NCBI RefSeq assembly: GCF_900636965.1
Contig: NZ_LR134331.1
Location: 2,418,001 to 2,482,000 of the forward strand
DNA: 64,000 nucleotides
Reading direction: 5' to 3'
Origin: Lacticaseibacillus rhamnosus
GTDB lineage: Bacteria; Bacillota; Bacilli; Lactobacillales; Lactobacillaceae
Part shown: positions 1 through 64,000 of the stretch, one piece after another
How positions within the stretch are numbered: position 1 is the stretch's first letter
Layout: the number at the start of each line of letters is the position of its first letter
Made by a program: the position numbers and the translations under genes
Notes under the pieces: generated by a model
Told to the model about the DNA's origin: nothing
Database searches by the model: none
What the model saw: the letters and a program-made list of their open reading frames with translations, nothing else

Positions 1-138
1 AAAATTGCGCCAACCCAAACGCCATTTATACTTTCTATGATTTTAAGAATTCCTAGTCATTAATATTTCTATTGACATCATTCTAAGAAAGACTAACGCT
101 TAAGAAGCATTTAAGTCTCAAGGCAAGGTGATGATCAA

Positions 139-1371
139 ATGAACCGACACGTTTTCGCAGCAACCTTTTCTTCGCTGCGTTCAAAGAACTTTCGTCGATT
201 TTGGACGGGCCAATGTATTTCCGTTATGGGAACCTGGATTCAGCGAACAACGCAAACCTGGCTTGTCTATCAAATGACAAAATCCGCTTTTCTAGTTGGT
301 TTGCTAGCGGCGGCACAGTTTGTTCCGATCATGGCGCTGACTTTGGTCGCCGGAACATTGATTGATCGCTACCCCAAGCGACAAATTCTTTTGTTTACCC
401 AATTCGGCTTTTTACTGTTGGGTGCTACGATGACGTTGATCACCTATTTGAAGATCGTCCAGTATTGGCAGATTCTCGCGATTGCCTTGGGCTATGGCAT
501 CCTTCAGAGTTTCGATACGCCAACGCGGCAATCATATGTTATTGAACTTGTAGGCAAAAAAGATTTAATTAATGGCATTTCGCTAAACTCATCCATTTTC
601 AATTTGGCTAAAATTGCCGGTCCGTCACTGGCAGGTATCTTAATGGTGACGCTGGGCGTGGCACCGTGTTTTCTGATTGATACGCTTAGTTATGTGGCGA
701 TTATTGCCGGTTTGTTAATGATTCACCAAGATCATCCTATTGCCAGTCATCGTTCACGCCACATCTTATTAGATATTCGGGAAGGGTTAAGTTATATCTT
801 GCATCATGCAGACGTGAAACTCAGTGCTGAATTGATGCTGGTCATCTGTACATTAAACTTCAACAATAACGTCATCATCCCGATCTATGCCGAGGAGGTT
901 TTGCACCGCGGCGCTCAAGGTTATGCTAGCCTTTTGTCTGCTACTGGTGTCGGCTCACTGGTAGCAGCTTTTCTCATGAGTTATCTTGCCAGCTTCGGCC
1001 TGCGCCGGGATCTTTATTTGGCCGTAGCAGTTGGCACGGCCTTGATTCAGTCGTCCATGCTGTTCATTCATGTCTACTGGCTTGCCATGCTGCTCATGGT
1101 TCTCATCGGCTTTTGTAACATGGTTTTCCTGAACCAGTCCAACGCCTCGTTTCAATTTGGCATTCCCAATCAACTGCGCGGGCGGATTATGAGTGTTTAC
1201 GTTTTGCTCAATCAAGGATCAACCCCGATTGGCAGTCTATACGCCGGCAGTGTCATGGATGCTGCTGGCGGTTTATGGGGATTTCCTGCATGTGGCGTGT
1301 TAGCCCTCATGTTAACGATGGTCATCTTCGGTTTTCACCAGTCTACGATAAAAAAGTGGGTATCGCGGTAA
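139..1371 (+). CDS. MFS transporter (MFS_3 / enterobactin-exporter-like)
   Basis: A 410-residue polytopic membrane protein with about 12 hydrophobic segments. The N-terminus (SLRSKNFRRFWTGQ, then MGTWIQRTTQTWLVYQ) is typical of the MFS_3 group of proton-driven exporters, which includes EntS-like and macrolide-efflux-like proteins. The loop IDRYPKRQ after the second segment fits the conserved MFS loop. The ATG is preceded by AAGGTGATG. The gene stands alone and ends at a strong bidirectional terminator shared with the convergent proA. Substrate cannot be deduced. Confidence 0.85.
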   Translation: MNRHVFAATFSSLRSKNFRRFWTGQCISVMGTWIQRTTQTWLVYQMTKSAFLVGLLAAAQFVPIMALTLVAGTLIDRYPKRQILLFTQFGFLLLGATMTLITYLKIVQYWQILAIALGYGILQSFDTPTRQSYVIELVGKKDLINGISLNSSIFNLAKIAGPSLAGILMVTLGVAPCFLIDTLSYVAIIAGLLMIHQDHPIASHRSRHILLDIREGLSYILHHADVKLSAELMLVICTLNFNNNVIIPIYAEEVLHRGAQGYASLLSATGVGSLVAAFLMSYLASFGLRRDLYLAVAVGTALIQSSMLFIHVYWLAMLLMVLIGFCNMVFLNQSNASFQFGIPNQLRGRIMSVYVLLNQGSTPIGSLYAGSVMDAAGGLWGFPACGVLALMLTMVIFGFHQSTIKKWVSR

Positions 1372-1377
1372 CACCAA

Positions 1378-1425
1378 AAAACGCAGGCAAGCACGTTGAA
1401 AAGACACTGTGCTTGCCTGCGTTTT
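1378..1425. terminator. Bidirectional intrinsic terminator
   Basis: The arms AAAACGCAGGCAAGCAC (1378-1394) and its exact reverse complement (1409-1425) form a 17-bp stem flanked by A- and T-runs. It lies between the convergent MFS gene and proA and can serve both. Confidence 0.9.
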
Positions 1426-1439
1426 CGCTAATTTTTGAA

Positions 1440-2696
1440 CTAACCTTCGCGTACCTGTCCGTTACCCAGCACCTGATACTTAATCGTCGTCAACGCCGCT
1501 AACCCCATTGGTCCGCGTGCGTGTAATTTTTGCGTACTAATACCGATCTCCGCGCCGAAACCAAACTCGAAGCCGTCTGTAAACCGAGTTGAGGCATTCA
1601 CATAGACAACAGCCGCATCTACCTGTTGGAGGAATTGCTGACTATTTTGGTAGTTATCTGTAATGATGGCCTCGCTGTGCTTCGTGTTGTGTGCGTTGAT
1701 ATGCGCAATCGCTTCTTCCTCGGAATCCACCACCTTGACCGCCATAATTAAGTCGTTATATTCGGTATCCCAGTCTTCTTCCGTGGCGACCTGCATGTTC
1801 GGCACAATTGCCCGCGCCCGTTCATCACCGCGCAATTCGACACCATGCGCTTGCAGTGCCGCAGCAATTAAAGGCAGCTGCTCGTTTGCAACATCAGCGT
1901 GGATTAAAAGTTTCTCGGCCGCATTGCAAACAGACGGCCGCTGAACTTTGGCGTTGACAACAATGTCGATTGCCATCTGGGCTTGCGCATGCGCATCAAC
2001 ATAAATGTGACAATTGCCCGCCCCGGTTTCAATGACCGGTACGGTGGCCTGTTCAACGACTGCTTTAATTAACCCCCGGCCACCACGCGGAATCAGTACA
2101 TCAATATAGCCATTCAGGTGCATCATCTGATTCGCGACTTCTCGCTTCGGGTCCGTGATTAATTGAATCGCGTCTTTTGGCAATCCTTGTGCGGTCAATG
2201 CAGCCTGTAAAACAGTCGCCAAGGCCAAATTGCTGTGCAGCGCCTCTTTACCGCCACGGAGAATGACCGCATTGCCACTTTTAAAAGTTAACGCAGCAGC
2301 ATCAACGGTTACATTTGGCCGAGCCTCATAAATCATCCCGACCACCCCTAAAGGTACCCGTTTTTGCGCAATATTCAGTCCTGCGTGATTCACCCAGGCC
2401 TTATCCGTCTGGGCGGTTGGATCAGGTAAGGCGGCAACTTGGCGAACCCCTGCTGCCATGTCAGCAATTCGCTCGGCGGTCAGCACCAGTCGATCCGTGA
2501 ACTTAGCCGGCAAGCTTGCTGCCGCTTTTAGATCTTCATGATTAGCTTCCAAAATTGTTTCCGTATGCGTTTCAAGAGCCGTAGCCATGGCCAACAACCC
2601 GGCATTTTTCTGTGCGGTCGTCAACTGGCTCAAGACAGTCGCCGCGGCCTTTGCTGCTCGGCCCATTTGTTCCAGATCAATCGTGGTGACATCCAT
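1440..2696 (-). CDS. proA: Glutamate-5-semialdehyde dehydrogenase (gamma-glutamyl phosphate reductase)
   Basis: Second step of proline synthesis: NADPH-dependent reduction of gamma-glutamyl phosphate to glutamate-5-semialdehyde in the cytoplasm. The 418-residue length is normal for ProA. Signature segments include YEARPNVT (about 123-130) and the catalytic cysteine in QRPSVCNA (about C257). The ATG follows AAGGAGG. It lies 80 bp downstream of proB, so it is the second gene of a proBA operon controlled by the T-box leader further upstream. Confidence 0.97.
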   Translation of the reverse strand: MDVTTIDLEQMGRAAKAAATVLSQLTTAQKNAGLLAMATALETHTETILEANHEDLKAAASLPAKFTDRLVLTAERIADMAAGVRQVAALPDPTAQTDKAWVNHAGLNIAQKRVPLGVVGMIYEARPNVTVDAAALTFKSGNAVILRGGKEALHSNLALATVLQAALTAQGLPKDAIQLITDPKREVANQMMHLNGYIDVLIPRGGRGLIKAVVEQATVPVIETGAGNCHIYVDAHAQAQMAIDIVVNAKVQRPSVCNAAEKLLIHADVANEQLPLIAAALQAHGVELRGDERARAIVPNMQVATEEDWDTEYNDLIMAVKVVDSEEEAIAHINAHNTKHSEAIITDNYQNSQQFLQQVDAAVVYVNASTRFTDGFEFGFGAEIGISTQKLHARGPMGLAALTTIKYQVLGNGQVREG

Positions 2697-2776
2697 TTTT
2701 AATCGTCCTCCTTGTACCCTGACAGGCGCAACCGTTCATTTTTTAAAGACTGTTCGTTCAGCAACCTCGTTAAACA

Positions 2777-3613
2777 TCAGTTAGCCGCGTGAACTTCAGA
2801 TGGCACAGGCTCAAGTTCTGCCCCGAACCATGTCCCCACTGACTCGCCGGCAACGACTCGCAAAATAATGCGTGGGTCACGCCCACTCGTTAAAACCATG
2901 TGCTTCCCTGCTCGCATCATCACTTGCGCCGCCTTAAGCTTCGTCACCATTCCCCCGGTTCCAAACCGGGTTGAACTGCCCCCTGCACCAGCCAAAATTT
3001 TAGCGGACACATGAGTGATTTCCGGGATCAAGGCGGCGTTTGCATGGCGATTAGGATCGCGATCATAAAGCCCGTCAATATCGGAAAGCACCACCAGTAA
3101 GTCTGCTCCGATTTGCTTCGCGACCAAGGCGGAAAGTTGGTCATTGTCGCCAAAAGTCGTACGATGATCCAATTCATCAACCGCGACGCTATCATTTTCA
3201 TTAATGATTGGAATCACCTGCCGCTTCAGCAAAGCATCGATGGTATCCAAAACATGCTGCCGAGTTTGCGGATAATCAAAAACGTCATGTGTTAACAACA
3301 ACTGGCCAATTTTAGCGCCATAATCGCTAAACCTTTGCGTATACAACGTCATTAACTCTGATTGACCAATCGCCGCCAACGCCTGCTGCTGAGCAATTTC
3401 GGCAGGCCGCACCGTCACACCAAGCTTGGCCATGCCCACCCCAATCGCACCAGACGTGACTAAAACCAGCTCATAGCCTTGATTCGTCAAAGCCGCCAAC
3501 GTATACGCCAGCCGATCTATGGTCTGCAAATTAACCTTGCCATTTTGATGAATCAAACTACTCGTCCCTATTTTGACAACTAACCGTTTACAATGCAGCA
3601 TCCGCTTCACCAT
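2777..3613 (-). CDS. proB: Glutamate 5-kinase, short form without PUA domain
   Basis: Phosphorylates glutamate in the first, committed step of proline synthesis. Amino-acid-kinase signatures are visible: VVKIGTSSL near the N-terminus, TSGAIGVGM, and NENDSVAVDEL followed by FGDNDQLSA. The protein is 278 residues, about 90 shorter than E. coli ProB, because the C-terminal PUA domain is absent; this short form is common in lactobacilli. I chose the ATG at 3613 because GGAGG lies 5 nt before it, whereas the longer reading (GTG at 3625) starts inside the upstream region. proA follows. Confidence 0.95.
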   Translation of the reverse strand: MVKRMLHCKRLVVKIGTSSLIHQNGKVNLQTIDRLAYTLAALTNQGYELVLVTSGAIGVGMAKLGVTVRPAEIAQQQALAAIGQSELMTLYTQRFSDYGAKIGQLLLTHDVFDYPQTRQHVLDTIDALLKRQVIPIINENDSVAVDELDHRTTFGDNDQLSALVAKQIGADLLVVLSDIDGLYDRDPNRHANAALIPEITHVSAKILAGAGGSSTRFGTGGMVTKLKAAQVMMRAGKHMVLTSGRDPRIILRVVAGESVGTWFGAELEPVPSEVHAAN

Positions 3614-3647
3614 CGCTACCTCCACTTACCGCCGATTACCAGAATAT

Positions 3648-3835
3648 TAAAAAAGCACCGCCTTGATCGAGACACCCGTTAAGGCGGTACCATTCTCGTT
3701 CAAAGCCGTGCTTTGCGCTTTTTTACTATTTAATTTCGTCAATCTTCAGTTCAAGCTTGGATTCGCGAGCCATTCAGAACTTTCAGCAAACGTCCTGATC
3801 TCTGTGAGCCGCTACTATGACTTGATGAAGTGATT
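3648..3835 (-). promoter_or_regulatory. T-box leader (probably tRNA-Pro) of proBA
   Basis: Read on the minus strand, the leader contains AATGGTACCGCC (plus-strand 3683-3694), which matches the T-box core. It is followed by a terminator stem (ACCGCCTT at 3657-3664 pairing with 3681-3688) and a T-run just before proB. AGTA and AGAGA elements upstream resemble stem I. The stretch GAATCCAAG could hold a CCA proline specifier. T-boxes reading tRNA-Pro are known to control proBA in Bacillus; the specifier here is my inference. Uncharged tRNA-Pro would disrupt the terminator and switch on proBA. Confidence 0.82.
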
Positions 3836-3866
3836 GTATGCGGGGTGTCGGGAAAAGTCAAGCGGG

Positions 3867-4061
3867 TTATTCGGTTCTGGTAACATCTATACAGGGTGTA
3901 TTTTTAAACAAGTCTGCCCATTCATCAGATGTTGGCAATGCGCGGAGAACAATGGCATCATCAACAATTTTTACAAAGAGCTCTCTCGTTTCGTCAAGGT
4001 TAAGTTGTCTACGCATTTTAATTGGTATGACAAGCCGATGTTTAATTACTGACTCTTAACT
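3867..4061 (-). pseudogene. Decayed AbrB/MazE-type (SpoVT-AbrB domain) antitoxin-like fragment
   Basis: A minus-strand frame ending at a stop at 3867-3869 encodes HRLVIPIKMRRQLNLDE and then VKIVDDAIVLRAL. This fits the swapped-hairpin AbrB/MazE fold (a beta strand, VIPxxxRxxL, then an IVLR strand). The preceding residues KLRVSN are in the neighbouring frame, so one extra T near 4045 appears to shift the frame. No start with a Shine-Dalgarno precedes it; an internal ATG at 4016 would give 49 residues without an RBS. No toxin gene follows. I read it as a relic, but a very short translated protein cannot be excluded. Confidence 0.45.
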
Positions 4062-4247
4062 TTAAGCAGCGTGCTTATGTTTACGCTTTGCTTTGCGTGT
4101 GACGAACAACCATTCTCCGAGGAAGGAGCCACAGACACCGCCAACGTAAATCCACCACTTAAAAGGAATGTTCGATAACTTGGCAAGGATAAATCCCACA
4201 CTCATTGCTCCTGCAAGAGCGGTTGCGAAGTTACGGTGTTGTTTCAT
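4062..4247 (-). CDS. Small membrane protein, unknown
   Basis: Sixty-one residues with two hydrophobic segments (about 7-24 and 31-49) and a basic tail (RKAKRKHKHAA). The start ATG is preceded by GAAAGAAG at a loose spacing. A strong promoter lies about 330 nt upstream on the same strand. The fragment of an AbrB-like gene begins directly after its stop. I do not recognise the family; a small immunity or stress membrane protein is possible. Confidence 0.45.
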   Translation of the reverse strand: MKQHRNFATALAGAMSVGFILAKLSNIPFKWWIYVGGVCGSFLGEWLFVTRKAKRKHKHAA

Positions 4248-4816
4248 GTCGCTTCAACTTCTTTCAATATTTAGTCTTTGTTGAACCCGTAATTTGAATA
4301 GATGTCATTCTTTCTACTGGTTAACCAAATAGCTTTCCAAAGAAGCTACAATGATGCCTATTCCAAGCTGCCTACGCGGTGCTTACCTTGCCGCGTGACC
4401 ACCACAGTTCTTGAACAATTATCGTTGCACGCTTTCTAACAGCCGCTATAGCATCATCGTGTCCCCAGACTTCAAGACCGCATCAATTGTTAGCTTAAAA
4501 AAGATACGCTTCTCGAATACGGCTTTGCTCCGCGTTTATCAATTGTTTTATAAAATGCTATCTAAGCCTTTGTTGATGCAGATTATACATGATTCGCATT
4601 TTGTGTCAAAAAGCATGCACGGAATTTTTGCCAAATACAGATTACATAACGTTTGATATATAACGAAAATAAGAACCCGGACTCATTCATCAAAACAAAC
4701 AGTGAGAAAAATAGAACGCCTGTAAGGAATCAGAACGTTTTTTCAATTTCTGATATATTTAGCGATCAAAAATGCGTTGCACTGCTTCCCCTCGTAAATT
4801 CCGCTCAACAAATACC
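4248..4816. other. Intergenic region, 569 bp
   Basis: No convincing gene on either strand. The 81-aa plus-strand frame at 4411 has no RBS and a random-looking composition. The only clear signal is a minus-strand promoter at 4582-4609, followed about 90 nt later by an imperfect hairpin and T6 (around 4490-4500), so a short RNA is conceivable. Confidence 0.5.
4582..4609 (-). promoter_or_regulatory. Strong sigma-A-type promoter
   Basis: On the minus strand TTGACA (4604-4609) and TATAAT (4582-4587) are both perfect consensus hexamers with a 16-bp spacer. Transcription would run toward the small membrane gene at 4247, leaving a leader of about 330 nt, or end early at a T6-tailed hairpin near 4495. 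Confidence 0.75.
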
Positions 4817-5359
4817 TTATTGCCTCTCCACCGCCACCCGTAAGGCATAGATTCGCGGCAATGCTCTATTTTGGCCCACCGGTTGACCGTTAACAGTAAC
4901 ATGTCCCTGATTGACGTGAACTTTAACCGGCAGCGGCAATTTGACTGCGTATCTTTCTGGCAGACGCAGCCGTTCACTGTAAAAATGCCCATTTGTCAGC
5001 TTTCCCGTTACGCCAACCACACCCAAATGATCGGCTTGCGCAAGATAAACGCCCTTAGTTGTCAGCGGATTGCCAATAAGCCGCCACTGCCCATTTTTCA
5101 TGCGATATTGCTTCCGTCCCCGTATGTCAAAACGGTAAAAAGCAAAAACGCCGCCAGCAAGTGGGCGTTGGCTGCCATCCGGAAAGACGGCCATTTGTTG
5201 AAATAATGCGATGGTCTTCTGTGCCGCGTGTGTTTGAATTGTTTGCCGAGCTGAAAGCGACATCGTTTTTGGCTTAACCTGACCTCTTGGCAGTCCCACT
5301 ACTGCTGTCATCGCAAGACTCGCAATCAGAATCTTCATAATCAGTTGTTTTACCCGCAT
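4817..5359 (-). CDS. Secreted protein with one SpaA/prealbumin-like domain (tentative)
   Basis: About 180 residues. An N-terminal hydrophobic segment (LIMKILIASLAMTAVVGL) looks like a signal peptide. The mature part has the rhythm of a SpaA/CnaB-like beta domain: RPLAGGVFAFYRFDIRGRKQY, then a value block and TTKGVYLAQ. There is no LPxTG motif or C-terminal membrane anchor, so it would be released or held by contacts. Two ATGs follow GGAGG; the second (5359) has a 7-nt spacing and is preferred to the first at 5365. It lies 4 kb from the pilus operon but is not part of it. Fold assignment is by pattern only. Confidence 0.5.
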   Translation of the reverse strand: MRVKQLIMKILIASLAMTAVVGLPRGQVKPKTMSLSARQTIQTHAAQKTIALFQQMAVFPDGSQRPLAGGVFAFYRFDIRGRKQYRMKNGQWRLIGNPLTTKGVYLAQADHLGVVGVTGKLTNGHFYSERLRLPERYAVKLPLPVKVHVNQGHVTVNGQPVGQNRALPRIYALRVAVERQ

Positions 5360-5547
5360 CCCCATGCCTCCAAATATTACTTTTTAAATATCGTCACAAT
5401 AAGTTTATCATTTCAACTAAGATGACTGCTAACAATACACATGTTATTAAAATGGAGACAATTAGTTTTGCAAAAGCTTTAAAGAAATACAATCAACTAA
5501 GCATTTATAGTCATTAAACCATTTTTATTCTGTAGCCAACCAAAAAT

Positions 5548-5584
5548 CCGCCAACTAATCGGCGTACTACCTGATAATTGGCGG
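5548..5584 (-). terminator. Intrinsic terminator of the 5731-6114 gene
   Basis: CCGCCAA (5548-5554) pairs with TTGGCGG (5578-5584); on the minus strand the stem is followed by ATTTTTGG. Confidence 0.6.
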
Positions 5585-5716
5585 AAGCTTATGCACAGCG
5601 TTCATAATCACGAGCGATAAGTATTCCTGTTCCTCAAATGTATCCATTAAAAGGCACCGGTTTACGATCAAATCGAACCCATCCAAGACAATGGACAACT
5701 TAGATCTTTCTCGCAA
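5567..5716 (-). pseudogene. Start-less gene relic
   Basis: A minus-strand frame opens after a TGA at 5717-5719 and closes at TAG 5567-5569. Its composition looks coding (for example SIVLDGFDLIVNRCLL, then FEEQEYLSLVIMNAVHKLPP), but it has no start codon with an RBS and it runs into the terminator. Probably the tail of a deleted gene; family not recognised. Confidence 0.25.
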
Positions 5717-5730
5717 TCAATAGACTGGTC

Positions 5731-6114
5731 TCATTTATTTTTGTTTAATAGACTACAAAAGAGAAATACAACTGAAACTAGTAAATACTGGATAATTAAC
5801 GTTGAGGTGATGGCACTTATATTTGGATTAACCCTAATTATAGAGCCTTCTTCAATTACCGCCTGCCAAGGAAATATCATAGAAAATGGAAGACTAATAA
5901 TAGTGCTTGTTGCTGCAACTACAAAAGTGTTAAAAAATGAAAACTTGTCGTTGTAATGAAATAACACACGTCCTCCCAAAAAGGCCATTAGGACTAAGGG
6001 GATTAAGATGACTAAAAAAACCAGCATCACTAAACTTAGCGAATCGCGCAGTAAGAATGTGGCCAGCATCTCGATCAAAGTCAATGCCAATATAAACCAA
6101 TCACTTTTTCTCAT
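5731..6114 (-). CDS. Membrane protein of unknown function
   Basis: 127 residues with four hydrophobic segments (about 7-22, 26-48, 61-82 and 105-123). No conserved catalytic motif is visible. The start ATG at 6114 lacks a good Shine-Dalgarno. It lies downstream of and on the same strand as the three-gene ABC operon, so it could be a distal accessory or immunity gene, but about 265 bp of unannotated sequence separates them. A terminator follows. Confidence 0.5.
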   Translation of the reverse strand: MRKSDWFILALTLIEMLATFLLRDSLSLVMLVFLVILIPLVLMAFLGGRVLFHYNDKFSFFNTFVVAATSTIISLPFSMIFPWQAVIEEGSIIRVNPNISAITSTLIIQYLLVSVVFLFCSLLNKNK

Positions 6115-6379
6115 TTCATTTACAGCAAGGTTAATAGCTTAATAATCGCTTACCTTGCCCTCCTTTCAGTTTTAAGAGCTCATCCTAGATCCTATTTTTT
6201 TATCCGACAAATAGCTCTCATTGCAACCCGCGCCATCAACCTAAATGAAAATCCGTAAATAAATCAAAGTACAATTTTTATTCAATTCTGCATCTTCCCA
6301 ATCATTAAAGAATTTACATTACGCCAACGGTTGCCACGGATACTATTGAATTTTCTACTTTGGTAAAATTAATAGCTCG

Positions 6380-7549
6380 TTACCTCAATAGATCTAACAC
6401 ATTCTTTTTTGAAGCTGACATAGCCGGAAAAAAGGTGAAAATCATCCCGATAATATTGGGTATTAGCACCGCTACTAACATGTTATTCCAAGTAATGATA
6501 ATGGGGATGCCCAACGATCGCCCCAACATTAAACTAGCGGCTTTAACTAATACAACAGAGATAATGGATGCGGTGATCGTCATAAGCAACCCTTCCGCCA
6601 TGAATTGGTTTCTGATATCTTTTCGCTTGGCTCCAAAAGCACGTCGAAGGCCGATTTCATTTTTTCGTTCGGCAATAGAAGAATACGTTGAACCCATGAT
6701 GCCAAACCCCGCAACGATTAGCGATATACCGGCAACCCCTGCAATCAAATCTGTAGCCAAAGAAGTATTTCTATTTAACTGACTGACTATTTGTTGCACA
6801 TTCAATAGCTGATATCTTCCCATCGAACTGTTGTCACCGTATTTGTTCAAATAATTCATAACCGCCCTTTCAGTCCTTAATCTACTGGAGCGATAAGTGA
6901 CCTTAATCCGGTTTGACTGATCTTTCAATCCTCTAGTCATTAAATACGCTTGTCGCGACATCAAAACATCTGGAGTCTCCACAACGCCTTCATAAATCGA
7001 TGCGATATCATAATTTGTTCCGTTTACGCTAACTTGTTTTCCGAGTATATTTCCAGCGTGCATGAGCTTACTGGCTAGCTCCTTTTTTATGGCAATTGTT
7101 CTCACGCCATTTTTAGTCAAAGATGTTAATTTTCGCCCCGCAATTAATGAAATATCCTTAGTTGTACTTAGAGTTTTTTCTGAAATCTGATCATACGTGA
7201 TTTGCTCGTGCTTACCAGTACCATTAAATTTCAAAATGGCATCGTTGACCGTAGCATCGTTCTTCAACGAGACCTTTTTGACAGAAGTAAGCCCTTCCAG
7301 TCGTTCTTGATCTTTTTCCGTGAATCCATAACCATCTTGCTTTGAAATGAAGCTGACGATGAACCCTTTTTCTCCTCCAGTCACATCAGCAATCTGCCTA
7401 GATATTGAATCCTGAACGCCATTTCCCAGACCGAGCACAAGCAATATGCTCATGATTCCAATCATCAGCGATCCCATTGTCAATAAAGTTTGCCGTTTAT
7501 TTGCACATAAGGAATTTACTAGTTCCTTCAGTAAAAACTTGATTTTCAC
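6380..7549 (-). CDS. ABC transporter permease, MacB/FtsX type (YknZ-like)
   Basis: 389 residues with the MacB topology: one N-terminal TM segment (about 20-42), a large extracytoplasmic domain of about 220 residues, then three C-terminal TM segments. The conserved block AERKNEIGLRRAFGAKRKDI is the FtsX-family coupling helix region. The start is a GTG after GAGGGTAG. It is the third gene of a unit with an adaptor and an ATPase, the arrangement of YknXYZ in Bacillus, which protects against a toxic peptide. Peptide or antibiotic export or self-protection is likely. Confidence 0.85.
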   Translation of the reverse strand: MKIKFLLKELVNSLCANKRQTLLTMGSLMIGIMSILLVLGLGNGVQDSISRQIADVTGGEKGFIVSFISKQDGYGFTEKDQERLEGLTSVKKVSLKNDATVNDAILKFNGTGKHEQITYDQISEKTLSTTKDISLIAGRKLTSLTKNGVRTIAIKKELASKLMHAGNILGKQVSVNGTNYDIASIYEGVVETPDVLMSRQAYLMTRGLKDQSNRIKVTYRSSRLRTERAVMNYLNKYGDNSSMGRYQLLNVQQIVSQLNRNTSLATDLIAGVAGISLIVAGFGIMGSTYSSIAERKNEIGLRRAFGAKRKDIRNQFMAEGLLMTITASIISVVLVKAASLMLGRSLGIPIIITWNNMLVAVLIPNIIGMIFTFFPAMSASKKNVLDLLR

Positions 7550-7559
7550 ATTTCTACCC

Positions 7560-8228
7560 TCATATTTCCGTCAGTACACCGTCAACAATCTTGACTTGAC
7601 GACTGGCAAAACTGGCAGCTTCTGGTGAATGGGTGACCATAATAACAGTTCTTCCCTGGCCACTGACTTTTAACAGTATCTGCAATATTTTTTTGGACAT
7701 GGTGGTATCCAAAGCTCCTGTTGGCTCATCGGCTATGATAAGGCTAGGGTTCAAAATGAGTGATCGCGCTATTGCCACTCTTTGCTGCTGCCCACCGGAT
7801 AGACTAGCTGGATACTCGTCAATTTTATCCTGGAGTCCAACCATCTCCAGAAGTTCTAAAACGTGATTATCTGGATCATCGCGATCTTTTCCATAAAGTA
7901 AAGGCAGCTTGATATTTTCGCCAACAGTATATCTGGCAAGCAGTTCAAAGTTTTGGAAAATAAAACCAACCCGATGATTACGAATTTCGGAAACAATATC
8001 GTCACTCAGATCGCCGATGATTTGTTTGTTAAATTGATAAGTGCCGGTGTATTCATTATCCAACATGCCAATAATTCGTAGCAGTGTCGATTTACCGGAA
8101 CCGGACGGACCAACTATGGCTAAAAATTCACCGTCATCAACGTCCAGATTGATATTTCGAAGTACTTGTTGTCCTCGACCTTTTTTCTTCAAAAAATATG
8201 TCTTATTGATATTCTGAAGTGAAATCAT
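7560..8228 (-). CDS. ABC transporter ATP-binding protein, LolD/MacB type (YknY-like)
   Basis: 222 residues, the normal size for the LolD/MacB ATPase group. Walker A is GPSGSGKST (about 40-48), the Q-loop is FQNF, the signature is LSGGQQQR, Walker B is LIIADEPTG and the switch histidine is in VTHS. The start overlaps the stop of the adaptor gene by 4 nt and the permease begins 10 nt downstream, so the three genes are translationally coupled. Confidence 0.93.
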   Translation of the reverse strand: MISLQNINKTYFLKKKGRGQQVLRNINLDVDDGEFLAIVGPSGSGKSTLLRIIGMLDNEYTGTYQFNKQIIGDLSDDIVSEIRNHRVGFIFQNFELLARYTVGENIKLPLLYGKDRDDPDNHVLELLEMVGLQDKIDEYPASLSGGQQQRVAIARSLILNPSLIIADEPTGALDTTMSKKILQILLKVSGQGRTVIMVTHSPEAASFASRQVKIVDGVLTEI

Positions 8229-8950
8229 TTTGCGACCTCCTTCAAAACGGATCCAACCGGCACCTCCGCGATTGAAGCATATTTTAGTCCCATCGTTCTT
8301 ATGATATTGATCTTTCGCTTTTTGAAGGCTTTGGAATTGGATTTCTTGATGAGGATTTGCCCCTTATCTTCGAATTTTCCAGGGATCAAGACGCTGCTAT
8401 AAGGAATATTGATATCCATGTGTACGCCAACATTAACTCCTTGAATGGGTACCTGAAGTCGATACTTGGTGATGCTTTCTTCACTTGACGGTAAAACGTC
8501 AACTTTTTTTACGACACAATCATACTTTTTAGACCCATCAATGTTGGCCACTTTTACCTGCATACCTTGCAAAATTAAGTGGCGGTCTAGCTCGGTTACG
8601 GAGGCATCGATATACTTCGCGTCACTTGCAACAGCATATGAGCCATCTTCCTTAACGATAAATGTGCCAGAAATTGGCGTAGTATACCCTGTTTGGTAAA
8701 TCACTTGTCCTTTTGTAATATGCTCCCCATTTTTGATCTTCACATTTTCGGGGCTTGTCGAGTCCAAGACCTTGATTTCCTCTGCTCTAACAACGCCGCT
8801 TAACACCAAATCCTTTTGCCTGACAACTTTATATTCTTTTGCTGTCGCTTTTGCCGTTGTTGTTGTCGCCGATTGATAACTAGTTAACAAAGCATACAAG
8901 CCGACAAAACTTAACAAAATTGATCCCAAAATAACCAGTCTTTTTCTCAT
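8225..8950 (-). CDS. Membrane-fusion/adaptor protein of the ABC exporter (YknX/MacA-like)
   Basis: 241 residues with a single N-terminal TM anchor (about 5-23) followed by extracellular beta-rich segments including a lipoyl-like half (KNGEHITKGQVIYQTG). It is shorter than typical MacA/YknX and lacks a long coiled-coil hairpin. First gene of the operon; a terminator-like hairpin lies only about 30 nt before its start, suggesting control of readthrough. Confidence 0.78.
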   Translation of the reverse strand: MRKRLVILGSILLSFVGLYALLTSYQSATTTTAKATAKEYKVVRQKDLVLSGVVRAEEIKVLDSTSPENVKIKNGEHITKGQVIYQTGYTTPISGTFIVKEDGSYAVASDAKYIDASVTELDRHLILQGMQVKVANIDGSKKYDCVVKKVDVLPSSEESITKYRLQVPIQGVNVGVHMDINIPYSSVLIPGKFEDKGQILIKKSNSKAFKKRKINIIRTMGLKYASIAEVPVGSVLKEVAK

Positions 8951-8980
8951 CTTACCCTCTCCACAAAACTTACGATATCA

Positions 8981-9027
8981 AAAATCCGGAGGCACAAGTT
9001 AAGCAGCCCCTGCACACTCCGGATTTT
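8981..9027 (-). terminator. Terminator hairpin in the leader of the ABC operon (possible attenuator)
   Basis: AAAATCCGGA (8981-8990) pairs with TCCGGATTTT (9018-9027). On the minus strand the stem ends in a T-run, and the adaptor gene starts about 30 nt later. Nothing supported lies directly upstream, so the hairpin may control the ABC operon itself. Confidence 0.65.
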
Positions 9028-9471
9028 GTTTAGACTTCAATTAAGGCAATAGGATTTTGTAGATTCAACCAAGATTTCTTATGGGCCAAAAATCAATCCA
9101 CCAAAAGCGTTATTCGTTAAACCTGTTGACTTCCTCCCACATCAAGATAGCAGATGAACTCGCTCATTTGCCCAATAAAAAATTAACGTCGCAAATCGCT
9201 TAAAAACCGTTAGTTATTTTTTAAGATTGACGATTATTTGCATTTTCACGACGTTTACATTCGACCGGGTTGCACTGATTAAGCTTAGGCACATAATGCT
9301 CATAAATGTTTTCAACAATGTCGTACCTACATTCATATATCTGAGCTCATTGCTTGCCTTTTTATGTACGTTTATCACCCCTTCACCAAGACAATTTGCA
9401 ACCGGATAGTTAGCAACTCTTAGTTGTTTGCAAGCTCTGCCAACCCGATACATCCCCCTTGCTCGAAACAC

Positions 9472-9516
9472 AAAAAAGCCCGCCGTCCACAGAACTATCC
9501 CTGCACAACGGCGAAC
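9472..9516 (-). terminator. Terminator of the pilus operon
   Basis: On the minus strand CGCCGT...CAG pairs imperfectly with CTG...ACGGCG and is followed by GGCTTTTTT, just after the srtC stop codon. Confidence 0.75.
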
Positions 9517-9545
9517 TTCCTTATTTCTAACATTCTCTTTTCTGA

Positions 9546-10370
9546 TTACGCCCGCGGCCGGCGAAGATAGCGCCGAGCCAGATAGAAACTCAGCAATGCC
9601 AGTCCCAGCACTCCGACGACAACCGCGATACTTAACCACAAGCGCCAGTGATCAGCAGACTCGGCGGCGTGCTCAAGTGATTCGGTATAAGGTACCCGTT
9701 TGCCGGTCACTAGTATGCGGTGGGAGTTGATCATATACGGGGTACAGGTCATTAACGTGGCCAAATCGCGTCCCGGTTCAATGCGTAGGCTCTGGGTTTC
9801 ATCCGGCCGCACGGTTTTGATCCGAAAGACCTGATACGCCATCTTTTTGCCGTTGACTTGGAGGAAGAACTTCTGCCCCCGTTTCAACTTGTTTAGATCG
9901 GTGAAAAAGCGTTTAGTGGGTAAGCCGCCGTGTGCCGAAACAACTGTATGCGTGTTCTTGCCTCCCCGCGGATAGCTAGTACCTGGTAACACCACTGCCC
10001 CTTGATCTAACAACGTGTTGTTGGTGGTGTCAAAAAGGGGCAGGTCCACCGCTAATTTCGGGATAACCACTCGCCCGATCAGATGCCGTTTCACATAGGC
10101 TTGGTTAAACTTTTGCCTGCTTTGAAACGGATCCTGTCCCGGGCGCAAACCAGTCTGGGCAAGTGCACGGTTCTCCTCTGCCCGTTGCTCATCTTGGACA
10201 GCGGCATTTTGCTTGGCTTCTTGCTGTGCTGCTGCTCGGCGACTGGTTAGTAGCAATTCATTAATCGCCGTTGCCGCGAACGGATAGCAGAAACACGCGG
10301 CCCCCGCAGTGAAAAGTAAGATGACGAACCAGCGTAACAATCGGCTTGTCCCCGACGCTTTTTTTGTCAT
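9546..10370 (-). CDS. srtC: Class C (pilus-assembly) sortase
   Basis: 274 residues. N-terminal TM (about 12-32), a lid loop with the DPF motif (about 80-82), the catalytic histidine in SAHGGLP (about H147), the catalytic cysteine in TLMTCTPY (about C209), the arginine in NSHRILVTGKR (about R218) and a C-terminal TM (about 243-265). The TM-lid-TM layout is specific to class C sortases, which link pilin subunits by isopeptide bonds. Most class C enzymes read GHRG around the histidine; here it is AHGG. It is the last gene of the spaFED operon and starts 6 nt after spaD. Confidence 0.95.
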   Translation of the reverse strand: MTKKASGTSRLLRWFVILLFTAGAACFCYPFAATAINELLLTSRRAAAQQEAKQNAAVQDEQRAEENRALAQTGLRPGQDPFQSRQKFNQAYVKRHLIGRVVIPKLAVDLPLFDTTNNTLLDQGAVVLPGTSYPRGGKNTHTVVSAHGGLPTKRFFTDLNKLKRGQKFFLQVNGKKMAYQVFRIKTVRPDETQSLRIEPGRDLATLMTCTPYMINSHRILVTGKRVPYTESLEHAAESADHWRLWLSIAVVVGVLGLALLSFYLARRYLRRPRA

Positions 10371-10376
10371 AGGCTA

Positions 10377-11930
10377 TTAGACTTTCTTGCTGGTCTTTTT
10401 CTTCATTAGGTGACCGCCACCCATTAAGATGGCCCCGATCATCAGGAAGGCGAAGAGTCCGATTCCGCCTGTCATTGGCAATAATTGATTCACCGGCGTG
10501 TTGGCGATGCGAATCGTTTTCGTACCCCAAGTACCGGCAATGACTTCAAAATCTGTTGTCGGATCGAGAATTTCATAGCCTTCTGGTGCCGCGGTTTCAA
10601 CCAAGGTATATCGCCCTGGCAACAGCCCTTGAATGGTTAAGTTGGCTGTCTCGGCTCCACTGGTCTTGAGTTTCGTTGCCGCGTCTTGATTCGTTGTCCA
10701 GGTAATCTTGGTCGGTTGGTAGGTTCCGACCATACCGTTAACGCCTTCAAGAACTGCATATTCGCGCACATTGCCGTTCATTCGCTGTAAGATGAAAGTC
10801 GCGTTGGCCAAACTCTTGGAAGATCCGGCTTCGTGTTTGAAGAACCGAATCCCGCCAGTCTGGATTTCCGGACCATCGACGGTAATCTTGCTGTTAGGAT
10901 CAAAGCTCACTTCAGCCGTGTTACTGACTTTTTGGTCTGGGACCATTTTCTCATTGACGATTCCGGTGTAGGCAACGGTCACGCGTTTGCCGGCATATTG
11001 GGTCAACAGGTTTCGTACCGCATCGGGATCGACCCCGCCTAGAAAGTCCAGTTCAAACCCGAATGGATAGTTGTGTGTGTGTTGCCAAGCTGCATCATTG
11101 GAAGTCATGAAGGCCATTTTTCCGGTTAATGCCTTTAAAATGTCCTGACCGTCAACCGTGATTGCCGTCAATGCCTTAAAAGTAAGGCCTTCCTTGGTCA
11201 TATAATCCAGCACTTTAAATTGGTTGTACTTAAAAGTGTCTTGACTGTGATCAGCCAGCGCGCCAATATCATGCGGAATCTGGAACTGAACCTGATACGT
11301 GAGCACATCGCCAACCGCGACATCATGGAGATCTTTTGTTGCCACCGCTTGTTCATTGATTTCCGTCAGATTTTTGGTAACAAGACTGTCTTTAGGATAA
11401 AGATGAATGTTGGTCAGATCTGTCCCGTCATCATGCCGCACTGGCAGACTCACGATCATATCTGCTGCTTTTTGATACGGTTGCGGGGTCACGGCTTCGT
11501 GAAATGCGTACACGCTATGCCGGCCATTGGTTTTGGCGGCTAATCCTTTGAATGCCGCCAAGCCGTCTGCATCAGTCGTGACAGCTGCGGCATTAGGATC
11601 CTGGAGATTCACATATTGACCCAGGTTTTGCGATATCATGCTCGCAGCGGTTGTCTTATCATGATTTTCCAATAATTGGTAAAAAGCATCCGTCACGTTG
11701 AAAATTTTAAATTGGGCGCCTTGCACCGGTTTGCGTCCGGTCAGTCCAAGGTCGTGCCCGGTATTTTGAATCTGTTCGTCACTGGTTTGTTCGATTTTGT
11801 GCAGCGTGAAATCCACAGTTGTTGTCGCGGCATGTACGGTTTTGCCGGCACTGAGCAGCGGCAGAAGGAAGCTCATGAGCATCAGTGCTGCCAAGAGACT
11901 GTGCCCGATCTTTTTAAACGTTACTTGCAT
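10377..11930 (-). CDS. spaD: Major (backbone) pilin SpaD
   Basis: 517 residues. Signal peptide about 1-34 (ending VHA), a pilin-type motif HLYPKDS with the probable linking lysine K180, a C-terminal E-box [13 protein letters not shown] (about 441-453), then LPMTG (484-488), a hydrophobic segment and a basic tail. This is the architecture of SpaD-type backbone pilins polymerised by SrtC through the YPK lysine. Its start overlaps the spaE stop by 10 nt. The E-box glutamate usually supports intramolecular isopeptide bonds. Confidence 0.95.
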
Positions 11931-13276
11931 GCGTGGTGCCTCGCTTTCTTATTTTTAATGAAGAAGTAAGTGGCCAGTAGTAGTAACAGACTCCCTAAAA
12001 GGACAAAGCGTAAATTGCGCCAATCGGACATAGCCGGTAAATAACCGGATTGACGCTTAGACGGATGCGTTCCGGTGCCGTTCGTATCCTGCCCGTGATT
12101 GCCAAGCTGGGTCGTTGATGGCCCCGCGGTTTGATCACCGGTTGTCGGCGCCTGCTTATCGGCATAGTTATAAACTCGTGGGTAGCCGCTACTGATCATT
12201 TCCGGTGTCACCACCCCGCCAAAGTTTTCCTGCATCGGCTGGCCGTCAATTAACACAAAGCGCCGGTTGCCCTCTTCGTCTTCCCATGAATCAGGAATCT
12301 CGATTTTGATCGCGCGGCTTTTAGCATCCACTTCATAGCCGGGAACGCCTTGCAATTCTTCAAAGAAATATTCTCCGGCGGGTAAAAAGCGTTCGCCTGT
12401 ATTGACTAGCCCATCTTGATCGGAAACAAATTTGTTCACGCGGTCATCATGCAACGGATCAGTAGTGCTCACCCATTTGTTGCGCAAGTCGGTTACTGGC
12501 GACATATCGAGATAAAGCTTCTTACCATTCTCAATTCGGTAAATAGCAAAGATCGCACCGGCTAACCGTTTACTCGTACCATCAGGGTGCACGCCGAACT
12601 TGAAGAAATACGGATCGCGGACATAACCGACATTTTTCGGATACAGATGAACAGTCCGGAGCGGGTTGTCACTGATAGGATCTGTGACGGGAAAAACAAC
12701 TAACATCGGCGAACTTTTGCGCTCTAAGTCCACATTGAGTTCGGTTGAAGGATCCGGTGCCACCTCGATCATCAGATAAGCTTTAGTCGGTGCCTGTTGA
12801 TCGACAGAAACGGTTATTCGGCTGATCCCATCTTCACCGAGTGTTGGATCGGTTTTTGTATTCATCAGGCCGATGCCTTTGTTCCCTTGACCGGCTAATT
12901 TCAGGTTGGCCCGGGCAAATTTCAGTGCTTGCTTACGCGTCATATTCTGATAACGATCAACTAAAGCCCGAATTGCTTCAGGGGTCATATTCGGTTTCAA
13001 TAAGGAGCTGGCATCATAGACCTCAAAGTTAGCGCCATTCAGCCCGCTGGTTTTGCTTAATAATTTGTAGCCATCTTTATCCGGGTTATTCGGGTCAATC
13101 CGATGACCGTCATTTTCATACCAAACGTCTTCCGGTTGGCGAATATCCCGATAAATTCGCTTATGGATCACAATCTCGGCAGTTTGATCAGCCGCGTGAA
13201 CCCATTGTGGTGTGTTGCCAAGCACGATACCAATCAATAGAAGCAACGGGGCAAGCCACCAATAAAATCGTCGCAT
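11921..13276 (-). CDS. spaE: Minor (basal) pilin SpaE with degenerate sorting signal
   Basis: 451 residues: signal peptide about 1-28, a pilin-like HLYPKN motif (about 211-215), an E-box [14 protein letters not shown] (about 302-315), a Ser/Thr/Gly-rich linker, then a hydrophobic segment and basic tail. No canonical LPxTG is present; the nearest sequence at the expected place is LPAMS (about 413-417). AAGGAGG precedes the ATG. It sits between the tip adhesin and the backbone gene, as expected for the basal subunit. A changed sorting motif may affect anchoring to the wall. Confidence 0.93.
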
Positions 13277-13277
13277 C

Positions 13278-16229
13278 TTAATGGGCCTCCTTTCGCTTCA
13301 AATACAGGTAAAGCAGCCAGCCGCCGCCACACGCACTGATTGCGACCATGACAAACAGTAAGATACCGCTACCCCCGGTTTTTGGTAGGAGTGTTTCCAA
13401 CGAATGGTTCGTCAGTGTGAAGCGAATCCGATTCAACTTGTCCCCTGCATCAGGGATAAATTCAAACCCATACTCATCACTGCTCAAATCGCTGCCACTA
13501 TACGCAAGATCTACCATTGTGCCATGCGCGTTAATCTTGAAGGTAAACGATCCGTTCAGCCGATCAAATCCGGCAGGCGCTTTGGTTTCCGTTAAGCGAT
13601 AAGTTCCCGGGGTCAACTGATGTGTGAATCGCAGCTGGCCATTTTCATCGGTCGTTCCTTGTGCAACAGGGGTGGTTTGATTGCCGCGGTATAAGGCAAA
13701 ACTTGCATTGGCGAGTTTGTTTTTACCTTTTTCAATTTTGATCAACTCAAGTTCGGTGGGTTTCAGTTGGTTGATCACCGTGGTGTCTGGCCAAATCTCG
13801 CCGTTGCGGCCGACTGTCACAGTACCGTCAGCTGCCACTTTTAAATCAAATTCGGTCTGTAACTCGTGACCGGCAGCGGCGATTTCGCTTACCTGATAGT
13901 CGCCGGGTTTTAGCGTTCCAAATGAGACTTTCCCCTGCGAATCGGCAGTTGCTGTTTGCAGTTGAGTGTCTCCTTGCTTCAAGACAAACCGACTACCCGG
14001 CACCACTGCGCCATACTGGTTTTTCTTGGTAAATTCAGCTGGAAACCTGCCTGCCGGATCAAGATGAACCTGCACCGCGTTGGTTTCCTTGCTGTAACGT
14101 TCCTCAGTGTCGAAAAATTTAACGGTCGCTTGATTGACCAGCGTAAGCCGTTTTGTCAGTGTGTCCGGATCCTTTGTTGGCCGCACCTTCAATCGAAGCG
14201 AGAAAAAGCCGCTATGAAAATGAATTTTCTGCACATCCTCACGTCCGATTGTCAGCGTGATTCGCTGCCGATCGCCTTCTTGCGTCACGACAAAATCCGA
14301 CACGTCCTCAGTCAGCGCCATTTTCCGATCTTGGCTAACCGCATCCGGATCAGTTGCATTAAAGAGCTGGAACGCTTTTTGATAAGTTGGGGGACTGTTG
14401 TTATTGTCCGGAATCAACTCGACATGCTCCGGTAGCAGGTCCGTCACAACAATTTTGGTCGGCTTCACCACGTAATCGCCCATACTGTAGACTTCCTGGT
14501 TAATGTAGTAGTAAAATGGCTCGCCGTTGTAATGCTGATTGACCACCTGATCGTCTAAATCATTTGCGGTCCAGATGGTGCCGGTCTTATCTTCCTCGGC
14601 CCCGCCACCGGCTTCGGCATTTGCGCTCACGCTTTTGTTGTTGGTGACATTTGGGTCAATCAACTCGATTTGTCCACTCCCATTGGCAACCCAAGTGCCG
14701 CCGCCGTTGGAATAAGTGCCGCGTCTAAAGGTGTGGCTGGTACCGTTTAAAGTAAACGCAACGGCACCACGCCCAAATGTTGGCGCACCTAGTCGATCTT
14801 CCCATTCCGTCATATTCTCGTGATCAATTGGATCGACCCAGTTTCCCCAGGTCTGTGAGGTATAGCCGCGCTGTTCATCTCCGCGAGCGCCCAGTTTTTG
14901 GGTTTCAAATGTCGCTTTATCTGAGGTGATCCAGGTTCCTTCCTCAAATTGCCAATCCGTGATAAACCGATCGTCATAAGTGGGCGTCATCCCCGCCTGC
15001 TCCGTCCAGACAAACTCACCAGGATTCAACGAGGTAAACGTCAGGGTCGAATTTTGATTGGCCTCACTTTGCGGGATAAAGTTCAACCGCTGTCTAGTTG
15101 CCTTGTCATAAAAAATCACGCGCCAGTCATAGTACAAAACATTGGCAAATGACATCCCGGAAAAGAAGTTGTTGGAAAAGTCGATGCCGACGTCCTGAGG
15201 AGTATCCCTCCATTCGACTGGACGGACGCGAATACCTGTTAGTTCAACATAAGCACCAATCTCAAAGCGGTTCCCATCAAGATCGCTTGCTGAGCCGACA
15301 TGATCAATATCCACTTTGATCTTGGCATCTAGCAGGTTAGAGGGGCCATTGGAATTTTGAACCGCATCTTTAAAAATAATGGCGGTGGCATCAGAACGCG
15401 ACACATAATCTGATGAAACGCCATTCTCCATCGCCCAACGTGATCCGTATTTTGAACGAGTACTACTACTCTGTTTGCGATAAATTTGCGCCTCTTCATC
15501 CGATAGTGCGGCGCCATCAGCTTTGGTTGCGTGAATTTTAATCGTCCCAAGTGCAGACGGCGGTAAAATCAGACTGTGCGCATCTTTGCTGAGTGCAGCC
15601 GGTTCCTGCACATCATCGTTAACCAGACGCGCAGGCAGCTGCAAGTCGACATCAAGCGCTAATACCTGAGCAGCGTCATTAAATCCATCCAGACTGAGTT
15701 TCACACTAGCTGCTTGCTGCTTCGTATCTGGCAGCTTTTTGGTTAAAAGGTACTCACCTTTTTCTGCCGTTTTCTCTGCAAGCCGGCGCGTTATTTCACC
15801 GTTAGTATGTGCAGGCTGGGACGTGAATCCTTGGGCATTAGCGAACTTGACGACTTGCTGCCCCGTTTGATCCTGTGGCTTGGCTAAAATCAACTTAACC
15901 TGAATTTCAGACCGTTGAACGTCAAAGTTGTAAGTTAACGTGTGACCATCGCCATGCCAGGATTTTCCTGCTTCTAGCTGGATGTGCTGCCGATCTTTTG
16001 TAGTCGCTTGCTTGGCGGCCGCGCTGGTTGATGGCGCACTAGCCGCTGCTTCCAAATCAAACTCAGCAGCTTCGGATGCGGCAGAACGAGTGCTCGGCTG
16101 CACTGACGCATCCCGGACATCGTGCTTCGGATTAGTCTGAGCGCTTTCAGCTACCGGGACCGCGGTACTGCCAATTTGCGTGACCAGCATCAGCAGTATC
16201 ATCAGCATATGAATCCATTTCCTAGGCAA
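13278..16229 (-). CDS. spaF: Pilus tip adhesin SpaF
   Basis: 983 residues from the TTG at 16229. AAAGGAGG lies 7 nt before this TTG, and the longer reading from an ATG at 16247 would place the RBS inside the gene. Signal peptide, a long N-terminal adhesive region, then at least two CnaB-like domains (about 730-830 and 835-925, the latter with YRLTETKAPAGF), LPKTG (about 948-952), a TM and a basic tail. No clear von Willebrand A MIDAS motif is seen, unlike SpaC. First gene of spaFED-srtC; SpaF of this pilus type is reported to bind mucus. Confidence 0.93.
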   Translation of the reverse strand: MPRKWIHMLMILLMLVTQIGSTAVPVAESAQTNPKHDVRDASVQPSTRSAASEAAEFDLEAAASAPSTSAAAKQATTKDRQHIQLEAGKSWHGDGHTLTYNFDVQRSEIQVKLILAKPQDQTGQQVVKFANAQGFTSQPAHTNGEITRRLAEKTAEKGEYLLTKKLPDTKQQAASVKLSLDGFNDAAQVLALDVDLQLPARLVNDDVQEPAALSKDAHSLILPPSALGTIKIHATKADGAALSDEEAQIYRKQSSSTRSKYGSRWAMENGVSSDYVSRSDATAIIFKDAVQNSNGPSNLLDAKIKVDIDHVGSASDLDGNRFEIGAYVELTGIRVRPVEWRDTPQDVGIDFSNNFFSGMSFANVLYYDWRVIFYDKATRQRLNFIPQSEANQNSTLTFTSLNPGEFVWTEQAGMTPTYDDRFITDWQFEEGTWITSDKATFETQKLGARGDEQRGYTSQTWGNWVDPIDHENMTEWEDRLGAPTFGRGAVAFTLNGTSHTFRRGTYSNGGGTWVANGSGQIELIDPNVTNNKSVSANAEAGGGAEEDKTGTIWTANDLDDQVVNQHYNGEPFYYYINQEVYSMGDYVVKPTKIVVTDLLPEHVELIPDNNNSPPTYQKAFQLFNATDPDAVSQDRKMALTEDVSDFVVTQEGDRQRITLTIGREDVQKIHFHSGFFSLRLKVRPTKDPDTLTKRLTLVNQATVKFFDTEERYSKETNAVQVHLDPAGRFPAEFTKKNQYGAVVPGSRFVLKQGDTQLQTATADSQGKVSFGTLKPGDYQVSEIAAAGHELQTEFDLKVAADGTVTVGRNGEIWPDTTVINQLKPTELELIKIEKGKNKLANASFALYRGNQTTPVAQGTTDENGQLRFTHQLTPGTYRLTETKAPAGFDRLNGSFTFKINAHGTMVDLAYSGSDLSSDEYGFEFIPDAGDKLNRIRFTLTNHSLETLLPKTGGSGILLFVMVAISACGGGWLLYLYLKRKEAH

Positions 16230-16431
16230 TCGGGTGCCTCCTTTCATGTTACGTTTTTCACTTGTTGCTGAATTAAGCGTAACAAGATGAACTGCGTAAA
16301 CGGAACTATAATAATTGTTATTTTATAAATAAAGTTTTCTCCGGTATATTACTTCTTAAATGATAATTATTAGCGAATATATGAACGACCATTCAGTAAT
16401 TGCTAGGGATTGGAATTTACACCACAAAAAA

Positions 16432-16472
16432 TCCCGATCTGACTAAGCTGGAAACGCTCAGACAGATCGGGA
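16432..16472 (-). terminator. Intrinsic terminator after the 16504-17061 gene
   Basis: TCCCGATCTG (16432-16441) and CAGATCGGGA (16463-16472) form a 10-bp stem; on the minus strand it is followed by TTTTTTG. Confidence 0.88.
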
Positions 16473-16503
16473 ACAACCTACGTTATTAAATTATATTTTG
16501 CTA

Positions 16504-17061
16504 CTAAGCGCGGACAATTTTACCCACGGCAATTGGCAATGTTACGTGTGCATCATAGTTCATGACGGTTCCTTTAACCGTATCTGGAAGTTCCAAACTG
16601 TCCGGAACCCCATGAATGTAAACAACCCGTTTATCCAATTGCAAATCTTCACTACCAAATGCTGCCTTGAACGCCTTCTGCAGCTCTTTTAAATCCACGA
16701 GCTTGTCATAAGCATAGTGCCCGTCAGCATCGGCTACTGGATAGCTGTCATTGGGTACGTGCATTTTAGCAGGCTCGGCATCAAACGGGACCATCGTTGT
16801 ACCGGAAACCGGTTCCGTTTCAGGTAAATCAACAAAGCCGTCACCATTAGCATCTTGGGCCGCGGTGGCTATTTCAGCCGGCTTGCCATCCGGAAAACCA
16901 TGGAAGTGTTCCCAATGCTGGACGTTTGCAGGTGTATCAAACATCTCAATATGAATACGCAACTGCGCCCCGTCAACAGTGAACTCGGCAGTACCATGGG
17001 CCTTAGTACCGATCTTCTCTGCATTCAATGGCACAATTTCTGCTGTATACTTTTCAGCCAT
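16504..17061 (-). CDS. Conserved hypothetical protein with a Ca-loop-like motif
   Basis: 185 residues from the ATG at 17061, which has AGGAG 8 nt upstream; the longer frame to 17160 has no RBS. No signal peptide. The sequence has a beta-rich, acidic character with WEHFHGFPDG and an EF-hand-like loop DANGDGFVDLPE, and later KRVVYIHGVPD. The HxH and GD patterns recall CHRD or superoxide-dismutase-like folds, but I cannot assign a family. A single-gene unit with its own terminator. Confidence 0.75.
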   Translation of the reverse strand: MAEKYTAEIVPLNAEKIGTKAHGTAEFTVDGAQLRIHIEMFDTPANVQHWEHFHGFPDGKPAEIATAAQDANGDGFVDLPETEPVSGTTMVPFDAEPAKMHVPNDSYPVADADGHYAYDKLVDLKELQKAFKAAFGSEDLQLDKRVVYIHGVPDSLELPDTVKGTVMNYDAHVTLPIAVGKIVRA

Positions 17062-17229
17062 GTCAACCACTCCTATTTTGAGATTTGAACCACCTTTAGA
17101 ATAACGTAAAGTCTTTAATTGCTCAATTAGTTTAATAATTATTTTTATAGCCTTTTCCACGTTCTCCTAGCGATGGCGCCAACGGTTTCATTCAGTATTT
17201 AAGCAGTTACATATCTCTCCGAAGCGACT

Positions 17230-18438
17230 TTATTCTCTTCCTAAATCATGCGCTTGAAGTAGTCGCTGCCGTAACGCCGGATCTGCAGCATATAAATACA
17301 AGCCATACTTAGCCCGTTTCAGCAAAATATTAATAGCATTCATGACAATCGCAATTTTAGCGGCTTGCGTATCCGCTAAATCAGGGCGTTTTTTGAATGC
17401 TTCTTTGTCCTGATATTGGCTAAGGTTGACGGTCAAACGATCCTTCTCTGCATTGTAGCCAAGACTCGGCCCTAAAATAACCCCGGCATAATTCAAATCG
17501 AACCCTTGAATCGTGTAAATCGAGCCAACTTCATGTAAGGTCTCCGGTCGTTGTGCCCATGGCCGATCGGTAAAATTAATTTTATCCCACGGCAGCCGCA
17601 ATGAACCAGCCGTGACATACCAGGTCTTCTTATCCAGCACCGTAAACGGATAATCAGCTGTTGCAATCAATCGTGACAACCCAACTTCCGCATCACGTTG
17701 CTGGATTAGGCGATACATTGGCTGACCATCGGCGAAAACCCGAAAATCAAACTTCTCCGGATGCGGCAGCGGGGTGATGCGCCCGCGAACAAACTGATCA
17801 ATCCAATTATTGACCGCAGCATCCCCCACCCGCATTTGTTCAGTTAGTTGAAAATGCGCCACCGAATAGCCGCTGGTGATTCGCTTCAGCAAAGCCTGCG
17901 TCCAAAAGCTTTTAAGTTTAACTAGTTGATGAAAATCAAACACCAGCACAACCAATCGCGCCAATTGTAAAATGTCAGTCAATTGATTAGCATCCCGAAA
18001 ATTGTTGTACGGGTCTGGCGCTGTCAGCAACAAGTGTCCTTCGTCAATAAAAACAATATCGGCACGCTTGCCGGCTTTTCGATAGGCATTAATAAAAGGT
18101 GTCGGCTTCATAAAGTCCTTTTTGCGAAAATAGGACTTGGCACCGGCTATTTCTTTGTAAATCTTCAACATTTCATTATGGTTCACAAGCAGTTTATTAT
18201 CAGTGCCTGCCAGCGGTCCGACTCCTGCACGCGCGGCTTGTTGCAGTTGTGCAAAGGCCGCGTCTAACACCACGCTTTTCCCGGAACCGGCATCGCCTGA
18301 AACGATGAGCAAATGCGTTTTGTCGGCTTGATAATTAGCCATGATAAAATTATGAATTTTTTGCTTCAATGCTGCTTGTGCGATGGTCAATGTCGCGTCT
18401 TGCGGCAAAATGAATGTTGACTGAGCTAGATCTGGCAT
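17230..18438 (-). CDS. DUF2075 P-loop ATPase / helicase-like protein
   Basis: 402 residues. Walker A is SGDAGSGKSVV (about 45-55), Walker B is IVFIDEGHLL, and further helicase-like segments follow (TEQMRVGD, then a C-terminal VGSIYTIQGFDLNYAGVILG). This is the DUF2075 (schlafen/UvrD-like) arrangement. Its cellular role is unknown; nucleic-acid remodelling is assumed. The ATG follows GGAGG. Transcribed away from the downstream hydrolase gene. Confidence 0.85.
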   Translation of the reverse strand: MPDLAQSTFILPQDATLTIAQAALKQKIHNFIMANYQADKTHLLIVSGDAGSGKSVVLDAAFAQLQQAARAGVGPLAGTDNKLLVNHNEMLKIYKEIAGAKSYFRKKDFMKPTPFINAYRKAGKRADIVFIDEGHLLLTAPDPYNNFRDANQLTDILQLARLVVLVFDFHQLVKLKSFWTQALLKRITSGYSVAHFQLTEQMRVGDAAVNNWIDQFVRGRITPLPHPEKFDFRVFADGQPMYRLIQQRDAEVGLSRLIATADYPFTVLDKKTWYVTAGSLRLPWDKINFTDRPWAQRPETLHEVGSIYTIQGFDLNYAGVILGPSLGYNAEKDRLTVNLSQYQDKEAFKKRPDLADTQAAKIAIVMNAINILLKRAKYGLYLYAADPALRQRLLQAHDLGRE

Positions 18439-18630
18439 GTCGACACCTCCGTCATCAATATAGCATGATCAAAGCTAGTGACCATACGCAGCTTAGTTAG
18501 TTAACTATAACAACTTTAAAAATAACCTTAAAAAAACCAAAGTCAATGCAAATTACATACGTTATTCACGTAAACCGGTTACACTTAGGATAGTGACTAA
18601 AAATGTTATTCAAGAACTAGGAGTATTGCC

Positions 18631-19686
18631 ATGCCTTCAATTGCTGATTACCCGCAACGCCTCAATTTAGCGCCTTTTCAACAGACACGATTAACTGAGT
18701 TGGATGCCGGTCTTTTTGCACAACTGGGTTATTTGAATTTTAACTACCTCATCGGCCAACCTTACGCGCGTTTTGCTGATCTGAATGATAGCAGCCGACT
18801 GAACAAGGCAACTTTAACGACTTGGGCAATTCCGACGCATCAAGCAATGTTACAAGCGATGCGGCAAAGTGCACGGTTTGCGCGGGTGACTTGGACCAAT
18901 TGGCTTGAGACCTGCAGTCACCGTAATGAAGAAGATTTTGGTGCCATCACCTTCACCTTGGCGCCGCATGTTTACTGCGTGAGTTTTCGCGGAACCACCA
19001 ACAAGTTAGTCGGCTGGAAGGAAGATCTTAACATGAGCTTCATGCCCACCATTCCTGCCCAGCGCCGTGCTCTGAGCTACTTGACCCGGCAAATTAGCCG
19101 CCATCCCGGCACCTACTATCTGACCGGACATTCTAAAGGCGGCAGTCTCGCCATTTACGCTTTTGACAACTTGCCGCAACCGCTTGCTGATCAAATCGCG
19201 CATGTATACAGCTTCGATGGGCCAAGTGGCGTCCCACTCGATCCCAACCACCGTGATCGCGTCACCAAACTCGTTCCCCAAAGTTCACTCATTGGGGTCA
19301 GTCTCGATCCGGCAACTAACTTTGAAGTTGTTAAAAGTCACGTCAAACTTTTCGGCCAGCATGACGTCCTCACCTGGAATATCGCTGACCATACTTTCGC
19401 CCGGCTGCCAACGACCACTTGGATATCGCGCTATTTTCAGAAAACTTTTGCGCTATGGTTGGCGGGTTTGGACACCAAAGCGACCGCCATCACCGTTGAC
19501 GCCTTATACACCATGCTTCGAAGCGGCAACGCCATCACCTTAGACGATTTAGCCAAAACCAAAAACCACTGGCGCCACTATCTACATGCCTTTCACGAAT
19601 TAGACAAGCATCATCGCCAGCAGCTAGGCAAATCGTTCCGCTGTTTGCTCGGAGCGATGGCAGGATCGCTGGTAAAAACGCATTAA
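18631..19686 (+). CDS. Alpha/beta hydrolase (DUF2974, lipase-like)
   Basis: 351 residues, no signal peptide. The nucleophile elbow is GHSKGG (serine about S168) within YYLTGHSKGGSLAIYAF, preceded by the typical SFRGTTNKLVGWKEDLNM block. This is the DUF2974/Mbeg1-like lipase class 3 arrangement. The ATG follows AGGAG. Substrate unknown; an intracellular esterase is likely. A terminator follows. Confidence 0.85.
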   Translation: MPSIADYPQRLNLAPFQQTRLTELDAGLFAQLGYLNFNYLIGQPYARFADLNDSSRLNKATLTTWAIPTHQAMLQAMRQSARFARVTWTNWLETCSHRNEEDFGAITFTLAPHVYCVSFRGTTNKLVGWKEDLNMSFMPTIPAQRRALSYLTRQISRHPGTYYLTGHSKGGSLAIYAFDNLPQPLADQIAHVYSFDGPSGVPLDPNHRDRVTKLVPQSSLIGVSLDPATNFEVVKSHVKLFGQHDVLTWNIADHTFARLPTTTWISRYFQKTFALWLAGLDTKATAITVDALYTMLRSGNAITLDDLAKTKNHWRHYLHAFHELDKHHRQQLGKSFRCLLGAMAGSLVKTH

Positions 19687-19740
19687 AAATTTCCATGTCA
19701 ACTTGGGCTTGTTAGCAATAAACTTCAAAATGTCTCTTTT

Positions 19741-19790
19741 AACTCGAAGCGAGAACGGCAAAAACCTGCCGAACTCACTTCGAGTTTTTT
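19741..19790 (+). terminator. Intrinsic terminator
   Basis: AACTCGAAG near 19741 pairs with CTTCGAGTT ending in TTTTTT at 19790. An inner GGCA/TGCC pairing extends the stem. Confidence 0.85.
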
Positions 19791-19979
19791 GCACTACTGT
19801 GACAAAAAGTTCAAACTAACCTACATGCCGTCAGTTCGCGGCCCACAAAAAGACAAACTAGCATCCGCCCAGAATCCCGTCATATCAACAACTCTACGAA
19901 TCTTAGAGTCTTCCTGAGTAAAAAATCCTTGTACCTTTTTAGATCTGCTTTAACAATGAGAACAGGTGGTGAAGAGAAA

Positions 19980-20627
19980 ATGCAATTTAGTGACAAACTG
20001 AAACAGGCTCGCCAGCAACATCATTTAACCCAGATGCAGGTTGGTACGCAATTACATGTTTCAGCCAAAACCATTTCCAGCTGGGAGAATGGGCGTAGTT
20101 TTCCTGATATTAGCACCTTGGTTAGTATCAGTGATTTATATCAAATTTCGTTGGATCAATTACTTAGGGAGGATCAAGATATCGTGCAACATTATGAGAC
20201 CATCAGCAAACAAGCACAGCGTTACCAAAAGTACTTCCAAATTACATACTTTTTGAATATCTTACTGATTTTGGCCATTTGGGCAGTACAGATCACATCG
20301 AGCAATTCTAAGACTATTGGATGGCTATTTTTGGCACTATTAATTAATTTAGTCGTGATGGCAACGCATTATCCTGATTACCATACTTGGATCAAAGGTA
20401 CGGCACACCGACTGCTATTAATTCTGTTAGCTGTTGGATTAAGCACAGTTTTACTCGTCTTGAGTTTCGATGGTGCAGCGTCATTAAACACCGCCAGAGC
20501 AGCATCAAACCGATCTGTTGTTTCTTTAATCGGCTTTTATATAGGTCTGCTCATAAAACCACTAACTGAGGCGTTCAGCATTATCTTTGCCATCTTTGGT
20601 TTTGCCGAACTAAAAGAACAGCCGTAA
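19980..20627 (+). CDS. XRE-family regulator with C-terminal membrane domain
   Basis: About 215 residues from the ATG at 19980, which follows GGTGGTGAAGAG. The first 60 residues are a Cro/C1 helix-turn-helix (LTQMQVGTQLHVSAKTISSW, then FPDISTLVSISDLYQ). Four hydrophobic segments follow from about residue 80. Membrane-bound XRE regulators of this type are frequent in Firmicutes and often control a nearby exporter or stress function; the target is not evident here. Monocistronic with a terminator. Confidence 0.85.
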   Translation: MQFSDKLKQARQQHHLTQMQVGTQLHVSAKTISSWENGRSFPDISTLVSISDLYQISLDQLLREDQDIVQHYETISKQAQRYQKYFQITYFLNILLILAIWAVQITSSNSKTIGWLFLALLINLVVMATHYPDYHTWIKGTAHRLLLILLAVGLSTVLLVLSFDGAASLNTARAASNRSVVSLIGFYIGLLIKPLTEAFSIIFAIFGFAELKEQP

Positions 20628-20655
20628 GCTCTTTTGACTCATCATCCCGCTAAGT

Positions 20656-20678
20656 CAGCCATTTGCGCTGGCTTTTTT
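20656..20678 (+). terminator. Intrinsic terminator
   Basis: AGCCA, loop, TGGCT followed by T6, directly after the XRE gene. Confidence 0.7.
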
Positions 20679-20757
20679 AAAATCTGATAACTTGCTTTAC
20701 AAGGTACAGGCTGCTGGGTATACTATGCTTAACAAGGTATCAAAAGGAGGCCAGTGC

Positions 20758-21090
20758 ATGCAACCTTCATCCCAAATGCTCAAGGGCATCCTCGAAGGCG
20801 CCATTTTACGGATCATTCAGCAAGGTGACATTTACGGCTACGGCTTGCATGAAAAACTGGGCACATTGGGCTTTGGCAACATCCCGGAAGGCACCATCTA
20901 CCCGTTATTGCTTAAACTACAAAAAAACAAGCTCATCGTTGGCGTTCGCCGTCCTACCGGCAATGGCCCCGATCGCAAATATTATCACCTCACTGATGCC
21001 GGTCAAGACGCTTTGGCTGACTTTCAGCAACAGTGGCAACAACTTGCCCAAGCAATGGCACAGCTTAACCAAGGAGGTACCGAATCATGA
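20758..21090 (+). CDS. PadR-family transcriptional regulator
   Basis: 110 residues from the ATG at 20758, preceded by AAAGGAGG. The winged helix is recognisable: MLKGILEGAILRIIQQGDIYGYGL, then IPEGTIYPLLLKLQKNKLI and GPDRKYYHLTDAG. It overlaps the next gene by 4 nt (ATGA), a usual pairing of PadR with a DUF1700- or DUF1129-like membrane protein. Two copies of ACAAGGTA about 30 bp apart flank the likely -10 (TATACT) and could be its operator. Confidence 0.92.
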   Translation: MQPSSQMLKGILEGAILRIIQQGDIYGYGLHEKLGTLGFGNIPEGTIYPLLLKLQKNKLIVGVRRPTGNGPDRKYYHLTDAGQDALADFQQQWQQLAQAMAQLNQGGTES

Positions 21091-21872
21091 AAAAATTAAA
21101 TCGGCTGCGAACGGCAAATGACCAACTGCTGAAAAATATTCACGGCACTGATTACACTTACACGGAAACTGTTATCCAATATTTACGCGGTGCTTTGTTC
21201 AAGGATCCATACGCCATTGAACACGCCATTAGTGACTTACTTGCAACCCTAATCGATGCGCAACAGGCCGGCCATCGCGTTGCCAGCTTCTTCAGTGACG
21301 ATCCCCAAACAGCAGCGGATAACATCTTAGCCGAGTTGCCACGCGTCTCTTGGTGGTACTTGTTTGATCAATACTGGCCGATCCTCATGTTTCTTTTTTC
21401 CTCCAGTATTTTTACGATGTTAGTCAGTCAAGACAATCAGTTATCTTTAAGTAATACCATTGCGCCGCTTACTGTTGTCTTCGCCTTTTTAGGGTTGCCA
21501 TTTGCACGCGGCGCCTCATTCAATAAGCTCTCGGCCAAAACAATCTTTGGTCTGCTGCTGGTTGTCACCCTTCTTGTTATCGTCCCTTTAATACTGGGTT
21601 ACTTAACCGTCAGTCATTCTGAATTTGCCTTTTCGCATACGACCCTCACCATCATTTGCGGCAGTTGTGCCGTGCTCAACTTGGCGGTGGCTTTGAGTTT
21701 TCGGCAAATCGCTAAACTATTTTTAGGTTGGTCAACGATTTGGCTACTGGCACTTGCCGGACTACTTTTGCCAATTTCAGCATTCACGGTCGGCATTGCC
21801 ATCGCCGGCGTTGTCCTCGCAGCACTCTTATTGTTCTATCATCCCGAACCCCGCTCCGGATTAATCGCCTAA
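21087..21872 (+). CDS. PadR-partner membrane protein, copy 1
   Basis: 261 residues: a soluble helical N-terminal third (YTETVIQYLRGALFKDPYA, then EHAISDLL and SFFSDDPQTAADNILAELP) followed by about six TM segments. Translationally coupled to padR. The N-terminal segment is nearly identical to that of the next gene while the TM region has diverged, so the pair arose by tandem duplication. Function unknown; such proteins act with PadR in envelope responses in other Firmicutes. Confidence 0.8.
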   Translation: MKKLNRLRTANDQLLKNIHGTDYTYTETVIQYLRGALFKDPYAIEHAISDLLATLIDAQQAGHRVASFFSDDPQTAADNILAELPRVSWWYLFDQYWPILMFLFSSSIFTMLVSQDNQLSLSNTIAPLTVVFAFLGLPFARGASFNKLSAKTIFGLLLVVTLLVIVPLILGYLTVSHSEFAFSHTTLTIICGSCAVLNLAVALSFRQIAKLFLGWSTIWLLALAGLLLPISAFTVGIAIAGVVLAALLLFYHPEPRSGLIA

Positions 21873-21915
21873 GGCCGCGATTGATCACAAACCATACACA
21901 GGAGAAGCATTCGCC

Positions 21916-22692
21916 ATGAAAAAGTTAATGAAACTGCGTGCCGCTAATGACCAACTGCTTAAGCAAATCCACGGTCTCGATCATAACTACACGGAAACGG
22001 TTGTTCAATATTTACGCGGTGCTTTGTCCAAAGACCCTTACGCAGTTGAACATGCCATCAGCGATCTGCTGACAACGCTCATTGATGCCTACCAAGCTGG
22101 TCATCGCGTTTCCAGTTTCTTCAGCGACGATCCCCAAACTGCTGCAGATAACATTTTAAAAGAACTACCGCGCGCTTCGGTGAGTTATCATTTCGCCATC
22201 TTCTGGCCGTTGATCATGTTCCTGTTGATTGAAAGTATTTTTCTCATGTTTATCAGCCAAGATCGTCAGCTTACGGCCGGCAACATTGCATTAGCCGGCG
22301 CGAATGTCTTTATTATGATTCCTATTTCTTACGGACGTGGCATCTTCTTTAACAAGATAGCACGTAAAACTGTTTTAACTTGGCTCGCAGCTCTAGTCGC
22401 CATCTTCTTTGCGCCTGCGCTGATCGATTATTTTTCACACGGTCTGCTAGACTTGGCTATCTCTCGGCCATCACTTCTGGGATTCAGCCTCGTCTTAGGT
22501 GCCTTCAATCTAGGGATGGCGCTGTGGTTTCGGTATGCTGCCCTTGTGTATCTAGCATGGACCGGCATCTGGCTGATAGCCGCACTCGGACTTTCCCTCC
22601 CCGTCTCTCAGATAACGGTCATCTTTGGCATCATCGGAATCGTGGGGGCCGTTGCATCGTCGTTTTTTCGTTTCGAGCCACCTGAAGTATGA
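21916..22692 (+). CDS. PadR-partner membrane protein, copy 2
   Basis: 258 residues, a paralogue of the preceding gene. The first about 90 residues match closely (NYTETVVQYLRGALSKDPYA, SFFSDDPQTAADNILKELP); the six-TM half is divergent in sequence but alike in layout. It begins 43 nt downstream with AGGAGAAG before the ATG. Convergent with the immunity-like gene at 22720. Confidence 0.8.
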   Translation: MKKLMKLRAANDQLLKQIHGLDHNYTETVVQYLRGALSKDPYAVEHAISDLLTTLIDAYQAGHRVSSFFSDDPQTAADNILKELPRASVSYHFAIFWPLIMFLLIESIFLMFISQDRQLTAGNIALAGANVFIMIPISYGRGIFFNKIARKTVLTWLAALVAIFFAPALIDYFSHGLLDLAISRPSLLGFSLVLGAFNLGMALWFRYAALVYLAWTGIWLIAALGLSLPVSQITVIFGIIGIVGAVASSFFRFEPPEV

Positions 22693-22719
22693 CGCCAAAG
22701 ATGCCGTTGACGCGTTGCT

Positions 22720-23010
22720 TTATCTAAACAGCTGACCAAAGAACGTTGCTTCCCCAAAATAACGATCGCCGGTTGCCCCAATCGTTGTGTACAATTGGCT
22801 TAACGCGGCAGGTGACTGTAAGTGATTGAGTAACACATACCGGGAAATGGTCCGTCTGAGTTTGAGGGCCACCATTTGATAAGGGACATCACGGTTTAGG
22901 TCTTTGGCCGCCTCTAAAAGCTGTTGCCGAATTTCTGGATGTTTCGCCATTTCTGGATCGTTATAAGCTATATCAATCGCCTGAAATAATTGTTGGGTTT
23001 TCTTACTCAT
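22720..23010 (-). CDS. Bacteriocin immunity-like protein (Enterocin A immunity family, tentative)
   Basis: 96 residues, all helical in character, with AGGTG before the ATG. The block RRTISRYVLLNHLQSPAALSQLY resembles the C-terminal helix pair of EntA/PedB-type immunity proteins and the block in the 42181-42522 gene (SHDISKYYLIHHTIPAEM). These cytoplasmic proteins protect against class II bacteriocins at the Man-PTS receptor. It lies outside the main bacteriocin cluster and no LytTR box was seen before it, so it may be an orphan immunity gene. Confidence 0.6.
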   Translation of the reverse strand: MSKKTQQLFQAIDIAYNDPEMAKHPEIRQQLLEAAKDLNRDVPYQMVALKLRRTISRYVLLNHLQSPAALSQLYTTIGATGDRYFGEATFFGQLFR

Positions 23011-23242
23011 CTCTTCACCTCATCCATCCTTCTACTAGCTGGTATATACTCAACTCAGTCATTATTATCAACGTAGAAAGTAACTAACACGAGTCGTCCG
23101 AACACTGACACGCTTTTTGTGCTGTGCTAGACTATTCATGCAGTATACCGATCTTGTGCTCATCCTAATATCCGTGAACCGGGAGCCAAAGATCAATTTT
23201 CTATTTGCAGCTTATCATGTCACTTATGAAAGGATCTTTCAA

Positions 23243-24220
23243 TTGAAATATCGTTTATTGGGCAAAACCGGCTACAAAATTAGTGAAGTTTCGCTTGGCA
23301 CCTGGCAACTAGGGGGCAAATGGGGTGCGCCATTCGATGCAAATGTCGCCCGCGAAACCTTGGACGAAGCCTATGATCGTGGCGTTAACTTCTTTGATAC
23401 CGCTGATGGCTATCAAGGCGGTGAAAGCGAAAAGATGGTAGGAGCATTCGTTAAAGAGCATCCCGATGTGCATTTCACCACTAAGATTGGCCGCAAAGAA
23501 GAGCCATTGACCGCCGAGCATTTTGATCCGGATCATATTCGCCGTTATGTTGACGAATCGCGCCAGAATATGGGCTTAGACAGTCTTGATGTTGTCTTGT
23601 TACACTGCCCGCCCATGCAAGTCTACTATCAGCCTGAAACTTTCTTTACACTGGATGCCTTGCAAAAAGCCGGTAAGATTCGGCATTATGGCGTCAGCAT
23701 TGAACGGGCCGAAGAAGGCATTAAAGCGCTCGACTATGACACTGCGGTTGTTGAAGTGATTTTCAATATGTTCCGCCTGCGCCCGGCCGACACCTTCTTC
23801 CCGCTGGCTAAACAACACAATGTCGGCATTCTCGCGCGGGTACCCTTGGCAAGCGGCCTCCTGACCGGAAAGTTCGATGAAAAGACCCAATTTGCCCCCA
23901 CAGATCAGCGCGCCAACAACCGCCATGGCGAACACTTCAGCAAAGGCGAAACTTTCTCCGGCGTTGACTATTTAACCGGCGTCAAAGCAGCCCGCGAACT
24001 AAAAGAGCGGTTAGGATCTGACAATCTGGCCGCAACGGCACTACGGTTTATTCTAATGTACGATGCCGTTTCAGCGGTCATTCCCGGTGCCAGCAACCCG
24101 ACCCAGATCGAACGTAACACCGACGCAGCCGAAATGCCTGCCTTAACCCCTGATCAGATGGCAGTCGTTAAAGATGTTTACGAGCGCATGATCAAGAATC
24201 CGGTTGGTTACGAGTGGTAG
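23243..24220 (+). CDS. Aldo/keto reductase
   Basis: About 325 residues from the TTG at 23243, which has AAAGGA 8 nt upstream; the longer frame from 23117 has no RBS and reads like noncoding sequence. (beta/alpha)8 AKR with the catalytic tetrad Asp and Tyr in FFDTADGYQGGESE, Lys in TTKIGR and His in LLHCPP. The C-terminal segment AVIPGASNPTQIERN binds NADP. It reduces carbonyls with NADPH; the exact substrate is unknown. Confidence 0.92.
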   Translation: MKYRLLGKTGYKISEVSLGTWQLGGKWGAPFDANVARETLDEAYDRGVNFFDTADGYQGGESEKMVGAFVKEHPDVHFTTKIGRKEEPLTAEHFDPDHIRRYVDESRQNMGLDSLDVVLLHCPPMQVYYQPETFFTLDALQKAGKIRHYGVSIERAEEGIKALDYDTAVVEVIFNMFRLRPADTFFPLAKQHNVGILARVPLASGLLTGKFDEKTQFAPTDQRANNRHGEHFSKGETFSGVDYLTGVKAARELKERLGSDNLAATALRFILMYDAVSAVIPGASNPTQIERNTDAAEMPALTPDQMAVVKDVYERMIKNPVGYEW

Positions 24221-24464
24221 TCAACTAATAATCAGTGAGCGGTTGTCAAATGAACCCCCTCACCGATTTATCTAAGTGTAAGCTGACTGTACAAGCCATC
24301 TGAGTGTGATGACGATCACGCTTGCCAAGTTGGTTTGATGCTTGCGTTAACTCGTTGCTGCCGGCAGCTTTCTTCTGCAACAGCGCTGTTGCTACATAAC
24401 AACTAACGAGTTCACCAAAAAGCACCCACACTTCCAGTTGACGATTCAAGTCATAACCATCACA

Positions 24465-24492
24465 AAACCCCACTCCGATTTGAAGTGGGGTT
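24465..24492. terminator. Terminator (mainly for the minus-strand ThrE-like gene)
   Basis: AACCCCACT pairs with AGTGGGGTT around a 9-nt loop; on the minus strand it is followed by TTTGTG, 28 nt after the exporter's stop. Confidence 0.8.
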
Positions 24493-24519
24493 ATTTGTGT
24501 TGCTAAAAAGTCATATTAA

Positions 24520-25875
24520 TTAATCACTTTGCCGCCAGCGAGAATCCATAATCAAGCGAGCGGTAAACAAGCCCAGCGGTAAAAACATAATGATAAGTGC
24601 GGCACGCGTCATCCATTCGGCACCGACGCCAATATTATTCAATCCAATATTGTAAACTGCCCGGTAAATATACAAGCCAGGCACCATGATGACGATTGAT
24701 GGCACTGTTAGCGAAATCCGCGGATAGCCATCAACGCGATTAATCGCCGATGCAATCAGCCCAGCCACCAGTGCGCCGATAAATGCCGCCGCAGCAGGGG
24801 GAATCGTATTGAGATCCACCAATTCAAGCCGCAACGTATTCGCCACTGCCCCAATCAACCCGGCCTGGATTGCCATTCGGCGGGGGCTGTTAAACATCAC
24901 CGAGAATCCGAAGACCCCACAAAAGCTGGCAATGAGGCGATAAATCAAAAGAAGGACCGGACTCAAGCCTAAGTCGACAAAGTTTTCCGGGCGTAAATGG
25001 ACAACCATCGCGACCAGCCAACCAACCAGCGAAGCCACAATGGTAATCATCAACGCATACAGTAGTCGTTCCATTCCCGAGCGCATATCCTGCTTCGAAA
25101 TATCCAGCATACTGGTGATAAACGGGAAGCCCGGAATCACAAACAACATGGCGCCGATATACCCCGCTTCATGCCGCGCTGCAATGCCCAGTCCCATTTC
25201 CAATCCGCGAAAAGCGATAAAATAAACCAAACAGGCAACCGCCACACTGACACCGATACAAGCCAGCAGTGTCCAGTTACGCCGAATCATGATTTCACGC
25301 AGCCAATTACCGATCCCTGCACCAACAAAACAACAAACCATTTCGATAGGACCGCCGCCTAACAAAAAGACGAAAGCGCAACACGCCAAGGCTGCTGCCA
25401 ATCCGGCGCGCAACGGATCGTAATTGCCAGACATTTTTTGAATTTGATCAAGTCGATGGTGAATATCCCGGACGGTTTGAGTCGCATACTCTTTGTCAAA
25501 ATGACGCACAAAACGTTCCAACGCATCCAACTTATCAGTATTCACACCGCTTTTTGGCAGTGAAAGCACCTCAGAATAGGCATGGTTATTGCTAAAGCAG
25601 GTATACGATAAGGAAATTAGGCCAATATCTGCTGAACATGACATCCGCAATGCTCGAGCAACGGTGTTCATCGCCTCACGCACGCGCCACGCCCCGGTAC
25701 CACACGCCAGCAACATGATCCCGACTCGGCCGACGAGTGACGCGCGCTCTTCAAGGGTGGCATGATCCGCTTGCCGCTCTTCGCTGACAATCACGTCATA
25801 CCACGGAATCTGCATATGATGTTTTTCTGAAAGCGGTTGGTCTCCCCGATCCGCTTGGTTATCTTTTGCCTTCAT
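24520..25875 (-). CDS. Threonine/serine exporter family protein (ThrE-type, fused)
   Basis: 451 residues. The soluble N-terminal domain (GIMLLACGTGAWRVREAMNTVAR) is the DUF1212 domain of ThrE; about ten TM segments follow, with the second ThrE domain (DUF3815) fused at the C-terminus (about 310-445). Bacteria often split this into two genes; here it is single. Predicted proton-coupled export of threonine, serine or small peptides. Confidence 0.88.
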   Translation of the reverse strand: MKAKDNQADRGDQPLSEKHHMQIPWYDVIVSEERQADHATLEERASLVGRVGIMLLACGTGAWRVREAMNTVARALRMSCSADIGLISLSYTCFSNNHAYSEVLSLPKSGVNTDKLDALERFVRHFDKEYATQTVRDIHHRLDQIQKMSGNYDPLRAGLAAALACCAFVFLLGGGPIEMVCCFVGAGIGNWLREIMIRRNWTLLACIGVSVAVACLVYFIAFRGLEMGLGIAARHEAGYIGAMLFVIPGFPFITSMLDISKQDMRSGMERLLYALMITIVASLVGWLVAMVVHLRPENFVDLGLSPVLLLIYRLIASFCGVFGFSVMFNSPRRMAIQAGLIGAVANTLRLELVDLNTIPPAAAAFIGALVAGLIASAINRVDGYPRISLTVPSIVIMVPGLYIYRAVYNIGLNNIGVGAEWMTRAALIIMFLPLGLFTARLIMDSRWRQSD

Positions 25876-26054
25876 AACTCGTGCTAATCCTTCTTCTTAT
25901 AGGGATTGTCTTTTCCAAAAAAATTGAAAATAAACATTCACTATTCTAGCACAATTCATAACAGGGTGTATTTTTGACTTTTTGAAACTAACGGATTTGA
26001 CCGCCTTATTCATGACAAGCACGCACAAACTAGCAATCATTTCTCGGTCTCAAC

Positions 26055-26408
26055 TTATTGCATATGATGTTGGAATCGCTGCGCCAGAAAATGCCGGATT
26101 CGCAAAAAGCGACGGGGATCTTCCTTCTTCTGTCCATTGGCGATCCTTCGTAGCTCATCAATCGCATCTCGTCCTTCTTGACTCAACCGTACACTTTCAG
26201 TCGTGAGGATAAAATCAATTCTTAGTATCATCCGAAAAACATGCCGTCGTAATTCATAGCCATGGAAACCATCGCGGATAATCTCTTCCTTGGTTCTTTC
26301 CACAACTTCTTCAATATTCGTTTGGCGGATGAGCTGCGGTTGTTCATGTAATTCATGCAACAGGCAGTCGATATAGCCTTTTGTTTCTAATTCTTCCTCG
26401 TAATCCAT
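26055..26408 (-). CDS. Hypothetical protein at the end of the bacteriocin export operon
   Basis: 117 residues from the ATG at 26408, with AAAGGCGGTG upstream; the longer frame to 26465 starts without an RBS. Charged and helical, no TM segment, no recognised motif. It follows the export accessory gene on the same strand with a gap of about 120 bp, so it belongs to the bacteriocin export unit by position; the function is unknown. Confidence 0.65.
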   Translation of the reverse strand: MDYEEELETKGYIDCLLHELHEQPQLIRQTNIEEVVERTKEEIIRDGFHGYELRRHVFRMILRIDFILTTESVRLSQEGRDAIDELRRIANGQKKEDPRRFLRIRHFLAQRFQHHMQ

Positions 26409-26525
26409 ACGCCGATCACCGCCTTTCATTTGATTAACTTGATCCGTATCGTTTTTTATGGTCATTTTCTTAAATAATGGGCATCGCCTTTTCGCTACTA
26501 AACGACAAAAGCGGTAAATACCGAT

Positions 26526-27905
26526 TTATCGATGGTTAAACATCTTATCTGCAAAGTAATCCCAATAAGTCTTTGTGCCGGTGATAACAGATGCTTGGCC
26601 GGCTAATCCATAATAAAGGGACTGCCGCTGCGATTTAGATAATTTCACCCGCGCCTTGACCGTAAAGAAGTTACCAACTTTCGGATCGCGTGTTGGGGCG
26701 ACGTCAATCGCATAAACCCGGCCATCTAATATGGTAGGGGTCGGCACATTCTCAGCAATTCGCAGGCGTACTTTCTGCCCACGCTTGATGCTCATGATCT
26801 CTGTCGGCGAAACGCCTAATTTTATGTCAGCAACCGTTTGTTCCGTTAAATCCGGCAGAATTCGTGCCAACACGCTTCCTGAAGGGACGTATTGATTCCC
26901 TGCCAAGGCAGTTTCTAAATGCAAAACGCCACTGGCACTTGCTTTGACATGATAGTTTTGAGTTTCATCATTCAAGGTAGCTAACTTAGCCTCGTCTGCT
27001 TGGACCTGTTGCTGAACCTTCGTCTGTTCCGCAACGGCTGTTTGCTGCAACCGACTTTGTAATGCGGTTAGATTAGCCTGAGTCTCTCCCGCTTTTTGAG
27101 CCGATACATCTGCTTGTTTTTGACCGGCCCGTTGCTGCTCTAAAGACGTCAAATTGGTTTGTTCCTCATCCAACTGTGTCTGTAATTGAGCAAGGTACTG
27201 GCGTTTAAGGTTCGCCTGTGCCTCCGCGTCGGTATTTTTTATCTCACTTTCATATTGTTGATAAAGGTAGTGATAGGCGTGGCGACTGGCCAAGGGTTTG
27301 TTCGCCTGAATCGCCGCTTTTGCCTCGGAGATAGCGGCCATTTTTGCTTGGCTCGTTTGGATACTGGCGCTTAGTAACCGATCAATCTCTTTGTTTTTTT
27401 CACTAGCGACGGTTTGGGTTGCCTGCTCAGCCTCTGCTGTCAGTGTCAGCACTCGCCGTTGACTCAGATAATCTTGCACCTGTTGTTGATAGCCGAATCG
27501 GTCTGCCTTTGAAAAAAGATCTTTGTTTTCGGTAACACTTTGTTTCAAAACATCCAATTGCTGCTGTTGCTCTTTTAGCGTTGCCAGTTGCTGCTTGAGT
27601 AATTTGATTTGTGTTGGATTGGCGACATCGTGGTAAACAAGTAAGGTCTCGCCTTTCTTCACGCGCTTGCCTTCTTTCATGCGGTTCGAGACGATCCGAT
27701 TGGCGGCCGTCGCCTGAACTGTCACGGCTGCCTTTACCGGTTCAATTTCGGCAGCTGTCAGCACAGTTACCTCGCGCCGAGCAAAGATCAGAAACAATAG
27801 CAAGCCTAAGAAAAGAATCGTACTAGGCATAATAATCATCGTTGAAAAATTGCGAAAGCGGTGCTGGTAATATTCGGTCGTTGCAAGTTTTTTGGGATCC
27901 ATCAT
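26526..27905 (-). CDS. Bacteriocin export accessory protein (HlyD family; ComB/LcnD/MesE-like)
   Basis: 459 residues: one N-terminal TM (about 23-45), a lipoyl-like half (VKAAVTVQATAANRIVSNRM), a long coiled-coil with many Gln/Ala/Leu residues (about 85-310), the second lipoyl half and a C-terminal beta-barrel. This is the membrane-fusion partner of C39-peptidase bacteriocin exporters. It lies 12 nt after the exporter gene. Because that gene is split by an IS, the accessory protein may have no working partner. Confidence 0.92.
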   Translation of the reverse strand: MMDPKKLATTEYYQHRFRNFSTMIIMPSTILFLGLLLFLIFARREVTVLTAAEIEPVKAAVTVQATAANRIVSNRMKEGKRVKKGETLLVYHDVANPTQIKLLKQQLATLKEQQQQLDVLKQSVTENKDLFSKADRFGYQQQVQDYLSQRRVLTLTAEAEQATQTVASEKNKEIDRLLSASIQTSQAKMAAISEAKAAIQANKPLASRHAYHYLYQQYESEIKNTDAEAQANLKRQYLAQLQTQLDEEQTNLTSLEQQRAGQKQADVSAQKAGETQANLTALQSRLQQTAVAEQTKVQQQVQADEAKLATLNDETQNYHVKASASGVLHLETALAGNQYVPSGSVLARILPDLTEQTVADIKLGVSPTEIMSIKRGQKVRLRIAENVPTPTILDGRVYAIDVAPTRDPKVGNFFTVKARVKLSKSQRQSLYYGLAGQASVITGTKTYWDYFADKMFNHR

Positions 27906-27917
27906 CTAAAGCTCACC

Positions 27918-29495
27918 TCACTCATGAACCAGGCGCGCGTAATAACCGTCTTGGGCTAACAACGTTGCATGGTCACCTTGTTCCACAATTTTGCCATGAT
28001 CCATCACCACAATTTGTTCGGTTTTAGCCGCAATAGTTAAGCGATGGGCAACAAAAATAATGGTCCGATCCGTCATTGCCAGCAAGCGATCGACAATTTT
28101 TCGCTCTGTAATGGTATCCAGACTGCTGGTCGATTCGTCAAAAATCAGTACTTTTGCCGGTGACAACAAGGCCCGTGCAATCGCCAGCCGCTGCTTCTGA
28201 CCGCCTGATAAAATGCTGCCGCTTTCTGACAATTTGGTCTGCCACTGCTGCGGTAAGTTTGCGATGTCTGCGGCAATTTCCGCAGCCAAACACGCCTGCG
28301 TCAAATCTTGTTCCGAAACATCCGAACGGCTACCTAACGTCAAATTCTCCAACACCGTGCCCGAAAAAATAAACGGATCCTGAGGTACATATTCAATATA
28401 TTGCCGTAATGTTGTCAGGTTAATGTCTTTGACCGGAATGCCATTAAACGTAATGGTTCCTTTATCGGCATCAACCGGGTAAAAGCCAACTAATAATTTT
28501 GCTAATGTCGACTTACCAGAACCGCTCATACCGACAATGGTATATTTAGCATTTTCCGGCACTTCAAGGTTGATGTTTTTTAACACATCTTGGCCAAAAC
28601 CATATTTAAACGAGACATCCCGAACGCGTATCGGACCTTCGATTAAATGCCGCTCCGTCAAGTGCCGCTGTTCTTTGAATTCCGATTCGACCAGATAAAC
28701 TTCATTCAGGCGATTGTTAGCAACCCGCGCCATTTGTAACTTTGGCTGTAGGTTGATGATGCTTTCAAGCGGATTCGTAAAGTATGACAGCAGCGCATTA
28801 AAGGTCAGCATCTGCCCCAAACTCATTCGATTGGCAATCACCAAACTTGCCCCAATCCACAACACCACAACGTTCAACGCCAGCTTCAACAGGCCTTTAA
28901 TCGCTTGCTGTAACTGATCTGCCTTGGTGTAACTAAACGACCTCTTCAAATAGGTTAGAAATTCCCGATCAACCCGTTCATAGCTAACTCGTTCGCCGGT
29001 CAAGGACTTGATGGTTTCAATGCCATTCAAATCTTCAATAATCGATGAACTCAAGATTGCGTTACTTTCCATCGTCTCTTGGTTCAACCGATCAAACGGC
29101 CGCTGAAATGCAAAAACAATCACCAAATAACACGGCACGGCAATCAATGACACTAAAAACAAAGTCCCATTTTGGATCCCTAGAACAATGCCTAATATTA
29201 GGACAATCCAGACATCCAAAAACAACGTCATAATCGTATTCGCCAGCGCGTCAATAATTTTATTGGCATCCGCAAACCGCGACACAATCTCTCCGGTCCG
29301 CCGAGTTGAAAAAAACGACATCGGCAATTCATATAAGTGGCGCACATACCCTAAAATGACATCAATCGCAAGCCGCTGCCCCAACACCGCCATCAAAAAA
29401 TTCTGGCCATAAGTCAACACAGCTTGCAGCAAGTAAGCCACCAAAAGGCCACTAGCAATCATCCCCATCGTCGTCCGCATGGCATTCGGTATATA
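27918..29495 (-). pseudogene. Bacteriocin ABC exporter, C-terminal part (IS-interrupted)
   Basis: This fragment holds most of the TM domain and the complete nucleotide-binding domain: Walker A VGMSGSGKST, signature LSGGQKQR and Walker B VLIFDEST. It is the downstream part of a MesD/ComA-type exporter. The first in-frame ATG reads MRTTMGM and, in the uninterrupted gene, would be codon 3 after IPNA; it has no RBS here. Removing the IS and one copy of TATATA restores a continuous frame (DTYIPNAMRTT), so the insertion alone broke the gene. Export of the locus' peptides is probably lost. Confidence 0.9.
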
Positions 29496-31070
29496 GTGGA
29501 TGGTGAAAAACTATAAAAGTACTTTCATGATAGGCTTTGACAATAGTTAAGTGTATAATAAGTGTAAGCCTTATTTGCCCGAAATGCCTATGCTTTGGGA
29601 TTTACCCTTGCACTTATCGCTGACCTATCGGAGGAATTGATCATGGTTTATCGTCAAAAAGCAACGCAACTATCACTTGAATCCTTTGGAAGCGCTCTGG
29701 GAACACCGCTCAGCCCGGACAACGAGTGGGTTCAATATGCAGAATTGATCCCATGGGCCAAACTTGAAGAGGCATACCAATTACAGTTCCCTTCAAAAAC
29801 CGGCCGAGCAGCGAAGCCATTTCGATTGCTTTATGGCGCAACGTTGATCCAGTTGAAGAAAGGCCTGACCGACCGCCAAGTTGTCGACGATATCCGTGAT
29901 ACACCAGCCTATCAGTACTTCATCGGATTACCCGAATATCGCGCTAAGAAGCCATTTGAACACACAACGTTGGTGCACTTTCGCCAACGGCTTTCAGCCA
30001 TCTCAGATTTGATCCGCAACATTACTAATGACTTCACGCGCGAGCGGTTGGAGGCCGATCTACCTGAGGGGACACATGTTTTGATTAGTGATGCGACTGC
30101 CGTTCCGGTCAAGATCAAGTATCCCCAAGATACAACGCTGCTTAACCAGAGTCGTTTGAATCTCGAACAAATGGTCACAGATCTGGCCCACGGGTTAGGT
30201 GTGGAAATTCCGCGGACGTACAGACGTGAAGCAAAAGGTAAGTGGACCGCTTTTTCGAGGAAACCGCGGCGTCAAAACAAGGAACGCCGCAAACAGCTTC
30301 AGGCTCAGCTACAATACATCCGAAGAGATCTGCGATATGTGGCGGAACTGCTTGCGCAAGGCGGTCAGCTCACTGATTGGCAAGCACAGCGTCTGGAAGT
30401 GATTAAACAAGTCTATGAGCAGCAGCTCTTCATGTTTGAGAACCACACTCACCATGTCGAGAATCGCATCGTTAGCCTTCAACAGCCGTATATCCGGCCA
30501 ATCGTGCGAGGTAAGGCAAAGCAGTCCGTTGAGTTTGGCGCCAAGATTGACTGTTCCATGTTGGATGGCGTGATTGATGTAGAGCGTTTCGACTTCAATT
30601 CATTTAACGAAAGCACTGATCTTGAAGTAACGCTTGACCATGCTTTTGACCTAGTGGGTGAATATCCGGATGAGGTGCTGGTCGATACTCTCTATCGCAC
30701 GCGAGATAACATCAATCTGTGTAAGAAGCTAGGCATTAAACTTAATGGGCCAAAGCTGGGTCGAAAGCCCAAACATGTGGATCCGAAACAGCGCAAAGCC
30801 GATGTCAGTGCGGAAAACCGTCGCGGTGCCATTGAGCGCAAGTTTGCCTTCTTGAAAGGTTCACTTGGGCTTGACTTAGTGAACACCAGAACGGCTGAGT
30901 CCTTGGTGGTAACGGTGGATAGCGCGATTGCATTGGCAAATATCGACCTCCTCCTTAAGCTTTTTTCTGTACCAATTTCTATTGTGGTCGAACAGGGTGG
31001 CCTGCATTATCAAATCAACTATAAAGTGACTGAAATTCGGCCAGAAACCGCAGCCTAAATCACCAGGCAC
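29496..31070 (+). mobile_element. IS5/IS1182-type insertion sequence, 1575 bp
   Basis: The ends are related inverted repeats: the left starts GTGGATGGTGA and the right, read inward, starts GTGCCTGGTGA. The element is flanked by a 6-bp direct duplication TATATA (29490-29495 and 31071-31076). The target is itself palindromic, as often seen for IS1182-type elements. It contains one transposase gene and lies inside the bacteriocin exporter gene in the opposite orientation. The transposase frame is intact, so the element may still be mobile. Confidence 0.93.
29643..31058 (+). CDS. DDE transposase, IS5/IS1182 type
   Basis: 471 residues from the ATG at 29643, preceded by GGAGGAATTGATC. An N-terminal DUF772-like region (AAKPFRLLYGATLIQLKKGL, then DTPAYQYFIGL) precedes the DDE core: ISDATAVPVKIKYPQD with the first Asp, EVLVDTLYRTRDN with the second Asp, and the C-terminal block NRRGAIERKFAFLKGSLGLDL with the Glu. 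Full length with no frameshift. Family naming between IS5 and IS1182 needs a search against ISfinder. Confidence 0.92.
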   Translation: MVYRQKATQLSLESFGSALGTPLSPDNEWVQYAELIPWAKLEEAYQLQFPSKTGRAAKPFRLLYGATLIQLKKGLTDRQVVDDIRDTPAYQYFIGLPEYRAKKPFEHTTLVHFRQRLSAISDLIRNITNDFTRERLEADLPEGTHVLISDATAVPVKIKYPQDTTLLNQSRLNLEQMVTDLAHGLGVEIPRTYRREAKGKWTAFSRKPRRQNKERRKQLQAQLQYIRRDLRYVAELLAQGGQLTDWQAQRLEVIKQVYEQQLFMFENHTHHVENRIVSLQQPYIRPIVRGKAKQSVEFGAKIDCSMLDGVIDVERFDFNSFNESTDLEVTLDHAFDLVGEYPDEVLVDTLYRTRDNINLCKKLGIKLNGPKLGRKPKHVDPKQRKADVSAENRRGAIERKFAFLKGSLGLDLVNTRTAESLVVTVDSAIALANIDLLLKLFSVPISIVVEQGGLHYQINYKVTEIRPETAA

Positions 31071-31691
31071 TATATACGTATCAATAATAGACTGCAAAAA
31101 ATACGACCCAACGATACTAATGACCGTAATCAATACCGCGGCCAGAATAATGTTCGCGATAATACCTTTTTGCTTAGCCAGCATGGGTACAAACGCAAAC
31201 AAACTGCCTTTGTCCTCCTTACGCGGCTGATACTGCGGCGCCGGTGCAATAAAGATGGCCACACCCGACCATTCTTTTTCAAACACCTCTCGCGAAAGCC
31301 AGGTCATGCGCACTGACGGGTCAGGATCGCCAATCAGAATACTCGTGCGCGTTGCTTTAAAAACAACATAGTAATGAAGCAATTCACCGCGCTTCAGCAC
31401 ATGGGCAATAAACGGATAAGGCACATCCTCAAGATCAAACAACTGCATATCCGCCTGTACCGGTTTTGTCTCAAACGCTAGTGCTTCAGCGGCCCGAACG
31501 ATTCCCAAAGCCGTCGTGCCATCCTGATTTGTCTTCGCTAACTCGCGCAGGTGGGCTAACGAATAGTCCGACCCATTGTATTTAAGCAGCATGTTTAACG
31601 CAGCCACACCACAGTCACGCTCGTCAACTTGTGCGGTGTAGAAGCGTTTGTAGTAGGTGATCTGGCCTAGTTTGGGGGTGTGTTTAAACAT
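31071..31691 (-). pseudogene. Bacteriocin ABC exporter, N-terminal peptidase part (IS-interrupted)
   Basis: Encodes the first about 207 residues of the exporter: the C39 peptidase domain with the catalytic Cys in DERDCGVAAL (about C27), His in LLHYYVVFKA and Asp in GDPDPS, then the first TM segment. Translation continues into the IS for about 64 foreign residues before a stop. The peptidase would normally cut double-glycine leaders during export. The peptidase part could still be made, but without the ATPase it cannot drive transport. Confidence 0.9.
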
Positions 31692-31827
31692 GTAATTATC
31701 TCCACTTTAAAAATTGAATTGCCAATTGACATCAGCCTCTCCAGAACAAAAAATAAGTAAAAGCACTATATTGACTAGGTAAATTGTGCTATCATGCATT
31801 TTATCGAGGGCCATAGCAGTTATATTA

Positions 31828-31870
31828 ATATAAAAATTATAAATATATGCAAATTTAATAATTTTTATAT
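31828..31870. repeat. Perfect 13-bp AT-rich inverted repeat
   Basis: ATATAAAAATTAT (31828-31840) and ATAATTTTTATAT (31858-31870) lie between the inducing-peptide gene and the exporter gene. It may be a weak terminator after the peptide gene or a binding site; there is no GC-rich stem. Confidence 0.5.
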
Positions 31871-31939
31871 TGTGTAGCTCGCAATACGAGATTATTTGTA
31901 ACCTCTTTTACGAGTGTTCTTCTCCCACACGTAAGAAAA

Positions 31940-32074
31940 CTAGCCAAAGATACTCGTTAGCCAGTTCTTAAACTTGTTAAACGTAAAACCTTCATCTCGG
32001 AGCATTCCGCCAACAAAACTTGAAAGTTCAAGATCTGTCATCATTGGCATTTCCTCATCTTTAAATTTTTTCAT
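31940..32074 (-). CDS. Double-glycine inducing-peptide (pheromone) precursor
   Basis: A 44-codon gene. Leader MKKFKDEEMPMMTDLELSSFVGG ends in the classic hydrophobic-spaced VGG (residues 15-23 LELSSFVGG). The mature product would be 21 residues, MLRDEGFTFNKFKNWLTSIFG, cationic and amphipathic, the size of class II autoinducing peptides. GGGAGAAAAAGG precedes the ATG. A LytTR-type direct repeat lies 78 nt upstream, and the kinase/regulator genes start divergently next to it. Its processing depends on the C39 exporter, which is broken here. Confidence 0.82.
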   Translation of the reverse strand: MKKFKDEEMPMMTDLELSSFVGGMLRDEGFTFNKFKNWLTSIFG

Positions 32075-32151
32075 TACCTTTTTCTCCCTTCGTTTTGTCT
32101 TTCGTTCAAAGTGATCGTACCAGATCTTTAAAAATTTTGGTTAGGCAAAAA

Positions 32152-32181
32152 ATAAACGTAGCTTTTTCGCCATTTAACGCA
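32152..32181 (-). promoter_or_regulatory. LytTR response-regulator box 1 (inducing peptide)
   Basis: On the minus strand TGCGTTAAA, 12 nt, TACGTTTAT: two 9-bp direct repeats at a 21-bp period (two helical turns). The distance to the inducing-peptide ATG is 78 nt. This matches the plantaricin-type direct-repeat layout. Confidence 0.8.
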
Positions 32182-32249
32182 GATTTTCGAGCACCTTGGC
32201 AATTTTTAGGAAGTTAACCGCCTACAAACAGAAAGGTAAAGATTATAGC

Positions 32250-33563
32250 ATGATTATTTCTACAGACTTGTATTACTTCTTGTTTCACTTACCGATCTTT
32301 TTGATTGATCTTACTTTCCTTTCGTATATTTACTTTAACGACTTCAAACTCAGGCATATTTTCTTATGGTCACTCGCCGCAGGAACGCTCTCCACATTTC
32401 TTTCATCAGTTGGTGAAATAACATTTGGTATTTTATATGCAACAAATATTTCAAAAAAATATCAGCGTTTTGATATCTTCTGGGTTTTCTTATTTCTAGA
32501 ACTTAACTTAATTGTTATTAACCTTCAATTACTAGTCACTAAAATCGTATTTCTGTTTCTATCTGTCCAATCATCCACTATCTCAAATAGCATCAAGCTG
32601 ATCATTGATGTCATATTTGCAATTGTCATGTCTCAGGTGTTAATGAAAAAGAAGCTATTCATTAATTCTATCCGTGAACAAATCCAAAAAAAAATAGCTA
32701 TTTGGAGACCGGCAGTTATTTATTTAATAGTGACCTGCGTTTCGCTTTACTGTTTAGAGTTTGCTTTTTCATTTCTTGAAATCACCGATATCCTAACACT
32801 TCTTATTTTGTTAACCTTAATTCTTTTTATGGTTATCAATGTATTCTCGTTATTCTTCATCGTAAAATCATATCAGTATTCTTTGGAGTTGTTAGTTATC
32901 AAGCACGCGGAAGCTTCAAAACGCGCGTACTATTCAGCCCTTGAGCAGCAACGTATCAATACCAGTAGGATTCTTCATGATTACAAAAACTTACTTGCAA
33001 CGTTACAGCTTAGCTTGCAGAAATCATCACCACACCACTCATCAGACGTTCGAACGATTGTCACTCAAGCACAGGATGCACTTCAAAAAGCTGAGATAGG
33101 CAAAGATGCCTTAGCTTTGATCGAAAGTGATCCGCTCAGGAGTTTGCTGTATCTCAAATGGTCCGAATCTGCAAACCGTGGCATAACAATGTACATGCAT
33201 ACCAAAGATACAGTCCGATCCCTGGAAAGTGATGTCGGATTTGCAATTATCAGAATCTTGGGCATTTTAATTGATAATGCTATTGACGAAACTGCCACAC
33301 TTAAACTTAAGTCTTTCAGAGTTCTCTTATTACCCGCCCGCGATCACTTAGAAATTGTTGTTGCAAACCCGATTCCTGACGGCTTTGATTTAACTCGACT
33401 TAACCAAAAAGGATTTACAACAAAGGGCTCAGGCCACGGGCAAGGCATGTCCATTATCAATGACCTAATCCAACAAAATCCCAATATCAGCATGCGTAAA
33501 GCAATTATCAACAATGATCAATTAAAGATCACGCTATTTATAGGAGGAAAAGCCCATGCCTAA
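32250..33563 (+). CDS. Bacteriocin-induction sensor histidine kinase (HPK10, ComD/PlnB-like)
   Basis: About 437 residues from the ATG at 32250 (M-I-I-S); the upstream 18 codons of the open frame lack an RBS. Six TM segments in the first 205 residues form the peptide-sensing module. The phospho-acceptor is H243 in RILHDYKNLLATLQ, the N-box lies in GILIDNAIDE and the G-box is GSGHGQGMSIINDL. It overlaps the regulator gene by 8 nt. It should sense the 21-residue peptide encoded just upstream on the other strand. Confidence 0.92.
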   Translation: MIISTDLYYFLFHLPIFLIDLTFLSYIYFNDFKLRHIFLWSLAAGTLSTFLSSVGEITFGILYATNISKKYQRFDIFWVFLFLELNLIVINLQLLVTKIVFLFLSVQSSTISNSIKLIIDVIFAIVMSQVLMKKKLFINSIREQIQKKIAIWRPAVIYLIVTCVSLYCLEFAFSFLEITDILTLLILLTLILFMVINVFSLFFIVKSYQYSLELLVIKHAEASKRAYYSALEQQRINTSRILHDYKNLLATLQLSLQKSSPHHSSDVRTIVTQAQDALQKAEIGKDALALIESDPLRSLLYLKWSESANRGITMYMHTKDTVRSLESDVGFAIIRILGILIDNAIDETATLKLKSFRVLLLPARDHLEIVVANPIPDGFDLTRLNQKGFTTKGSGHGQGMSIINDLIQQNPNISMRKAIINNDQLKITLFIGGKAHA

Positions 33564-34332
33564 AAACAAAACAATCCTAAACATTTATATTCTCGAAGAC
33601 AACCCTGACTATCTAACCTTTATCCAAGAAACTGTGCAGCAGTACCTTCTGATTGAAGAACTACCCGCCAAGATCCGGCTGGCAACAACGTCAGCAACTG
33701 AACTGCTTGCAGCTGTCGATTGGTCAGCCATCAATGATAGTATCTTCCTCCTTGATATCGAGCTGGGAGATTCAGCGACAAGCGGCGTAGATGTAGCCAC
33801 AGCCATTCGGAGAAAGTCATATTATGTCGATATCCTCTTCATCACCAGCCATGTAGATGAAGCTTTAAGGATTTTAGAGCACAAAATCGCACCGTTGGAC
33901 ATGATCAACAAGAACTCACCTTCGAAGACAGAAAAGAAAATTCGAAATAACATTCTTTATGCAATAAAACGTTTAAAGGCGCGTCAGGTCGCATCTCCCA
34001 GATTGTTTAGCTACAGCATCAACTCCAGCATTTTTTCACTTGAAATGGATGAGCTCATCTATATTCAAACTGCTCCCGGCGTCTCAGGGACACTGGAGCT
34101 TCATGCAGAAAATGAAATTACAACCTTTCCTGGCAACCTTAAGGAACTGGCAACCAAATATACCAACTTGTGTCGATGCCATAAGAGTATCCTGATTAAT
34201 CCCGCACATGTTATGCGTCTGGACATCACAAACCGATTCGTTTATATGGACAATCAAGATAAACTTGAGGTCAGTATTCGGAGAATGGGCGAGTTGCGCA
34301 ACATCTTAACAGGCACACGAGCTTTATCTTAA
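33556..34332 (+). CDS. Response regulator, LytTR DNA-binding domain
   Basis: 258 residues. Receiver domain about 8-125 with acidic pocket ED (14-15), phospho-acceptor D67 in FLLDIELG and the Thr/Lys region. The LytTR domain covers about 150-255 (DELIYIQTAPG, then CRCHKSILINPAHV). LytTR regulators bind two 9-bp direct repeats separated by about 12 bp; exactly such repeats occur at 32152, 37805, 39238 and 41997. RBS GGAGG. Cotranscribed with the kinase. Confidence 0.94.
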   Translation: MPKNKTILNIYILEDNPDYLTFIQETVQQYLLIEELPAKIRLATTSATELLAAVDWSAINDSIFLLDIELGDSATSGVDVATAIRRKSYYVDILFITSHVDEALRILEHKIAPLDMINKNSPSKTEKKIRNNILYAIKRLKARQVASPRLFSYSINSSIFSLEMDELIYIQTAPGVSGTLELHAENEITTFPGNLKELATKYTNLCRCHKSILINPAHVMRLDITNRFVYMDNQDKLEVSIRRMGELRNILTGTRALS

Positions 34333-34394
34333 GAAGAGTGTGACTGGGCAATCATCCTAGATTTCTGTTAATCAACACAGCTGAACGCACAAAT

Positions 34395-34422
34395 AACGCA
34401 TCCTCAATATCAAGGATGCGTT
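34395..34422. terminator. Bidirectional intrinsic terminator
   Basis: AACGCATCCT pairs with AGGATGCGTT around an 8-nt loop, followed by TTATTTGG; it separates the regulator gene from the convergent small membrane genes. Confidence 0.85.
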
Positions 34423-34451
34423 ATTTGGTTGGTTTATACAGGTTGGAAATA

Positions 34452-34727
34452 CTATTCCTCCTGAAAGGTTTTATGCCAATCAATTAAAATTACTGCACTA
34501 ACGATGAGCAGTATAAGGACTGCTGAAGGCCAATCAGTGTGATTTGTGACAAAGAAAAGCCCTAAAAGAGCCAACCATATGACAGTTCTGATACCAAATA
34601 CTAAACTTCCATCATCTAAAATCGCGGAAATCATTCTTTTAACAAATTTGCGATCTTTGAAAACAAACAAAGTTGCCAAAAAGATAAGCCATGTTGCGTA
34701 ATAAAGATTCACAGTGCTACCCTTCAT
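34452..34727 (-). CDS. Small membrane protein of the bacteriocin locus
   Basis: 91 residues from the ATG at 34727, which lies 5 nt after the stop of the preceding small gene. Three hydrophobic segments (about 7-25, 43-61 and 66-84). No known motif. Last of three consecutive small membrane genes; by position an immunity or accessory protein. Confidence 0.5.
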   Translation of the reverse strand: MKGSTVNLYYATWLIFLATLFVFKDRKFVKRMISAILDDGSLVFGIRTVIWLALLGLFFVTNHTDWPSAVLILLIVSAVILIDWHKTFQEE

Positions 34728-34732
34728 CAGCT

Positions 34733-34903
34733 CTACTTCAACCAACGTGCTATCGACTGACCCGTTTGATAACCAGCGTCATAAATCCCCTTTAAAATTC
34801 CCGGTGAAAAGTACCAAAACGCCATTATTAAAACCCCAATGGCAACAAGCAACGACACTTTCTGTTGGAATGATAATCTTGCAAATTGATCGATTACGCT
34901 CAC
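34733..34903 (-). CDS. Small membrane protein, GTG start (short)
   Basis: 56 residues from a GTG at 34903: a short amphipathic N-terminus, one hydrophobic segment (VSLLVAIGVLIMAFWYF) and a polar C-terminus ending QTGQSIARWLK. No strong RBS was found and the frame is open upstream to the previous gene's stop, so the start is uncertain. Composition and tight packing between two similar genes support coding. Confidence 0.42.
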   Translation of the reverse strand: MSVIDQFARLSFQQKVSLLVAIGVLIMAFWYFSPGILKGIYDAGYQTGQSIARWLK

Positions 34904-34978
34904 CTCGTTTACGAGCAGACTTATTTTTACTTCTTTCAGTAATCCATTAGTAACCTGTTCTTTATGTTCTCCCGCCTT

Positions 34979-35161
34979 CTAAGAAAAAGGCAATATACTA
35001 ATGGCCAACTGCGTCAATTGGGAATATTTCTCCCAAAAAGATGTTCGCGGATGAAGCCGATGTCTTAAGAGGTCTATCATCTGCCAGCCGATCGCAGTTA
35101 CAAATACGAATGTGAAGAAAAATGCCAGAATCAAAAGTATAGAATATATCACAACTGTCAT
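34979..35161 (-). CDS. Small membrane protein of the bacteriocin locus
   Basis: 60 residues from the ATG at 35161, chosen because AAGGAG lies 8 nt upstream. One long hydrophobic segment (about 3-28) and a basic, amphipathic C-terminal half. A likely promoter (TTGTAT, 18 nt, TATAGT) lies about 75 nt upstream. First of three short same-strand genes; a membrane-bound immunity peptide is possible. Confidence 0.5.
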   Translation of the reverse strand: MTVVIYSILLILAFFFTFVFVTAIGWQMIDLLRHRLHPRTSFWEKYSQLTQLAISILPFS

Positions 35162-35403
35162 AAGCAAAGCTCCTTGAGTCTTCCTTTAAATTTACATTGA
35201 AGCGGCAAATTAGCGAGCACAGGTTCGGAGATACTATACGTTCTGCTAAGGTCATCATACAAGTAAGAAGTCACAAAAATGAAGCCATTTTACCTATTTA
35301 ATATTGTTTCCGAAAGGCCTTTTACTGTCAGGAAGAAAAAACAATCGTGGGTTTTGAAAGCTCATCTTATTTAGCATCAGTTCTGCCATACTCACGCGCA
35401 AGA

Positions 35404-35443
35404 TCTCCTGATTTGTATTTTTGTTTCAATACAAATCAGGAGA
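35404..35443. terminator. Perfect 15-bp terminator hairpin
   Basis: TCTCCTGATTTGTAT (35404-35418) and its exact complement (35429-35443) with T-rich flanks; able to act on both strands. Confidence 0.85.
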
Positions 35444-35648
35444 CTTTTGCGTTTTTTGGCTGATCGAACATAGTGTAACAAGATTCTGACACTAAAAACA
35501 GTTCCCAAATATCAGTAGTGTCACCTAAAATCTCATTTGCCGTCATGAACAGCCGATATTGCATTATTATAGCCTGGCAGATGGCTGTGTCACAATAGTT
35601 GCTGTCTCCTTGAGATGACAGGCTTCCCACTGACAATAACACTGCCAC
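35436..35648 (-). CDS. Doubtful small ORF
   Basis: A 70-codon frame from a GTG. The second half reads like protein (EILGDTTDIWELFLVSE), and its stop lies inside the terminator at 35404-35443, as a natural gene end would. There is no good RBS and no recognised family. It may be a remnant. Confidence 0.25.
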   Translation of the reverse strand: MAVLLSVGSLSSQGDSNYCDTAICQAIIMQYRLFMTANEILGDTTDIWELFLVSESCYTMFDQPKNAKVS

Positions 35649-35684
35649 CTTACCAATACTTTGAAATCAAACAAAGAAAATTTG

Positions 35685-35930
35685 TTATTTAGAGCGTTTA
35701 CGGTCTTTAACCTTTGAAGATGTGACACTTAATTTAGAGAAAAGAATCAAAACAATGAAGATTGAAAGCATCTCTATGAACGCCCGGACGATGAAAAAAT
35801 CAAAACCCAAGCAATCGACAATCAGCTTGTTTAAGACATCACTGAGCGAAAACCCGCCGAAACAGATACAAACGATAATCCAGAAAGAAGCTTCATTAAG
35901 CTATGTGCGCATAGTTTTAAGAATCGTCAT
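35685..35930 (-). pseudogene. Small membrane protein gene with an in-frame amber stop
   Basis: From an ATG at 35930 (GAAGG upstream) the frame reads MTILKTMRT, then TAG at 35901-35903, then continues for about 71 residues with two hydrophobic segments (ASFWIIVCICFGGF; RAFIEMLSIFIVLILF) and a basic tail to a TAA at 35685. One C-to-T change from CAG would explain the TAG. The product would have been an 81-residue membrane protein like the others in this locus. Confidence 0.5.
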
Positions 35931-36179
35931 CGTACCTTCGCTTTGCTCATCACTAAATCATTTATCGACCGATCAGTTTTGGCTCTGTCTTTTTAAGTTA
36001 GACCGTTATATTCGAAACTAGTTTGCCTACGTCGCCGTTATAAAATGGACAACCTTTTAGGCATCATCCATTGACAACAGGCCCATACCAACCAGCATCG
36101 CAATCGGAGTTTGATCTGCACCAAATGAATCAGTGAGCCTAACCATAATCAAGCGCACTCACCGTTTTAGGAGTGGCCT

Positions 36180-36479
36180 CTAGTACCCATATCTGATATT
36201 CGCCAGCGAAGAAAGCTGCTCGAATTTGTCAGATTGTTGCTTGGTTAACAAGATATTGTTTTGCAACAGGGCATTAGAGATTTCTAGATTCATGCGGCTT
36301 AAAATAAATGGAACCGCTGCTTGCTTGTAAATTAAGGCCTCTCTATTGTTCCTTAGCACTGTCCGTAAGCGATCACTATGGGAAGAACTGTCATCGAAGT
36401 CGCGAAGCAGTTCATCGATAAGCTGTATCGCTTGTTCAGCCCGTTCATTCCCACCAGAAAACCATTTCAATTTCTTCAT
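36180..36479 (-). CDS. Bacteriocin immunity protein (Enterocin A immunity family)
   Basis: 99 residues, a helical cytoplasmic protein. The C-terminal helix-turn-helix block PFILSRMNLEISNALLQNN, then LTKQQSDKFEQLSSLA, is typical of EntA/PedB-type immunity proteins. GGAG lies 6 nt before the ATG. It lies about 180 nt downstream of a double-glycine bacteriocin gene on the same strand and probably protects against that peptide. Confidence 0.75.
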   Translation of the reverse strand: MKKLKWFSGGNERAEQAIQLIDELLRDFDDSSSHSDRLRTVLRNNREALIYKQAAVPFILSRMNLEISNALLQNNILLTKQQSDKFEQLSSLANIRYGY

Positions 36480-36657
36480 CTTTCACTCCAAAAAAGTTGC
36501 GCTAGTGCACCTTCACTTGTAACACGTTTGGCGCCGTGCATTGCCAGATCTGCCGTAGCAATGACAGAAAGAACATGCTCGCCCACAGATAAAAGGCTTG
36601 TTCTGGGCAGAGATACTTTTACAACGGCGACAACGCTTAAGAATTAACGCACCGTTA

Positions 36658-36816
36658 TTACGATCGTTCCCATCCTTGCTTGACTCCCGCCACCAGCTCA
36701 TCAGCATGGCTCCACGCATCTGTTGCCAGGAATCCAAGAATAGCAGCGACAGGGATTGCGAGCGGTCCGATACCGCCGGAAATCTTACTCAATTCAGCTT
36801 CATTCAACTTAGTCAT
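36658..36816 (-). CDS. Double-glycine class II bacteriocin precursor
   Basis: 52 residues. The leader is MTKLNEAELSKISGG (LxxxELxxISGG pattern). The mature 37-residue peptide has a hydrophobic N-terminal half (IGPLAIPVAAILGFLA) and a polar C-terminal half with a GxxxG (GVKQG), no cysteines. AAGGAGG precedes the ATG. It lies between an immunity gene downstream and a small membrane gene upstream. It could be a one-peptide (IId) or one half of a two-peptide (IIb) bacteriocin. Confidence 0.83.
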   Translation of the reverse strand: MTKLNEAELSKISGGIGPLAIPVAAILGFLATDAWSHADELVAGVKQGWERS

Positions 36817-37056
36817 TAAAATTACCTCCTTGTATTTGTAAGAAACTACTCGCCAGTTGATCCAAAAGTCTTTGTTATGGATATTGTGGCGATAAAATGC
36901 TCATCTACCGCACAACTTTTTGCAAATACAACCATGGAGTCATCAGCGGCATGCCTGGATTAAAGTCACTTGACCTTCACCATCGAAATTCTGCTACTTG
37001 GTTTGTACGGCAGCATTACAGCGTACAGCTTAGGCATTGAACGGAACACTCAAAGT

Positions 37057-37248
37057 TTAAGCGTAGGTAATAAACCAGATGGCATTCAAAATATAAGCAC
37101 GTTTAAAGGCTATCTGATGCTCACTGTCGAGATATTTATCATTCCAAACGCGATAGTGACCATCTTTTTTACAGCACGTATATACCAAAACACCTAATAG
37201 ATATACCAAGATAAACGTAGCTAACATTAAAAGATTTATCTTATTCAT
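37057..37248 (-). CDS. Small membrane protein, probable immunity
   Basis: 63 residues: TM about 4-24, a cytoplasmic basic stretch with a CC pair, and a second hydrophobic end (AYILNAIWFITYA). It starts 37 nt after the bacteriocin gene at 37285-37470 on the same strand, with a weak RBS. Small two-helix proteins directly after class IIb peptide genes are commonly immunity proteins. Confidence 0.55.
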   Translation of the reverse strand: MNKINLLMLATFILVYLLGVLVYTCCKKDGHYRVWNDKYLDSEHQIAFKRAYILNAIWFITYA

Positions 37249-37284
37249 ACGTTTGCCCGTTCGAGTGCCTATTCATCCCGGATA

Positions 37285-37470
37285 CTAATTGCCGTTAAGT
37301 TTGTCAACAATCTCTTTGGCAGGACCAATGGCTGGCGCAAACATGGCGCCTTCAGCCCAAGAACGCGCGGTTGAACCAATGGCCTTCCCGATAAAGGTCC
37401 ACAGATTACCATTATCGCCACCAGAAATACTTGCCAAATCAGCCGTGTTTAAAGTTTTTAAATGATCCAT
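37285..37470 (-). CDS. Double-glycine class IIb-type bacteriocin precursor
   Basis: 61 residues. The leader is MDHLKTLNTADLASISGG; the mature peptide is 43 residues with GxxxG (GKAIG) and GxxxA (GAMFA) helix-contact motifs, a Trp near the start (NLWTFIG) and a lysine-containing tail. This is the pattern of two-peptide bacteriocin components. GGAGGAAG precedes the ATG. It lies about 60 nt downstream of another double-glycine peptide gene and 335 nt downstream of a LytTR box. Confidence 0.85.
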   Translation of the reverse strand: MDHLKTLNTADLASISGGDNGNLWTFIGKAIGSTARSWAEGAMFAPAIGPAKEIVDKLNGN

Positions 37471-37529
37471 GTTCTTCCTCCTTTTTCCTTTATGAGCCTT
37501 TCAATCTATCTATCAGCCTAAATTATCAC

Positions 37530-37715
37530 TTAAGTCGCCACCTTAATTGGATGAACAATCGGCAGTTTATACTTAAATGCCGATTCGTAAGCTGGCGGAT
37601 GGCGTTCGTTTGGTGGATCCACACTGCAATTGGATAAAGGAACATTCCCACCGCTCGTCAATTCAAGCATTTTTCCCGAGATTTCCTTCAAAGCTAGTCC
37701 TGTTCGCATGGTCAT
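37530..37715 (-). CDS. Double-glycine precursor with an atypical mature peptide
   Basis: 61 residues. A leader-like region ALKEISGKMLELTSGG is followed by a 38-residue, proline-rich mature part with one cysteine (PLSNCSVDPPNERHPPAYE, then KLPIVHPIKVAT). It lacks the hydrophobic GxxxG core of normal class II peptides. AAAGGAGG lies 8 nt before the ATG, and the LytTR box at 37805-37834 is 90 nt upstream, so it is probably the first regulated gene of the peptide operon. It may be a pheromone, a new peptide type or a diverged partner of the next peptide. Confidence 0.65.
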   Translation of the reverse strand: MTMRTGLALKEISGKMLELTSGGNVPLSNCSVDPPNERHPPAYESAFKYKLPIVHPIKVAT

Positions 37716-37804
37716 CCCATTTTCCTCCTTTCCCTTTGTTAGAAGGACTTCCCTTCTTCCCCATCAATATAAAGTAGACAGCCAGGTTTGTGGGAATGAA
37801 TTTT

Positions 37805-37834
37805 TTAACGTCGATTTTTGCAAGAAAATCGTCG
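37805..37834 (-). promoter_or_regulatory. LytTR response-regulator box 2 (bacteriocin peptides)
   Basis: On the minus strand CGACGATTT, 12 nt, CGACGTTAA, with a 21-bp period. It lies 90 nt before the ATG of the 37530-37715 peptide gene. Confidence 0.7.
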
Positions 37835-37850
37835 TAAAAAACCTAATTTT

Positions 37851-37880
37851 GACGTTTATCGTTAAAAACCCGGCGATTAT
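37851..37880 (+). promoter_or_regulatory. Possible reverse-facing LytTR box
   Basis: On the plus strand GACGTTTAT, 12 nt, GGCGATTAT, again with a 21-bp period, next to box 2 but oriented the other way. No plus-strand gene follows, so it may be a chance match or a spare site. Confidence 0.35.
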
Positions 37881-37933
37881 TTGATATTGCCGCCTTCTCT
37901 TCAAAACTCAAGCAACTGCAACTGTATTTACTT

Positions 37934-38104
37934 TTACCCATGTCTTTTTCGCCACTGTGAGCATCCAGTCTTAAGCCAACTTAGAAAGGCGATTAGGCTC
38001 GCGGCCAGCATGTGCATCCATTCGCCGGGGAAATGATGACAAACTGCACACATATAACCGACAATAAATGTTAATAAGCAGCGCCAAAATCTTTTTTGAT
38101 TCAC
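37934..38104 (-). CDS. Small membrane protein, coupled (GTG start)
   Basis: 56 residues from a GTG that overlaps the preceding stop codon (GTGA), a clear coupling signal. Hydrophobic segments at about 9-21 and 28-41 with several cysteines (CLLTFIVGYMCAVCHHF). The longer frame to 38197 would overlap the previous gene deeply and is rejected. Probably an immunity or accessory protein of the bacteriocin locus. Confidence 0.6.
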   Translation of the reverse strand: MNQKRFWRCLLTFIVGYMCAVCHHFPGEWMHMLAASLIAFLSWLKTGCSQWRKRHG

Positions 38105-38286
38105 GCGCTCTTCTGCTTTTCCTCCCGCTCGCTTAACAGCATTAACAACGTCATCAAAATCAACATTGGCGTCACAAAACTCCCATGATTGGTCCACCCA
38201 ATTGCCGATGTGACCGTATAAATGGCAAAAATAATGGTAGCGATTATCAACCCATAATCGACTAGTTTAGTCAGTCGCGTAGACAT
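38101..38286 (-). CDS. Small membrane protein of the bacteriocin locus
   Basis: 61 residues from the ATG at 38286, with AAGGAG upstream; the longer frame to 38442 runs into the CPBP gene and is rejected. Two TM segments (about 8-30 and 37-52) and a charged tail (SEREEKQKSA). Lies 49 nt after the CPBP gene and is coupled to the next gene. A role in immunity is inferred from position. Confidence 0.65.
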   Translation of the reverse strand: MSTRLTKLVDYGLIIATIIFAIYTVTSAIGWTNHGSFVTPMLILMTLLMLLSEREEKQKSA

Positions 38287-38335
38287 CGTTTTTCTCCTTA
38301 AACTCGTTCTATCATAATTGATACATACAGCCAGT

Positions 38336-39142
38336 TTACGAATGCGACAATCGTGCCAGAAACTTTTCATTGTTTTGGCCACGGCGAAAAAGTCGCAGTG
38401 CAATCGCCAGGTAAATCCCGGCAATAAGGAATGCGTGAACAATCGTCATCGTTATAGCGTTGGGATCACTAGGCGCTTCTTTCGGATACGGTCCACTAAC
38501 CAAAGTGATAACAAAATCAATCAAAAAGTGGATCAATATTGGCATAAGCAACGATCCGTAACGAATATAAAGTGCTGCAAAAATAGCCCCCATGCCAAAT
38601 GCCTGGATCACTTGGGCAATTGTTATCACAAGCCCTTGAGCAGGCAAATTACTCAGGTGAGCCAATGAAAAAACAAGACTGCTTAACCCTATGCAAAATA
38701 AGAGTTGGTATTTGGCATGGCGATGATGGGCAACATAAAACGCCCGAATCAACCCGCCAAGCATGACGCCACGAAACAAATACTCTTCGGGAACAGCGGC
38801 AATAGTACCAATCACAGCTGCTTGCAAGACGTCAATCGGTGTTCGATTTGTAACCGTGAACCAAGCGATAAGTATAAAGAGCAGTCCCCAAATGATAACT
38901 GGCTTCAATCGTGGTCGACTAAGTGTCACTTTTAAGACGATAACTTGTTTCAGTAACAGCCAATTAAGTGCGATCATCACCAGTAAAATGATGGCTTTAA
39001 ATAAGATATTCCCAGCCCAGAAGTCCAATTTCAGCGTGTAAACTGCTGGAATTAAAAGCAGCTGGCTGATTAGCACAACCAAAAGCAAGATATATAAAAC
39101 GCAAAATCCTGGCGACAATAGCAAATGACGTTTTCTTTCCAT
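38336..39142 (-). CDS. CPBP-family intramembrane protease-like protein (Abi/PlnI-type)
   Basis: 268 residues with about eight TM segments. The three CPBP motifs are complete: EEYLFRG (EExxxR), FSLAHLSN (FxxxH) and HFLIDF. CPBP proteins in bacteriocin loci (for example PlnI, SkkI) give immunity in a way that depends on these residues. A LytTR box lies 96 nt upstream, placing it in the induced regulon. First gene of a unit with two small membrane proteins. Confidence 0.88.
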   Translation of the reverse strand: MERKRHLLLSPGFCVLYILLLVVLISQLLLIPAVYTLKLDFWAGNILFKAIILLVMIALNWLLLKQVIVLKVTLSRPRLKPVIIWGLLFILIAWFTVTNRTPIDVLQAAVIGTIAAVPEEYLFRGVMLGGLIRAFYVAHHRHAKYQLLFCIGLSSLVFSLAHLSNLPAQGLVITIAQVIQAFGMGAIFAALYIRYGSLLMPILIHFLIDFVITLVSGPYPKEAPSDPNAITMTIVHAFLIAGIYLAIALRLFRRGQNNEKFLARLSHS

Positions 39143-39237
39143 TTATCCACCTTCACTCGCACGTTTCAATGCAACGCAGCTTCGATATCGCTACCCACAA
39201 TATACCGAGGCTGCGCATGTTACGGATCATTAACTTT

Positions 39238-39267
39238 TAAACGTCGGGTTTTCGCCGATAATCGTTG
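39238..39267 (-). promoter_or_regulatory. LytTR response-regulator box 3 (CPBP operon)
   Basis: On the minus strand CAACGATTA, 12 nt, CGACGTTTA; 96 nt before the CPBP start codon. The spacer contains GGCGAAAA as in boxes 1 and 4. Confidence 0.75.
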
Positions 39268-39392
39268 TATTTTGAAACTTGACAACGCGTTAATCGTCCC
39301 CATTTCCGAAAAGGTTTGCCAATGGAGGCGCACTTGCTGACTATTTACTGACTGCCCCACAGTTGCACGATCCTGAAAATGCCGTAAGCAAA

Positions 39393-39442
39393 ATCGCCTC
39401 ATCCAATACCAACGCGCCAACGTTAGTCTTGAATGAGGCGAT
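39393..39442 (-). terminator. Terminator after the Rrf2 gene
   Basis: ATCGCCTCAT pairs with ATGAGGCGAT; on the minus strand it is followed by TTTTGC, 20 nt past the stop codon. Confidence 0.75.
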
Positions 39443-39462
39443 GAAAAGTTAGATTTCGATTT

Positions 39463-39903
39463 TTACGCTTCTGCGGCTTCAGCCAAATCAGCAATGCTCG
39501 TCTGCTTTAGCACTTGCACCATAGCATCTTCGGCTCGGTTTAGAACGTTGGTGCTTGCTGTTAACCAACTCGTGACGCGCTCGCCGTTGACAAACGCGGC
39601 CGGATCGATTTCCTGATGAAGCTTAAATAACGGCGCCGTCCCTTCAATTGCCGTTAAGATCTCATAAACTGTAATCGTTTGTGGCGTTTTGGCTAATCGC
39701 AAACCGCCATTGAGACCGGTTTTCGACGTTAAAATACCACTTTTTTTAAGTGTGGACGAAATTTTTTTAATGCTAGGAACCGGAATGTTTAGCATTTCGG
39801 AAATCTTTTGAATCGATAAATAGTCTTCATGTTGTGCTTGGGACTTTGCGTTGACGTAGGCCGTGATTTCAAGTGCTTGCGAAAATGCGACTGAAAAAGC
39901 CAT
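39463..39903 (-). CDS. Rrf2-family transcriptional repressor
   Basis: 146 residues with the Rrf2 winged helix: SIQKISEMLNIPVPSIKKI, then ILTSKTGLNGGLRLAK. No cysteine trio for an iron-sulphur cluster is present, as in YwnA-type Rrf2 proteins that respond to stress molecules. GGGAGG precedes the ATG. A palindrome overlaps its promoter, and a near copy lies before the MFS gene just upstream, so it likely represses both. Confidence 0.9.
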   Translation of the reverse strand: MAFSVAFSQALEITAYVNAKSQAQHEDYLSIQKISEMLNIPVPSIKKISSTLKKSGILTSKTGLNGGLRLAKTPQTITVYEILTAIEGTAPLFKLHQEIDPAAFVNGERVTSWLTASTNVLNRAEDAMVQVLKQTSIADLAEAAEA

Positions 39904-39930
39904 CGAATATACCTCCCATTAAACGATTGT

Positions 39931-39946
39931 GTATATTCTATTATAC
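39931..39946. promoter_or_regulatory. Rrf2 operator, copy 1
   Basis: GTATATTCTATTATAC, an inverted repeat (GTATA/TATAC) over the TATAAT of the rrf2-like gene. It shares GTATATTC and TTATAC with the copy at 41415. Confidence 0.65.
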
Positions 39947-39957
39947 CAATGATACCG

Positions 39958-41385
39958 TTACTTGGCGGCTTTTTCTGCCGGAATAATGAGCGTGACGACA
40001 AGTATCAGGCCAACAATGGTCATGCCGACGCCAATCAACATTGCCTGTCCGAATACATCCGCAATCTTAGTTAAGCTGCTAGTTGACGCCGCAAAGATTG
40101 CCAGTCCTAAAGCGCCGCCAAATTGTCGGGCGGTGTTGTAGACGCCTGATGCAGCTCCCGAAATTTCCGGCCGAATTCTAGCCAAACCTGAAGTAGCGAG
40201 TGTGGCAAATGCCAGCGCGAATCCTACCGCAAATCCGAGTGTCCCAAGTAACAAAAACCAGTAATTGGCAAACCGTGATGCCACTGCCAGTTCAGCCAAT
40301 GAAAGTAGCACCGTGACAAATCCGAAGATCATGACCTTTGAATTACGCCACCGATCAACGAAGGTCCGGGCCTTGACTGCCACAATGAAGAGTAAGATGG
40401 CCATTGGCACCATGCCTAATGCAGTCATAAATGGCGTTAATCCTAAGACGCCTTGCATAAACTGAGGTGTGTAGAACCAAAAGCCGATTGCAGCGGCACT
40501 AAACAACAGAGAACTGACATAAGAAGCCATCCGTTCCCTATCCGTAAAGATTTCCAGTGGCATTGTCGGGTGGGCAACGCGACCTTGACTAGCAATGAAT
40601 GCAACCCAAAGAACTGCTGAAATCAGCAACGTGGGGATTGGCCATGGACTGCCATCTAACCCATATGAGATTGAAGTCATCGCTAATACTGACAAGATCG
40701 TACCAATCCAGTCAATCTTTCCGGTTTGGCGTTTTGCACTAGGTAAATATCTTGCCGCAATACCAACCATGATTAATGCGATCGGACCATTCATGTAGAA
40801 ACCGACCCGCCATGACGCAAACGTTGCAAAGAAGCCGCCAATGACTAAACCAACCGCTGCACCGGCTCCAATGACGGAAGCATAGTAGCCGATTGCCCGC
40901 TGTCGTGCTTTTCCTTGAAAGGTGTCTGTTAACAAAGCCAAACAGTTCGGTGCAAGAATGGCCGCGCCCACGCCTTGAACAGCGCGAAAGCTAATCATGA
41001 CAAGCGCATTGGTAGCTGCCCCGACTGCCAGACTGCCAACTCCGAAAATAGCTAAACTCGCAATGAATAATGGTTTGCGTCCGTAAATATCGCCTAATTT
41101 ACCGCCTACTAGCATCAGCCCAGCATAAGTTAGCGCATAGGCCACCTGCACCCAAGACAACGCGCCAGCATTCAAATGCAATTGTGCCGCCATTTTAACG
41201 GTACCCGTGTAAACAATCGATGTGTCAAGCACACCTAGAAAAGCCCCAATCAGTGCCAGCCCTAAAATAATGATTTGAGTCGCTGACATGCGCTGCGATT
41301 GGGTGATTGCCGCATCTGTTTCCTCAATGACGGTGTCGTCAGCCAGGCCATCATTGATTAATTCCTTGTCTTCTTCTTTGCTCAT
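39958..41385 (-). CDS. MFS multidrug transporter, DHA2 (EmrB/QacA) family
   Basis: 475 residues with about 14 TM segments. Motif A is GGKLGDIYGRKP and motif C-like GAGAAVGLVIGG occurs in the fifth helix. The start has AAGGGG upstream. The promoter is TTGCCA, 17 nt, TATACT with an 8-bp palindrome across it. The Rrf2 gene follows after 54 bp. Predicted proton-driven export of a lipophilic or cationic compound, induced when Rrf2 leaves the operator. Confidence 0.92.
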   Translation of the reverse strand: MSKEEDKELINDGLADDTVIEETDAAITQSQRMSATQIIILGLALIGAFLGVLDTSIVYTGTVKMAAQLHLNAGALSWVQVAYALTYAGLMLVGGKLGDIYGRKPLFIASLAIFGVGSLAVGAATNALVMISFRAVQGVGAAILAPNCLALLTDTFQGKARQRAIGYYASVIGAGAAVGLVIGGFFATFASWRVGFYMNGPIALIMVGIAARYLPSAKRQTGKIDWIGTILSVLAMTSISYGLDGSPWPIPTLLISAVLWVAFIASQGRVAHPTMPLEIFTDRERMASYVSSLLFSAAAIGFWFYTPQFMQGVLGLTPFMTALGMVPMAILLFIVAVKARTFVDRWRNSKVMIFGFVTVLLSLAELAVASRFANYWFLLLGTLGFAVGFALAFATLATSGLARIRPEISGAASGVYNTARQFGGALGLAIFAASTSSLTKIADVFGQAMLIGVGMTIVGLILVVTLIIPAEKAAK

Positions 41386-41411
41386 ATGAGATGCCCCTTT
41401 CTATGGTTCAC

Positions 41412-41434
41412 TTAGTATATTCCGTTTATACTAA
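41412..41434 (-). promoter_or_regulatory. Promoter with Rrf2 operator, copy 2
   Basis: The perfect inverted repeat TTAGTATA/TATACTAA lies between and over the -35/-10 elements (minus-strand TTGCCA, 17 nt, TATACT) of the MFS gene. Confidence 0.7.
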
Positions 41435-41462
41435 TATGGCAAATCTTTTTTAAGCAAAAAAA

Positions 41463-41494
41463 CCACGTGTTCCTTAATTCTATGGAAACACGCG
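41463..41494 (-). terminator. Intrinsic terminator
   Basis: On the minus strand CCGCGTGTTTCC and GGAACACGTGG form a stem followed by T7, after the immunity-like gene at 41558-41890. Confidence 0.8.
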
Positions 41495-41557
41495 GCTACA
41501 AGCGAATTCTTTTCGGGCCGGTTACTGGAATCAGACCATGGCTTGGGCAACAACTGT

Positions 41558-41890
41558 CTAAATAATAAAGTGCGGCCCGCCTACCTGACTCAATTCGCCA
41601 TGAATGTCATTTTCCATAAAGTCTTTTACCGCCTGCCACCACTGATTGGCCTCCGCTGAAAGTTTCATTCCTTGCAAGCCGATTAATCGCGTAAACCGTG
41701 CGTATAGTCGCGACAAGGCGTAATCTGCGGCTCGATTCTTGAGCACATTAGGCCGCTTTAAAATATCTAAGGCCTCATCTACAACTTCCTGTGCTTCTGT
41801 CTCCATCAGGCCACCACTAGCCGCTTGTTTCAGACTCAGGTTTAATCCGGTCAAAATAAACAGAATCTGATTTCGTTGCACCATATTCAT
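41558..41890 (-). CDS. Bacteriocin immunity-like protein under LytTR control
   Basis: 110 residues, helical, no TM. The helix block YALSRLYARFTRLIGLQGMKL resembles EntA-type immunity proteins. TGGAGG lies 7 nt before the ATG. A LytTR box of near-consensus sequence lies 107 nt upstream, so it should be induced together with the bacteriocins even though it is 4 kb away from the peptide genes. Family call is tentative; regulon membership is well supported. Confidence 0.65.
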   Translation of the reverse strand: MNMVQRNQILFILTGLNLSLKQAASGGLMETEAQEVVDEALDILKRPNVLKNRAADYALSRLYARFTRLIGLQGMKLSAEANQWWQAVKDFMENDIHGELSQVGGPHFII

Positions 41891-41996
41891 GAGTGATCCT
41901 CCATGTCTGGTCGATAAGTGTTTGCATTAAGATAGCGTTTTCTTGAATTGCTAACTGCAATATACCAAATTTATCAAGCTTCAGGTCAAACTTTCG

Positions 41997-42026
41997 ATAA
42001 ACGTAGCCTTTTCGCCGATTAACGTT
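41997..42026 (-). promoter_or_regulatory. LytTR response-regulator box 4 (immunity gene)
   Basis: On the minus strand AACGTTAAT, 12 nt, TACGTTTAT; 107 nt before the ATG at 41890. The spacer CGGCGAAAAGGC is almost the same as in box 1. Confidence 0.82.
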
Positions 42027-42180
42027 ATTGCGGACATGAATCGCCCGGTCCAAAGCGCATAGAAAAAGCCGTGGCGCATTAACCACGACTAATCGGAAGC
42101 GCGTATTTCAGCATAGTCGTAAAAAGGCCGAAATGACACAGTTCATCAGCATCGAACAAGCTCATATCCCATGCGGCTAA

Positions 42181-42522
42181 TTAATGCCCGCCACCCCAGA
42201 CAATCGGAATAGCAATCAGCCCAGCAGCCAGCGCCTGATCGCGATAACGCTTGGCATTGACTTGATCTGCTGGCACATCCGCCTTGATCGCATTGAAAAC
42301 GGCGATCATCTCGGCTGGAATCGTGTGATGAATGAGATAATACTTGGAAATATCATGCGATAGCTGGGTCACGACTGCGACATAAGCTGTTTTGTCCTCT
42401 GCATCTTCCAGTTGTTTCGCGTTGGATTCGATTATTTGCTTTAATTTGGCATCAGCTTTCACGGCCGGACTGCTATAGGCTTTACTCAACATTTCGAATA
42501 ACGCTTGTTTCTTGTCTGACAT
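42181..42522 (-). CDS. Bacteriocin immunity protein-like (Enterocin A immunity family)
   Basis: 113 residues from the ATG at 42522, where GGAGG lies 7 nt upstream; the longer frame to 42558 lacks an RBS. Helical, with KKQALFEMLSKAYSS at the start and SHDISKYYLIHHTIPAEM in the middle, similar in layout to the gene at 22720. The C-terminus (AAGLIAIPIVWGGGH) is hydrophobic. No LytTR box was seen before it. Probably protects against a class IIa-like peptide. Confidence 0.65.
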   Translation of the reverse strand: MSDKKQALFEMLSKAYSSPAVKADAKLKQIIESNAKQLEDAEDKTAYVAVVTQLSHDISKYYLIHHTIPAEMIAVFNAIKADVPADQVNAKRYRDQALAAGLIAIPIVWGGGH

Positions 42523-42651
42523 GACAGTGCCTCCTAAAACGATAGACCCTGCTACCATTGTACAGTTGCATCAAGGAATTTTTCCAGAGTATGCACCTGA
42601 ACGAGTCAAAAATCAAGCGCCATCTATTGCCACCTGAATTAGGAACGCAAC

Positions 42652-42681
42652 CAAAAAGGGCGCCTACAGGAAGTGCCCCTC
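42652..42681 (-). terminator. Probable terminator after the aldo/keto reductase
   Basis: On the minus strand GGGGC, 11 nt, GCGCCC followed by T5; short imperfect stem just after the stop codon. Confidence 0.5.
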
Positions 42682-42692
42682 TGTCTTGACCA

Positions 42693-43646
42693 TTACGGCA
42701 AATCGTTGCCAGCCGCGAAGTAAATGTCATACCATTCCTGCCGCGTCAAGGTAATATCGGCACCTTCTGCACTTTCTTTGATGTGTTCAGGATTCATTGA
42801 ACCGAGAATAACCTGAACGCCCACCGGATGCCGCAGTAACCACGCAACAGCGATCGCATTTTTATTCGTGTGATAATGATCGGCAACTTTTTGCAGCTCG
42901 TCATTTAATGCTTTGAACTTGGGACTGTCAATGAAGGTACCTTCAAACATCCCGTACTGGAACGGCGACCATGCCTGCAGGGTCATATGTTTGCGTTGCA
43001 GATATGGCAGCAAGCTCCCATCATGATCAACAGACCGGTCATCGGCCATGTTGGTATGCATGCCCGCATCAACCATGCCAGTGTGGGCCACGGAGAACTG
43101 AACTTGATCAATCAAAAGTTGTTGATGCAGGTTCTCTTGCAACAGCGCAATTTGTTCAGGATTGAAGTTAGAAACCCCAAAATGCCGCACCTTACCGCTT
43201 TGCTGCAATTCATCAAAAGCAGCCGCCACATCATCAACTTCCATCAATGGATCCGGACGATGCAGTAAAACCGAATCCAGATAGTCGATTTGCAAGCGCT
43301 GCAGAATGCTATCAACCGCTGACAATAGGTGTTCTTTGGAAAAGTCATACCGTTTGCCGAAAACCAAGCTGCCGTGTGAACGTTTTGGATCTACCACAAT
43401 CCCGATTTTAGACTGAATATACAACTGGTCACGGTTAACTTTAGCTTGCTTCAAAGCCTCGCCAAAAACCTCTTCCGACTTACCTTTACCATAAATATCC
43501 GCCGAATCGATGAAATCAATCCCATCGTCATAGGCGCTATCCAAAACCGAAGCCGCTTTTTCCGGAGACAAAACATTCATCCGCATAATTCCCAATGCAA
43601 CACTGGAAGCTTTCCAATTAGAACCACCTAATTGCACTTGTTTCAT
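42693..43646 (-). CDS. Aldo/keto reductase (YdhF-like)
   Basis: 317 residues. AKR tetrad: Asp and Tyr in DFIDSADIYGKGKSEE, Lys in IQSKIGI, His in VLLHRPDP. The C-terminal cofactor loop is VILGSMNPEHIKES. Shares the fold but little detail with the AKR at 23243. NADPH-dependent carbonyl reduction, substrate unknown. The RBS is AAAGGAG; a hairpin-repeat array begins 25 bp upstream of the start. Confidence 0.93.
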   Translation of the reverse strand: MKQVQLGGSNWKASSVALGIMRMNVLSPEKAASVLDSAYDDGIDFIDSADIYGKGKSEEVFGEALKQAKVNRDQLYIQSKIGIVVDPKRSHGSLVFGKRYDFSKEHLLSAVDSILQRLQIDYLDSVLLHRPDPLMEVDDVAAAFDELQQSGKVRHFGVSNFNPEQIALLQENLHQQLLIDQVQFSVAHTGMVDAGMHTNMADDRSVDHDGSLLPYLQRKHMTLQAWSPFQYGMFEGTFIDSPKFKALNDELQKVADHYHTNKNAIAVAWLLRHPVGVQVILGSMNPEHIKESAEGADITLTRQEWYDIYFAAGNDLP

Positions 43647-43670
43647 GACAGCAAAACTCCTTTCTTAGTG

Positions 43671-43914
43671 AGCGTGAGCCAGCGCGCTTAGGGGCCGGAG
43701 TGTAAGCGGCCTTGGGCGTGATGGCCGGGCTTTGGCCATTGCGACCAAGGTCCTTACACGCAGGCCCCTGCGCTGGCGAACGCGTTATAGCGTGAGCGCG
43801 AGCCGGCGCGCTTAGAAGTCGGAGTGTAAGTGGCCTCAGGCGTGATGGCCGGGCTTTGGCCATTGCGACTAAGGTCCTAACACGCAGACTTCTGCGCCGG
43901 GGAGCGCGTTATGG
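43671..43914. repeat. Two tandem hairpin-forming repeats, 124-bp period
   Basis: Unit 1 (GCGCGCTT at 43683) and unit 2 (43807) share most positions. Each unit is self-complementary: GTGTAAG...GCGTGATGGCC pairs with GGCCATTGCG...CTTACAC, with outer arms GGGGCC/GGCCCC in unit 1 and GAAGTC/GACTTC in unit 2 changing together. Units of the same type, in reverse orientation, form the array at 48740-49160. Confidence 0.85.
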
Positions 43915-44105
43915 TGAGTGTGCGCCGGCCACAACCCCCAGCGCCCACACTCCAATGCCACCTCAATTCTATCCCCTAAAGCCCACTTAAGGTCAAGATA
44001 ATATGAGAATTTCAATAAAACGACTTGTCAGCTGCTTTTGAGCGCGTTAATTTAAAGGTGATAACACTTATTTTTAATTAGCAGAAACTATCAGGAGGGT
44101 TCAAA

Positions 44106-44840
44106 ATGACTGTTAAAGATAAAGTCGTCGTGATTACCGGCGCATCAAGCGGTATTGGCGCTGCAACCACGCAGGTATTGGCGCAAGCCGGTGCAAAGTT
44201 AGTGATTGGCGCGCGGCGTGAGGATCGCCTTGCCAAGTTGGCGGAACCTTTTGGAAACGATCAGATTCGTTACCAAGCAACCGACGTCACGAATCAAGAC
44301 CAAGTCAAATCCCTAGTCGACTTAGCCATTAAGACATTTGGACACGTTGACGTTTTGTTCAATAATGCCGGTCTTATGCCGCTTTCAGAAATGGCTGAGT
44401 TGAAAGTTAATGAGTGGGAACGGATGGTTGATGTGAATATCAAGGGCGTCCTTTATGGTATCGCCGCCGTTTTACCGCATATGATTGAACGGCACAGTGG
44501 CCAAATCATTACGACTGATTCTGTGGCCGGTCATATCGTGCATCCCGGAACTGCTGTCTATTCCGGCACTAAATGGGCAATTCAGGCAATTATGGACGGT
44601 TTGCGTCAGGAACAGGCAGCCAACCACATTAAAACAACCATGATTTCCCCGGGCGCTGTGAATACTGAGTTGTTCAGTACCATCAGTGATCCGAAGCGCC
44701 GCGCAGCAGTAGAAGCCGATGAGAAAAATAACGGACTCACCGCTACCGATGTCGCCAACGCGGTTTTGTACGCCATTGATCAACCAGACAATGTAGCGGT
44801 TAACGAAGTGCTGTTGCGTCCGGTCACTCAGCAGCGTTAA
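44106..44840 (+). CDS. Short-chain dehydrogenase/reductase (SDR)
   Basis: 244 residues, classical SDR. Cofactor motif TGASSGIG (about 12-19), NNAG (about 86-89), catalytic Ser in TTDSVAG and YSGTKWAIQ with Tyr and Lys about 153-157. CAGGAGGG precedes the ATG. The Old Yellow Enzyme gene starts 29 nt later, so the two are one unit and may act on related carbonyl or enone substrates. Confidence 0.94.
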   Translation: MTVKDKVVVITGASSGIGAATTQVLAQAGAKLVIGARREDRLAKLAEPFGNDQIRYQATDVTNQDQVKSLVDLAIKTFGHVDVLFNNAGLMPLSEMAELKVNEWERMVDVNIKGVLYGIAAVLPHMIERHSGQIITTDSVAGHIVHPGTAVYSGTKWAIQAIMDGLRQEQAANHIKTTMISPGAVNTELFSTISDPKRRAAVEADEKNNGLTATDVANAVLYAIDQPDNVAVNEVLLRPVTQQR

Positions 44841-44869
44841 ACGCGTTGAATCTTTTCAAAGGAGTTTAT

Positions 44870-46015
44870 ATGTCTGATTATACTTTTCTAAAACCTTTTA
44901 CATTCAAAAATCAGCCCATCACCCTGAAGAACCGCATTGTCATTCCGCCGATGACGACTCGGCTTTCTTTTGAAGATGGTACGGTCACGCAAGACGAAAT
45001 TGAATATTATCAAAAGCGCGCTGGAGGCGTTGGCCTTTTCATTACCGGAACCGCCAATGTTAATCCGCTTGGGAAGGGGTTTGAAGGCGAGTTAAGTGTG
45101 GCCGATGATCGGTTCATTCCCGGCCTAAGTCGTCTGGCAACTGCGATGAAAACAGGCGGCTCTAAAGCGGTTTTGCAGATTTTTAGTGCTGGTCGTATGA
45201 GCAATAGCAAGATTTTGCGCGGGCAGCAACCCGTCAGTGCCAGTGCGGTTGCCGCGCCTCGTTCTGGTTATGAAACGCCGCGAGCCCTCACAACTGAAGA
45301 AATTAAAGCAACCATTCACGATTTCGGTCAGGCAGTGCGCCGGGCAATCGAAGCCGGTTTTGACGGCGTGGAGCTGCACGGCGCTAACACCTATCTGATT
45401 CAGCAATTCTACTCCCCGCATTCTAACCGGCGAACCGACGAATGGGGCGGCACACGAGACAAGCGGATGCGTTTCCCCTTAGCCGTGGTGCATGAAGCGG
45501 AAAAAGTCATTGCCGAAACTGCCGATCGCCCCTTCCTGTTGGGCTACCGTATTTCACCGGAAGAGTTAGAACAGCCCGGCATCACTTTAGACGACACATT
45601 AGCGCTCATTGATGCTTTAAAAGCCACCAAAATCGACTACCTGCACGTCTCCCAGTCTGACGTATGGCGGACATCATTGCGTGATCCGGATAATCCTGCC
45701 ATCATCAATGACGTTATTCGCGATCATGTCGCCGGCGCCTTGCCGATCATTGTGGTTGGCGGCATTAAGACCCCTGAAGAGGCCGAAAAAGCCGCGGCAG
45801 CATTTGATCTGGTTGCTATCGGCCATGAAATGATTCGCGAGCCACATTGGGTGCAAAAAATTCTTGCCCACGACGAAAAGGCGATCCGCTATCAGATCGC
45901 CCCTGAAGACCTTGACGAGTTGGGAATTGCGCCAACTTTCCTCGATTTTATCGAAAGTATTTCCGGCGGTGCTAAAGGCGTTCCGTTAACTACCGCAACC
46001 AATGACGAACATTAA
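44870..46015 (+). CDS. NADH-dependent flavin oxidoreductase (Old Yellow Enzyme family)
   Basis: 381 residues from the ATG at 44870, with AAAGGAG upstream. FMN-binding (beta/alpha)8 barrel: KNRIVIPPMTTRL at the start, GVELHGANTYLIQQFYSPHSN with the His/Asn-type substrate ligands and RRTDEWGGTRDKRMRFP, and a C-terminal phosphate-binding VVGGIKTPEEA. Reduces activated C=C bonds or related substrates. Paired with the SDR. Confidence 0.94.
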   Translation: MSDYTFLKPFTFKNQPITLKNRIVIPPMTTRLSFEDGTVTQDEIEYYQKRAGGVGLFITGTANVNPLGKGFEGELSVADDRFIPGLSRLATAMKTGGSKAVLQIFSAGRMSNSKILRGQQPVSASAVAAPRSGYETPRALTTEEIKATIHDFGQAVRRAIEAGFDGVELHGANTYLIQQFYSPHSNRRTDEWGGTRDKRMRFPLAVVHEAEKVIAETADRPFLLGYRISPEELEQPGITLDDTLALIDALKATKIDYLHVSQSDVWRTSLRDPDNPAIINDVIRDHVAGALPIIVVGGIKTPEEAEKAAAAFDLVAIGHEMIREPHWVQKILAHDEKAIRYQIAPEDLDELGIAPTFLDFIESISGGAKGVPLTTATNDEH

Positions 46016-46039
46016 ACCCTTAAGTTATTGGCCACCGTT

Positions 46040-46357
46040 TTAAAATTTAAGTTCTTCATGTGAGTCGAGCCGTAACAGCTCGGCTTTTTTGTGATTGTAA
46101 TCTTCCTGCGTGATGGCTCCGGTATCTAACAGATCTTTGTATGCTTTTAGCCTGGCAATAGTCGCCTGCTCCGCTGCTTGGGCTTGAGCCGTTTTGGCTG
46201 CCTGGGCTGCAATGGCTTGTTGGCGCCGATAGTAGTACAAATAAGCCGCACCGCCAAGGACAAGGACTGCGACAAAGATATACCAATATTGTACCAACAT
46301 GGCAATGATAAAGATGATGATCAAAAACCCGAAGAATCCCATTTTTTGATTTTTCAT
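46040..46357 (-). CDS. SHOCT-domain membrane protein
   Basis: 105 residues: two TM segments (about 8-24 and 27-43), an Ala/Gln-rich helix, then a C-terminal SHOCT domain (LKAYKDLLDTGAITQEDYNHKKAELL). SHOCT proteins are small, of unknown exact function, and often attached to membrane or oligomerising modules. Single gene. Its 3' end holds the terminator of the convergent oxidoreductase unit. Confidence 0.85.
   Translation of the reverse strand: MKNQKMGFFGFLIIIFIIAMLVQYWYIFVAVLVLGGAAYLYYYRRQQAIAAQAAKTAQAQAAEQATIARLKAYKDLLDTGAITQEDYNHKKAELLRLDSHEELKF
46069..46092 (+). terminator. Terminator of the SDR-OYE unit
   Basis: AGCCG, loop, CGGCT followed by T6 on the plus strand; it overlaps the 3' end of the SHOCT gene. 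Confidence 0.65.
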
Positions 46358-46406
46358 GTCGCTCGCTCCAATCGTGACTTTCGCTATTGACCAGTGGTGT
46401 CTGGCT

Positions 46407-47786
46407 TTAAATTCCAGTCATTTTAGCCGGGTCAACCCAAGCATCAAACTCCGCCTCAGTCACGTAACCGGTTTGAATTGCCGCATCCTTGAGATCCGTT
46501 CCCGTGCGTTCAGCTAGCTGAGCGATGGCAGCACTTTTTTCATAGCCGATATGCGGCGTAAGGGCAGTCACCGTCATTAAGGAATGCGCAACGAGTGCCT
46601 GCATGCGCGGGGCATTGACGGTCAAATCTGCCACCAGTTTTTGCGTGAAGCTGGTAATCGTCTGTGTCAGTAACGTCGTCGATTCAAGAAACGTACTGAT
46701 GATCACTGGTTTATAGACATTCAGCTCAAAGTTACCTTGGGAGGCGGCAACGGTGATGGTGGTATCATTGCCCATCACCCGTACAGTTGCCATGGTAAGT
46801 GCCTCTGCTTGCGTTGGGTTCACCTTCCCAGGCATGATCGAGCTTCCCGGTTCATTGGCTGGAATCCGCAATTCACCGTAACCTGCTCGTGGACCACTTG
46901 CCAGAAACCGAATATCATTGGCAATTTTCAACAGATCGGCGGCTAATGTCTTAATACCCCCGTGAACATTGCTGATTTCAGAATGGGCTGCCAATGCCGC
47001 AAATTTATTTGTTTGGGCGGTCAGTGGCAAGTGATAGACATCACTCAAACGCCCGGCCACAATCCGCCCAAAGTTTGGCGCTGCGTTTAATCCGGTACCA
47101 ACCGCCGTACCGCCAATGGCCAAGCGAAAAAGTGCCGGTTGCAATTGTTCAATCGCCGTTCGATCGTGCGCTAACATCGCAATCCAACCGCTGACTTCCT
47201 GGCCAAAAGTTAACGGTGTGGCATCCTGCAAATGTGTCCGCCCAATTTTAACGGTATGGTCATATTGCTTGGCTTTCGTTTGCAATGCCGCGATCAAGCC
47301 ATCAACAGCAGCCAGCAAGTGATTGACAGCAATCGCGGCCGTAATGTTCATCGCGGTCGGAAATGTATCGTTTGAACTTTGACTATGGTTAACATCGTCA
47401 TTAGGTAAAATGGGTAAGTCAGGATTGAGTTTGGCTGCCTGATGACTGACAACCTCATTCACATTCATGTTTGTTTGGGTGCCGGATCCTGTTTGGTAAA
47501 CATGCAGCGGAAAATCAGCTTGTAATTTTTCATCAGGCAAAGCCAATAACGTGTCTACAGCCCGCGTGATCAGTTGGCCTTTGGGAGCAGGCAAAATATC
47601 AGCTGCCACATTCGCCCGCGCCGCCGCTTTTTTGATTTGCAGCAGCGCTTTGATGAGCGGCAACGGCATAAGCGGTCCGGCTTGAAAATTATGACGGCTG
47701 CGTTCAGTCTGCGGTCCCCATAAAGCCGTTTCCGGAATTTCAACCGGTCCCAAAGTATCTGATTCAATCCGTGTATTCGTCGTCAT
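46407..47786 (-). CDS. fumC: Fumarate hydratase, class II
   Basis: 459 residues from the ATG at 47786, with GGAGG upstream. Interconverts fumarate and malate as a cytoplasmic tetramer. Signatures: SGTQTNMNVNEV, GRTHLQDATPLTFGQE and the fumarase/aspartase loop GSSIMPGKVNPTQAE. In lactobacilli it works in the partial, reductive branch from citrate or malate to succinate. No partner gene lies nearby. Confidence 0.96.
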   Translation of the reverse strand: MTTNTRIESDTLGPVEIPETALWGPQTERSRHNFQAGPLMPLPLIKALLQIKKAAARANVAADILPAPKGQLITRAVDTLLALPDEKLQADFPLHVYQTGSGTQTNMNVNEVVSHQAAKLNPDLPILPNDDVNHSQSSNDTFPTAMNITAAIAVNHLLAAVDGLIAALQTKAKQYDHTVKIGRTHLQDATPLTFGQEVSGWIAMLAHDRTAIEQLQPALFRLAIGGTAVGTGLNAAPNFGRIVAGRLSDVYHLPLTAQTNKFAALAAHSEISNVHGGIKTLAADLLKIANDIRFLASGPRAGYGELRIPANEPGSSIMPGKVNPTQAEALTMATVRVMGNDTTITVAASQGNFELNVYKPVIISTFLESTTLLTQTITSFTQKLVADLTVNAPRMQALVAHSLMTVTALTPHIGYEKSAAIAQLAERTGTDLKDAAIQTGYVTEAEFDAWVDPAKMTGI

Positions 47787-47884
47787 CGCTACCTCCATCT
47801 TAATCACATGTGCTGCGATTGCTTGTTAATGATAGTCCTATTTTACACGATCGCACTGCCAAGCAAACCAAAAGCATAAAAAAA

Positions 47885-47914
47885 CAGCCTTAGCACCTAA
47901 TGATCGCTAAGGCC
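47885..47914 (-). terminator. Intrinsic terminator
   Basis: On the minus strand CGGCCTTAGC and GCTAAGGCTG form a stem followed by T8, downstream of the 47962-48705 gene. Confidence 0.85.
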
Positions 47915-47961
47915 GATACCCCAAACGCTACACCTTGTCGATGCAGTCTTGAGATCAAAGT

Positions 47962-48705
47962 TCAGTAAAGCATTGCCGCAACCAGCCGTGCCGCTTCTTT
48001 TTGAAATTGAAGCGATGAAGATGATAAAGCCGCTAAATATTGGTGAATCGGATCGGCTTGCGGGGTGGGTAGGCCAGCGTGCAGCCAGCCGCTAATCAAT
48101 GCCGGATCAATTGACCAAGCCTGAACGTTAACCAGTCGCTGACGGGTGTCTGGTACCGTTGTTTTCATCCTTGCTTCGGCTTTGGTCAACCGGTGATAAG
48201 TTGCTGGCGAAACAGCATACATCAAGGGTTGTTCACTGCCAAAAGTATCAGTTTGCAGCATAACTGCCCCTTCCGTATTCAATGGAAAGTTTTTATGGGC
48301 AAGACTGCTGCGCTTTAATAGCTCGCTAAAGGATTTAACATCATAGGTTCGACTCACTTGAACCGGGGAGGCCATCATCCCGTTGAACTGTTTAAAAATC
48401 TGCCATGGCGTCTGCGTTAATTGATAGGACTTATCCCCTGGTTGCGCACAATCCAAGGCGCCATTCAGTTCAAGCTCCCGCCGTGCTTTTTTCAATTTAC
48501 CCCGATGCTCTACCCCTGCAATTTGTCCATAGCGCTCAAAAAATGGTCGACCACCACGAAATATTTTCCGCTTCTTGGTGTTACTCTCAGAATCCAGCCG
48601 ATCCGCATACATGAGTCCGATCAGCAAATCAGTCGCATGCTGCGATAATCCGGTCGCTGTTTCAGTTGGTACAGCTTGAGTCATAACCTCACTTAAATGT
48701 GCCAT
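47962..48705 (-). CDS. Hypothetical protein
   Basis: 247 residues from the ATG at 48705, with GGGGATGAG upstream; the open frame extends into the repeat array to 48804 but that part is repeat sequence. Soluble, basic, with KKRKIFRGGRPFFERYGQIAG and RGKLKKARRELELNG, which resemble a winged-helix or DNA-binding region. No family is recognised. Its upstream region consists of the tandem repeat array. Confidence 0.7.
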   Translation of the reverse strand: MAHLSEVMTQAVPTETATGLSQHATDLLIGLMYADRLDSESNTKKRKIFRGGRPFFERYGQIAGVEHRGKLKKARRELELNGALDCAQPGDKSYQLTQTPWQIFKQFNGMMASPVQVSRTYDVKSFSELLKRSSLAHKNFPLNTEGAVMLQTDTFGSEQPLMYAVSPATYHRLTKAEARMKTTVPDTRQRLVNVQAWSIDPALISGWLHAGLPTPQADPIHQYLAALSSSSLQFQKEAARLVAAMLY

Positions 48706-48739
48706 CTCATCCCCACTTTCATCGCTGATGACCGTCACG

Positions 48740-49160
48740 CGTTTGCTGGAGCAGAAGTCTGCGTGTAAGGACCTTAAGCGCAATGGCCAAAGCCCAGCCA
48801 TCACGCTTAAGGCCGCTTATGTTCTGGCTTATGCCCATAACGCACTCCCCGGCGCAGAAGTCTGCGTGTAAGGACCTTAAGCGCAATGGCCAAGTGCGGG
48901 CCATCACGCTTAAGGCCACTTATGTTCTGGCTTATGCCCATAACGCGCTCCCCGGCGCAGGGATCTGCGTGTAAGGACCTCAGGCGCAATGGCCAAACCT
49001 GGGCCATCACGCTTAAGGCCGCTTATGTTCTGGCTTACGCCCATAACGCGCTCCCCGGCGCAGAAGTCTGCGTGTAAGGACCTTAAGCGCAATGGCCAAA
49101 GACCGGCCATCACGCCCAAGGCCACTTACACTCCGATCCCTAACCGCGCCGGCTCGCGCT
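48740..49160. repeat. Four tandem hairpin-forming repeats, 103-bp period
   Basis: GCAGAAGTCT or its variant starts at 48751, 48854, 48957 and 49060, exactly 103 bp apart. Each unit has GTGTAAGGACCTTAAGCGCA, then GGCCA, a variable centre, GGCCATCACGC and TTAAGGCC, able to fold on itself. The family is the same as 43671-43914 but in reverse orientation. The spacer centres and outer arms vary while the pairing is kept. Confidence 0.9.
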
Positions 49161-49164
49161 TACA

Positions 49165-49210
49165 AAAAAGTCGCCTTGATCATGTTGAGCTGATCAAAGC
49201 GGCTTTTTTA
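49165..49210 (-). terminator. Terminator downstream of mntH
   Basis: AAAAAAGTCGCC...TTGATCA and TGATCAA...GGCTTTTTT flank a short loop; on the minus strand it follows the small gene after mntH. Confidence 0.8.
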
Positions 49211-49238
49211 ACATATACAACAATGGCCAACAATTATC

Positions 49239-49376
49239 TTACTTGTTTTGGCGTACCTTAGATTGCTCATTTTCCAATCCAAGAATTGCGAATAACCACG
49301 GATCGTAGCCTTCTGACTCCTCGATCCCATCGCAACTCATCACCAAAGACGCGACAAGACTATTGTACGTCATCAT
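49239..49376 (-). CDS. Small ORF overlapping the mntH 3' end
   Basis: A 45-codon frame starting ATGATG inside the last codons of mntH in the +1 frame, with GAAGAGG 9 nt upstream. The product is acidic and coding-like ([20 protein letters not shown], then LENEQSKV). It ends just before the terminator, so mntH and this gene would share one transcript. Translational coupling is likely; the function is unknown. Confidence 0.5.
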
Positions 49377-50967
49377 TTGCTTTCGCCTCTTCTTCATCGG
49401 CTACAGCTTCAAGATGAGCTTCATAACGCTTATTACCTTTATACAGATCCCAAATTGTCCATGCCAAGAGGGCCAAAACAGCTGCAATCAGAACGTAAGC
49501 GATCATATTAGCAATGTTGGTTTGTGCGGCCGTTGGATTATCACCGAAGAATCCGGCGATTGAATCTGGCAGACCTTTCAGGTTCAGATAAGTTAAACCG
49601 ATAACGGAAACCCAACCGAGCACTTTAACCCAGCCAGTGTTCTTGAACCGATCGCCCATTTCAACCTTACTATTCGTAAACATTAGCAGCGGTAACATTG
49701 AGAATGGCAACGCGAAGGCCAAGAAGACCTGTGAGTTGTTCATTAATGTATTGAGCGCCTCATGTTGCTGAATCGGCGTTTCCCGAGCAGTCAACATAAC
49801 GCAGACGATAACCGGGATAACGGAGATAACACGAGTAACCAAGCGCCGCGCCCACAGCGGCATCTTCATATGAATGAAGCCTTCCATGATAACCTGCCCT
49901 GTTAACGTACCTGTAATGGTTGAGTTTTGACCTGATGCCAACAACGCAACCGCAAATAGGATGGATAAAATACCGGACTTGGCAACCGCAATCAAAACAC
50001 CGTTACTCAGTGTGGAAGAATCAGACAATGCCTGGAACAAACCGAAGAAGGAAGGATCTTTAACTGCACCGCTCTTGAAGACCGCAACCCCCATAACGAG
50101 TAGCAAGCAGTTAACAACAAAGGCAAAAGTCAACTGAATGTTGGAGTCCCATGCTGAAAACTTAACGGCTTGAGCAACATCTTCCGGATCTTTATGATCA
50201 ATTTTACGAGTTTGAGAAATCGCACTATGCAGATACAGGTTATGTGGCATAACCGTCGCCCCGATGATTCCCAAAGCCCCTTGAATTGGACTCATACCGT
50301 TGACTGACGGTGAACTTGCAAATGTTTCGCCAGTTGGAATGAAGCCTTTAAGCAAAGCCCCCATATTAGGATCCGACAAAGCAACTTGATAAACGAAGAC
50401 CAGTAAAATGACAAGAATAAGAGCAACAACAATAGCTTCGATTTTTCGGAACCCAATCTTGGTCAACAACAGTAATACCAGAACATCGAGGACCGTGACC
50501 AGCACCGCAATAACAAGTGGAATATGGAACAGAAGATAAAGCGCAATAGCGGCACCGATAACTTCGGCAATATCAGTCGCCATAATCGCTAACTCAGTCA
50601 AAATCCACAAGACAATCCCAAGCTTCTTCGACGTTCTTGCACGAATCGCTTGGGCAAGATCCATTTGACTCACAATGCCAAGTTTAGCTGCCATGTACTG
50701 CAACAGCATCGCAATCAAACTTGACATTAGAATAACGGAAATCAGTAAGTACTGGAAGTTTTGACCACCGGTGATGGACGTGGACCAATTCCCTGGATCC
50801 ATGTAACCAACGGCAACCAATGCTCCTGGTCCGGAATAAGCAAATAGCGTTCGCCAAAAGCCTTTCCCGTGTGGCACCTCAACTGTACCGTTAATTTCTT
50901 CCAATGACGGCCCGTTCGCGTATTGAATGAGCTTCATGGAATGTTTCTTCTTGTGATCATCACTCAC
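49360..50967 (-). CDS. mntH: Manganese transporter, Nramp family
   Basis: 535 residues, about 11-12 TM segments. The TM1 metal-site motif is GYMDPGNW, and the TM6 region [12 protein letters not shown] supplies the Met ligand. Proton-coupled uptake of Mn(II), important in lactobacilli, which accumulate manganese. The start is a GTG after GGGGAG. A TTAGG-N4-CCTAA palindrome lies about 60 nt upstream, matching one before the Mn-type ABC operon, so a common DtxR/MntR-type repressor is likely. Confidence 0.96.
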
Positions 50968-51022
50968 AATATGTCTCCCCTTTCATCTTGAAAAAAGTTA
51001 AGTCCCTGGGGAACAAGGCCTT

Positions 51023-51036
51023 TTAGGTCTCCCTAA
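51023..51036. promoter_or_regulatory. Metal-regulator operator before mntH
   Basis: TTAGGTCTCCCTAA: palindromic TTAGG/CCTAA around 4 nt, located downstream of the likely mntH promoter. The same architecture is seen at 62172-62185. Confidence 0.6.
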
Positions 51037-51292
51037 CTTAATCCTTTCTTAGGATATGCCTTGAAGCTGATATCGTCAACTATTTTATGAAAATTAATTG
51101 TATTTTCAGTGACTAATTTGTAAAGTGTCCATTGTTTCAAAATGCCTAAGCAGTGCCCGATTCACGGCAATAGCTAATCACGCTTACAGCCGATTGCTTT
51201 CAGAAAACCGTTTCAAAGCATTAGGTCATCATAATCCCGATATAAAAGATAAACGCTTTTTTAGCTCGCATTAAATTGAAATCGCAAATTGA

Positions 51293-51321
51293 TTGCAACC
51301 GGTTTAGGCATACCATATGAT
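51293..51321 (+). promoter_or_regulatory. Promoter of the P-type ATPase gene
   Basis: TTGCAA (51293-51298), 17 nt, TATGAT (51316-51321); 46 nt before the start codon. Confidence 0.65.
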
Positions 51322-51366
51322 AAAGATAGTACCAAAAAATTTATATCACGAAATGAGGAATCACTT

Positions 51367-54084
51367 ATGGAAGAAGTTCCCGACTCGCAACCGCCAGCAA
51401 CAGCGCACAGTATCAAGGATCTGCAGCAAATGTTGCAGGTCCCGTCCCTTGACCACGGTCTCTCTAAAACAGAGGCCGCTAAACGCTTAGAAGCCAATGG
51501 CCCGAATGCCATCGAATCGCATCCAACGCCAAAGTGGCTGATCTTTCTGCGGCAGTTCAACAATTTAATCATTTATATCCTGATCATTGCCGCAATCCTA
51601 ACCACCGTCATTGGCGATGTCACTGATACCTCGGTTATTGTTTTAGTGATTATCGTCAATGCGATTATTGGATACTATCAGGAAAGCAACGCCAGCGATT
51701 CACTTGAAAAAATCAAAAAAATGCTGGCCCCTGAAGCAACTGTTTATCGTGACGGTGAGCGTCTTGATATTCCCAGTGCCGATTTGGTTGTCGGCGATGT
51801 TGTTTTTCTGGAGGCCGGCGATAATGTTCCCTCCGATTTACGCCTCGTTGATATTGACAACTTAACGATTCAAGAAGCTGTCCTGACCGGGGAAGCAAAT
51901 TCGGTCATCAAAACGACTGATATCCTGCCAGCAGACACACCACTTGCCGATCAAAGCAATATGGCGTTTGCCTCGACAGCGGTTGCAGGCGGAAGTGGTA
52001 TTGGCATCGTGGTTGCAACCGGCCACGATACTGAGTTCGGTAAGATTTCCCAGGCGGTTTCGGACGTACGTAAAGGCCGCTCGCCGATGATGCGCGAAAT
52101 TGACGGTATCGGTAAAGGAATTTCGTACGCCATTATCGCAGCAGCGGTCTTACTATTTATCTTCGGCATGATCATCGGTAAATACAGTCTGCCTGTCTTA
52201 GCCCTTGCCATCGTCACCATGGTCGTTGGCTCAATGCCAGAAGGTCTGCCAGCCACCACATCCGTTATCTTGGCAATGGGTGTTTCCAATATGGCAAAGA
52301 AACAACACGTCATTGTCAAAACCTTGCCAGCTGCGGAAACTTTAGGCTCAGTCGATGTTATCTGTACCGACAAAACCGGTACGCTAACCAAAAACGAGAT
52401 GACCATTACCACCGTCATCACCCCTCAGGCCACTTATCAGGTAAGCGGCTCAGGCTACACCCCTAAAGGGCAGTTCACCCTTGCCGGAAAAACCATCGAA
52501 CCGGCTAACCATCCGGATTTAACCGCTTTGCTAACCGCTGGATTTGAAGCCAATGACACTGAATTGCACCAAGAAGACGGCCGCTATGTCATCAACGGTG
52601 AACCTACTGATGGTGCTTTCCTCACTGCCTACTACAAAGCCTTCAAGGACGAACCCGCTAACACCGAACGCGACTTGATGCCATTTGATTCCAACAATCG
52701 TTACATGGCCAAATTAGCAAAATGCGCGGATGGCCACACCTGTCTGTTTGTAAAAGGTTCTCCGGATAAGTTGTTACCGCTTGTTGCGGCGGCTCATCCC
52801 GACTTTGATCAGTCCCACTATTTAATGTTAACGAGTCAGTTCAGTACGGAAGGGCAACGCGTCATTGCCGTTGCCCAGAAAATCGTTCCGGATGACACTA
52901 GCGAAATCACGCCAGCATTATTAAAGCAAGGGCTCGATTTTCTAGGACTCACCGCGATTATTGATCCGCCACGCGAGTCAGTGATTTCGGCGATCAAGCA
53001 AATGCGGCGCGCCGGTGTCAAAGTCAAAATGATCACCGGCGATCACCCCGAGACGGCTCTTGCCATCGCCAAAAAGCTAGGCATGGCCGATTCGCCTACA
53101 GCCGTCACCGGCACGCAACTAGCAGCACTGCCGGAAGAAAAGCAACGCCAGATGATCCTCAATGCCGACGTCTTTGCCCGGACCACACCAAAAGACAAAC
53201 TGACGATTGTCTCTGTCTTACAAGATGCCGGCAACGTCACCGCCATGGTCGGCGATGGCGTCAATGATGCACCAGCACTTAAAAAGTCCGACGTCGGAGT
53301 TGCCATGGGTCAATCCGGGACCGATGTTGCCAAAGATGCAGCCGACATGGTGCTGACCGATGACCGCTTTGCCCGCATGGAAACGGCCATCGCTCAAGGA
53401 CGCCGCATTTACCAAAACATCAAAAAAAGCATTTTGTTCCTATTACCGACCTCTTTTGCCGAAGGACTGGTGATCGTATTCACCATCCTGACCCAACAAG
53501 CGATGCCATTACGTGCCAGTCAGCTGTTGTGGATTAACATGGTCAGCGCCATCACCATTCAATTCGCCTTCATCTTCGAACCTGCCGAAGCCGGCACGAT
53601 GGAGCGCCCACCACGTAAGAAAAATGCGTCAATGATGCACAAACATGATGTCTTTCAAATTGCTTATGTAGCCATGATGATCGCCGGTATCGGGTTGTGG
53701 GCGTTCGATTGGTTGACAGCCAACCACTTAACAGACCGCGTCACCGCAAGCACCATGATGGTGAACATGATTGTCTTAGGAAAAATCTTCTATCTCTTTA
53801 ACATCCGTACAAACACACTGGCACTTTCAAAAAATCTCTTTAGTAATCCCATGGCGTTTGCGATTATCGGCATCATGCTTGCACTGCAATGTTTCCTGAC
53901 CTATGTACCTTTTATGCAGGAAATCTTCCAAACTGCTTCGATGTCGTGGCGTGAATGGGGCATTGCTGTTCTAGCCGGTTCTGTGATTTTGATCGTGACT
54001 GAAATCGACAAAATCATCCGCCTGCGCTGGCAACGGCTTCACGGCCACGATGCGTTTCAATCCACCACAAAAATCAGTAAATAA
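51367..54084 (+). CDS. P-type cation-transporting ATPase (Ca2+/P2-type)
   Basis: 905 residues from the ATG at 51367 with GAGGAATC upstream. Ten TM segments. Phosphorylation site CTDKTGTLTKNE, actuator VLTGEANS, TM4 PEGLP and hinge MVGDGVNDAPALKKSD are all complete. The PEGLP motif and overall order fit P2-type (SERCA/PMCA-like) pumps, which export Ca2+ or Mn2+; other members move Na+ or K+. The divergent mntH makes cation (Mn/Ca) balance a reasonable guess. Confidence 0.93.
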   Translation: MEEVPDSQPPATAHSIKDLQQMLQVPSLDHGLSKTEAAKRLEANGPNAIESHPTPKWLIFLRQFNNLIIYILIIAAILTTVIGDVTDTSVIVLVIIVNAIIGYYQESNASDSLEKIKKMLAPEATVYRDGERLDIPSADLVVGDVVFLEAGDNVPSDLRLVDIDNLTIQEAVLTGEANSVIKTTDILPADTPLADQSNMAFASTAVAGGSGIGIVVATGHDTEFGKISQAVSDVRKGRSPMMREIDGIGKGISYAIIAAAVLLFIFGMIIGKYSLPVLALAIVTMVVGSMPEGLPATTSVILAMGVSNMAKKQHVIVKTLPAAETLGSVDVICTDKTGTLTKNEMTITTVITPQATYQVSGSGYTPKGQFTLAGKTIEPANHPDLTALLTAGFEANDTELHQEDGRYVINGEPTDGAFLTAYYKAFKDEPANTERDLMPFDSNNRYMAKLAKCADGHTCLFVKGSPDKLLPLVAAAHPDFDQSHYLMLTSQFSTEGQRVIAVAQKIVPDDTSEITPALLKQGLDFLGLTAIIDPPRESVISAIKQMRRAGVKVKMITGDHPETALAIAKKLGMADSPTAVTGTQLAALPEEKQRQMILNADVFARTTPKDKLTIVSVLQDAGNVTAMVGDGVNDAPALKKSDVGVAMGQSGTDVAKDAADMVLTDDRFARMETAIAQGRRIYQNIKKSILFLLPTSFAEGLVIVFTILTQQAMPLRASQLLWINMVSAITIQFAFIFEPAEAGTMERPPRKKNASMMHKHDVFQIAYVAMMIAGIGLWAFDWLTANHLTDRVTASTMMVNMIVLGKIFYLFNIRTNTLALSKNLFSNPMAFAIIGIMLALQCFLTYVPFMQEIFQTASMSWREWGIAVLAGSVILIVTEIDKIIRLRWQRLHGHDAFQSTTKISK

Positions 54085-54181
54085 TGTTTGGACAGCCTAA
54101 ACTTTTTCTTTTCTTTTGGCATTAACAATGGTAAGACTATAAGTAAGGTTTCCCTAACAAACCTTATGCGTATACAAAAAG

Positions 54182-54222
54182 TCCGATAAACTGGTTCATC
54201 ATCCACCAGTTTATCGGGCTTT
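54182..54222 (+). terminator. Terminator after the P-type ATPase
   Basis: CCGATAAACTGG pairs with CCAGTTTATCGG, followed by GCTTTTTGGG. Confidence 0.88.
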
Positions 54223-54372
54223 TTGGGCTTTCGAAGGCGATCTCTGAATTAATGTTCCGTGATGCTGTGCCGATTCTTTCGCCTTAAAATATTTCAGGCA
54301 ATCCTAAAATTTCTCTTTTAAATAAGCCGACAACTGGTATACTGGAAGTGAAAAGAAGAGGAGCTGATCGTT

Positions 54373-54738
54373 TTGAAATTGTATCAAGGTCTCACACAAG
54401 TCCAAATTAATGAAGAATTTGCCGGCGAAGCAAATGGCTATAAGATTACCACCACCCTTGAGAAACCGCTGAACTACGAGCCGGCAATCTTGTATCAGTA
54501 CTTGGATGCCGTCTTAAAACCGGGCAGTCGTCATGACCAAAATAATTTGCGTTATGTCACCGACCCCGGATTCATCGGTGAAAATTACGATTATCAAAGT
54601 GTTCCTTTCACCTCACATATGACTGATTTCGATGAGAAAATGGCTTTTGCACGCAAACTGGTTGCCGACCTCAACCGTCATTTGTCAGTCAATGTCAAAC
54701 CGGCTGATTCCGAAATTGAACTGATTTTCGTTGACTGA
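54373..54738 (+). CDS. Hypothetical protein, TTG start
   Basis: 121 residues from a TTG at 54373 with AGAGGAG upstream. Acidic, soluble, no recognised domain; contains EPAILYQYLDAVLKPGSRHD and FDEKMAFARKLVADLNRHL. Single gene between two terminators. Probably a conserved lactobacillal protein of unknown role. Confidence 0.7.
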   Translation: MKLYQGLTQVQINEEFAGEANGYKITTTLEKPLNYEPAILYQYLDAVLKPGSRHDQNNLRYVTDPGFIGENYDYQSVPFTSHMTDFDEKMAFARKLVADLNRHLSVNVKPADSEIELIFVD

Positions 54739-54829
54739 GCAACCGCGTTACCTCCTTTCCTAGTCGCGATGCTGCTCCTCTCCCGATCAGTTGCGGCTAA
54801 GTCATCCAGTCAAGCAGCTTAGTTGCAGC

Positions 54830-54868
54830 AAAACGCCGCCTATCCGAAGAAAAGATAGGCGGCGTTTT
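54830..54868. terminator. Bidirectional intrinsic terminator
   Basis: AAAACGCCGCCTATC and its exact complement form a 15-bp stem with A and T flanks, between the 54373 gene and the convergent MFS gene. Confidence 0.92.
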
Positions 54869-55053
54869 GGTGTCGCTGGAATTACTAAAACCCCTGCCGT
54901 TACACTGTTGACACTATTTATTTTTGGGTAATGATGAATAATCTGATCAAACGACAGCCTGCAATTCTTTTCGGTTCTTCTATGAGAATTACTTGCAAAA
55001 TACATAAAAAAGCGAGCCATTGTTGTGACGTTTTCACCCAATGACCCGTTCTT

Positions 55054-56424
55054 TTAATGCTTTTGTTCAACCGCTTTTGGCAATGTCAAGGCCAGCAATA
55101 GCCCAACTAAGCCCACGCCGGCAAAGACAGCAAAGGTAACTGCAAAGCCGCCAGCGTGGCTATTTAACGTCACCTGCATGTTGTCCAACAATACTGTCGC
55201 AAACATCACGCCGGCTGAGCCAAATAACTGTCGGGCCGTTGTGGTAACCGCGGTTCCATCGGCCACCAGTTCATTTGGCAAGGCATTCGCGCCAGCCGTC
55301 ACAGAAGGCATCATCACAAAGGCATTCCCTGCTTCTGTTGCCATCGCTAACACAATCGCACCTAGCAACGGCAGATGACGAGCAAAAATCGCCAGTAAAC
55401 CAAAACCGCCTGTGATCAGAACCATCCCGATCATCGCGACCAGCCGCGGACCAAAGCGATCAAGCAAGCGTCCACTAACCGGATTAAGTAAACTCAGTAA
55501 GACGGCTGCTGGCACAAGTGACAGGCCGGAAACTAACGGCGAAAGTCCTAGCAAGGTTTGAAAATACAACGGCATCAGAATCGTCGTAACAATCAAGCCG
55601 ATGTAAGAAATACCGGTTAAGAAGACTGCCTTGGTAAACATGCCAGTTGCAAAAACCCGCATTTGCAGCATCGGTGGTTGGCGATTCAACTGCCGAATCA
55701 CAAAGATACCGCCTGCCAAGACTCCGACGATCAACAAACTAATCACCCCAACGCGCAGGCCTTGTTTTGACCACGCACTTAAGGCATATAGCAAAATCGG
55801 AAAGCTCGCCGACAAGATAAACGAAACCCAGTCTAACCGGGTCTGTTCCAGCGGCATCACCGAGGCAATCGTGACAGTCGAAACTGCCAGTACAAGCACT
55901 GAAACAATTAGGAAGAATAGGAATAACGCTTGCCATGGAAACCACGTCAACAAGACCCCTGAAATAATCGGGCCCACCGCCAGCGCCGATCCCATTACCA
56001 AGCCGGCTGTTCCCATCACTTTACCGCGTTCACTGTGCGGCGTAATCGTCAGCAGCACTGTCTGGAAACTAGGGAAAATAATCCCGACGGCAACCGCCTC
56101 AAGTAACCGACCAATCATCAAAACCGCAAAGCTTGGCGCCCAGATACATAAAGCCGTCCCAACTGCAAAAATCAGCTCAATTGCCTGAAAAAGCCGCTGA
56201 AACGGGACATTATGCAACAGCCACGGACTCACCGGAATCATCAGCGTCATGACCAGCATAAATCCCGTCGTCAGCCACGCGACCGTATCCGCGCCCAAAC
56301 CAAATGCCTTCATAAAAGCCGGATAGGCCGTACTCAAAGAAGATTGCGAAATTGACATCGAAAACGTTCCTGTCAGCAAAGTTGCGACAAAAGCGCCGCG
56401 ATGTTTAATCGTTGTACCATTCAT
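55054..56424 (-). CDS. MFS multidrug transporter, DHA2-like
   Basis: 456 residues with 12-14 TM segments. The conserved block GRLLEAVAVGIIFPSFQTV, then GTAGLVMGSALAVGPIISG (motif C), fits DHA2 drug/proton antiporters. It starts 33 nt after the stop of the multicopper oxidase gene on the same strand, so the two are probably cotranscribed. Substrate unknown. Confidence 0.9.
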   Translation of the reverse strand: MNGTTIKHRGAFVATLLTGTFSMSISQSSLSTAYPAFMKAFGLGADTVAWLTTGFMLVMTLMIPVSPWLLHNVPFQRLFQAIELIFAVGTALCIWAPSFAVLMIGRLLEAVAVGIIFPSFQTVLLTITPHSERGKVMGTAGLVMGSALAVGPIISGVLLTWFPWQALFLFFLIVSVLVLAVSTVTIASVMPLEQTRLDWVSFILSASFPILLYALSAWSKQGLRVGVISLLIVGVLAGGIFVIRQLNRQPPMLQMRVFATGMFTKAVFLTGISYIGLIVTTILMPLYFQTLLGLSPLVSGLSLVPAAVLLSLLNPVSGRLLDRFGPRLVAMIGMVLITGGFGLLAIFARHLPLLGAIVLAMATEAGNAFVMMPSVTAGANALPNELVADGTAVTTTARQLFGSAGVMFATVLLDNMQVTLNSHAGGFAVTFAVFAGVGLVGLLLALTLPKAVEQKH

Positions 56425-56457
56425 AACATCATCGATTTCTATTTGATTTTTGGTGCC

Positions 56458-57990
56458 TCACATTTTCATACCCATTTTTTCATACGACTGCATACCGCCC
56501 ATCCATAATTCAGATGGTTTGACCCCACGTTCCTTCGCTAAGGCTGTCATCAATGTATCCATGTCCATCAATTTGTATTCCTGTTTAGGTTTTGTCGGAT
56601 CAAACGTTTCGATTTGCGCCATCATACCACCGTCTTCATGTTCAATAATATGACAGTGATACATGTAAACCCCTGGCAAATCAAAGCGCACTAACAACCG
56701 AACTGTTTCACCCGGATTAACACCAACCGTATCCTTAAATCCGTGCTCGTTTGGATATGGCGCATGCCCGTTACGGGACAAAATCAAAAATTGCGTGCCG
56801 TGCACATGAAACGGATGAACCATCCCGGGCGCAGCATTACTGTTGGTAACATCCCAATACTGAGCTTTGCCAATCGGTTGAGTCGCATCAATTCGCTGCA
56901 TGGCAAACTTTTTACCGTCAATCGCGACACTTTCATCCATTCCTTGCATCACCACATGGCGAACTGGCAAAGCAGGATCAACTGCAGGTGCTTTCACCGT
57001 AAAGAGCTTGTCCGGCAATTGCGTGTGATCCGGCTTGAAAGTATGAATCCGAAACTTCAACAAAGGCACATTATCGGTGTAAAGCGTGACCACATCGCCT
57101 TCATGATACTGACCAAAATCGACAATGACTTCTGCCCGTTCAGCACACGTCAGCATCAAATGCGTCAAGGCCACCGGTTCCGGCAACAACGAACCATCAC
57201 CGCCGATTTGGGTAAACGGCAAATCATCGGAAAAATGCAGCCGCCACTCCCGGCGATTAGCGCCATCTAAAAACCGTAACCGAACTTTCTGGGTGGTCAC
57301 ATCGAAATAAGGATTAATGGTGCCATTAATCATCGCGGTCGGACCAGCAACGCCATCCGGATCATAATCAGCCCGATAATTCCACTGATTCTGCTCATGA
57401 AACCGGCGATCCTGCAAAATCACCGGAATGTCGTCAACTCCGTAATTGCGTGGTAATGGCAAGCTTTCTTCATGCTGATCCTTAACAATGACCATTGCCG
57501 CCAAGCCATGCCAGACCTGTTCGGCAGTTGAAGGACACGGGTGGGCATGCAGCCACAATGTTGCCGCCGGTTGATCCAAGGTGAAATCAATTTGCTTACT
57601 TTCGCCCGGATAAACCGGCGCATGGCACCCACCATCCACATAAGGGCCACTTACATTAGCGCCATGCCAATGGAAAGTTGTCAGTTCAGGCAAGGTGTTT
57701 TTCAGTGTCACATGAACATGCTGGCCGCGGCGATAGACAATCGTTTGCCCAAGCAAGCTAGCATTATAACCCCATGTTTTTGTCTTTGCGCCGGGAAGCA
57801 ACTGTGTCTCCCCTGCTTGTGCCGTGACGGTGTAATACACATCGGTTGCCGTTTCTTTATCAGGTTTTAGCAACGGCGGCACATTTAAGGGTTTGGCTGG
57901 CGCATCGCTTACTTCAAGTGGCACATAACCGCCATCATGCAAGTCAAACGCCGGCTCATCAAAGAAATAGTCGGTATAGGTTTTCATCAT
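56458..57990 (-). CDS. Multicopper oxidase (CotA/laccase-like)
   Basis: 510 residues, no signal peptide, three cupredoxin domains. All four copper-ligand clusters are visible: HWHGANV, WLHAHPCP, HPFHVHGTQF and YHCHIIEHEDGGMM. The C-terminus is Met-rich (MGGMQSYEKMGMKM). A cytoplasmic CotA/SpoA-like enzyme that can oxidise phenols, bilirubin, Mn(II) or Cu(I). Neighbours on the other strand handle metals. Start ATG at 57990 or 57987 after GGGGG. Confidence 0.94.
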   Translation of the reverse strand: MMKTYTDYFFDEPAFDLHDGGYVPLEVSDAPAKPLNVPPLLKPDKETATDVYYTVTAQAGETQLLPGAKTKTWGYNASLLGQTIVYRRGQHVHVTLKNTLPELTTFHWHGANVSGPYVDGGCHAPVYPGESKQIDFTLDQPAATLWLHAHPCPSTAEQVWHGLAAMVIVKDQHEESLPLPRNYGVDDIPVILQDRRFHEQNQWNYRADYDPDGVAGPTAMINGTINPYFDVTTQKVRLRFLDGANRREWRLHFSDDLPFTQIGGDGSLLPEPVALTHLMLTCAERAEVIVDFGQYHEGDVVTLYTDNVPLLKFRIHTFKPDHTQLPDKLFTVKAPAVDPALPVRHVVMQGMDESVAIDGKKFAMQRIDATQPIGKAQYWDVTNSNAAPGMVHPFHVHGTQFLILSRNGHAPYPNEHGFKDTVGVNPGETVRLLVRFDLPGVYMYHCHIIEHEDGGMMAQIETFDPTKPKQEYKLMDMDTLMTALAKERGVKPSELWMGGMQSYEKMGMKM

Positions 57991-58096
57991 CGTTCCCCCC
58001 TCGCTTCAAATTCTAGCACTTTTTAGGGTTGCCATAAACGTAATTTGGAATTAATCTAAAGTAGGTGCTTCGTAAAAAGAAGGGAGGAAGATGAAA

Positions 58097-58285
58097 ATGA
58101 TGTCAAAATCCATGGGCTGGTTGATGTTGGCACTGAATGTTGTGTTACTGGTATTAATTGCCACCATGCATAACATGGCTGCCATGTGGCTGATGGGCAT
58201 TATCATGTCACTTGATGCAATCTCGGGATTGGTAAATGCGTATCAAGCTGACCATGAAACGCATCACCATGCCACGCAGCATTGA
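58097..58285 (+). CDS. Small His-rich membrane protein
   Basis: About 62 residues: one or two hydrophobic helices (MGWLMLALNVVLLVLIATM, then MWLMGIIMSLDAISGLV) with many Met, and a histidine-rich tail (HETHHHATQH). The start could be 58091, 58097 or 58100; GGGAGG is best spaced for 58097. The Met/His content and place between a multicopper oxidase and a metal exporter suggest metal binding, but this is inference. Confidence 0.65.
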   Translation: MMSKSMGWLMLALNVVLLVLIATMHNMAAMWLMGIIMSLDAISGLVNAYQADHETHHHATQH

Positions 58286-58337
58286 TCTTTAAGCAGACTT
58301 GATGCTGATTGTCTGGCTACCTCACCTTTATTTTATG

Positions 58338-58371
58338 TTGACATTAACATATGTTTGCAATATCATATGTT
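58338..58371 (+). promoter_or_regulatory. Promoter and ArsR/CzrA operator of the CDF-regulator unit
   Basis: TTGACA (58338-58343), 17 nt, TATCAT (58361-58366) is a near-consensus promoter. AACATATG (58346-58353) and CATATGTT (58364-58371) form a palindrome over the -10, in the place and style of CzrA/SmtB-type zinc operators. Confidence 0.8.
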
Positions 58372-58400
58372 AGCAAATAAATAAAGAGTGAGGCAGCAAG

Positions 58401-59042
58401 ATGAAACCATTTGTCATCGCCAAAAACGCTGATATGACAACCGCCATTCGAGTTGAATATTTTTCTACTGGCTGGATGGCGTTTGAATTTTTGATCGGCT
58501 TCTGGTCAGGATTTCAAGCAGGGTCAATTCTGTTAATTGCGTTTGGGCTGGATAGTTTTCTGGAAATTATTTCCGGTGCCACTTTAATCTGGCGACTGAA
58601 AAAAGAAAGTAACGGTGCAAGTGCTTCGGCGGTCGCCCGTGCAGAACAACGCTCAAGTCTTGTGGTCGGCTGTGTGCTGTTGCTGCTGAGCTTATACGTC
58701 ATCGGGGTTTCAGGTTTCAATCTTGTGACGCACGCAGCCGCTGAAAGTAGTATGAGCGGTATCGGCATTGCCATCGCGTCTATTATTGTGATGCCATTTT
58801 TGACACTTAGAAAACGTCATCTTGGTCACAAGCTTAATTCTCCAGCACTTATCGAAGACGGCATGTGCAATATCACCTGTGCCTACATGGCGGCTACTGT
58901 TTTGATCGGTAGCTTGTTAACTTGGCTATTTAATTGGTGGTGGGCCGATTCGGTTGCAGCGTTGATTTTAGTTTATTTTGTTGCCAGTGAAGGCTGGGAA
59001 GCACTGCAAACCGGCTTGAGCCACAGCGAAAACGAGGAATAA
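58401..59042 (+). CDS. CDF-like cation transporter (short, TMEM163/cation-efflux type)
   Basis: 213 residues, six TM segments, shorter than typical CDF exporters because the C-terminal cytoplasmic domain is missing. Conserved acidic sites occur in FGLDSFLEIISGATLIW (TM2) and WADSVAALILVYF (TM5-6), and IEDGMCNITCAY in TM4-5. Expressed from a promoter with an ArsR operator and followed by a CzrA-type gene; metal (Zn/Co) export is the best reading. Confidence 0.8.
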   Translation: MKPFVIAKNADMTTAIRVEYFSTGWMAFEFLIGFWSGFQAGSILLIAFGLDSFLEIISGATLIWRLKKESNGASASAVARAEQRSSLVVGCVLLLLSLYVIGVSGFNLVTHAAAESSMSGIGIAIASIIVMPFLTLRKRHLGHKLNSPALIEDGMCNITCAYMAATVLIGSLLTWLFNWWWADSVAALILVYFVASEGWEALQTGLSHSENEE

Positions 59043-59161
59043 ATCTTTCCGGAAAAATGACCTTAGAGCAAAGCGCCTTGAATGAAAAGACGTCTTGCTT
59101 TAAGGTCATTTGTATCACTTTGATTGTTATTCGTTCATCAATGGAAAAGAGGAACCCGTTA

Positions 59162-59494
59162 ATGACTGCTACGACGCTAAGGTTGGTTGAATCGGCCAAG
59201 CTTGCCGAAGCTGAGCGTATTTTCAAACTGCTCAGTAATCCGACTCGATTGCAGATGCTGAAATTACTCGAACAACAAGTGCTCAACGTCAGCAAGCTTA
59301 GTGAATTATTGGGCGTTGAGCAATCCGTTGTCTCCCACCAGTTAGCGCTCTTACGCAAGCACCAACTCGTTAGTGCAAAACGTGTCGGCAAAGCTAATTA
59401 TTATCAACTCGATGACCCCCACATTATTGCGGTCATTGATGCCATGCTCGCCCACGCAGATCATGTCGCCCGAGGTAAGCAACACGGTCAATGA
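59162..59494 (+). CDS. ArsR/SmtB-family metal sensor, CzrA type
   Basis: 110 residues from the ATG at 59162 with AGAGG 9 nt upstream; earlier starts lack an RBS. Helix-turn-helix LSELLGVEQSVVSHQLALL. The alpha-5 helix reads DPHIIAVIDAMLAHADH: Asp, His(+2), His(+13), His(+16), the exact spacing of the CzrA zinc/cobalt site. It should release the operator at 58346-58371 when zinc or cobalt is high. Confidence 0.9.
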   Translation: MTATTLRLVESAKLAEAERIFKLLSNPTRLQMLKLLEQQVLNVSKLSELLGVEQSVVSHQLALLRKHQLVSAKRVGKANYYQLDDPHIIAVIDAMLAHADHVARGKQHGQ

Positions 59495-59510
59495 CTCATT
59501 TTCGAGAAAA

Positions 59511-59562
59511 AAACAAGGTATATTCCTTTACACTTCAATGTGTATCAGGATATACCTTGTTT
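59511..59562. terminator. Bidirectional intrinsic terminator
   Basis: AAACAAGGTATAT and ATATACCTTGTTT form a 13-bp stem, with an inner CCT...AGG pairing; between convergent czrA-like and metal ABC genes. Confidence 0.88.
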
Positions 59563-59585
59563 CTTTTTCATACTGATCCTTAAAG

Positions 59586-60527
59586 CTAACCTGCCAATCC
59601 ATCGTGAATCTTATCAAGGTTCCATTTCATCATCGTATAATACGTATCGCCTTGAGTACCCTTAGCCGCCAGCGAGTCCGTGAAAATCTTCGAGTAAATC
59701 GACAACCCGGTCTCTTTGGCCACTTTATTCATGGACTTCGGTGAGACCGAGGTTTCCACGAATAGATGTTTCACTTCGGATGCACGAATCTTAGCTAGAA
59801 CCGTCTGCATTTGTTCTGGTGTTCCTTGAGATTCGGTGTTGATTTCCCAAATGTATGCCGGGGTCACATGATAAGCCTTGGAAAAGTACTTAAAGGCCCC
59901 TTCTGACGTCACTAACACGCGTTGCTTTTCCGGAATATCGAGGAAGCGTGACAGCGCGGTTTCATGTAGTTTTTGCAACTTGGCAACGTAACGATCGCTA
60001 TTCTTCTGGTAATAAGCAGCGTTTTTGGCATCTTTTTGTTTAAGCACCTTGGTAATCGTCTTAACATACTGGATGCCGTTAGCTAAGTCTAGCCAAGCAT
60101 GCGGATCCTGTTCCTTGGTGTTCGTTGTTAAGTGTTGGGCGGTCACGCCTTTACTTGCAGCGAAAACATCCTTATCAAATTCCTTGTGCGACGTCTTAAC
60201 CAACTTCTTAAACCAGCCATTCCCACCGGTTTCAAGGTTCAAACCATTATGAAACACAACATCGGCTTCACTGGTTGCCGCCACATCGGTTGGGCGCGGT
60301 TCATACTCATGCGGATCCGTGCCGCGTTTAACAATACTGTACAGCTTGATCCGCTCGCCGCCGACATTTTGAACCATATCCTCCAAAATCGAATTGGTTG
60401 TGACCACCCGCAACGTTTGATTCGTGCTTGCTGAATCTTTTTGAGCCGTGCTCCGACTGTTGATGAACCAAAAGACACCGCCAATCATCACAATTAAGGC
60501 GCCCACCGTAATTAAAATCTTCTTCAT
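59586..60527 (-). CDS. Metal ABC transporter substrate-binding protein (Mn type, cluster A-I)
   Basis: 313 residues. N-terminal hydrophobic anchor (about 4-22) without a lipobox cysteine, so it is TM-anchored, not a lipoprotein. The ligand set is H73 (DPHEYEP), H143 (DPHAWLD), E209 (TSEGAF) and D284 (FTDSLA); the 2His-Glu-Asp set is that of PsaA/MntC manganese proteins, and there is no His-rich loop. Overlaps the permease gene by 4 nt. Probable role: high-affinity Mn uptake. Confidence 0.92.
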   Translation of the reverse strand: MKKILITVGALIVMIGGVFWFINSRSTAQKDSASTNQTLRVVTTNSILEDMVQNVGGERIKLYSIVKRGTDPHEYEPRPTDVAATSEADVVFHNGLNLETGGNGWFKKLVKTSHKEFDKDVFAASKGVTAQHLTTNTKEQDPHAWLDLANGIQYVKTITKVLKQKDAKNAAYYQKNSDRYVAKLQKLHETALSRFLDIPEKQRVLVTSEGAFKYFSKAYHVTPAYIWEINTESQGTPEQMQTVLAKIRASEVKHLFVETSVSPKSMNKVAKETGLSIYSKIFTDSLAAKGTQGDTYYTMMKWNLDKIHDGLAG

Positions 60528-61417
60528 CGAATAACTTCCTCCGCGGTTTGAGTCGTCGCGGCTGTTTTGGTCCGCTGACGCTTACTGAAACTAAAGAATG
60601 CCTGTTTTGGTGAAAAGACGAACGAGATGGCGAACAATACCGCCGCTACGAGCACAATTGCCGGACCGGATGCCCAGTTAAAGGTGAAGCTGAAATACAA
60701 CCCGGTGATAGACGAAATGACCCCGACGCTTGCTGCCATCACGAGCATGGTTTCAAGCCGATCCGTCCATAAGAAAGCAGTGGCAGCAGGCGTGATCAGC
60801 ATAGCAACGACCAAAATGATCCCCACCGTCTGCAAGGCCGAAACAGTTACCAAGGTTAAAACCAGCATCAACGCGTAATGAATCGCAGTGGTATTCAACC
60901 CATAAGTTTTAGCAAAGGTATTATCAAACGATGTGATCAACAATTCCTTATAGAACAACACCACGAATAAAATGACAATCCCTAACACAACCGCGGTGGT
61001 CATAATATCACTATCGCTGACCGCCAAAATATTACCAAACAGAATATGATGCAAGTTCGTAGCGCTTTCTGCCATCGAAATCAAAATGAATCCGAGCGCA
61101 TAAAACGCACTGAACACCACGCCGATGGAGGTATCGGTTTTGATCTTACTATTTGCCGCAACAAAACCGATCAACAGCGCGGCGATAATGCCAAACACCG
61201 AAGCCCCAATCATGACGTTGACACCCAGCATATAAGCAACGGCAACGCCCGGAAGCACCGCATGGGAAATTGCATCCCCCATCAACGACATGCCGCGCAA
61301 AATAATGAAGCTACCAATCAAACCGGACATGATCCCTACCATGATGGCAGTAATTAACGCACTTTGGAGGAAATCATATTTTCCTAACGCGGTGAAAAAT
61401 TCAGCTAATGAACTCAT
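60524..61417 (-). CDS. Metal ABC transporter permease (ZnuB/MntB family)
   Basis: 297 residues, eight to nine TM segments. Family blocks: SFIILRGMSLMGDAISHAVLPGVA and VGIILVVAMLITPAATAFL. Cytoplasmic C-terminal tail is basic. Overlaps both neighbours by 4 nt (ATGA), so the three genes form one coupled operon: ATPase, permease, binding protein. Confidence 0.95.
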   Translation of the reverse strand: MSSLAEFFTALGKYDFLQSALITAIMVGIMSGLIGSFIILRGMSLMGDAISHAVLPGVAVAYMLGVNVMIGASVFGIIAALLIGFVAANSKIKTDTSIGVVFSAFYALGFILISMAESATNLHHILFGNILAVSDSDIMTTAVVLGIVILFVVLFYKELLITSFDNTFAKTYGLNTTAIHYALMLVLTLVTVSALQTVGIILVVAMLITPAATAFLWTDRLETMLVMAASVGVISSITGLYFSFTFNWASGPAIVLVAAVLFAISFVFSPKQAFFSFSKRQRTKTAATTQTAEEVIR

Positions 61418-62157
61418 ACGCTCGCCCCTTCCTTGGTTGCAAACAGCACGTTGGAAAGATCGGCCGAAAATGCCCGTTCGATATTTTGAGCCGTATACAC
61501 TTCTTCGACCGGTCCTTCAGCAATAATGCCGTGGTTCATCACCACAAGTTCATCAAAATAATTTGAAACTTTATTTAAATCGTGATGAACGACAATCAGT
61601 GTTTTTCCGGCATCGCGCCACTGATTCAAAATGGCCATGATTTCCTGCTCGCTCTTCATGTCAATACCGACAAATGGCTCGTCCAGGATCATGATGTCAG
61701 CCTGCTGCACAATGGCACGCGCCACAAACACGCGCTGTAGCTGGCCGCCTGATAGCTGACTGATCTGGCGTTTGGTGAAATCCGCCAACCCGACTTGTTC
61801 CAGCGCTTCAAGTGCCGCCTGACGCTCTTTTTTACCGGGGCTCTTCAACAACCCCAGACGTCCATAGGTGCCAGTCAGCACAAGATCTAACACGTTAATT
61901 GGAAAAGTCAGATCCAAATCCTTGCGCTGCTCGACATAAGCAATCGCTTGTTGCACTTCCTTGAGGGTGTGGCCGGAAAAGTCGACCTTCCCTGATTGAA
62001 CCTTGATCAAACCTAGAATAGCTTTGATCAAGGTCGATTTACCTGCTCCGTTAGGCCCAATGATCCCGGTGATCTTACCTGCGTTAAAATGAACGGCAAC
62101 ATCAGCAAACACCGGTGTGTCAGCGTAGGCAACGGTCAGGTTCTTGACTGTTAACAT
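61414..62157 (-). CDS. Metal ABC transporter ATP-binding protein (ZnuC/MntA family)
   Basis: 247 residues from the ATG at 62157, with GGAGG 5 nt upstream. Walker A GPNGAGKST, signature LSGGQLQR, Walker B IMILDEPFVG and the switch His in VVHHDLNKV. First gene of the operon. A TTAGGGTGA/TCACCCTAA inverted repeat with a TTAGG-N4-CCTAA core lies just upstream. Confidence 0.95.
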   Translation of the reverse strand: MLTVKNLTVAYADTPVFADVAVHFNAGKITGIIGPNGAGKSTLIKAILGLIKVQSGKVDFSGHTLKEVQQAIAYVEQRKDLDLTFPINVLDLVLTGTYGRLGLLKSPGKKERQAALEALEQVGLADFTKRQISQLSGGQLQRVFVARAIVQQADIMILDEPFVGIDMKSEQEIMAILNQWRDAGKTLIVVHHDLNKVSNYFDELVVMNHGIIAEGPVEEVYTAQNIERAFSADLSNVLFATKEGASV

Positions 62158-62171
62158 AAGAACCTCCAATT

Positions 62172-62201
62172 TTAGGGTGACCTAATTCGCTTTCACCCTA
62201 A
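62172..62201. promoter_or_regulatory. Metal-regulator operator before the Mn-type ABC operon
   Basis: TTAGGGTGA (62172-62180) and TCACCCTAA (62193-62201) form a 9-bp inverted repeat. The first half also makes TTAGGGTGACCTAA, the same layout as the mntH operator at 51023. Suited to a DtxR/MntR-type repressor. Confidence 0.65.
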
Positions 62202-62382
62202 GCTTACAGAAAAGAAGAGAGACTGGCAAGTGTTTTTTAAGGCATACTTAAAATTTTTATACGCGGTACATTTTGGCCACCAACGCTTTATCGTGTCCGT
62301 CTCAAGTCATAGTTATAAATCCCGATAAATCAAAAATGTAATCGCATGCAGTTATTGGAACTTATTTGAGACTATAAAAAGA

Positions 62383-62413
62383 CCTATGAGTAATTTCATT
62401 AATTACTCATAGG
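62383..62413 (-). terminator. Terminator after rpsN
   Basis: CCTATGAGTAAT pairs with ATTACTCATAGG; on the minus strand a T-run follows. It also blocks readthrough the other way. Confidence 0.82.
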
Positions 62414-62496
62414 CCTTTGTTTATCTTCCCGTTATTTAAGTTACAAATCAGTCGCAACTTTTTAAAAGGCCGGTTGTTATTTTTTCTGCGTACGTA

Positions 62497-62766
62497 TTAC
62501 CAACTGGCTTTACGAACACCGGGAATCTGGCCTTTGTGTGCCAACTCGCGAAAATTAAGTCGCGAGATGCCAAATTTACGCATATACGCGTGCGGACGAC
62601 CATCTAAAGCGTCGCGATGATGTAATCGTACTGGGCTGGAGTCACGTGGCAACTTGCTGAGTCCGATATAATCGCCTTTTGCTTTCAGTTCTGCGCGTTT
62701 TGCTGCATATTGTTGAACTAACTTCTCTTGCCGTTTTGCCTTGGCAATTTTTGACTTTTTGGCCAT
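62497..62766 (-). CDS. rpsN: Ribosomal protein S14, zinc-free (C-minus) form
   Basis: 89 residues from the ATG at 62766. Typical S14 sequence with [19 protein letters not shown] and [16 protein letters not shown], lacking the two CxxC pairs of the zinc form. In Firmicutes such a C-minus copy is made under zinc starvation under Zur to replace the zinc-containing S14; the Zur box upstream at 62988-63004 fits. Confidence 0.95.
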
Positions 62767-62850
62767 AAGCTTCCTCTTTCTATAAAATGTGACGAGCCAT
62801 CTCATTAACCAACCTATTTTCCGACACCGACAATAGGCGTATACGAACGC

Positions 62851-62970
62851 TTATCTGGATTTTTGCTGCTTGCGCTTCGTATCGTGTAGAATTTTTAATG
62901 CTCGTTTGCGCGTTTTAATGTTGGGACTCTTCATCCGGCGCCGCGCACTTGCTAAATCCGTTTTTTCCAA
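62851..62970 (-). CDS. Small basic protein, putative metal homeostasis
   Basis: 39 residues from a TTG at 62970 with GGGAGAGGG upstream. Highly basic (MEKTDLASARRRMKS, then KTRKRALKILHDTKRKQ), with no cysteine. Similar short proteins in lactobacilli are annotated as putative metal homeostasis protein; I give that from memory. Directly after a Zur box and 85 bp before rpsN, so it is in the zinc-starvation unit. Confidence 0.7.
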   Translation of the reverse strand: MEKTDLASARRRMKSPNIKTRKRALKILHDTKRKQQKSR

Positions 62971-62987
62971 AATTTCCCTCTCCCTTT

Positions 62988-63004
62988 AAATCGTAATCAT
63001 TACG
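62988..63004. promoter_or_regulatory. Zur box 1
   Basis: AAATCGTAATCATTACG, nearly identical to the Firmicutes Zur consensus (core TCGTAATnATTACGA), immediately before the TTG-start gene. Confidence 0.85.
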
Positions 63005-63125
63005 CTTAATGACGAATTTAACCGTATCATGCAGCTGTTTTGACTGTCAATAACTTTTTCAGGACGAACGCTTCTTTGACCCAATTCAAAAAAAGACTTG
63101 TCAAGCCGGTTTTTTTGCTTTAGAG

Positions 63126-63149
63126 TTTAAATCGTAATGATTACGTTTT
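63126..63149. promoter_or_regulatory. Zur box 2
   Basis: AAATCGTAATGATTACG (63129-63145) with T and A flanks, 20 bp before the lipoprotein gene's start codon. Differs from box 1 mainly in the central base. Confidence 0.88.
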
Positions 63150-63167
63150 GGAAGGAAGCGGGTATTT

Positions 63168-64000
63168 ATGATGAAGCGATTACTTGCAGGTATCAGTGTC
63201 GCACTCTTAGCAGTTTTTGCAGTCGCGTGTGGCAATAATGGTGCCGCAAAGCAATCCAGCGCTAGCAACGATAAAATTCAGGTAGTGGCTAGCGTCGATT
63301 TTTATGGTGAGGTTGCCAAAGCAGTTGGCGGTGATAAGGTCGCGGTGCAGTCGGTGATTAACAATCCGGCTGTTGATCCGCATGATTATGAGCCAACCAC
63401 CAAAGTCGGCAAAGCAGTTGCAACATCCGATTTCGTCATTGCCAGTGGCATCGGCTATGACGGCTGGATGGACAAAGTCGTTAAATCGGAAAACAAATCG
63501 AAAAGCTACTTAAGAGTTGCCGATGATCTGATGAACAAAAAGGAAGGCGACAACGAACATATCTGGTATGATCCGCGGACAATGCCAAAACTGGCAAATG
63601 CGCTGGCGGATAAATTTGCCAAAAAAGACCCGGCCAATAAAGCCAAGTTCAAAGCCAACGCAAAGAAATACATCGCTTCATTAGATGACCTCAATGCACT
63701 TGTTAATAAACTCAAATCAAACGCAAACGGTCAACTTGTTGACGTCTCGGAACCAGTCTTCGGTTATGCCTTAGATTACCTAGGCTACAAGATCAACGAC
63801 GCCCACTTTTCTAACTCAACCGAAGAAGGTACCGATTACAGCGCCAAGGATATTCATGGTATTGAAACCGACATCAAGGAAAAGAAAATCGCCTTTTTCG
63901 TTAACAACATTCAAGCGACATCTAAAACAGTTTCACGCCTTGTTAAACTTGCCAAGCAAAATAACGTGCCAGTTTTGAATGTCACCGAAACACTTCCTAA
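63168..64000 (+). CDS. Zinc ABC transporter substrate-binding lipoprotein (partial at window end)
   Basis: At least 277 residues; the frame is open to the end of the window. Lipoprotein signal peptide with lipobox LAVFAVACGN. Ligand segments are DPHDYEP and HIWYDP with a further NDAHFSN, typical of ZnuA/AdcA proteins. The gene begins ATGATG; GAAGGAAG lies upstream. Zur box 2 covers its promoter, so zinc starvation should induce it. Downstream permease and ATPase genes are expected beyond the window but not seen. Confidence 0.92.
   Translation, partial: MMKRLLAGISVALLAVFAVACGNNGAAKQSSASNDKIQVVASVDFYGEVAKAVGGDKVAVQSVINNPAVDPHDYEPTTKVGKAVATSDFVIASGIGYDGWMDKVVKSENKSKSYLRVADDLMNKKEGDNEHIWYDPRTMPKLANALADKFAKKDPANKAKFKANAKKYIASLDDLNALVNKLKSNANGQLVDVSEPVFGYALDYLGYKINDAHFSNSTEEGTDYSAKDIHGIETDIKEKKIAFFVNNIQATSKTVSRLVKLAKQNNVPVLNVTETLP

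Follow-up and report, generated by a model that had tools for sequence, protein, structure and literature searches.

The direct repeats of the pln promoters are separated by a 12-bp spacer, and the targets of ComE/BlpR in S. mutans are scattered to some degree. The plantaricin regulon of Lactiplantibacillus plantarum C11 has tandem TACGTTAAT consensus repeats just upstream of the promoter, and the targets of PlnABCD are five operons in one locus (PMC2714321). The streptococcal ComE/BlpR systems combine a LytTR regulator with direct-repeat boxes, and their targets, cipB and nlmAB among others, are spread over more than one locus (PMC5295010). In Lacticaseibacillus paracasei the LSEI_2386 peptide induces LSEI_2163 (PMC9565723); the portions of PMC5570283 and PMC9565723 at hand contain no map of boxes or of a regulon.

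We analysed a 64-kb stretch of the Lacticaseibacillus rhamnosus chromosome (the window; genome G000), which contains a GG-leader peptide gene, a LytTR regulator gene beside that of a GHKL kinase, direct repeats and an interrupted C39 exporter gene (Table 1); the repeats are TACGTTAAT-like, have a 21-bp period and lie upstream of a -10 element. Because TACGTTAAT-type sites in another genus have the same geometry, the system is, judged by sequence, a plantaricin/sakacin-type LytTR bacteriocin regulon, a kind that is already known. Three genomes of one other genus of the same family (G103, G199 and G218), whose loci are presumably sakacin loci, have TACGTTAAT-N12-TACGTTAAT with a -10 at exactly 33 nt at all eight sites; relatives of the kinase or regulator (23-33%) stand beside some of these boxes, whereas the spacer sequence differs from that found here. 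These eight clustered matches are the only ones used, for their -10 and neighbours, from a scan of 201 genomes in which the TACGTTAAT pattern alone proves nothing, since it gave 12 matches, fewer than the 21 of the reversed control.

The plantaricin system resembles this one in its set of peptide, kinase and response regulator, in targets that include CPBP proteases and an exporter of GG peptides, and in a right repeat better conserved than the left; it differs in that 12 putative promoters, seven of them outside the window, are found here versus five operons in one locus, in the second, inverted boxes found here, and in the peptide gene, which is here divergent from kinase and regulator (PMC2714321). 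From the streptococcal system the present one differs in box sequence, and the competence link is not seen here (PMC5295010). The inducing peptide belongs to the same family as LSEI_2386 and the locus is the same, the coordinates in the related genome G017 fitting the published place (PMC5570283, PMC9565723). Near the LSEI_2163 ORF of G017 no box scores 12 or higher, and this gene was rejected as a target there.

Table 1. Features of the signal locus and its putative regulon (window coordinates, except for the distal sites, which are G000 coordinates)
Feature	Position	Strand	Remarks
MacB-like permease	6380..7549	-	
ABC ATPase, LolD/MacB-like	7560..8228	-	
Adaptor-like membrane protein	8225..8950	-	first gene behind box 5; no NCBIfam match, named by eye
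Box 5 (weak)	9183..9210	-	putative promoter of MacB-like ABC operon; -10 TATCTT 9144-9149; score 3.6 alone
Inverted box upstream of box 5	9230..9257	+	47 bp upstream; matrix score 18.0
Accessory transport protein	26526..27905	-	presumably HlyD-like; 459 aa; 66% to G017
Rest of exporter	27918..29480	-	membrane and ATPase domains
Insertion sequence in exporter gene	29489..31077		18-nt terminal inverted repeats; DDE transposase on + strand
Exporter N-terminal piece	30876..31691	-	C39 peptidase; severed by insertion sequence
Inducing-peptide precursor	31940..32074	-	44 aa; GG leader; 21-residue mature peptide; NF046113 (LSEI_2386 family) 66.8 bits, cut-off 40
Box 1	32153..32180	-	inducing-peptide gene promoter; -10 TACGAT 32114-32119; matrix score 28.0
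Histidine kinase	32250..33563	+	C-terminal GHKL ATPase domain, 25.3 bits, cut-off 22
Response regulator	33556..34332	+	likely box-binding protein; LytTR 55.8 bits, cut-off 22.6; receiver domain 26.5, under cut-off 30.2; ComE 4cbv E 1.5e-13
Immunity protein, EntA_Immun family	36180..36479	-	99 aa; 30.1 bits, cut-off 22.1
Bacteriocin-like peptide	36658..36816	-	52 aa; TIGR03949 26.1 bits, cut-off 21.5
Bacteriocin-like peptide, class IIb alpha-like	37285..37470	-	61 aa; under curated cut-offs of named families
GG-type peptide	37530..37715	-	61 aa; first gene behind box 2
Box 2 (weaker)	37805..37832	-	peptide operon promoter; -10 TATATT 37766-37771; matrix score 20.6
Inverted box upstream of box 2	37852..37879	+	47 bp upstream, start to start; matrix score 29.5; no -10 of its own at fixed distance
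Small membrane protein	38104..38289	-	gene 2 of box 3 operon; no Pfam family
CPBP (Rce1-like) membrane protease	38336..39142	-	behind box 3; 66.7 bits
Box 3	39238..39265	-	CPBP operon promoter; -10 TATATT 39199-39204; matrix score 43.3
Immunity-like protein	41558..41890	-	behind box 4; 110 aa; four-helix bundle (model)
Box 4	41998..42025	-	immunity-like gene promoter; -10 TATATT 41959-41964; matrix score 40.6
Seven distal promoter sites	20833, 68854, 75029, 126808, 2378856, 2925661, 2974954		box and -10

The initial annotation had proposed four minus-strand boxes with a 21-bp half-site period, and all four are present, with 28-mer cores. GGCGAAAA occurs, as proposed, in the spacers of three of the four, the exception being that at 37805; the distances to the start codons were right for two boxes (78 and 107 nt), and the other two, given as 90 and 96 nt, are 89 and 95 nt from the core end. 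The boxes are confirmed as real and not chance matches, because a weight matrix built from 24 sites, all outside the window, scores them at 20.6 to 43.3 against a best score of 17.4 across 16 simulated 64-kb sequences, the matrix being partly dependent on the window since patterns drawn from its boxes had located the training sites. The five top matches of the window are these four boxes and one inverted box (37852), absent from the initial annotation, which outscores two of them.

A TAnnnT -10 element starts exactly 33 nt downstream of all four boxes and a good -35 is absent; at 11 sites of this genome the best -35 match, relative to the -10 at 32-34 nt, is at most 3/6. The -10 was absent from the search patterns and is thus independent of those drawn from the window boxes. 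With reversed patterns as control, the strict pattern gave nine matches in G000 against none and the looser pattern 19 against nine, while a five-genome scan gave 37 against two; a -10 at 32-34 nt is found in 8/9, 12/19 and 32/37 of these, respectively, and in 20 of the 22 strict-box matches of a search over 30 genomes. The spacing is 33 nt at 28 of 32 tabulated sites, a list chosen mostly for having a -10. Among the 30 genomes, the strict box with a -10 is confined to the five with a regulator orthologue of at least 50% identity. One strong box of G028 (C59) is not followed by a -10 at this spacing. We dropped the G000 matches 1755076, 1670932, 82819, 249922, 681799, 1303669, 1868083 and 2272377, as well as L060 (G005), L063 (G006) and L035 (G021), for want of a -10 at 32-34 nt, and also the G000 match 119924, a possible degenerate site with a matrix score of 13.0 and TACCGT at 33 nt.

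The gene at 41558, which had been assigned to the regulon by its box, is well supported as a member because its orthologue in G017 (71%) is located within the bacteriocin locus, with a box on either side, and because its structural model (four helices, pLDDT 83.9) bears some resemblance to PedB and EntA-im. The model matches PedB with Z 11.9 (2.2 A over 87), a score to be read beside the 10.4 of the unrelated TTYH1; Z is 10.2 for EntA-im, 9.9 for 2zrr and 8.6 for PisI, and the best Foldseek E is 0.21. The protein has no match in Pfam at 0.01, in NCBIfam or PHROGs at 0.1, or among PDB sequences at E 1, and the EntA_Immun profile (PF08951) does not match it. The 3.3-kb locus of its G006 copy (52%) has no box scoring at least 8.

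Box 5, which lies 233 nt before the first gene of a transport operon about 23 kb from the peptide-signal locus, is supported by the composite signature of box and inverted box, found in none of eight simulated windows; for this signature parts of genomes were scanned. The pair 9183/9230 was absent from the initial annotation. MacB-like genes were found in none of the sampled parts of G017 and G005. A G017 box at 2399187 has the same neighbourhood as box 5, downstream of a pilus sortase.

The extent of the regulon was thought to be a 10-kb stretch, which is not borne out, the same promoter being found at seven further places of the chromosome. Matches equal to or better than the four boxes, for which the initial annotation had asked as a refuting test, do exist elsewhere, yet they are not random, because eight of the nine strict matches carry a -10 at the fixed distance and the reversed control gives none. 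The window contributes five promoters (9183, 32153, 37805, 39238 and 41998) and the rest of the chromosome seven, so that the putative regulon would comprise 12 or more. The genes downstream of the distal sites are mostly small membrane, immunity-like or bacteriocin-like. The protein behind 68854 was considered as a dedicated bacteriocin accessory, which is unsupported: its family is widespread (10/30 genomes, three copies in G000), and among ten loci examined a box was found only at the already known one.

The boxes are very probably operators of the local, peptide-activated LytTR regulator (33556-34332), which would control a scattered regulon of at least 12 promoters and not a 10-kb cluster. 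The half-sites, ACGTTAA and ACGTTTA, would hold a regulator dimer on one helix face because they are 21 bp apart, and the promoter would fire only when the regulator is bound because a -10 is present with no usable -35; the 21-residue peptide would be the inducer. That only the four local promoters form the regulon, the distal boxes being relics or unused, is a reading that was rejected on the genome scan and is very unlikely: no intact gene is evident downstream of 20833 and 126808, and several distal sites have insertion sequences nearby, but all seven retain the -10 spacing (33 nt at six; 32 and 34 nt at 2974954) and four of them precede genes whose homologues also stand behind boxes in other species. 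As to the binder, the proposed local LytTR regulon is supported, although co-occurrence does not distinguish between the local regulator and an AgrA-like LytTR paralogue (G000 2635678-2636379), since close orthologues of both, those of the latter with at least 81% identity, mark the same five box-bearing genomes. It is nonetheless very unlikely that the paralogue owns the boxes and the local regulator binds elsewhere: in G000, G005, G006, G017 and G028 boxes precede the inducing-peptide gene, which adjoins the genes of the local kinase and regulator, in nine further genomes that carry AgrA-like relatives at 40-52% no box is followed by a -10, the 12 kb around the AgrA-like gene contain no box scoring at least 14, and the TACGTTAAT sites of the other genus are next to genes encoding the same type of kinase and regulator. 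A further LytTR protein, at 621680, was discarded as common binder, being present in just two of the five box-bearing genomes.

Four of the 12 promoters have a second, inverted box, in each case precisely 47 bp upstream, an arrangement seen in 0/1920 simulated upstream regions (a first-order simulation, not real intergenic DNA); in related species the distance is 58 bp, one helical turn further. A second dimer on it would probably aid a weak primary box, and we tentatively suggest two promoter designs: strong promoters with a single direct-repeat box, and others, including that of the class IIb bacteriocin operon, with four half-sites on which two dimers would meet on one DNA face, so that the response to the peptide would be sharper and bacteriocin genes would be expressed later than signal genes. 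It is conceivable, though less likely than not, that the inverted boxes are halves of divergent promoters and not helper sites; a plus-strand box of G017 at 2429335 is indeed followed by a 74-aa gene and, after 33 nt, by a -10 that belongs to it, but the four in G000 have no TAnnnT at 32-34 nt (9230 has CATAAT at 34), and their distance is nonetheless constant. The exporter gene, a single 730-aa frame in G017, is here cut by an insertion sequence, and no other gene of this genome matches Peptidase_C39; the initial annotation had not taken into account this interruption of the exporter that sending the inducing peptide requires. This might mean that the whole locus is dead, which we consider rather unlikely, as the kinase and regulator frames are open, a neighbour's peptide could still act and another export route is possible. 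Since the exporter is cut, the strain may hear the signal without sending it, and may thus be a listener in which receiver and boxes are kept and the sender is broken.

The 12 promoters proposed to answer to a single peptide signal form a testable list that includes orphan genes which no gene map would connect with it, and further members can be sought among other lactobacilli by the rule of a box followed after 33 nt by a -10. Should the paired inverted box function in the way suggested, it would show how a single regulator might set graded responses among its targets. With a putative listener strain, the question of why peptide receivers outlive senders becomes testable in a safe food bacterium.

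The whole genome of the source strain, a casei-group Lacticaseibacillus and probably L. rhamnosus (G000; one contig of 2,988,387 bases), was scanned with a strict pattern drawn from three of the four boxes that the initial annotation had placed in the window, allowing at most 3 mismatches and using the reversed pattern as control. The strict pattern gave 9 matches against 0 for the control, and a looser pattern 19 against 9. The four boxes themselves (32153, 37805, 39238 and 41998, minus strand) lie within 1 nt of the positions first proposed; their minus-strand alignment gives RCGWTNAN-(spacer)-RCGTTWA, the half-sites being 21 bp apart and the cores 78, 89, 95 and 107 nt from the start codons. 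A TAnnnT hexamer, not contained in the search patterns and seen afterwards in the flanks of the matches, begins 33 nt past the core at ten G000 sites, and at both 32 and 34 nt at an eleventh, 2974954. In unselected counts this hexamer stands at 32-34 nt in 8/9 strict and 12/19 looser G000 matches, and in 20/22 and 32/37 cases in two further scans; the chance rate, roughly estimated from base composition, is about 6%. At the corresponding -35 place of the G000 sites, TTGACA is matched at no more than three of six positions. Because a -10 at a fixed place is joined with a poor -35, the sequence gives the picture of an activator-dependent promoter.

The regulon had been described as a 10-kb stretch, and this limit does not hold: the same promoter is found at seven G000 sites outside the window (20833, 68854, 75029, 126808, 2378856, 2925661 and 2974954). 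A weight matrix built from 24 sites outside the window returned, as its top matches within it, the four boxes and an inverted box at 37852, and then 9230, whose score of 18.0 only slightly exceeds 17.4, the best in simulated sequences. Closer inspection around 9230 revealed that a weak box lies on the minus strand at 9183, has a -10 exactly 33 nt on and has 9230 as its inverted partner at -47; the genes behind this weak box encode an adaptor-like protein, a LolD/MacB-like ATPase and a MacB-like permease. The predicted promoters total 12, leaving out a degenerate box-like match at G000 119924 (matrix 13.0, TACCGT at 33 nt). Genes for a class C sortase and a SpaH/EbpB-type major pilin (window 9546-11930) adjoin box 9183, and the same pair lies near box 2399187 of G017, another genome of the genus.

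Several distal sites have counterparts in other species. The 68854 (75%) and 75029 (35%) proteins are homologous to two genes of one boxed G017 operon, relatives (49-50%) of the second gene behind 2974954 stand behind boxes in both G017 and G028, and the product encoded downstream of 126808, where an evident start is lacking, is related (50% and 46%) to boxed genes in G028 and G006; the three other distal G000 sites lack such cross-species homologues. G017 site 17931 stands before a GG-leader bacteriocin-like peptide gene. The 68854 family occurs in 10/30 genomes, with three copies in G000, and in the loci examined mostly without boxes close by, a spread that speaks against a dedicated role. 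A start-less frame downstream of G000 20833 looks, by eye, like the end of a CPBP protease. One and the same transposase-like frame recurs in two species, at about 2 kb or less from several boxes.

Coordinates of the transposase-like frames and of the insertion sequence in the window
Feature	Source	Positions	Terminal inverted repeats
338-aa transposase-like frame	G000	73370-74386	
338-aa transposase-like frame	G000	2923772-2924788	
338-aa transposase-like frame	G017	2418377-2419393	
338-aa transposase-like frame	G017	56554-57570	
Insertion sequence splitting the exporter gene	window	29489-31077	29489-29506, 31060-31077 (18 nt)

The gene at 41558 had been assigned to the locus from its box only, and this is confirmed by its G017 orthologue (71%; 2431873-2432199), which sits within the bacteriocin locus, with box 2432739 upstream and the box of the CPBP gene just downstream. 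In G000, Rrf2-like and MFS-like genes intervene between this gene and the locus; close relatives of both adjoin the locus in G028, where the 41558 gene was not found. The protein has no family match in Pfam, NCBIfam or PHROGs. Its predicted model has four helices (pLDDT 83.9), and the best solved folds are PedB, followed by EntA-im, 2zrr and PisI among others. Chance matches between helical bundles can reach such scores, which makes "immunity-like" a good guess rather than proof.

A second box (score of at least 10, opposite strand, upstream) occurs at 5/32 sites examined, three in G000 at -47 and one each in G006 and G028 at -58, so that the two spacings are 11 bp, or roughly one turn of the helix, apart; closer inspection added 9183 as a fourth G000 case and the pair 2429278/2429335 in G017 (-58). 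None of 1920 simulated upstream regions carried an inverted box, nor did the composite signature turn up in any of 8 simulated 64-kb sequences. In G000, G006, G017 and G028 the pair stands at the promoter of the class IIb bacteriocin operon; in G005 the inverted box was not found there. That inverted boxes are divergent promoters is a serious rival explanation, since in G017 such a box is followed by a -10 and a gene of its own.

Among the 30 genomes of the genus searched, six contain the strict box. Boxes with a -10 occur in exactly the five genomes with an orthologue of the local LytTR regulator at 50% identity or more; the sixth, G021, has a single match without -10, and five others, which carry more distant relatives (28-44%), gave no strict box. 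Co-occurrence alone does not decide the binder, because the closest orthologues (81% or more) of an AgrA-like paralogue mark the same five genomes; a third LytTR protein, considered as common binder, is missing from three of them. In all five, boxes precede the peptide gene beside kinase and regulator, and this placement favours the local regulator as predicted binder. Its sequence matches the solved structures of ComE (E 1.5e-13) and AgrA. Near another box, loci L072 (G006) and L074 (G028, 15336-16094) carry a second regulator copy (50-51%) with one internal stop.

In the accessible text on the plantaricin regulon, five operons of one locus carry tandem repeats TACGTTAAT, bound cooperatively by dimers, with the right repeat better conserved (PMC2714321). 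Three genomes of another genus contain eight TACGTTAAT-type sites, each of which has its -10 at 33 nt. As these features agree, the present system appears by analogy to work like both, sharing their testable features; compared with the plantaricin regulon as described there, it differs in its scattered promoters and inverted boxes. Multi-locus targets are already known in streptococci, since cipB and nlmAB are named as BlpR-box targets in S. mutans in the part of the report available (PMC5295010). No box or regulon description for this genus was found in the literature searched, most subscription papers lying outside the search. LSEI_2386 is said, in the accessible text, to induce LSEI_2163 (PMC9565723); an LSEI_2163-like 39-aa peptide gene in G017 (L075, 2207158-2207277) has no box nearby, and a 106-aa protein gene 4.6 kb from it has one.

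The single Peptidase_C39 match in the G000 genome is a piece of the exporter (window 30876-31691), the rest of which (27918-29480) lies beyond the insertion sequence. The G005 exporter is likewise split, its first piece being followed by a transposase frame, and the G017 kinase orthologue (L069, 6495-7774) matches in two pieces that overlap and stand in different frames, as a frameshift would produce. Since the exporter is split in two genomes and the kinase matches in two frames in a third, the receiver and its boxes outlive the whole signalling circuit in several species.
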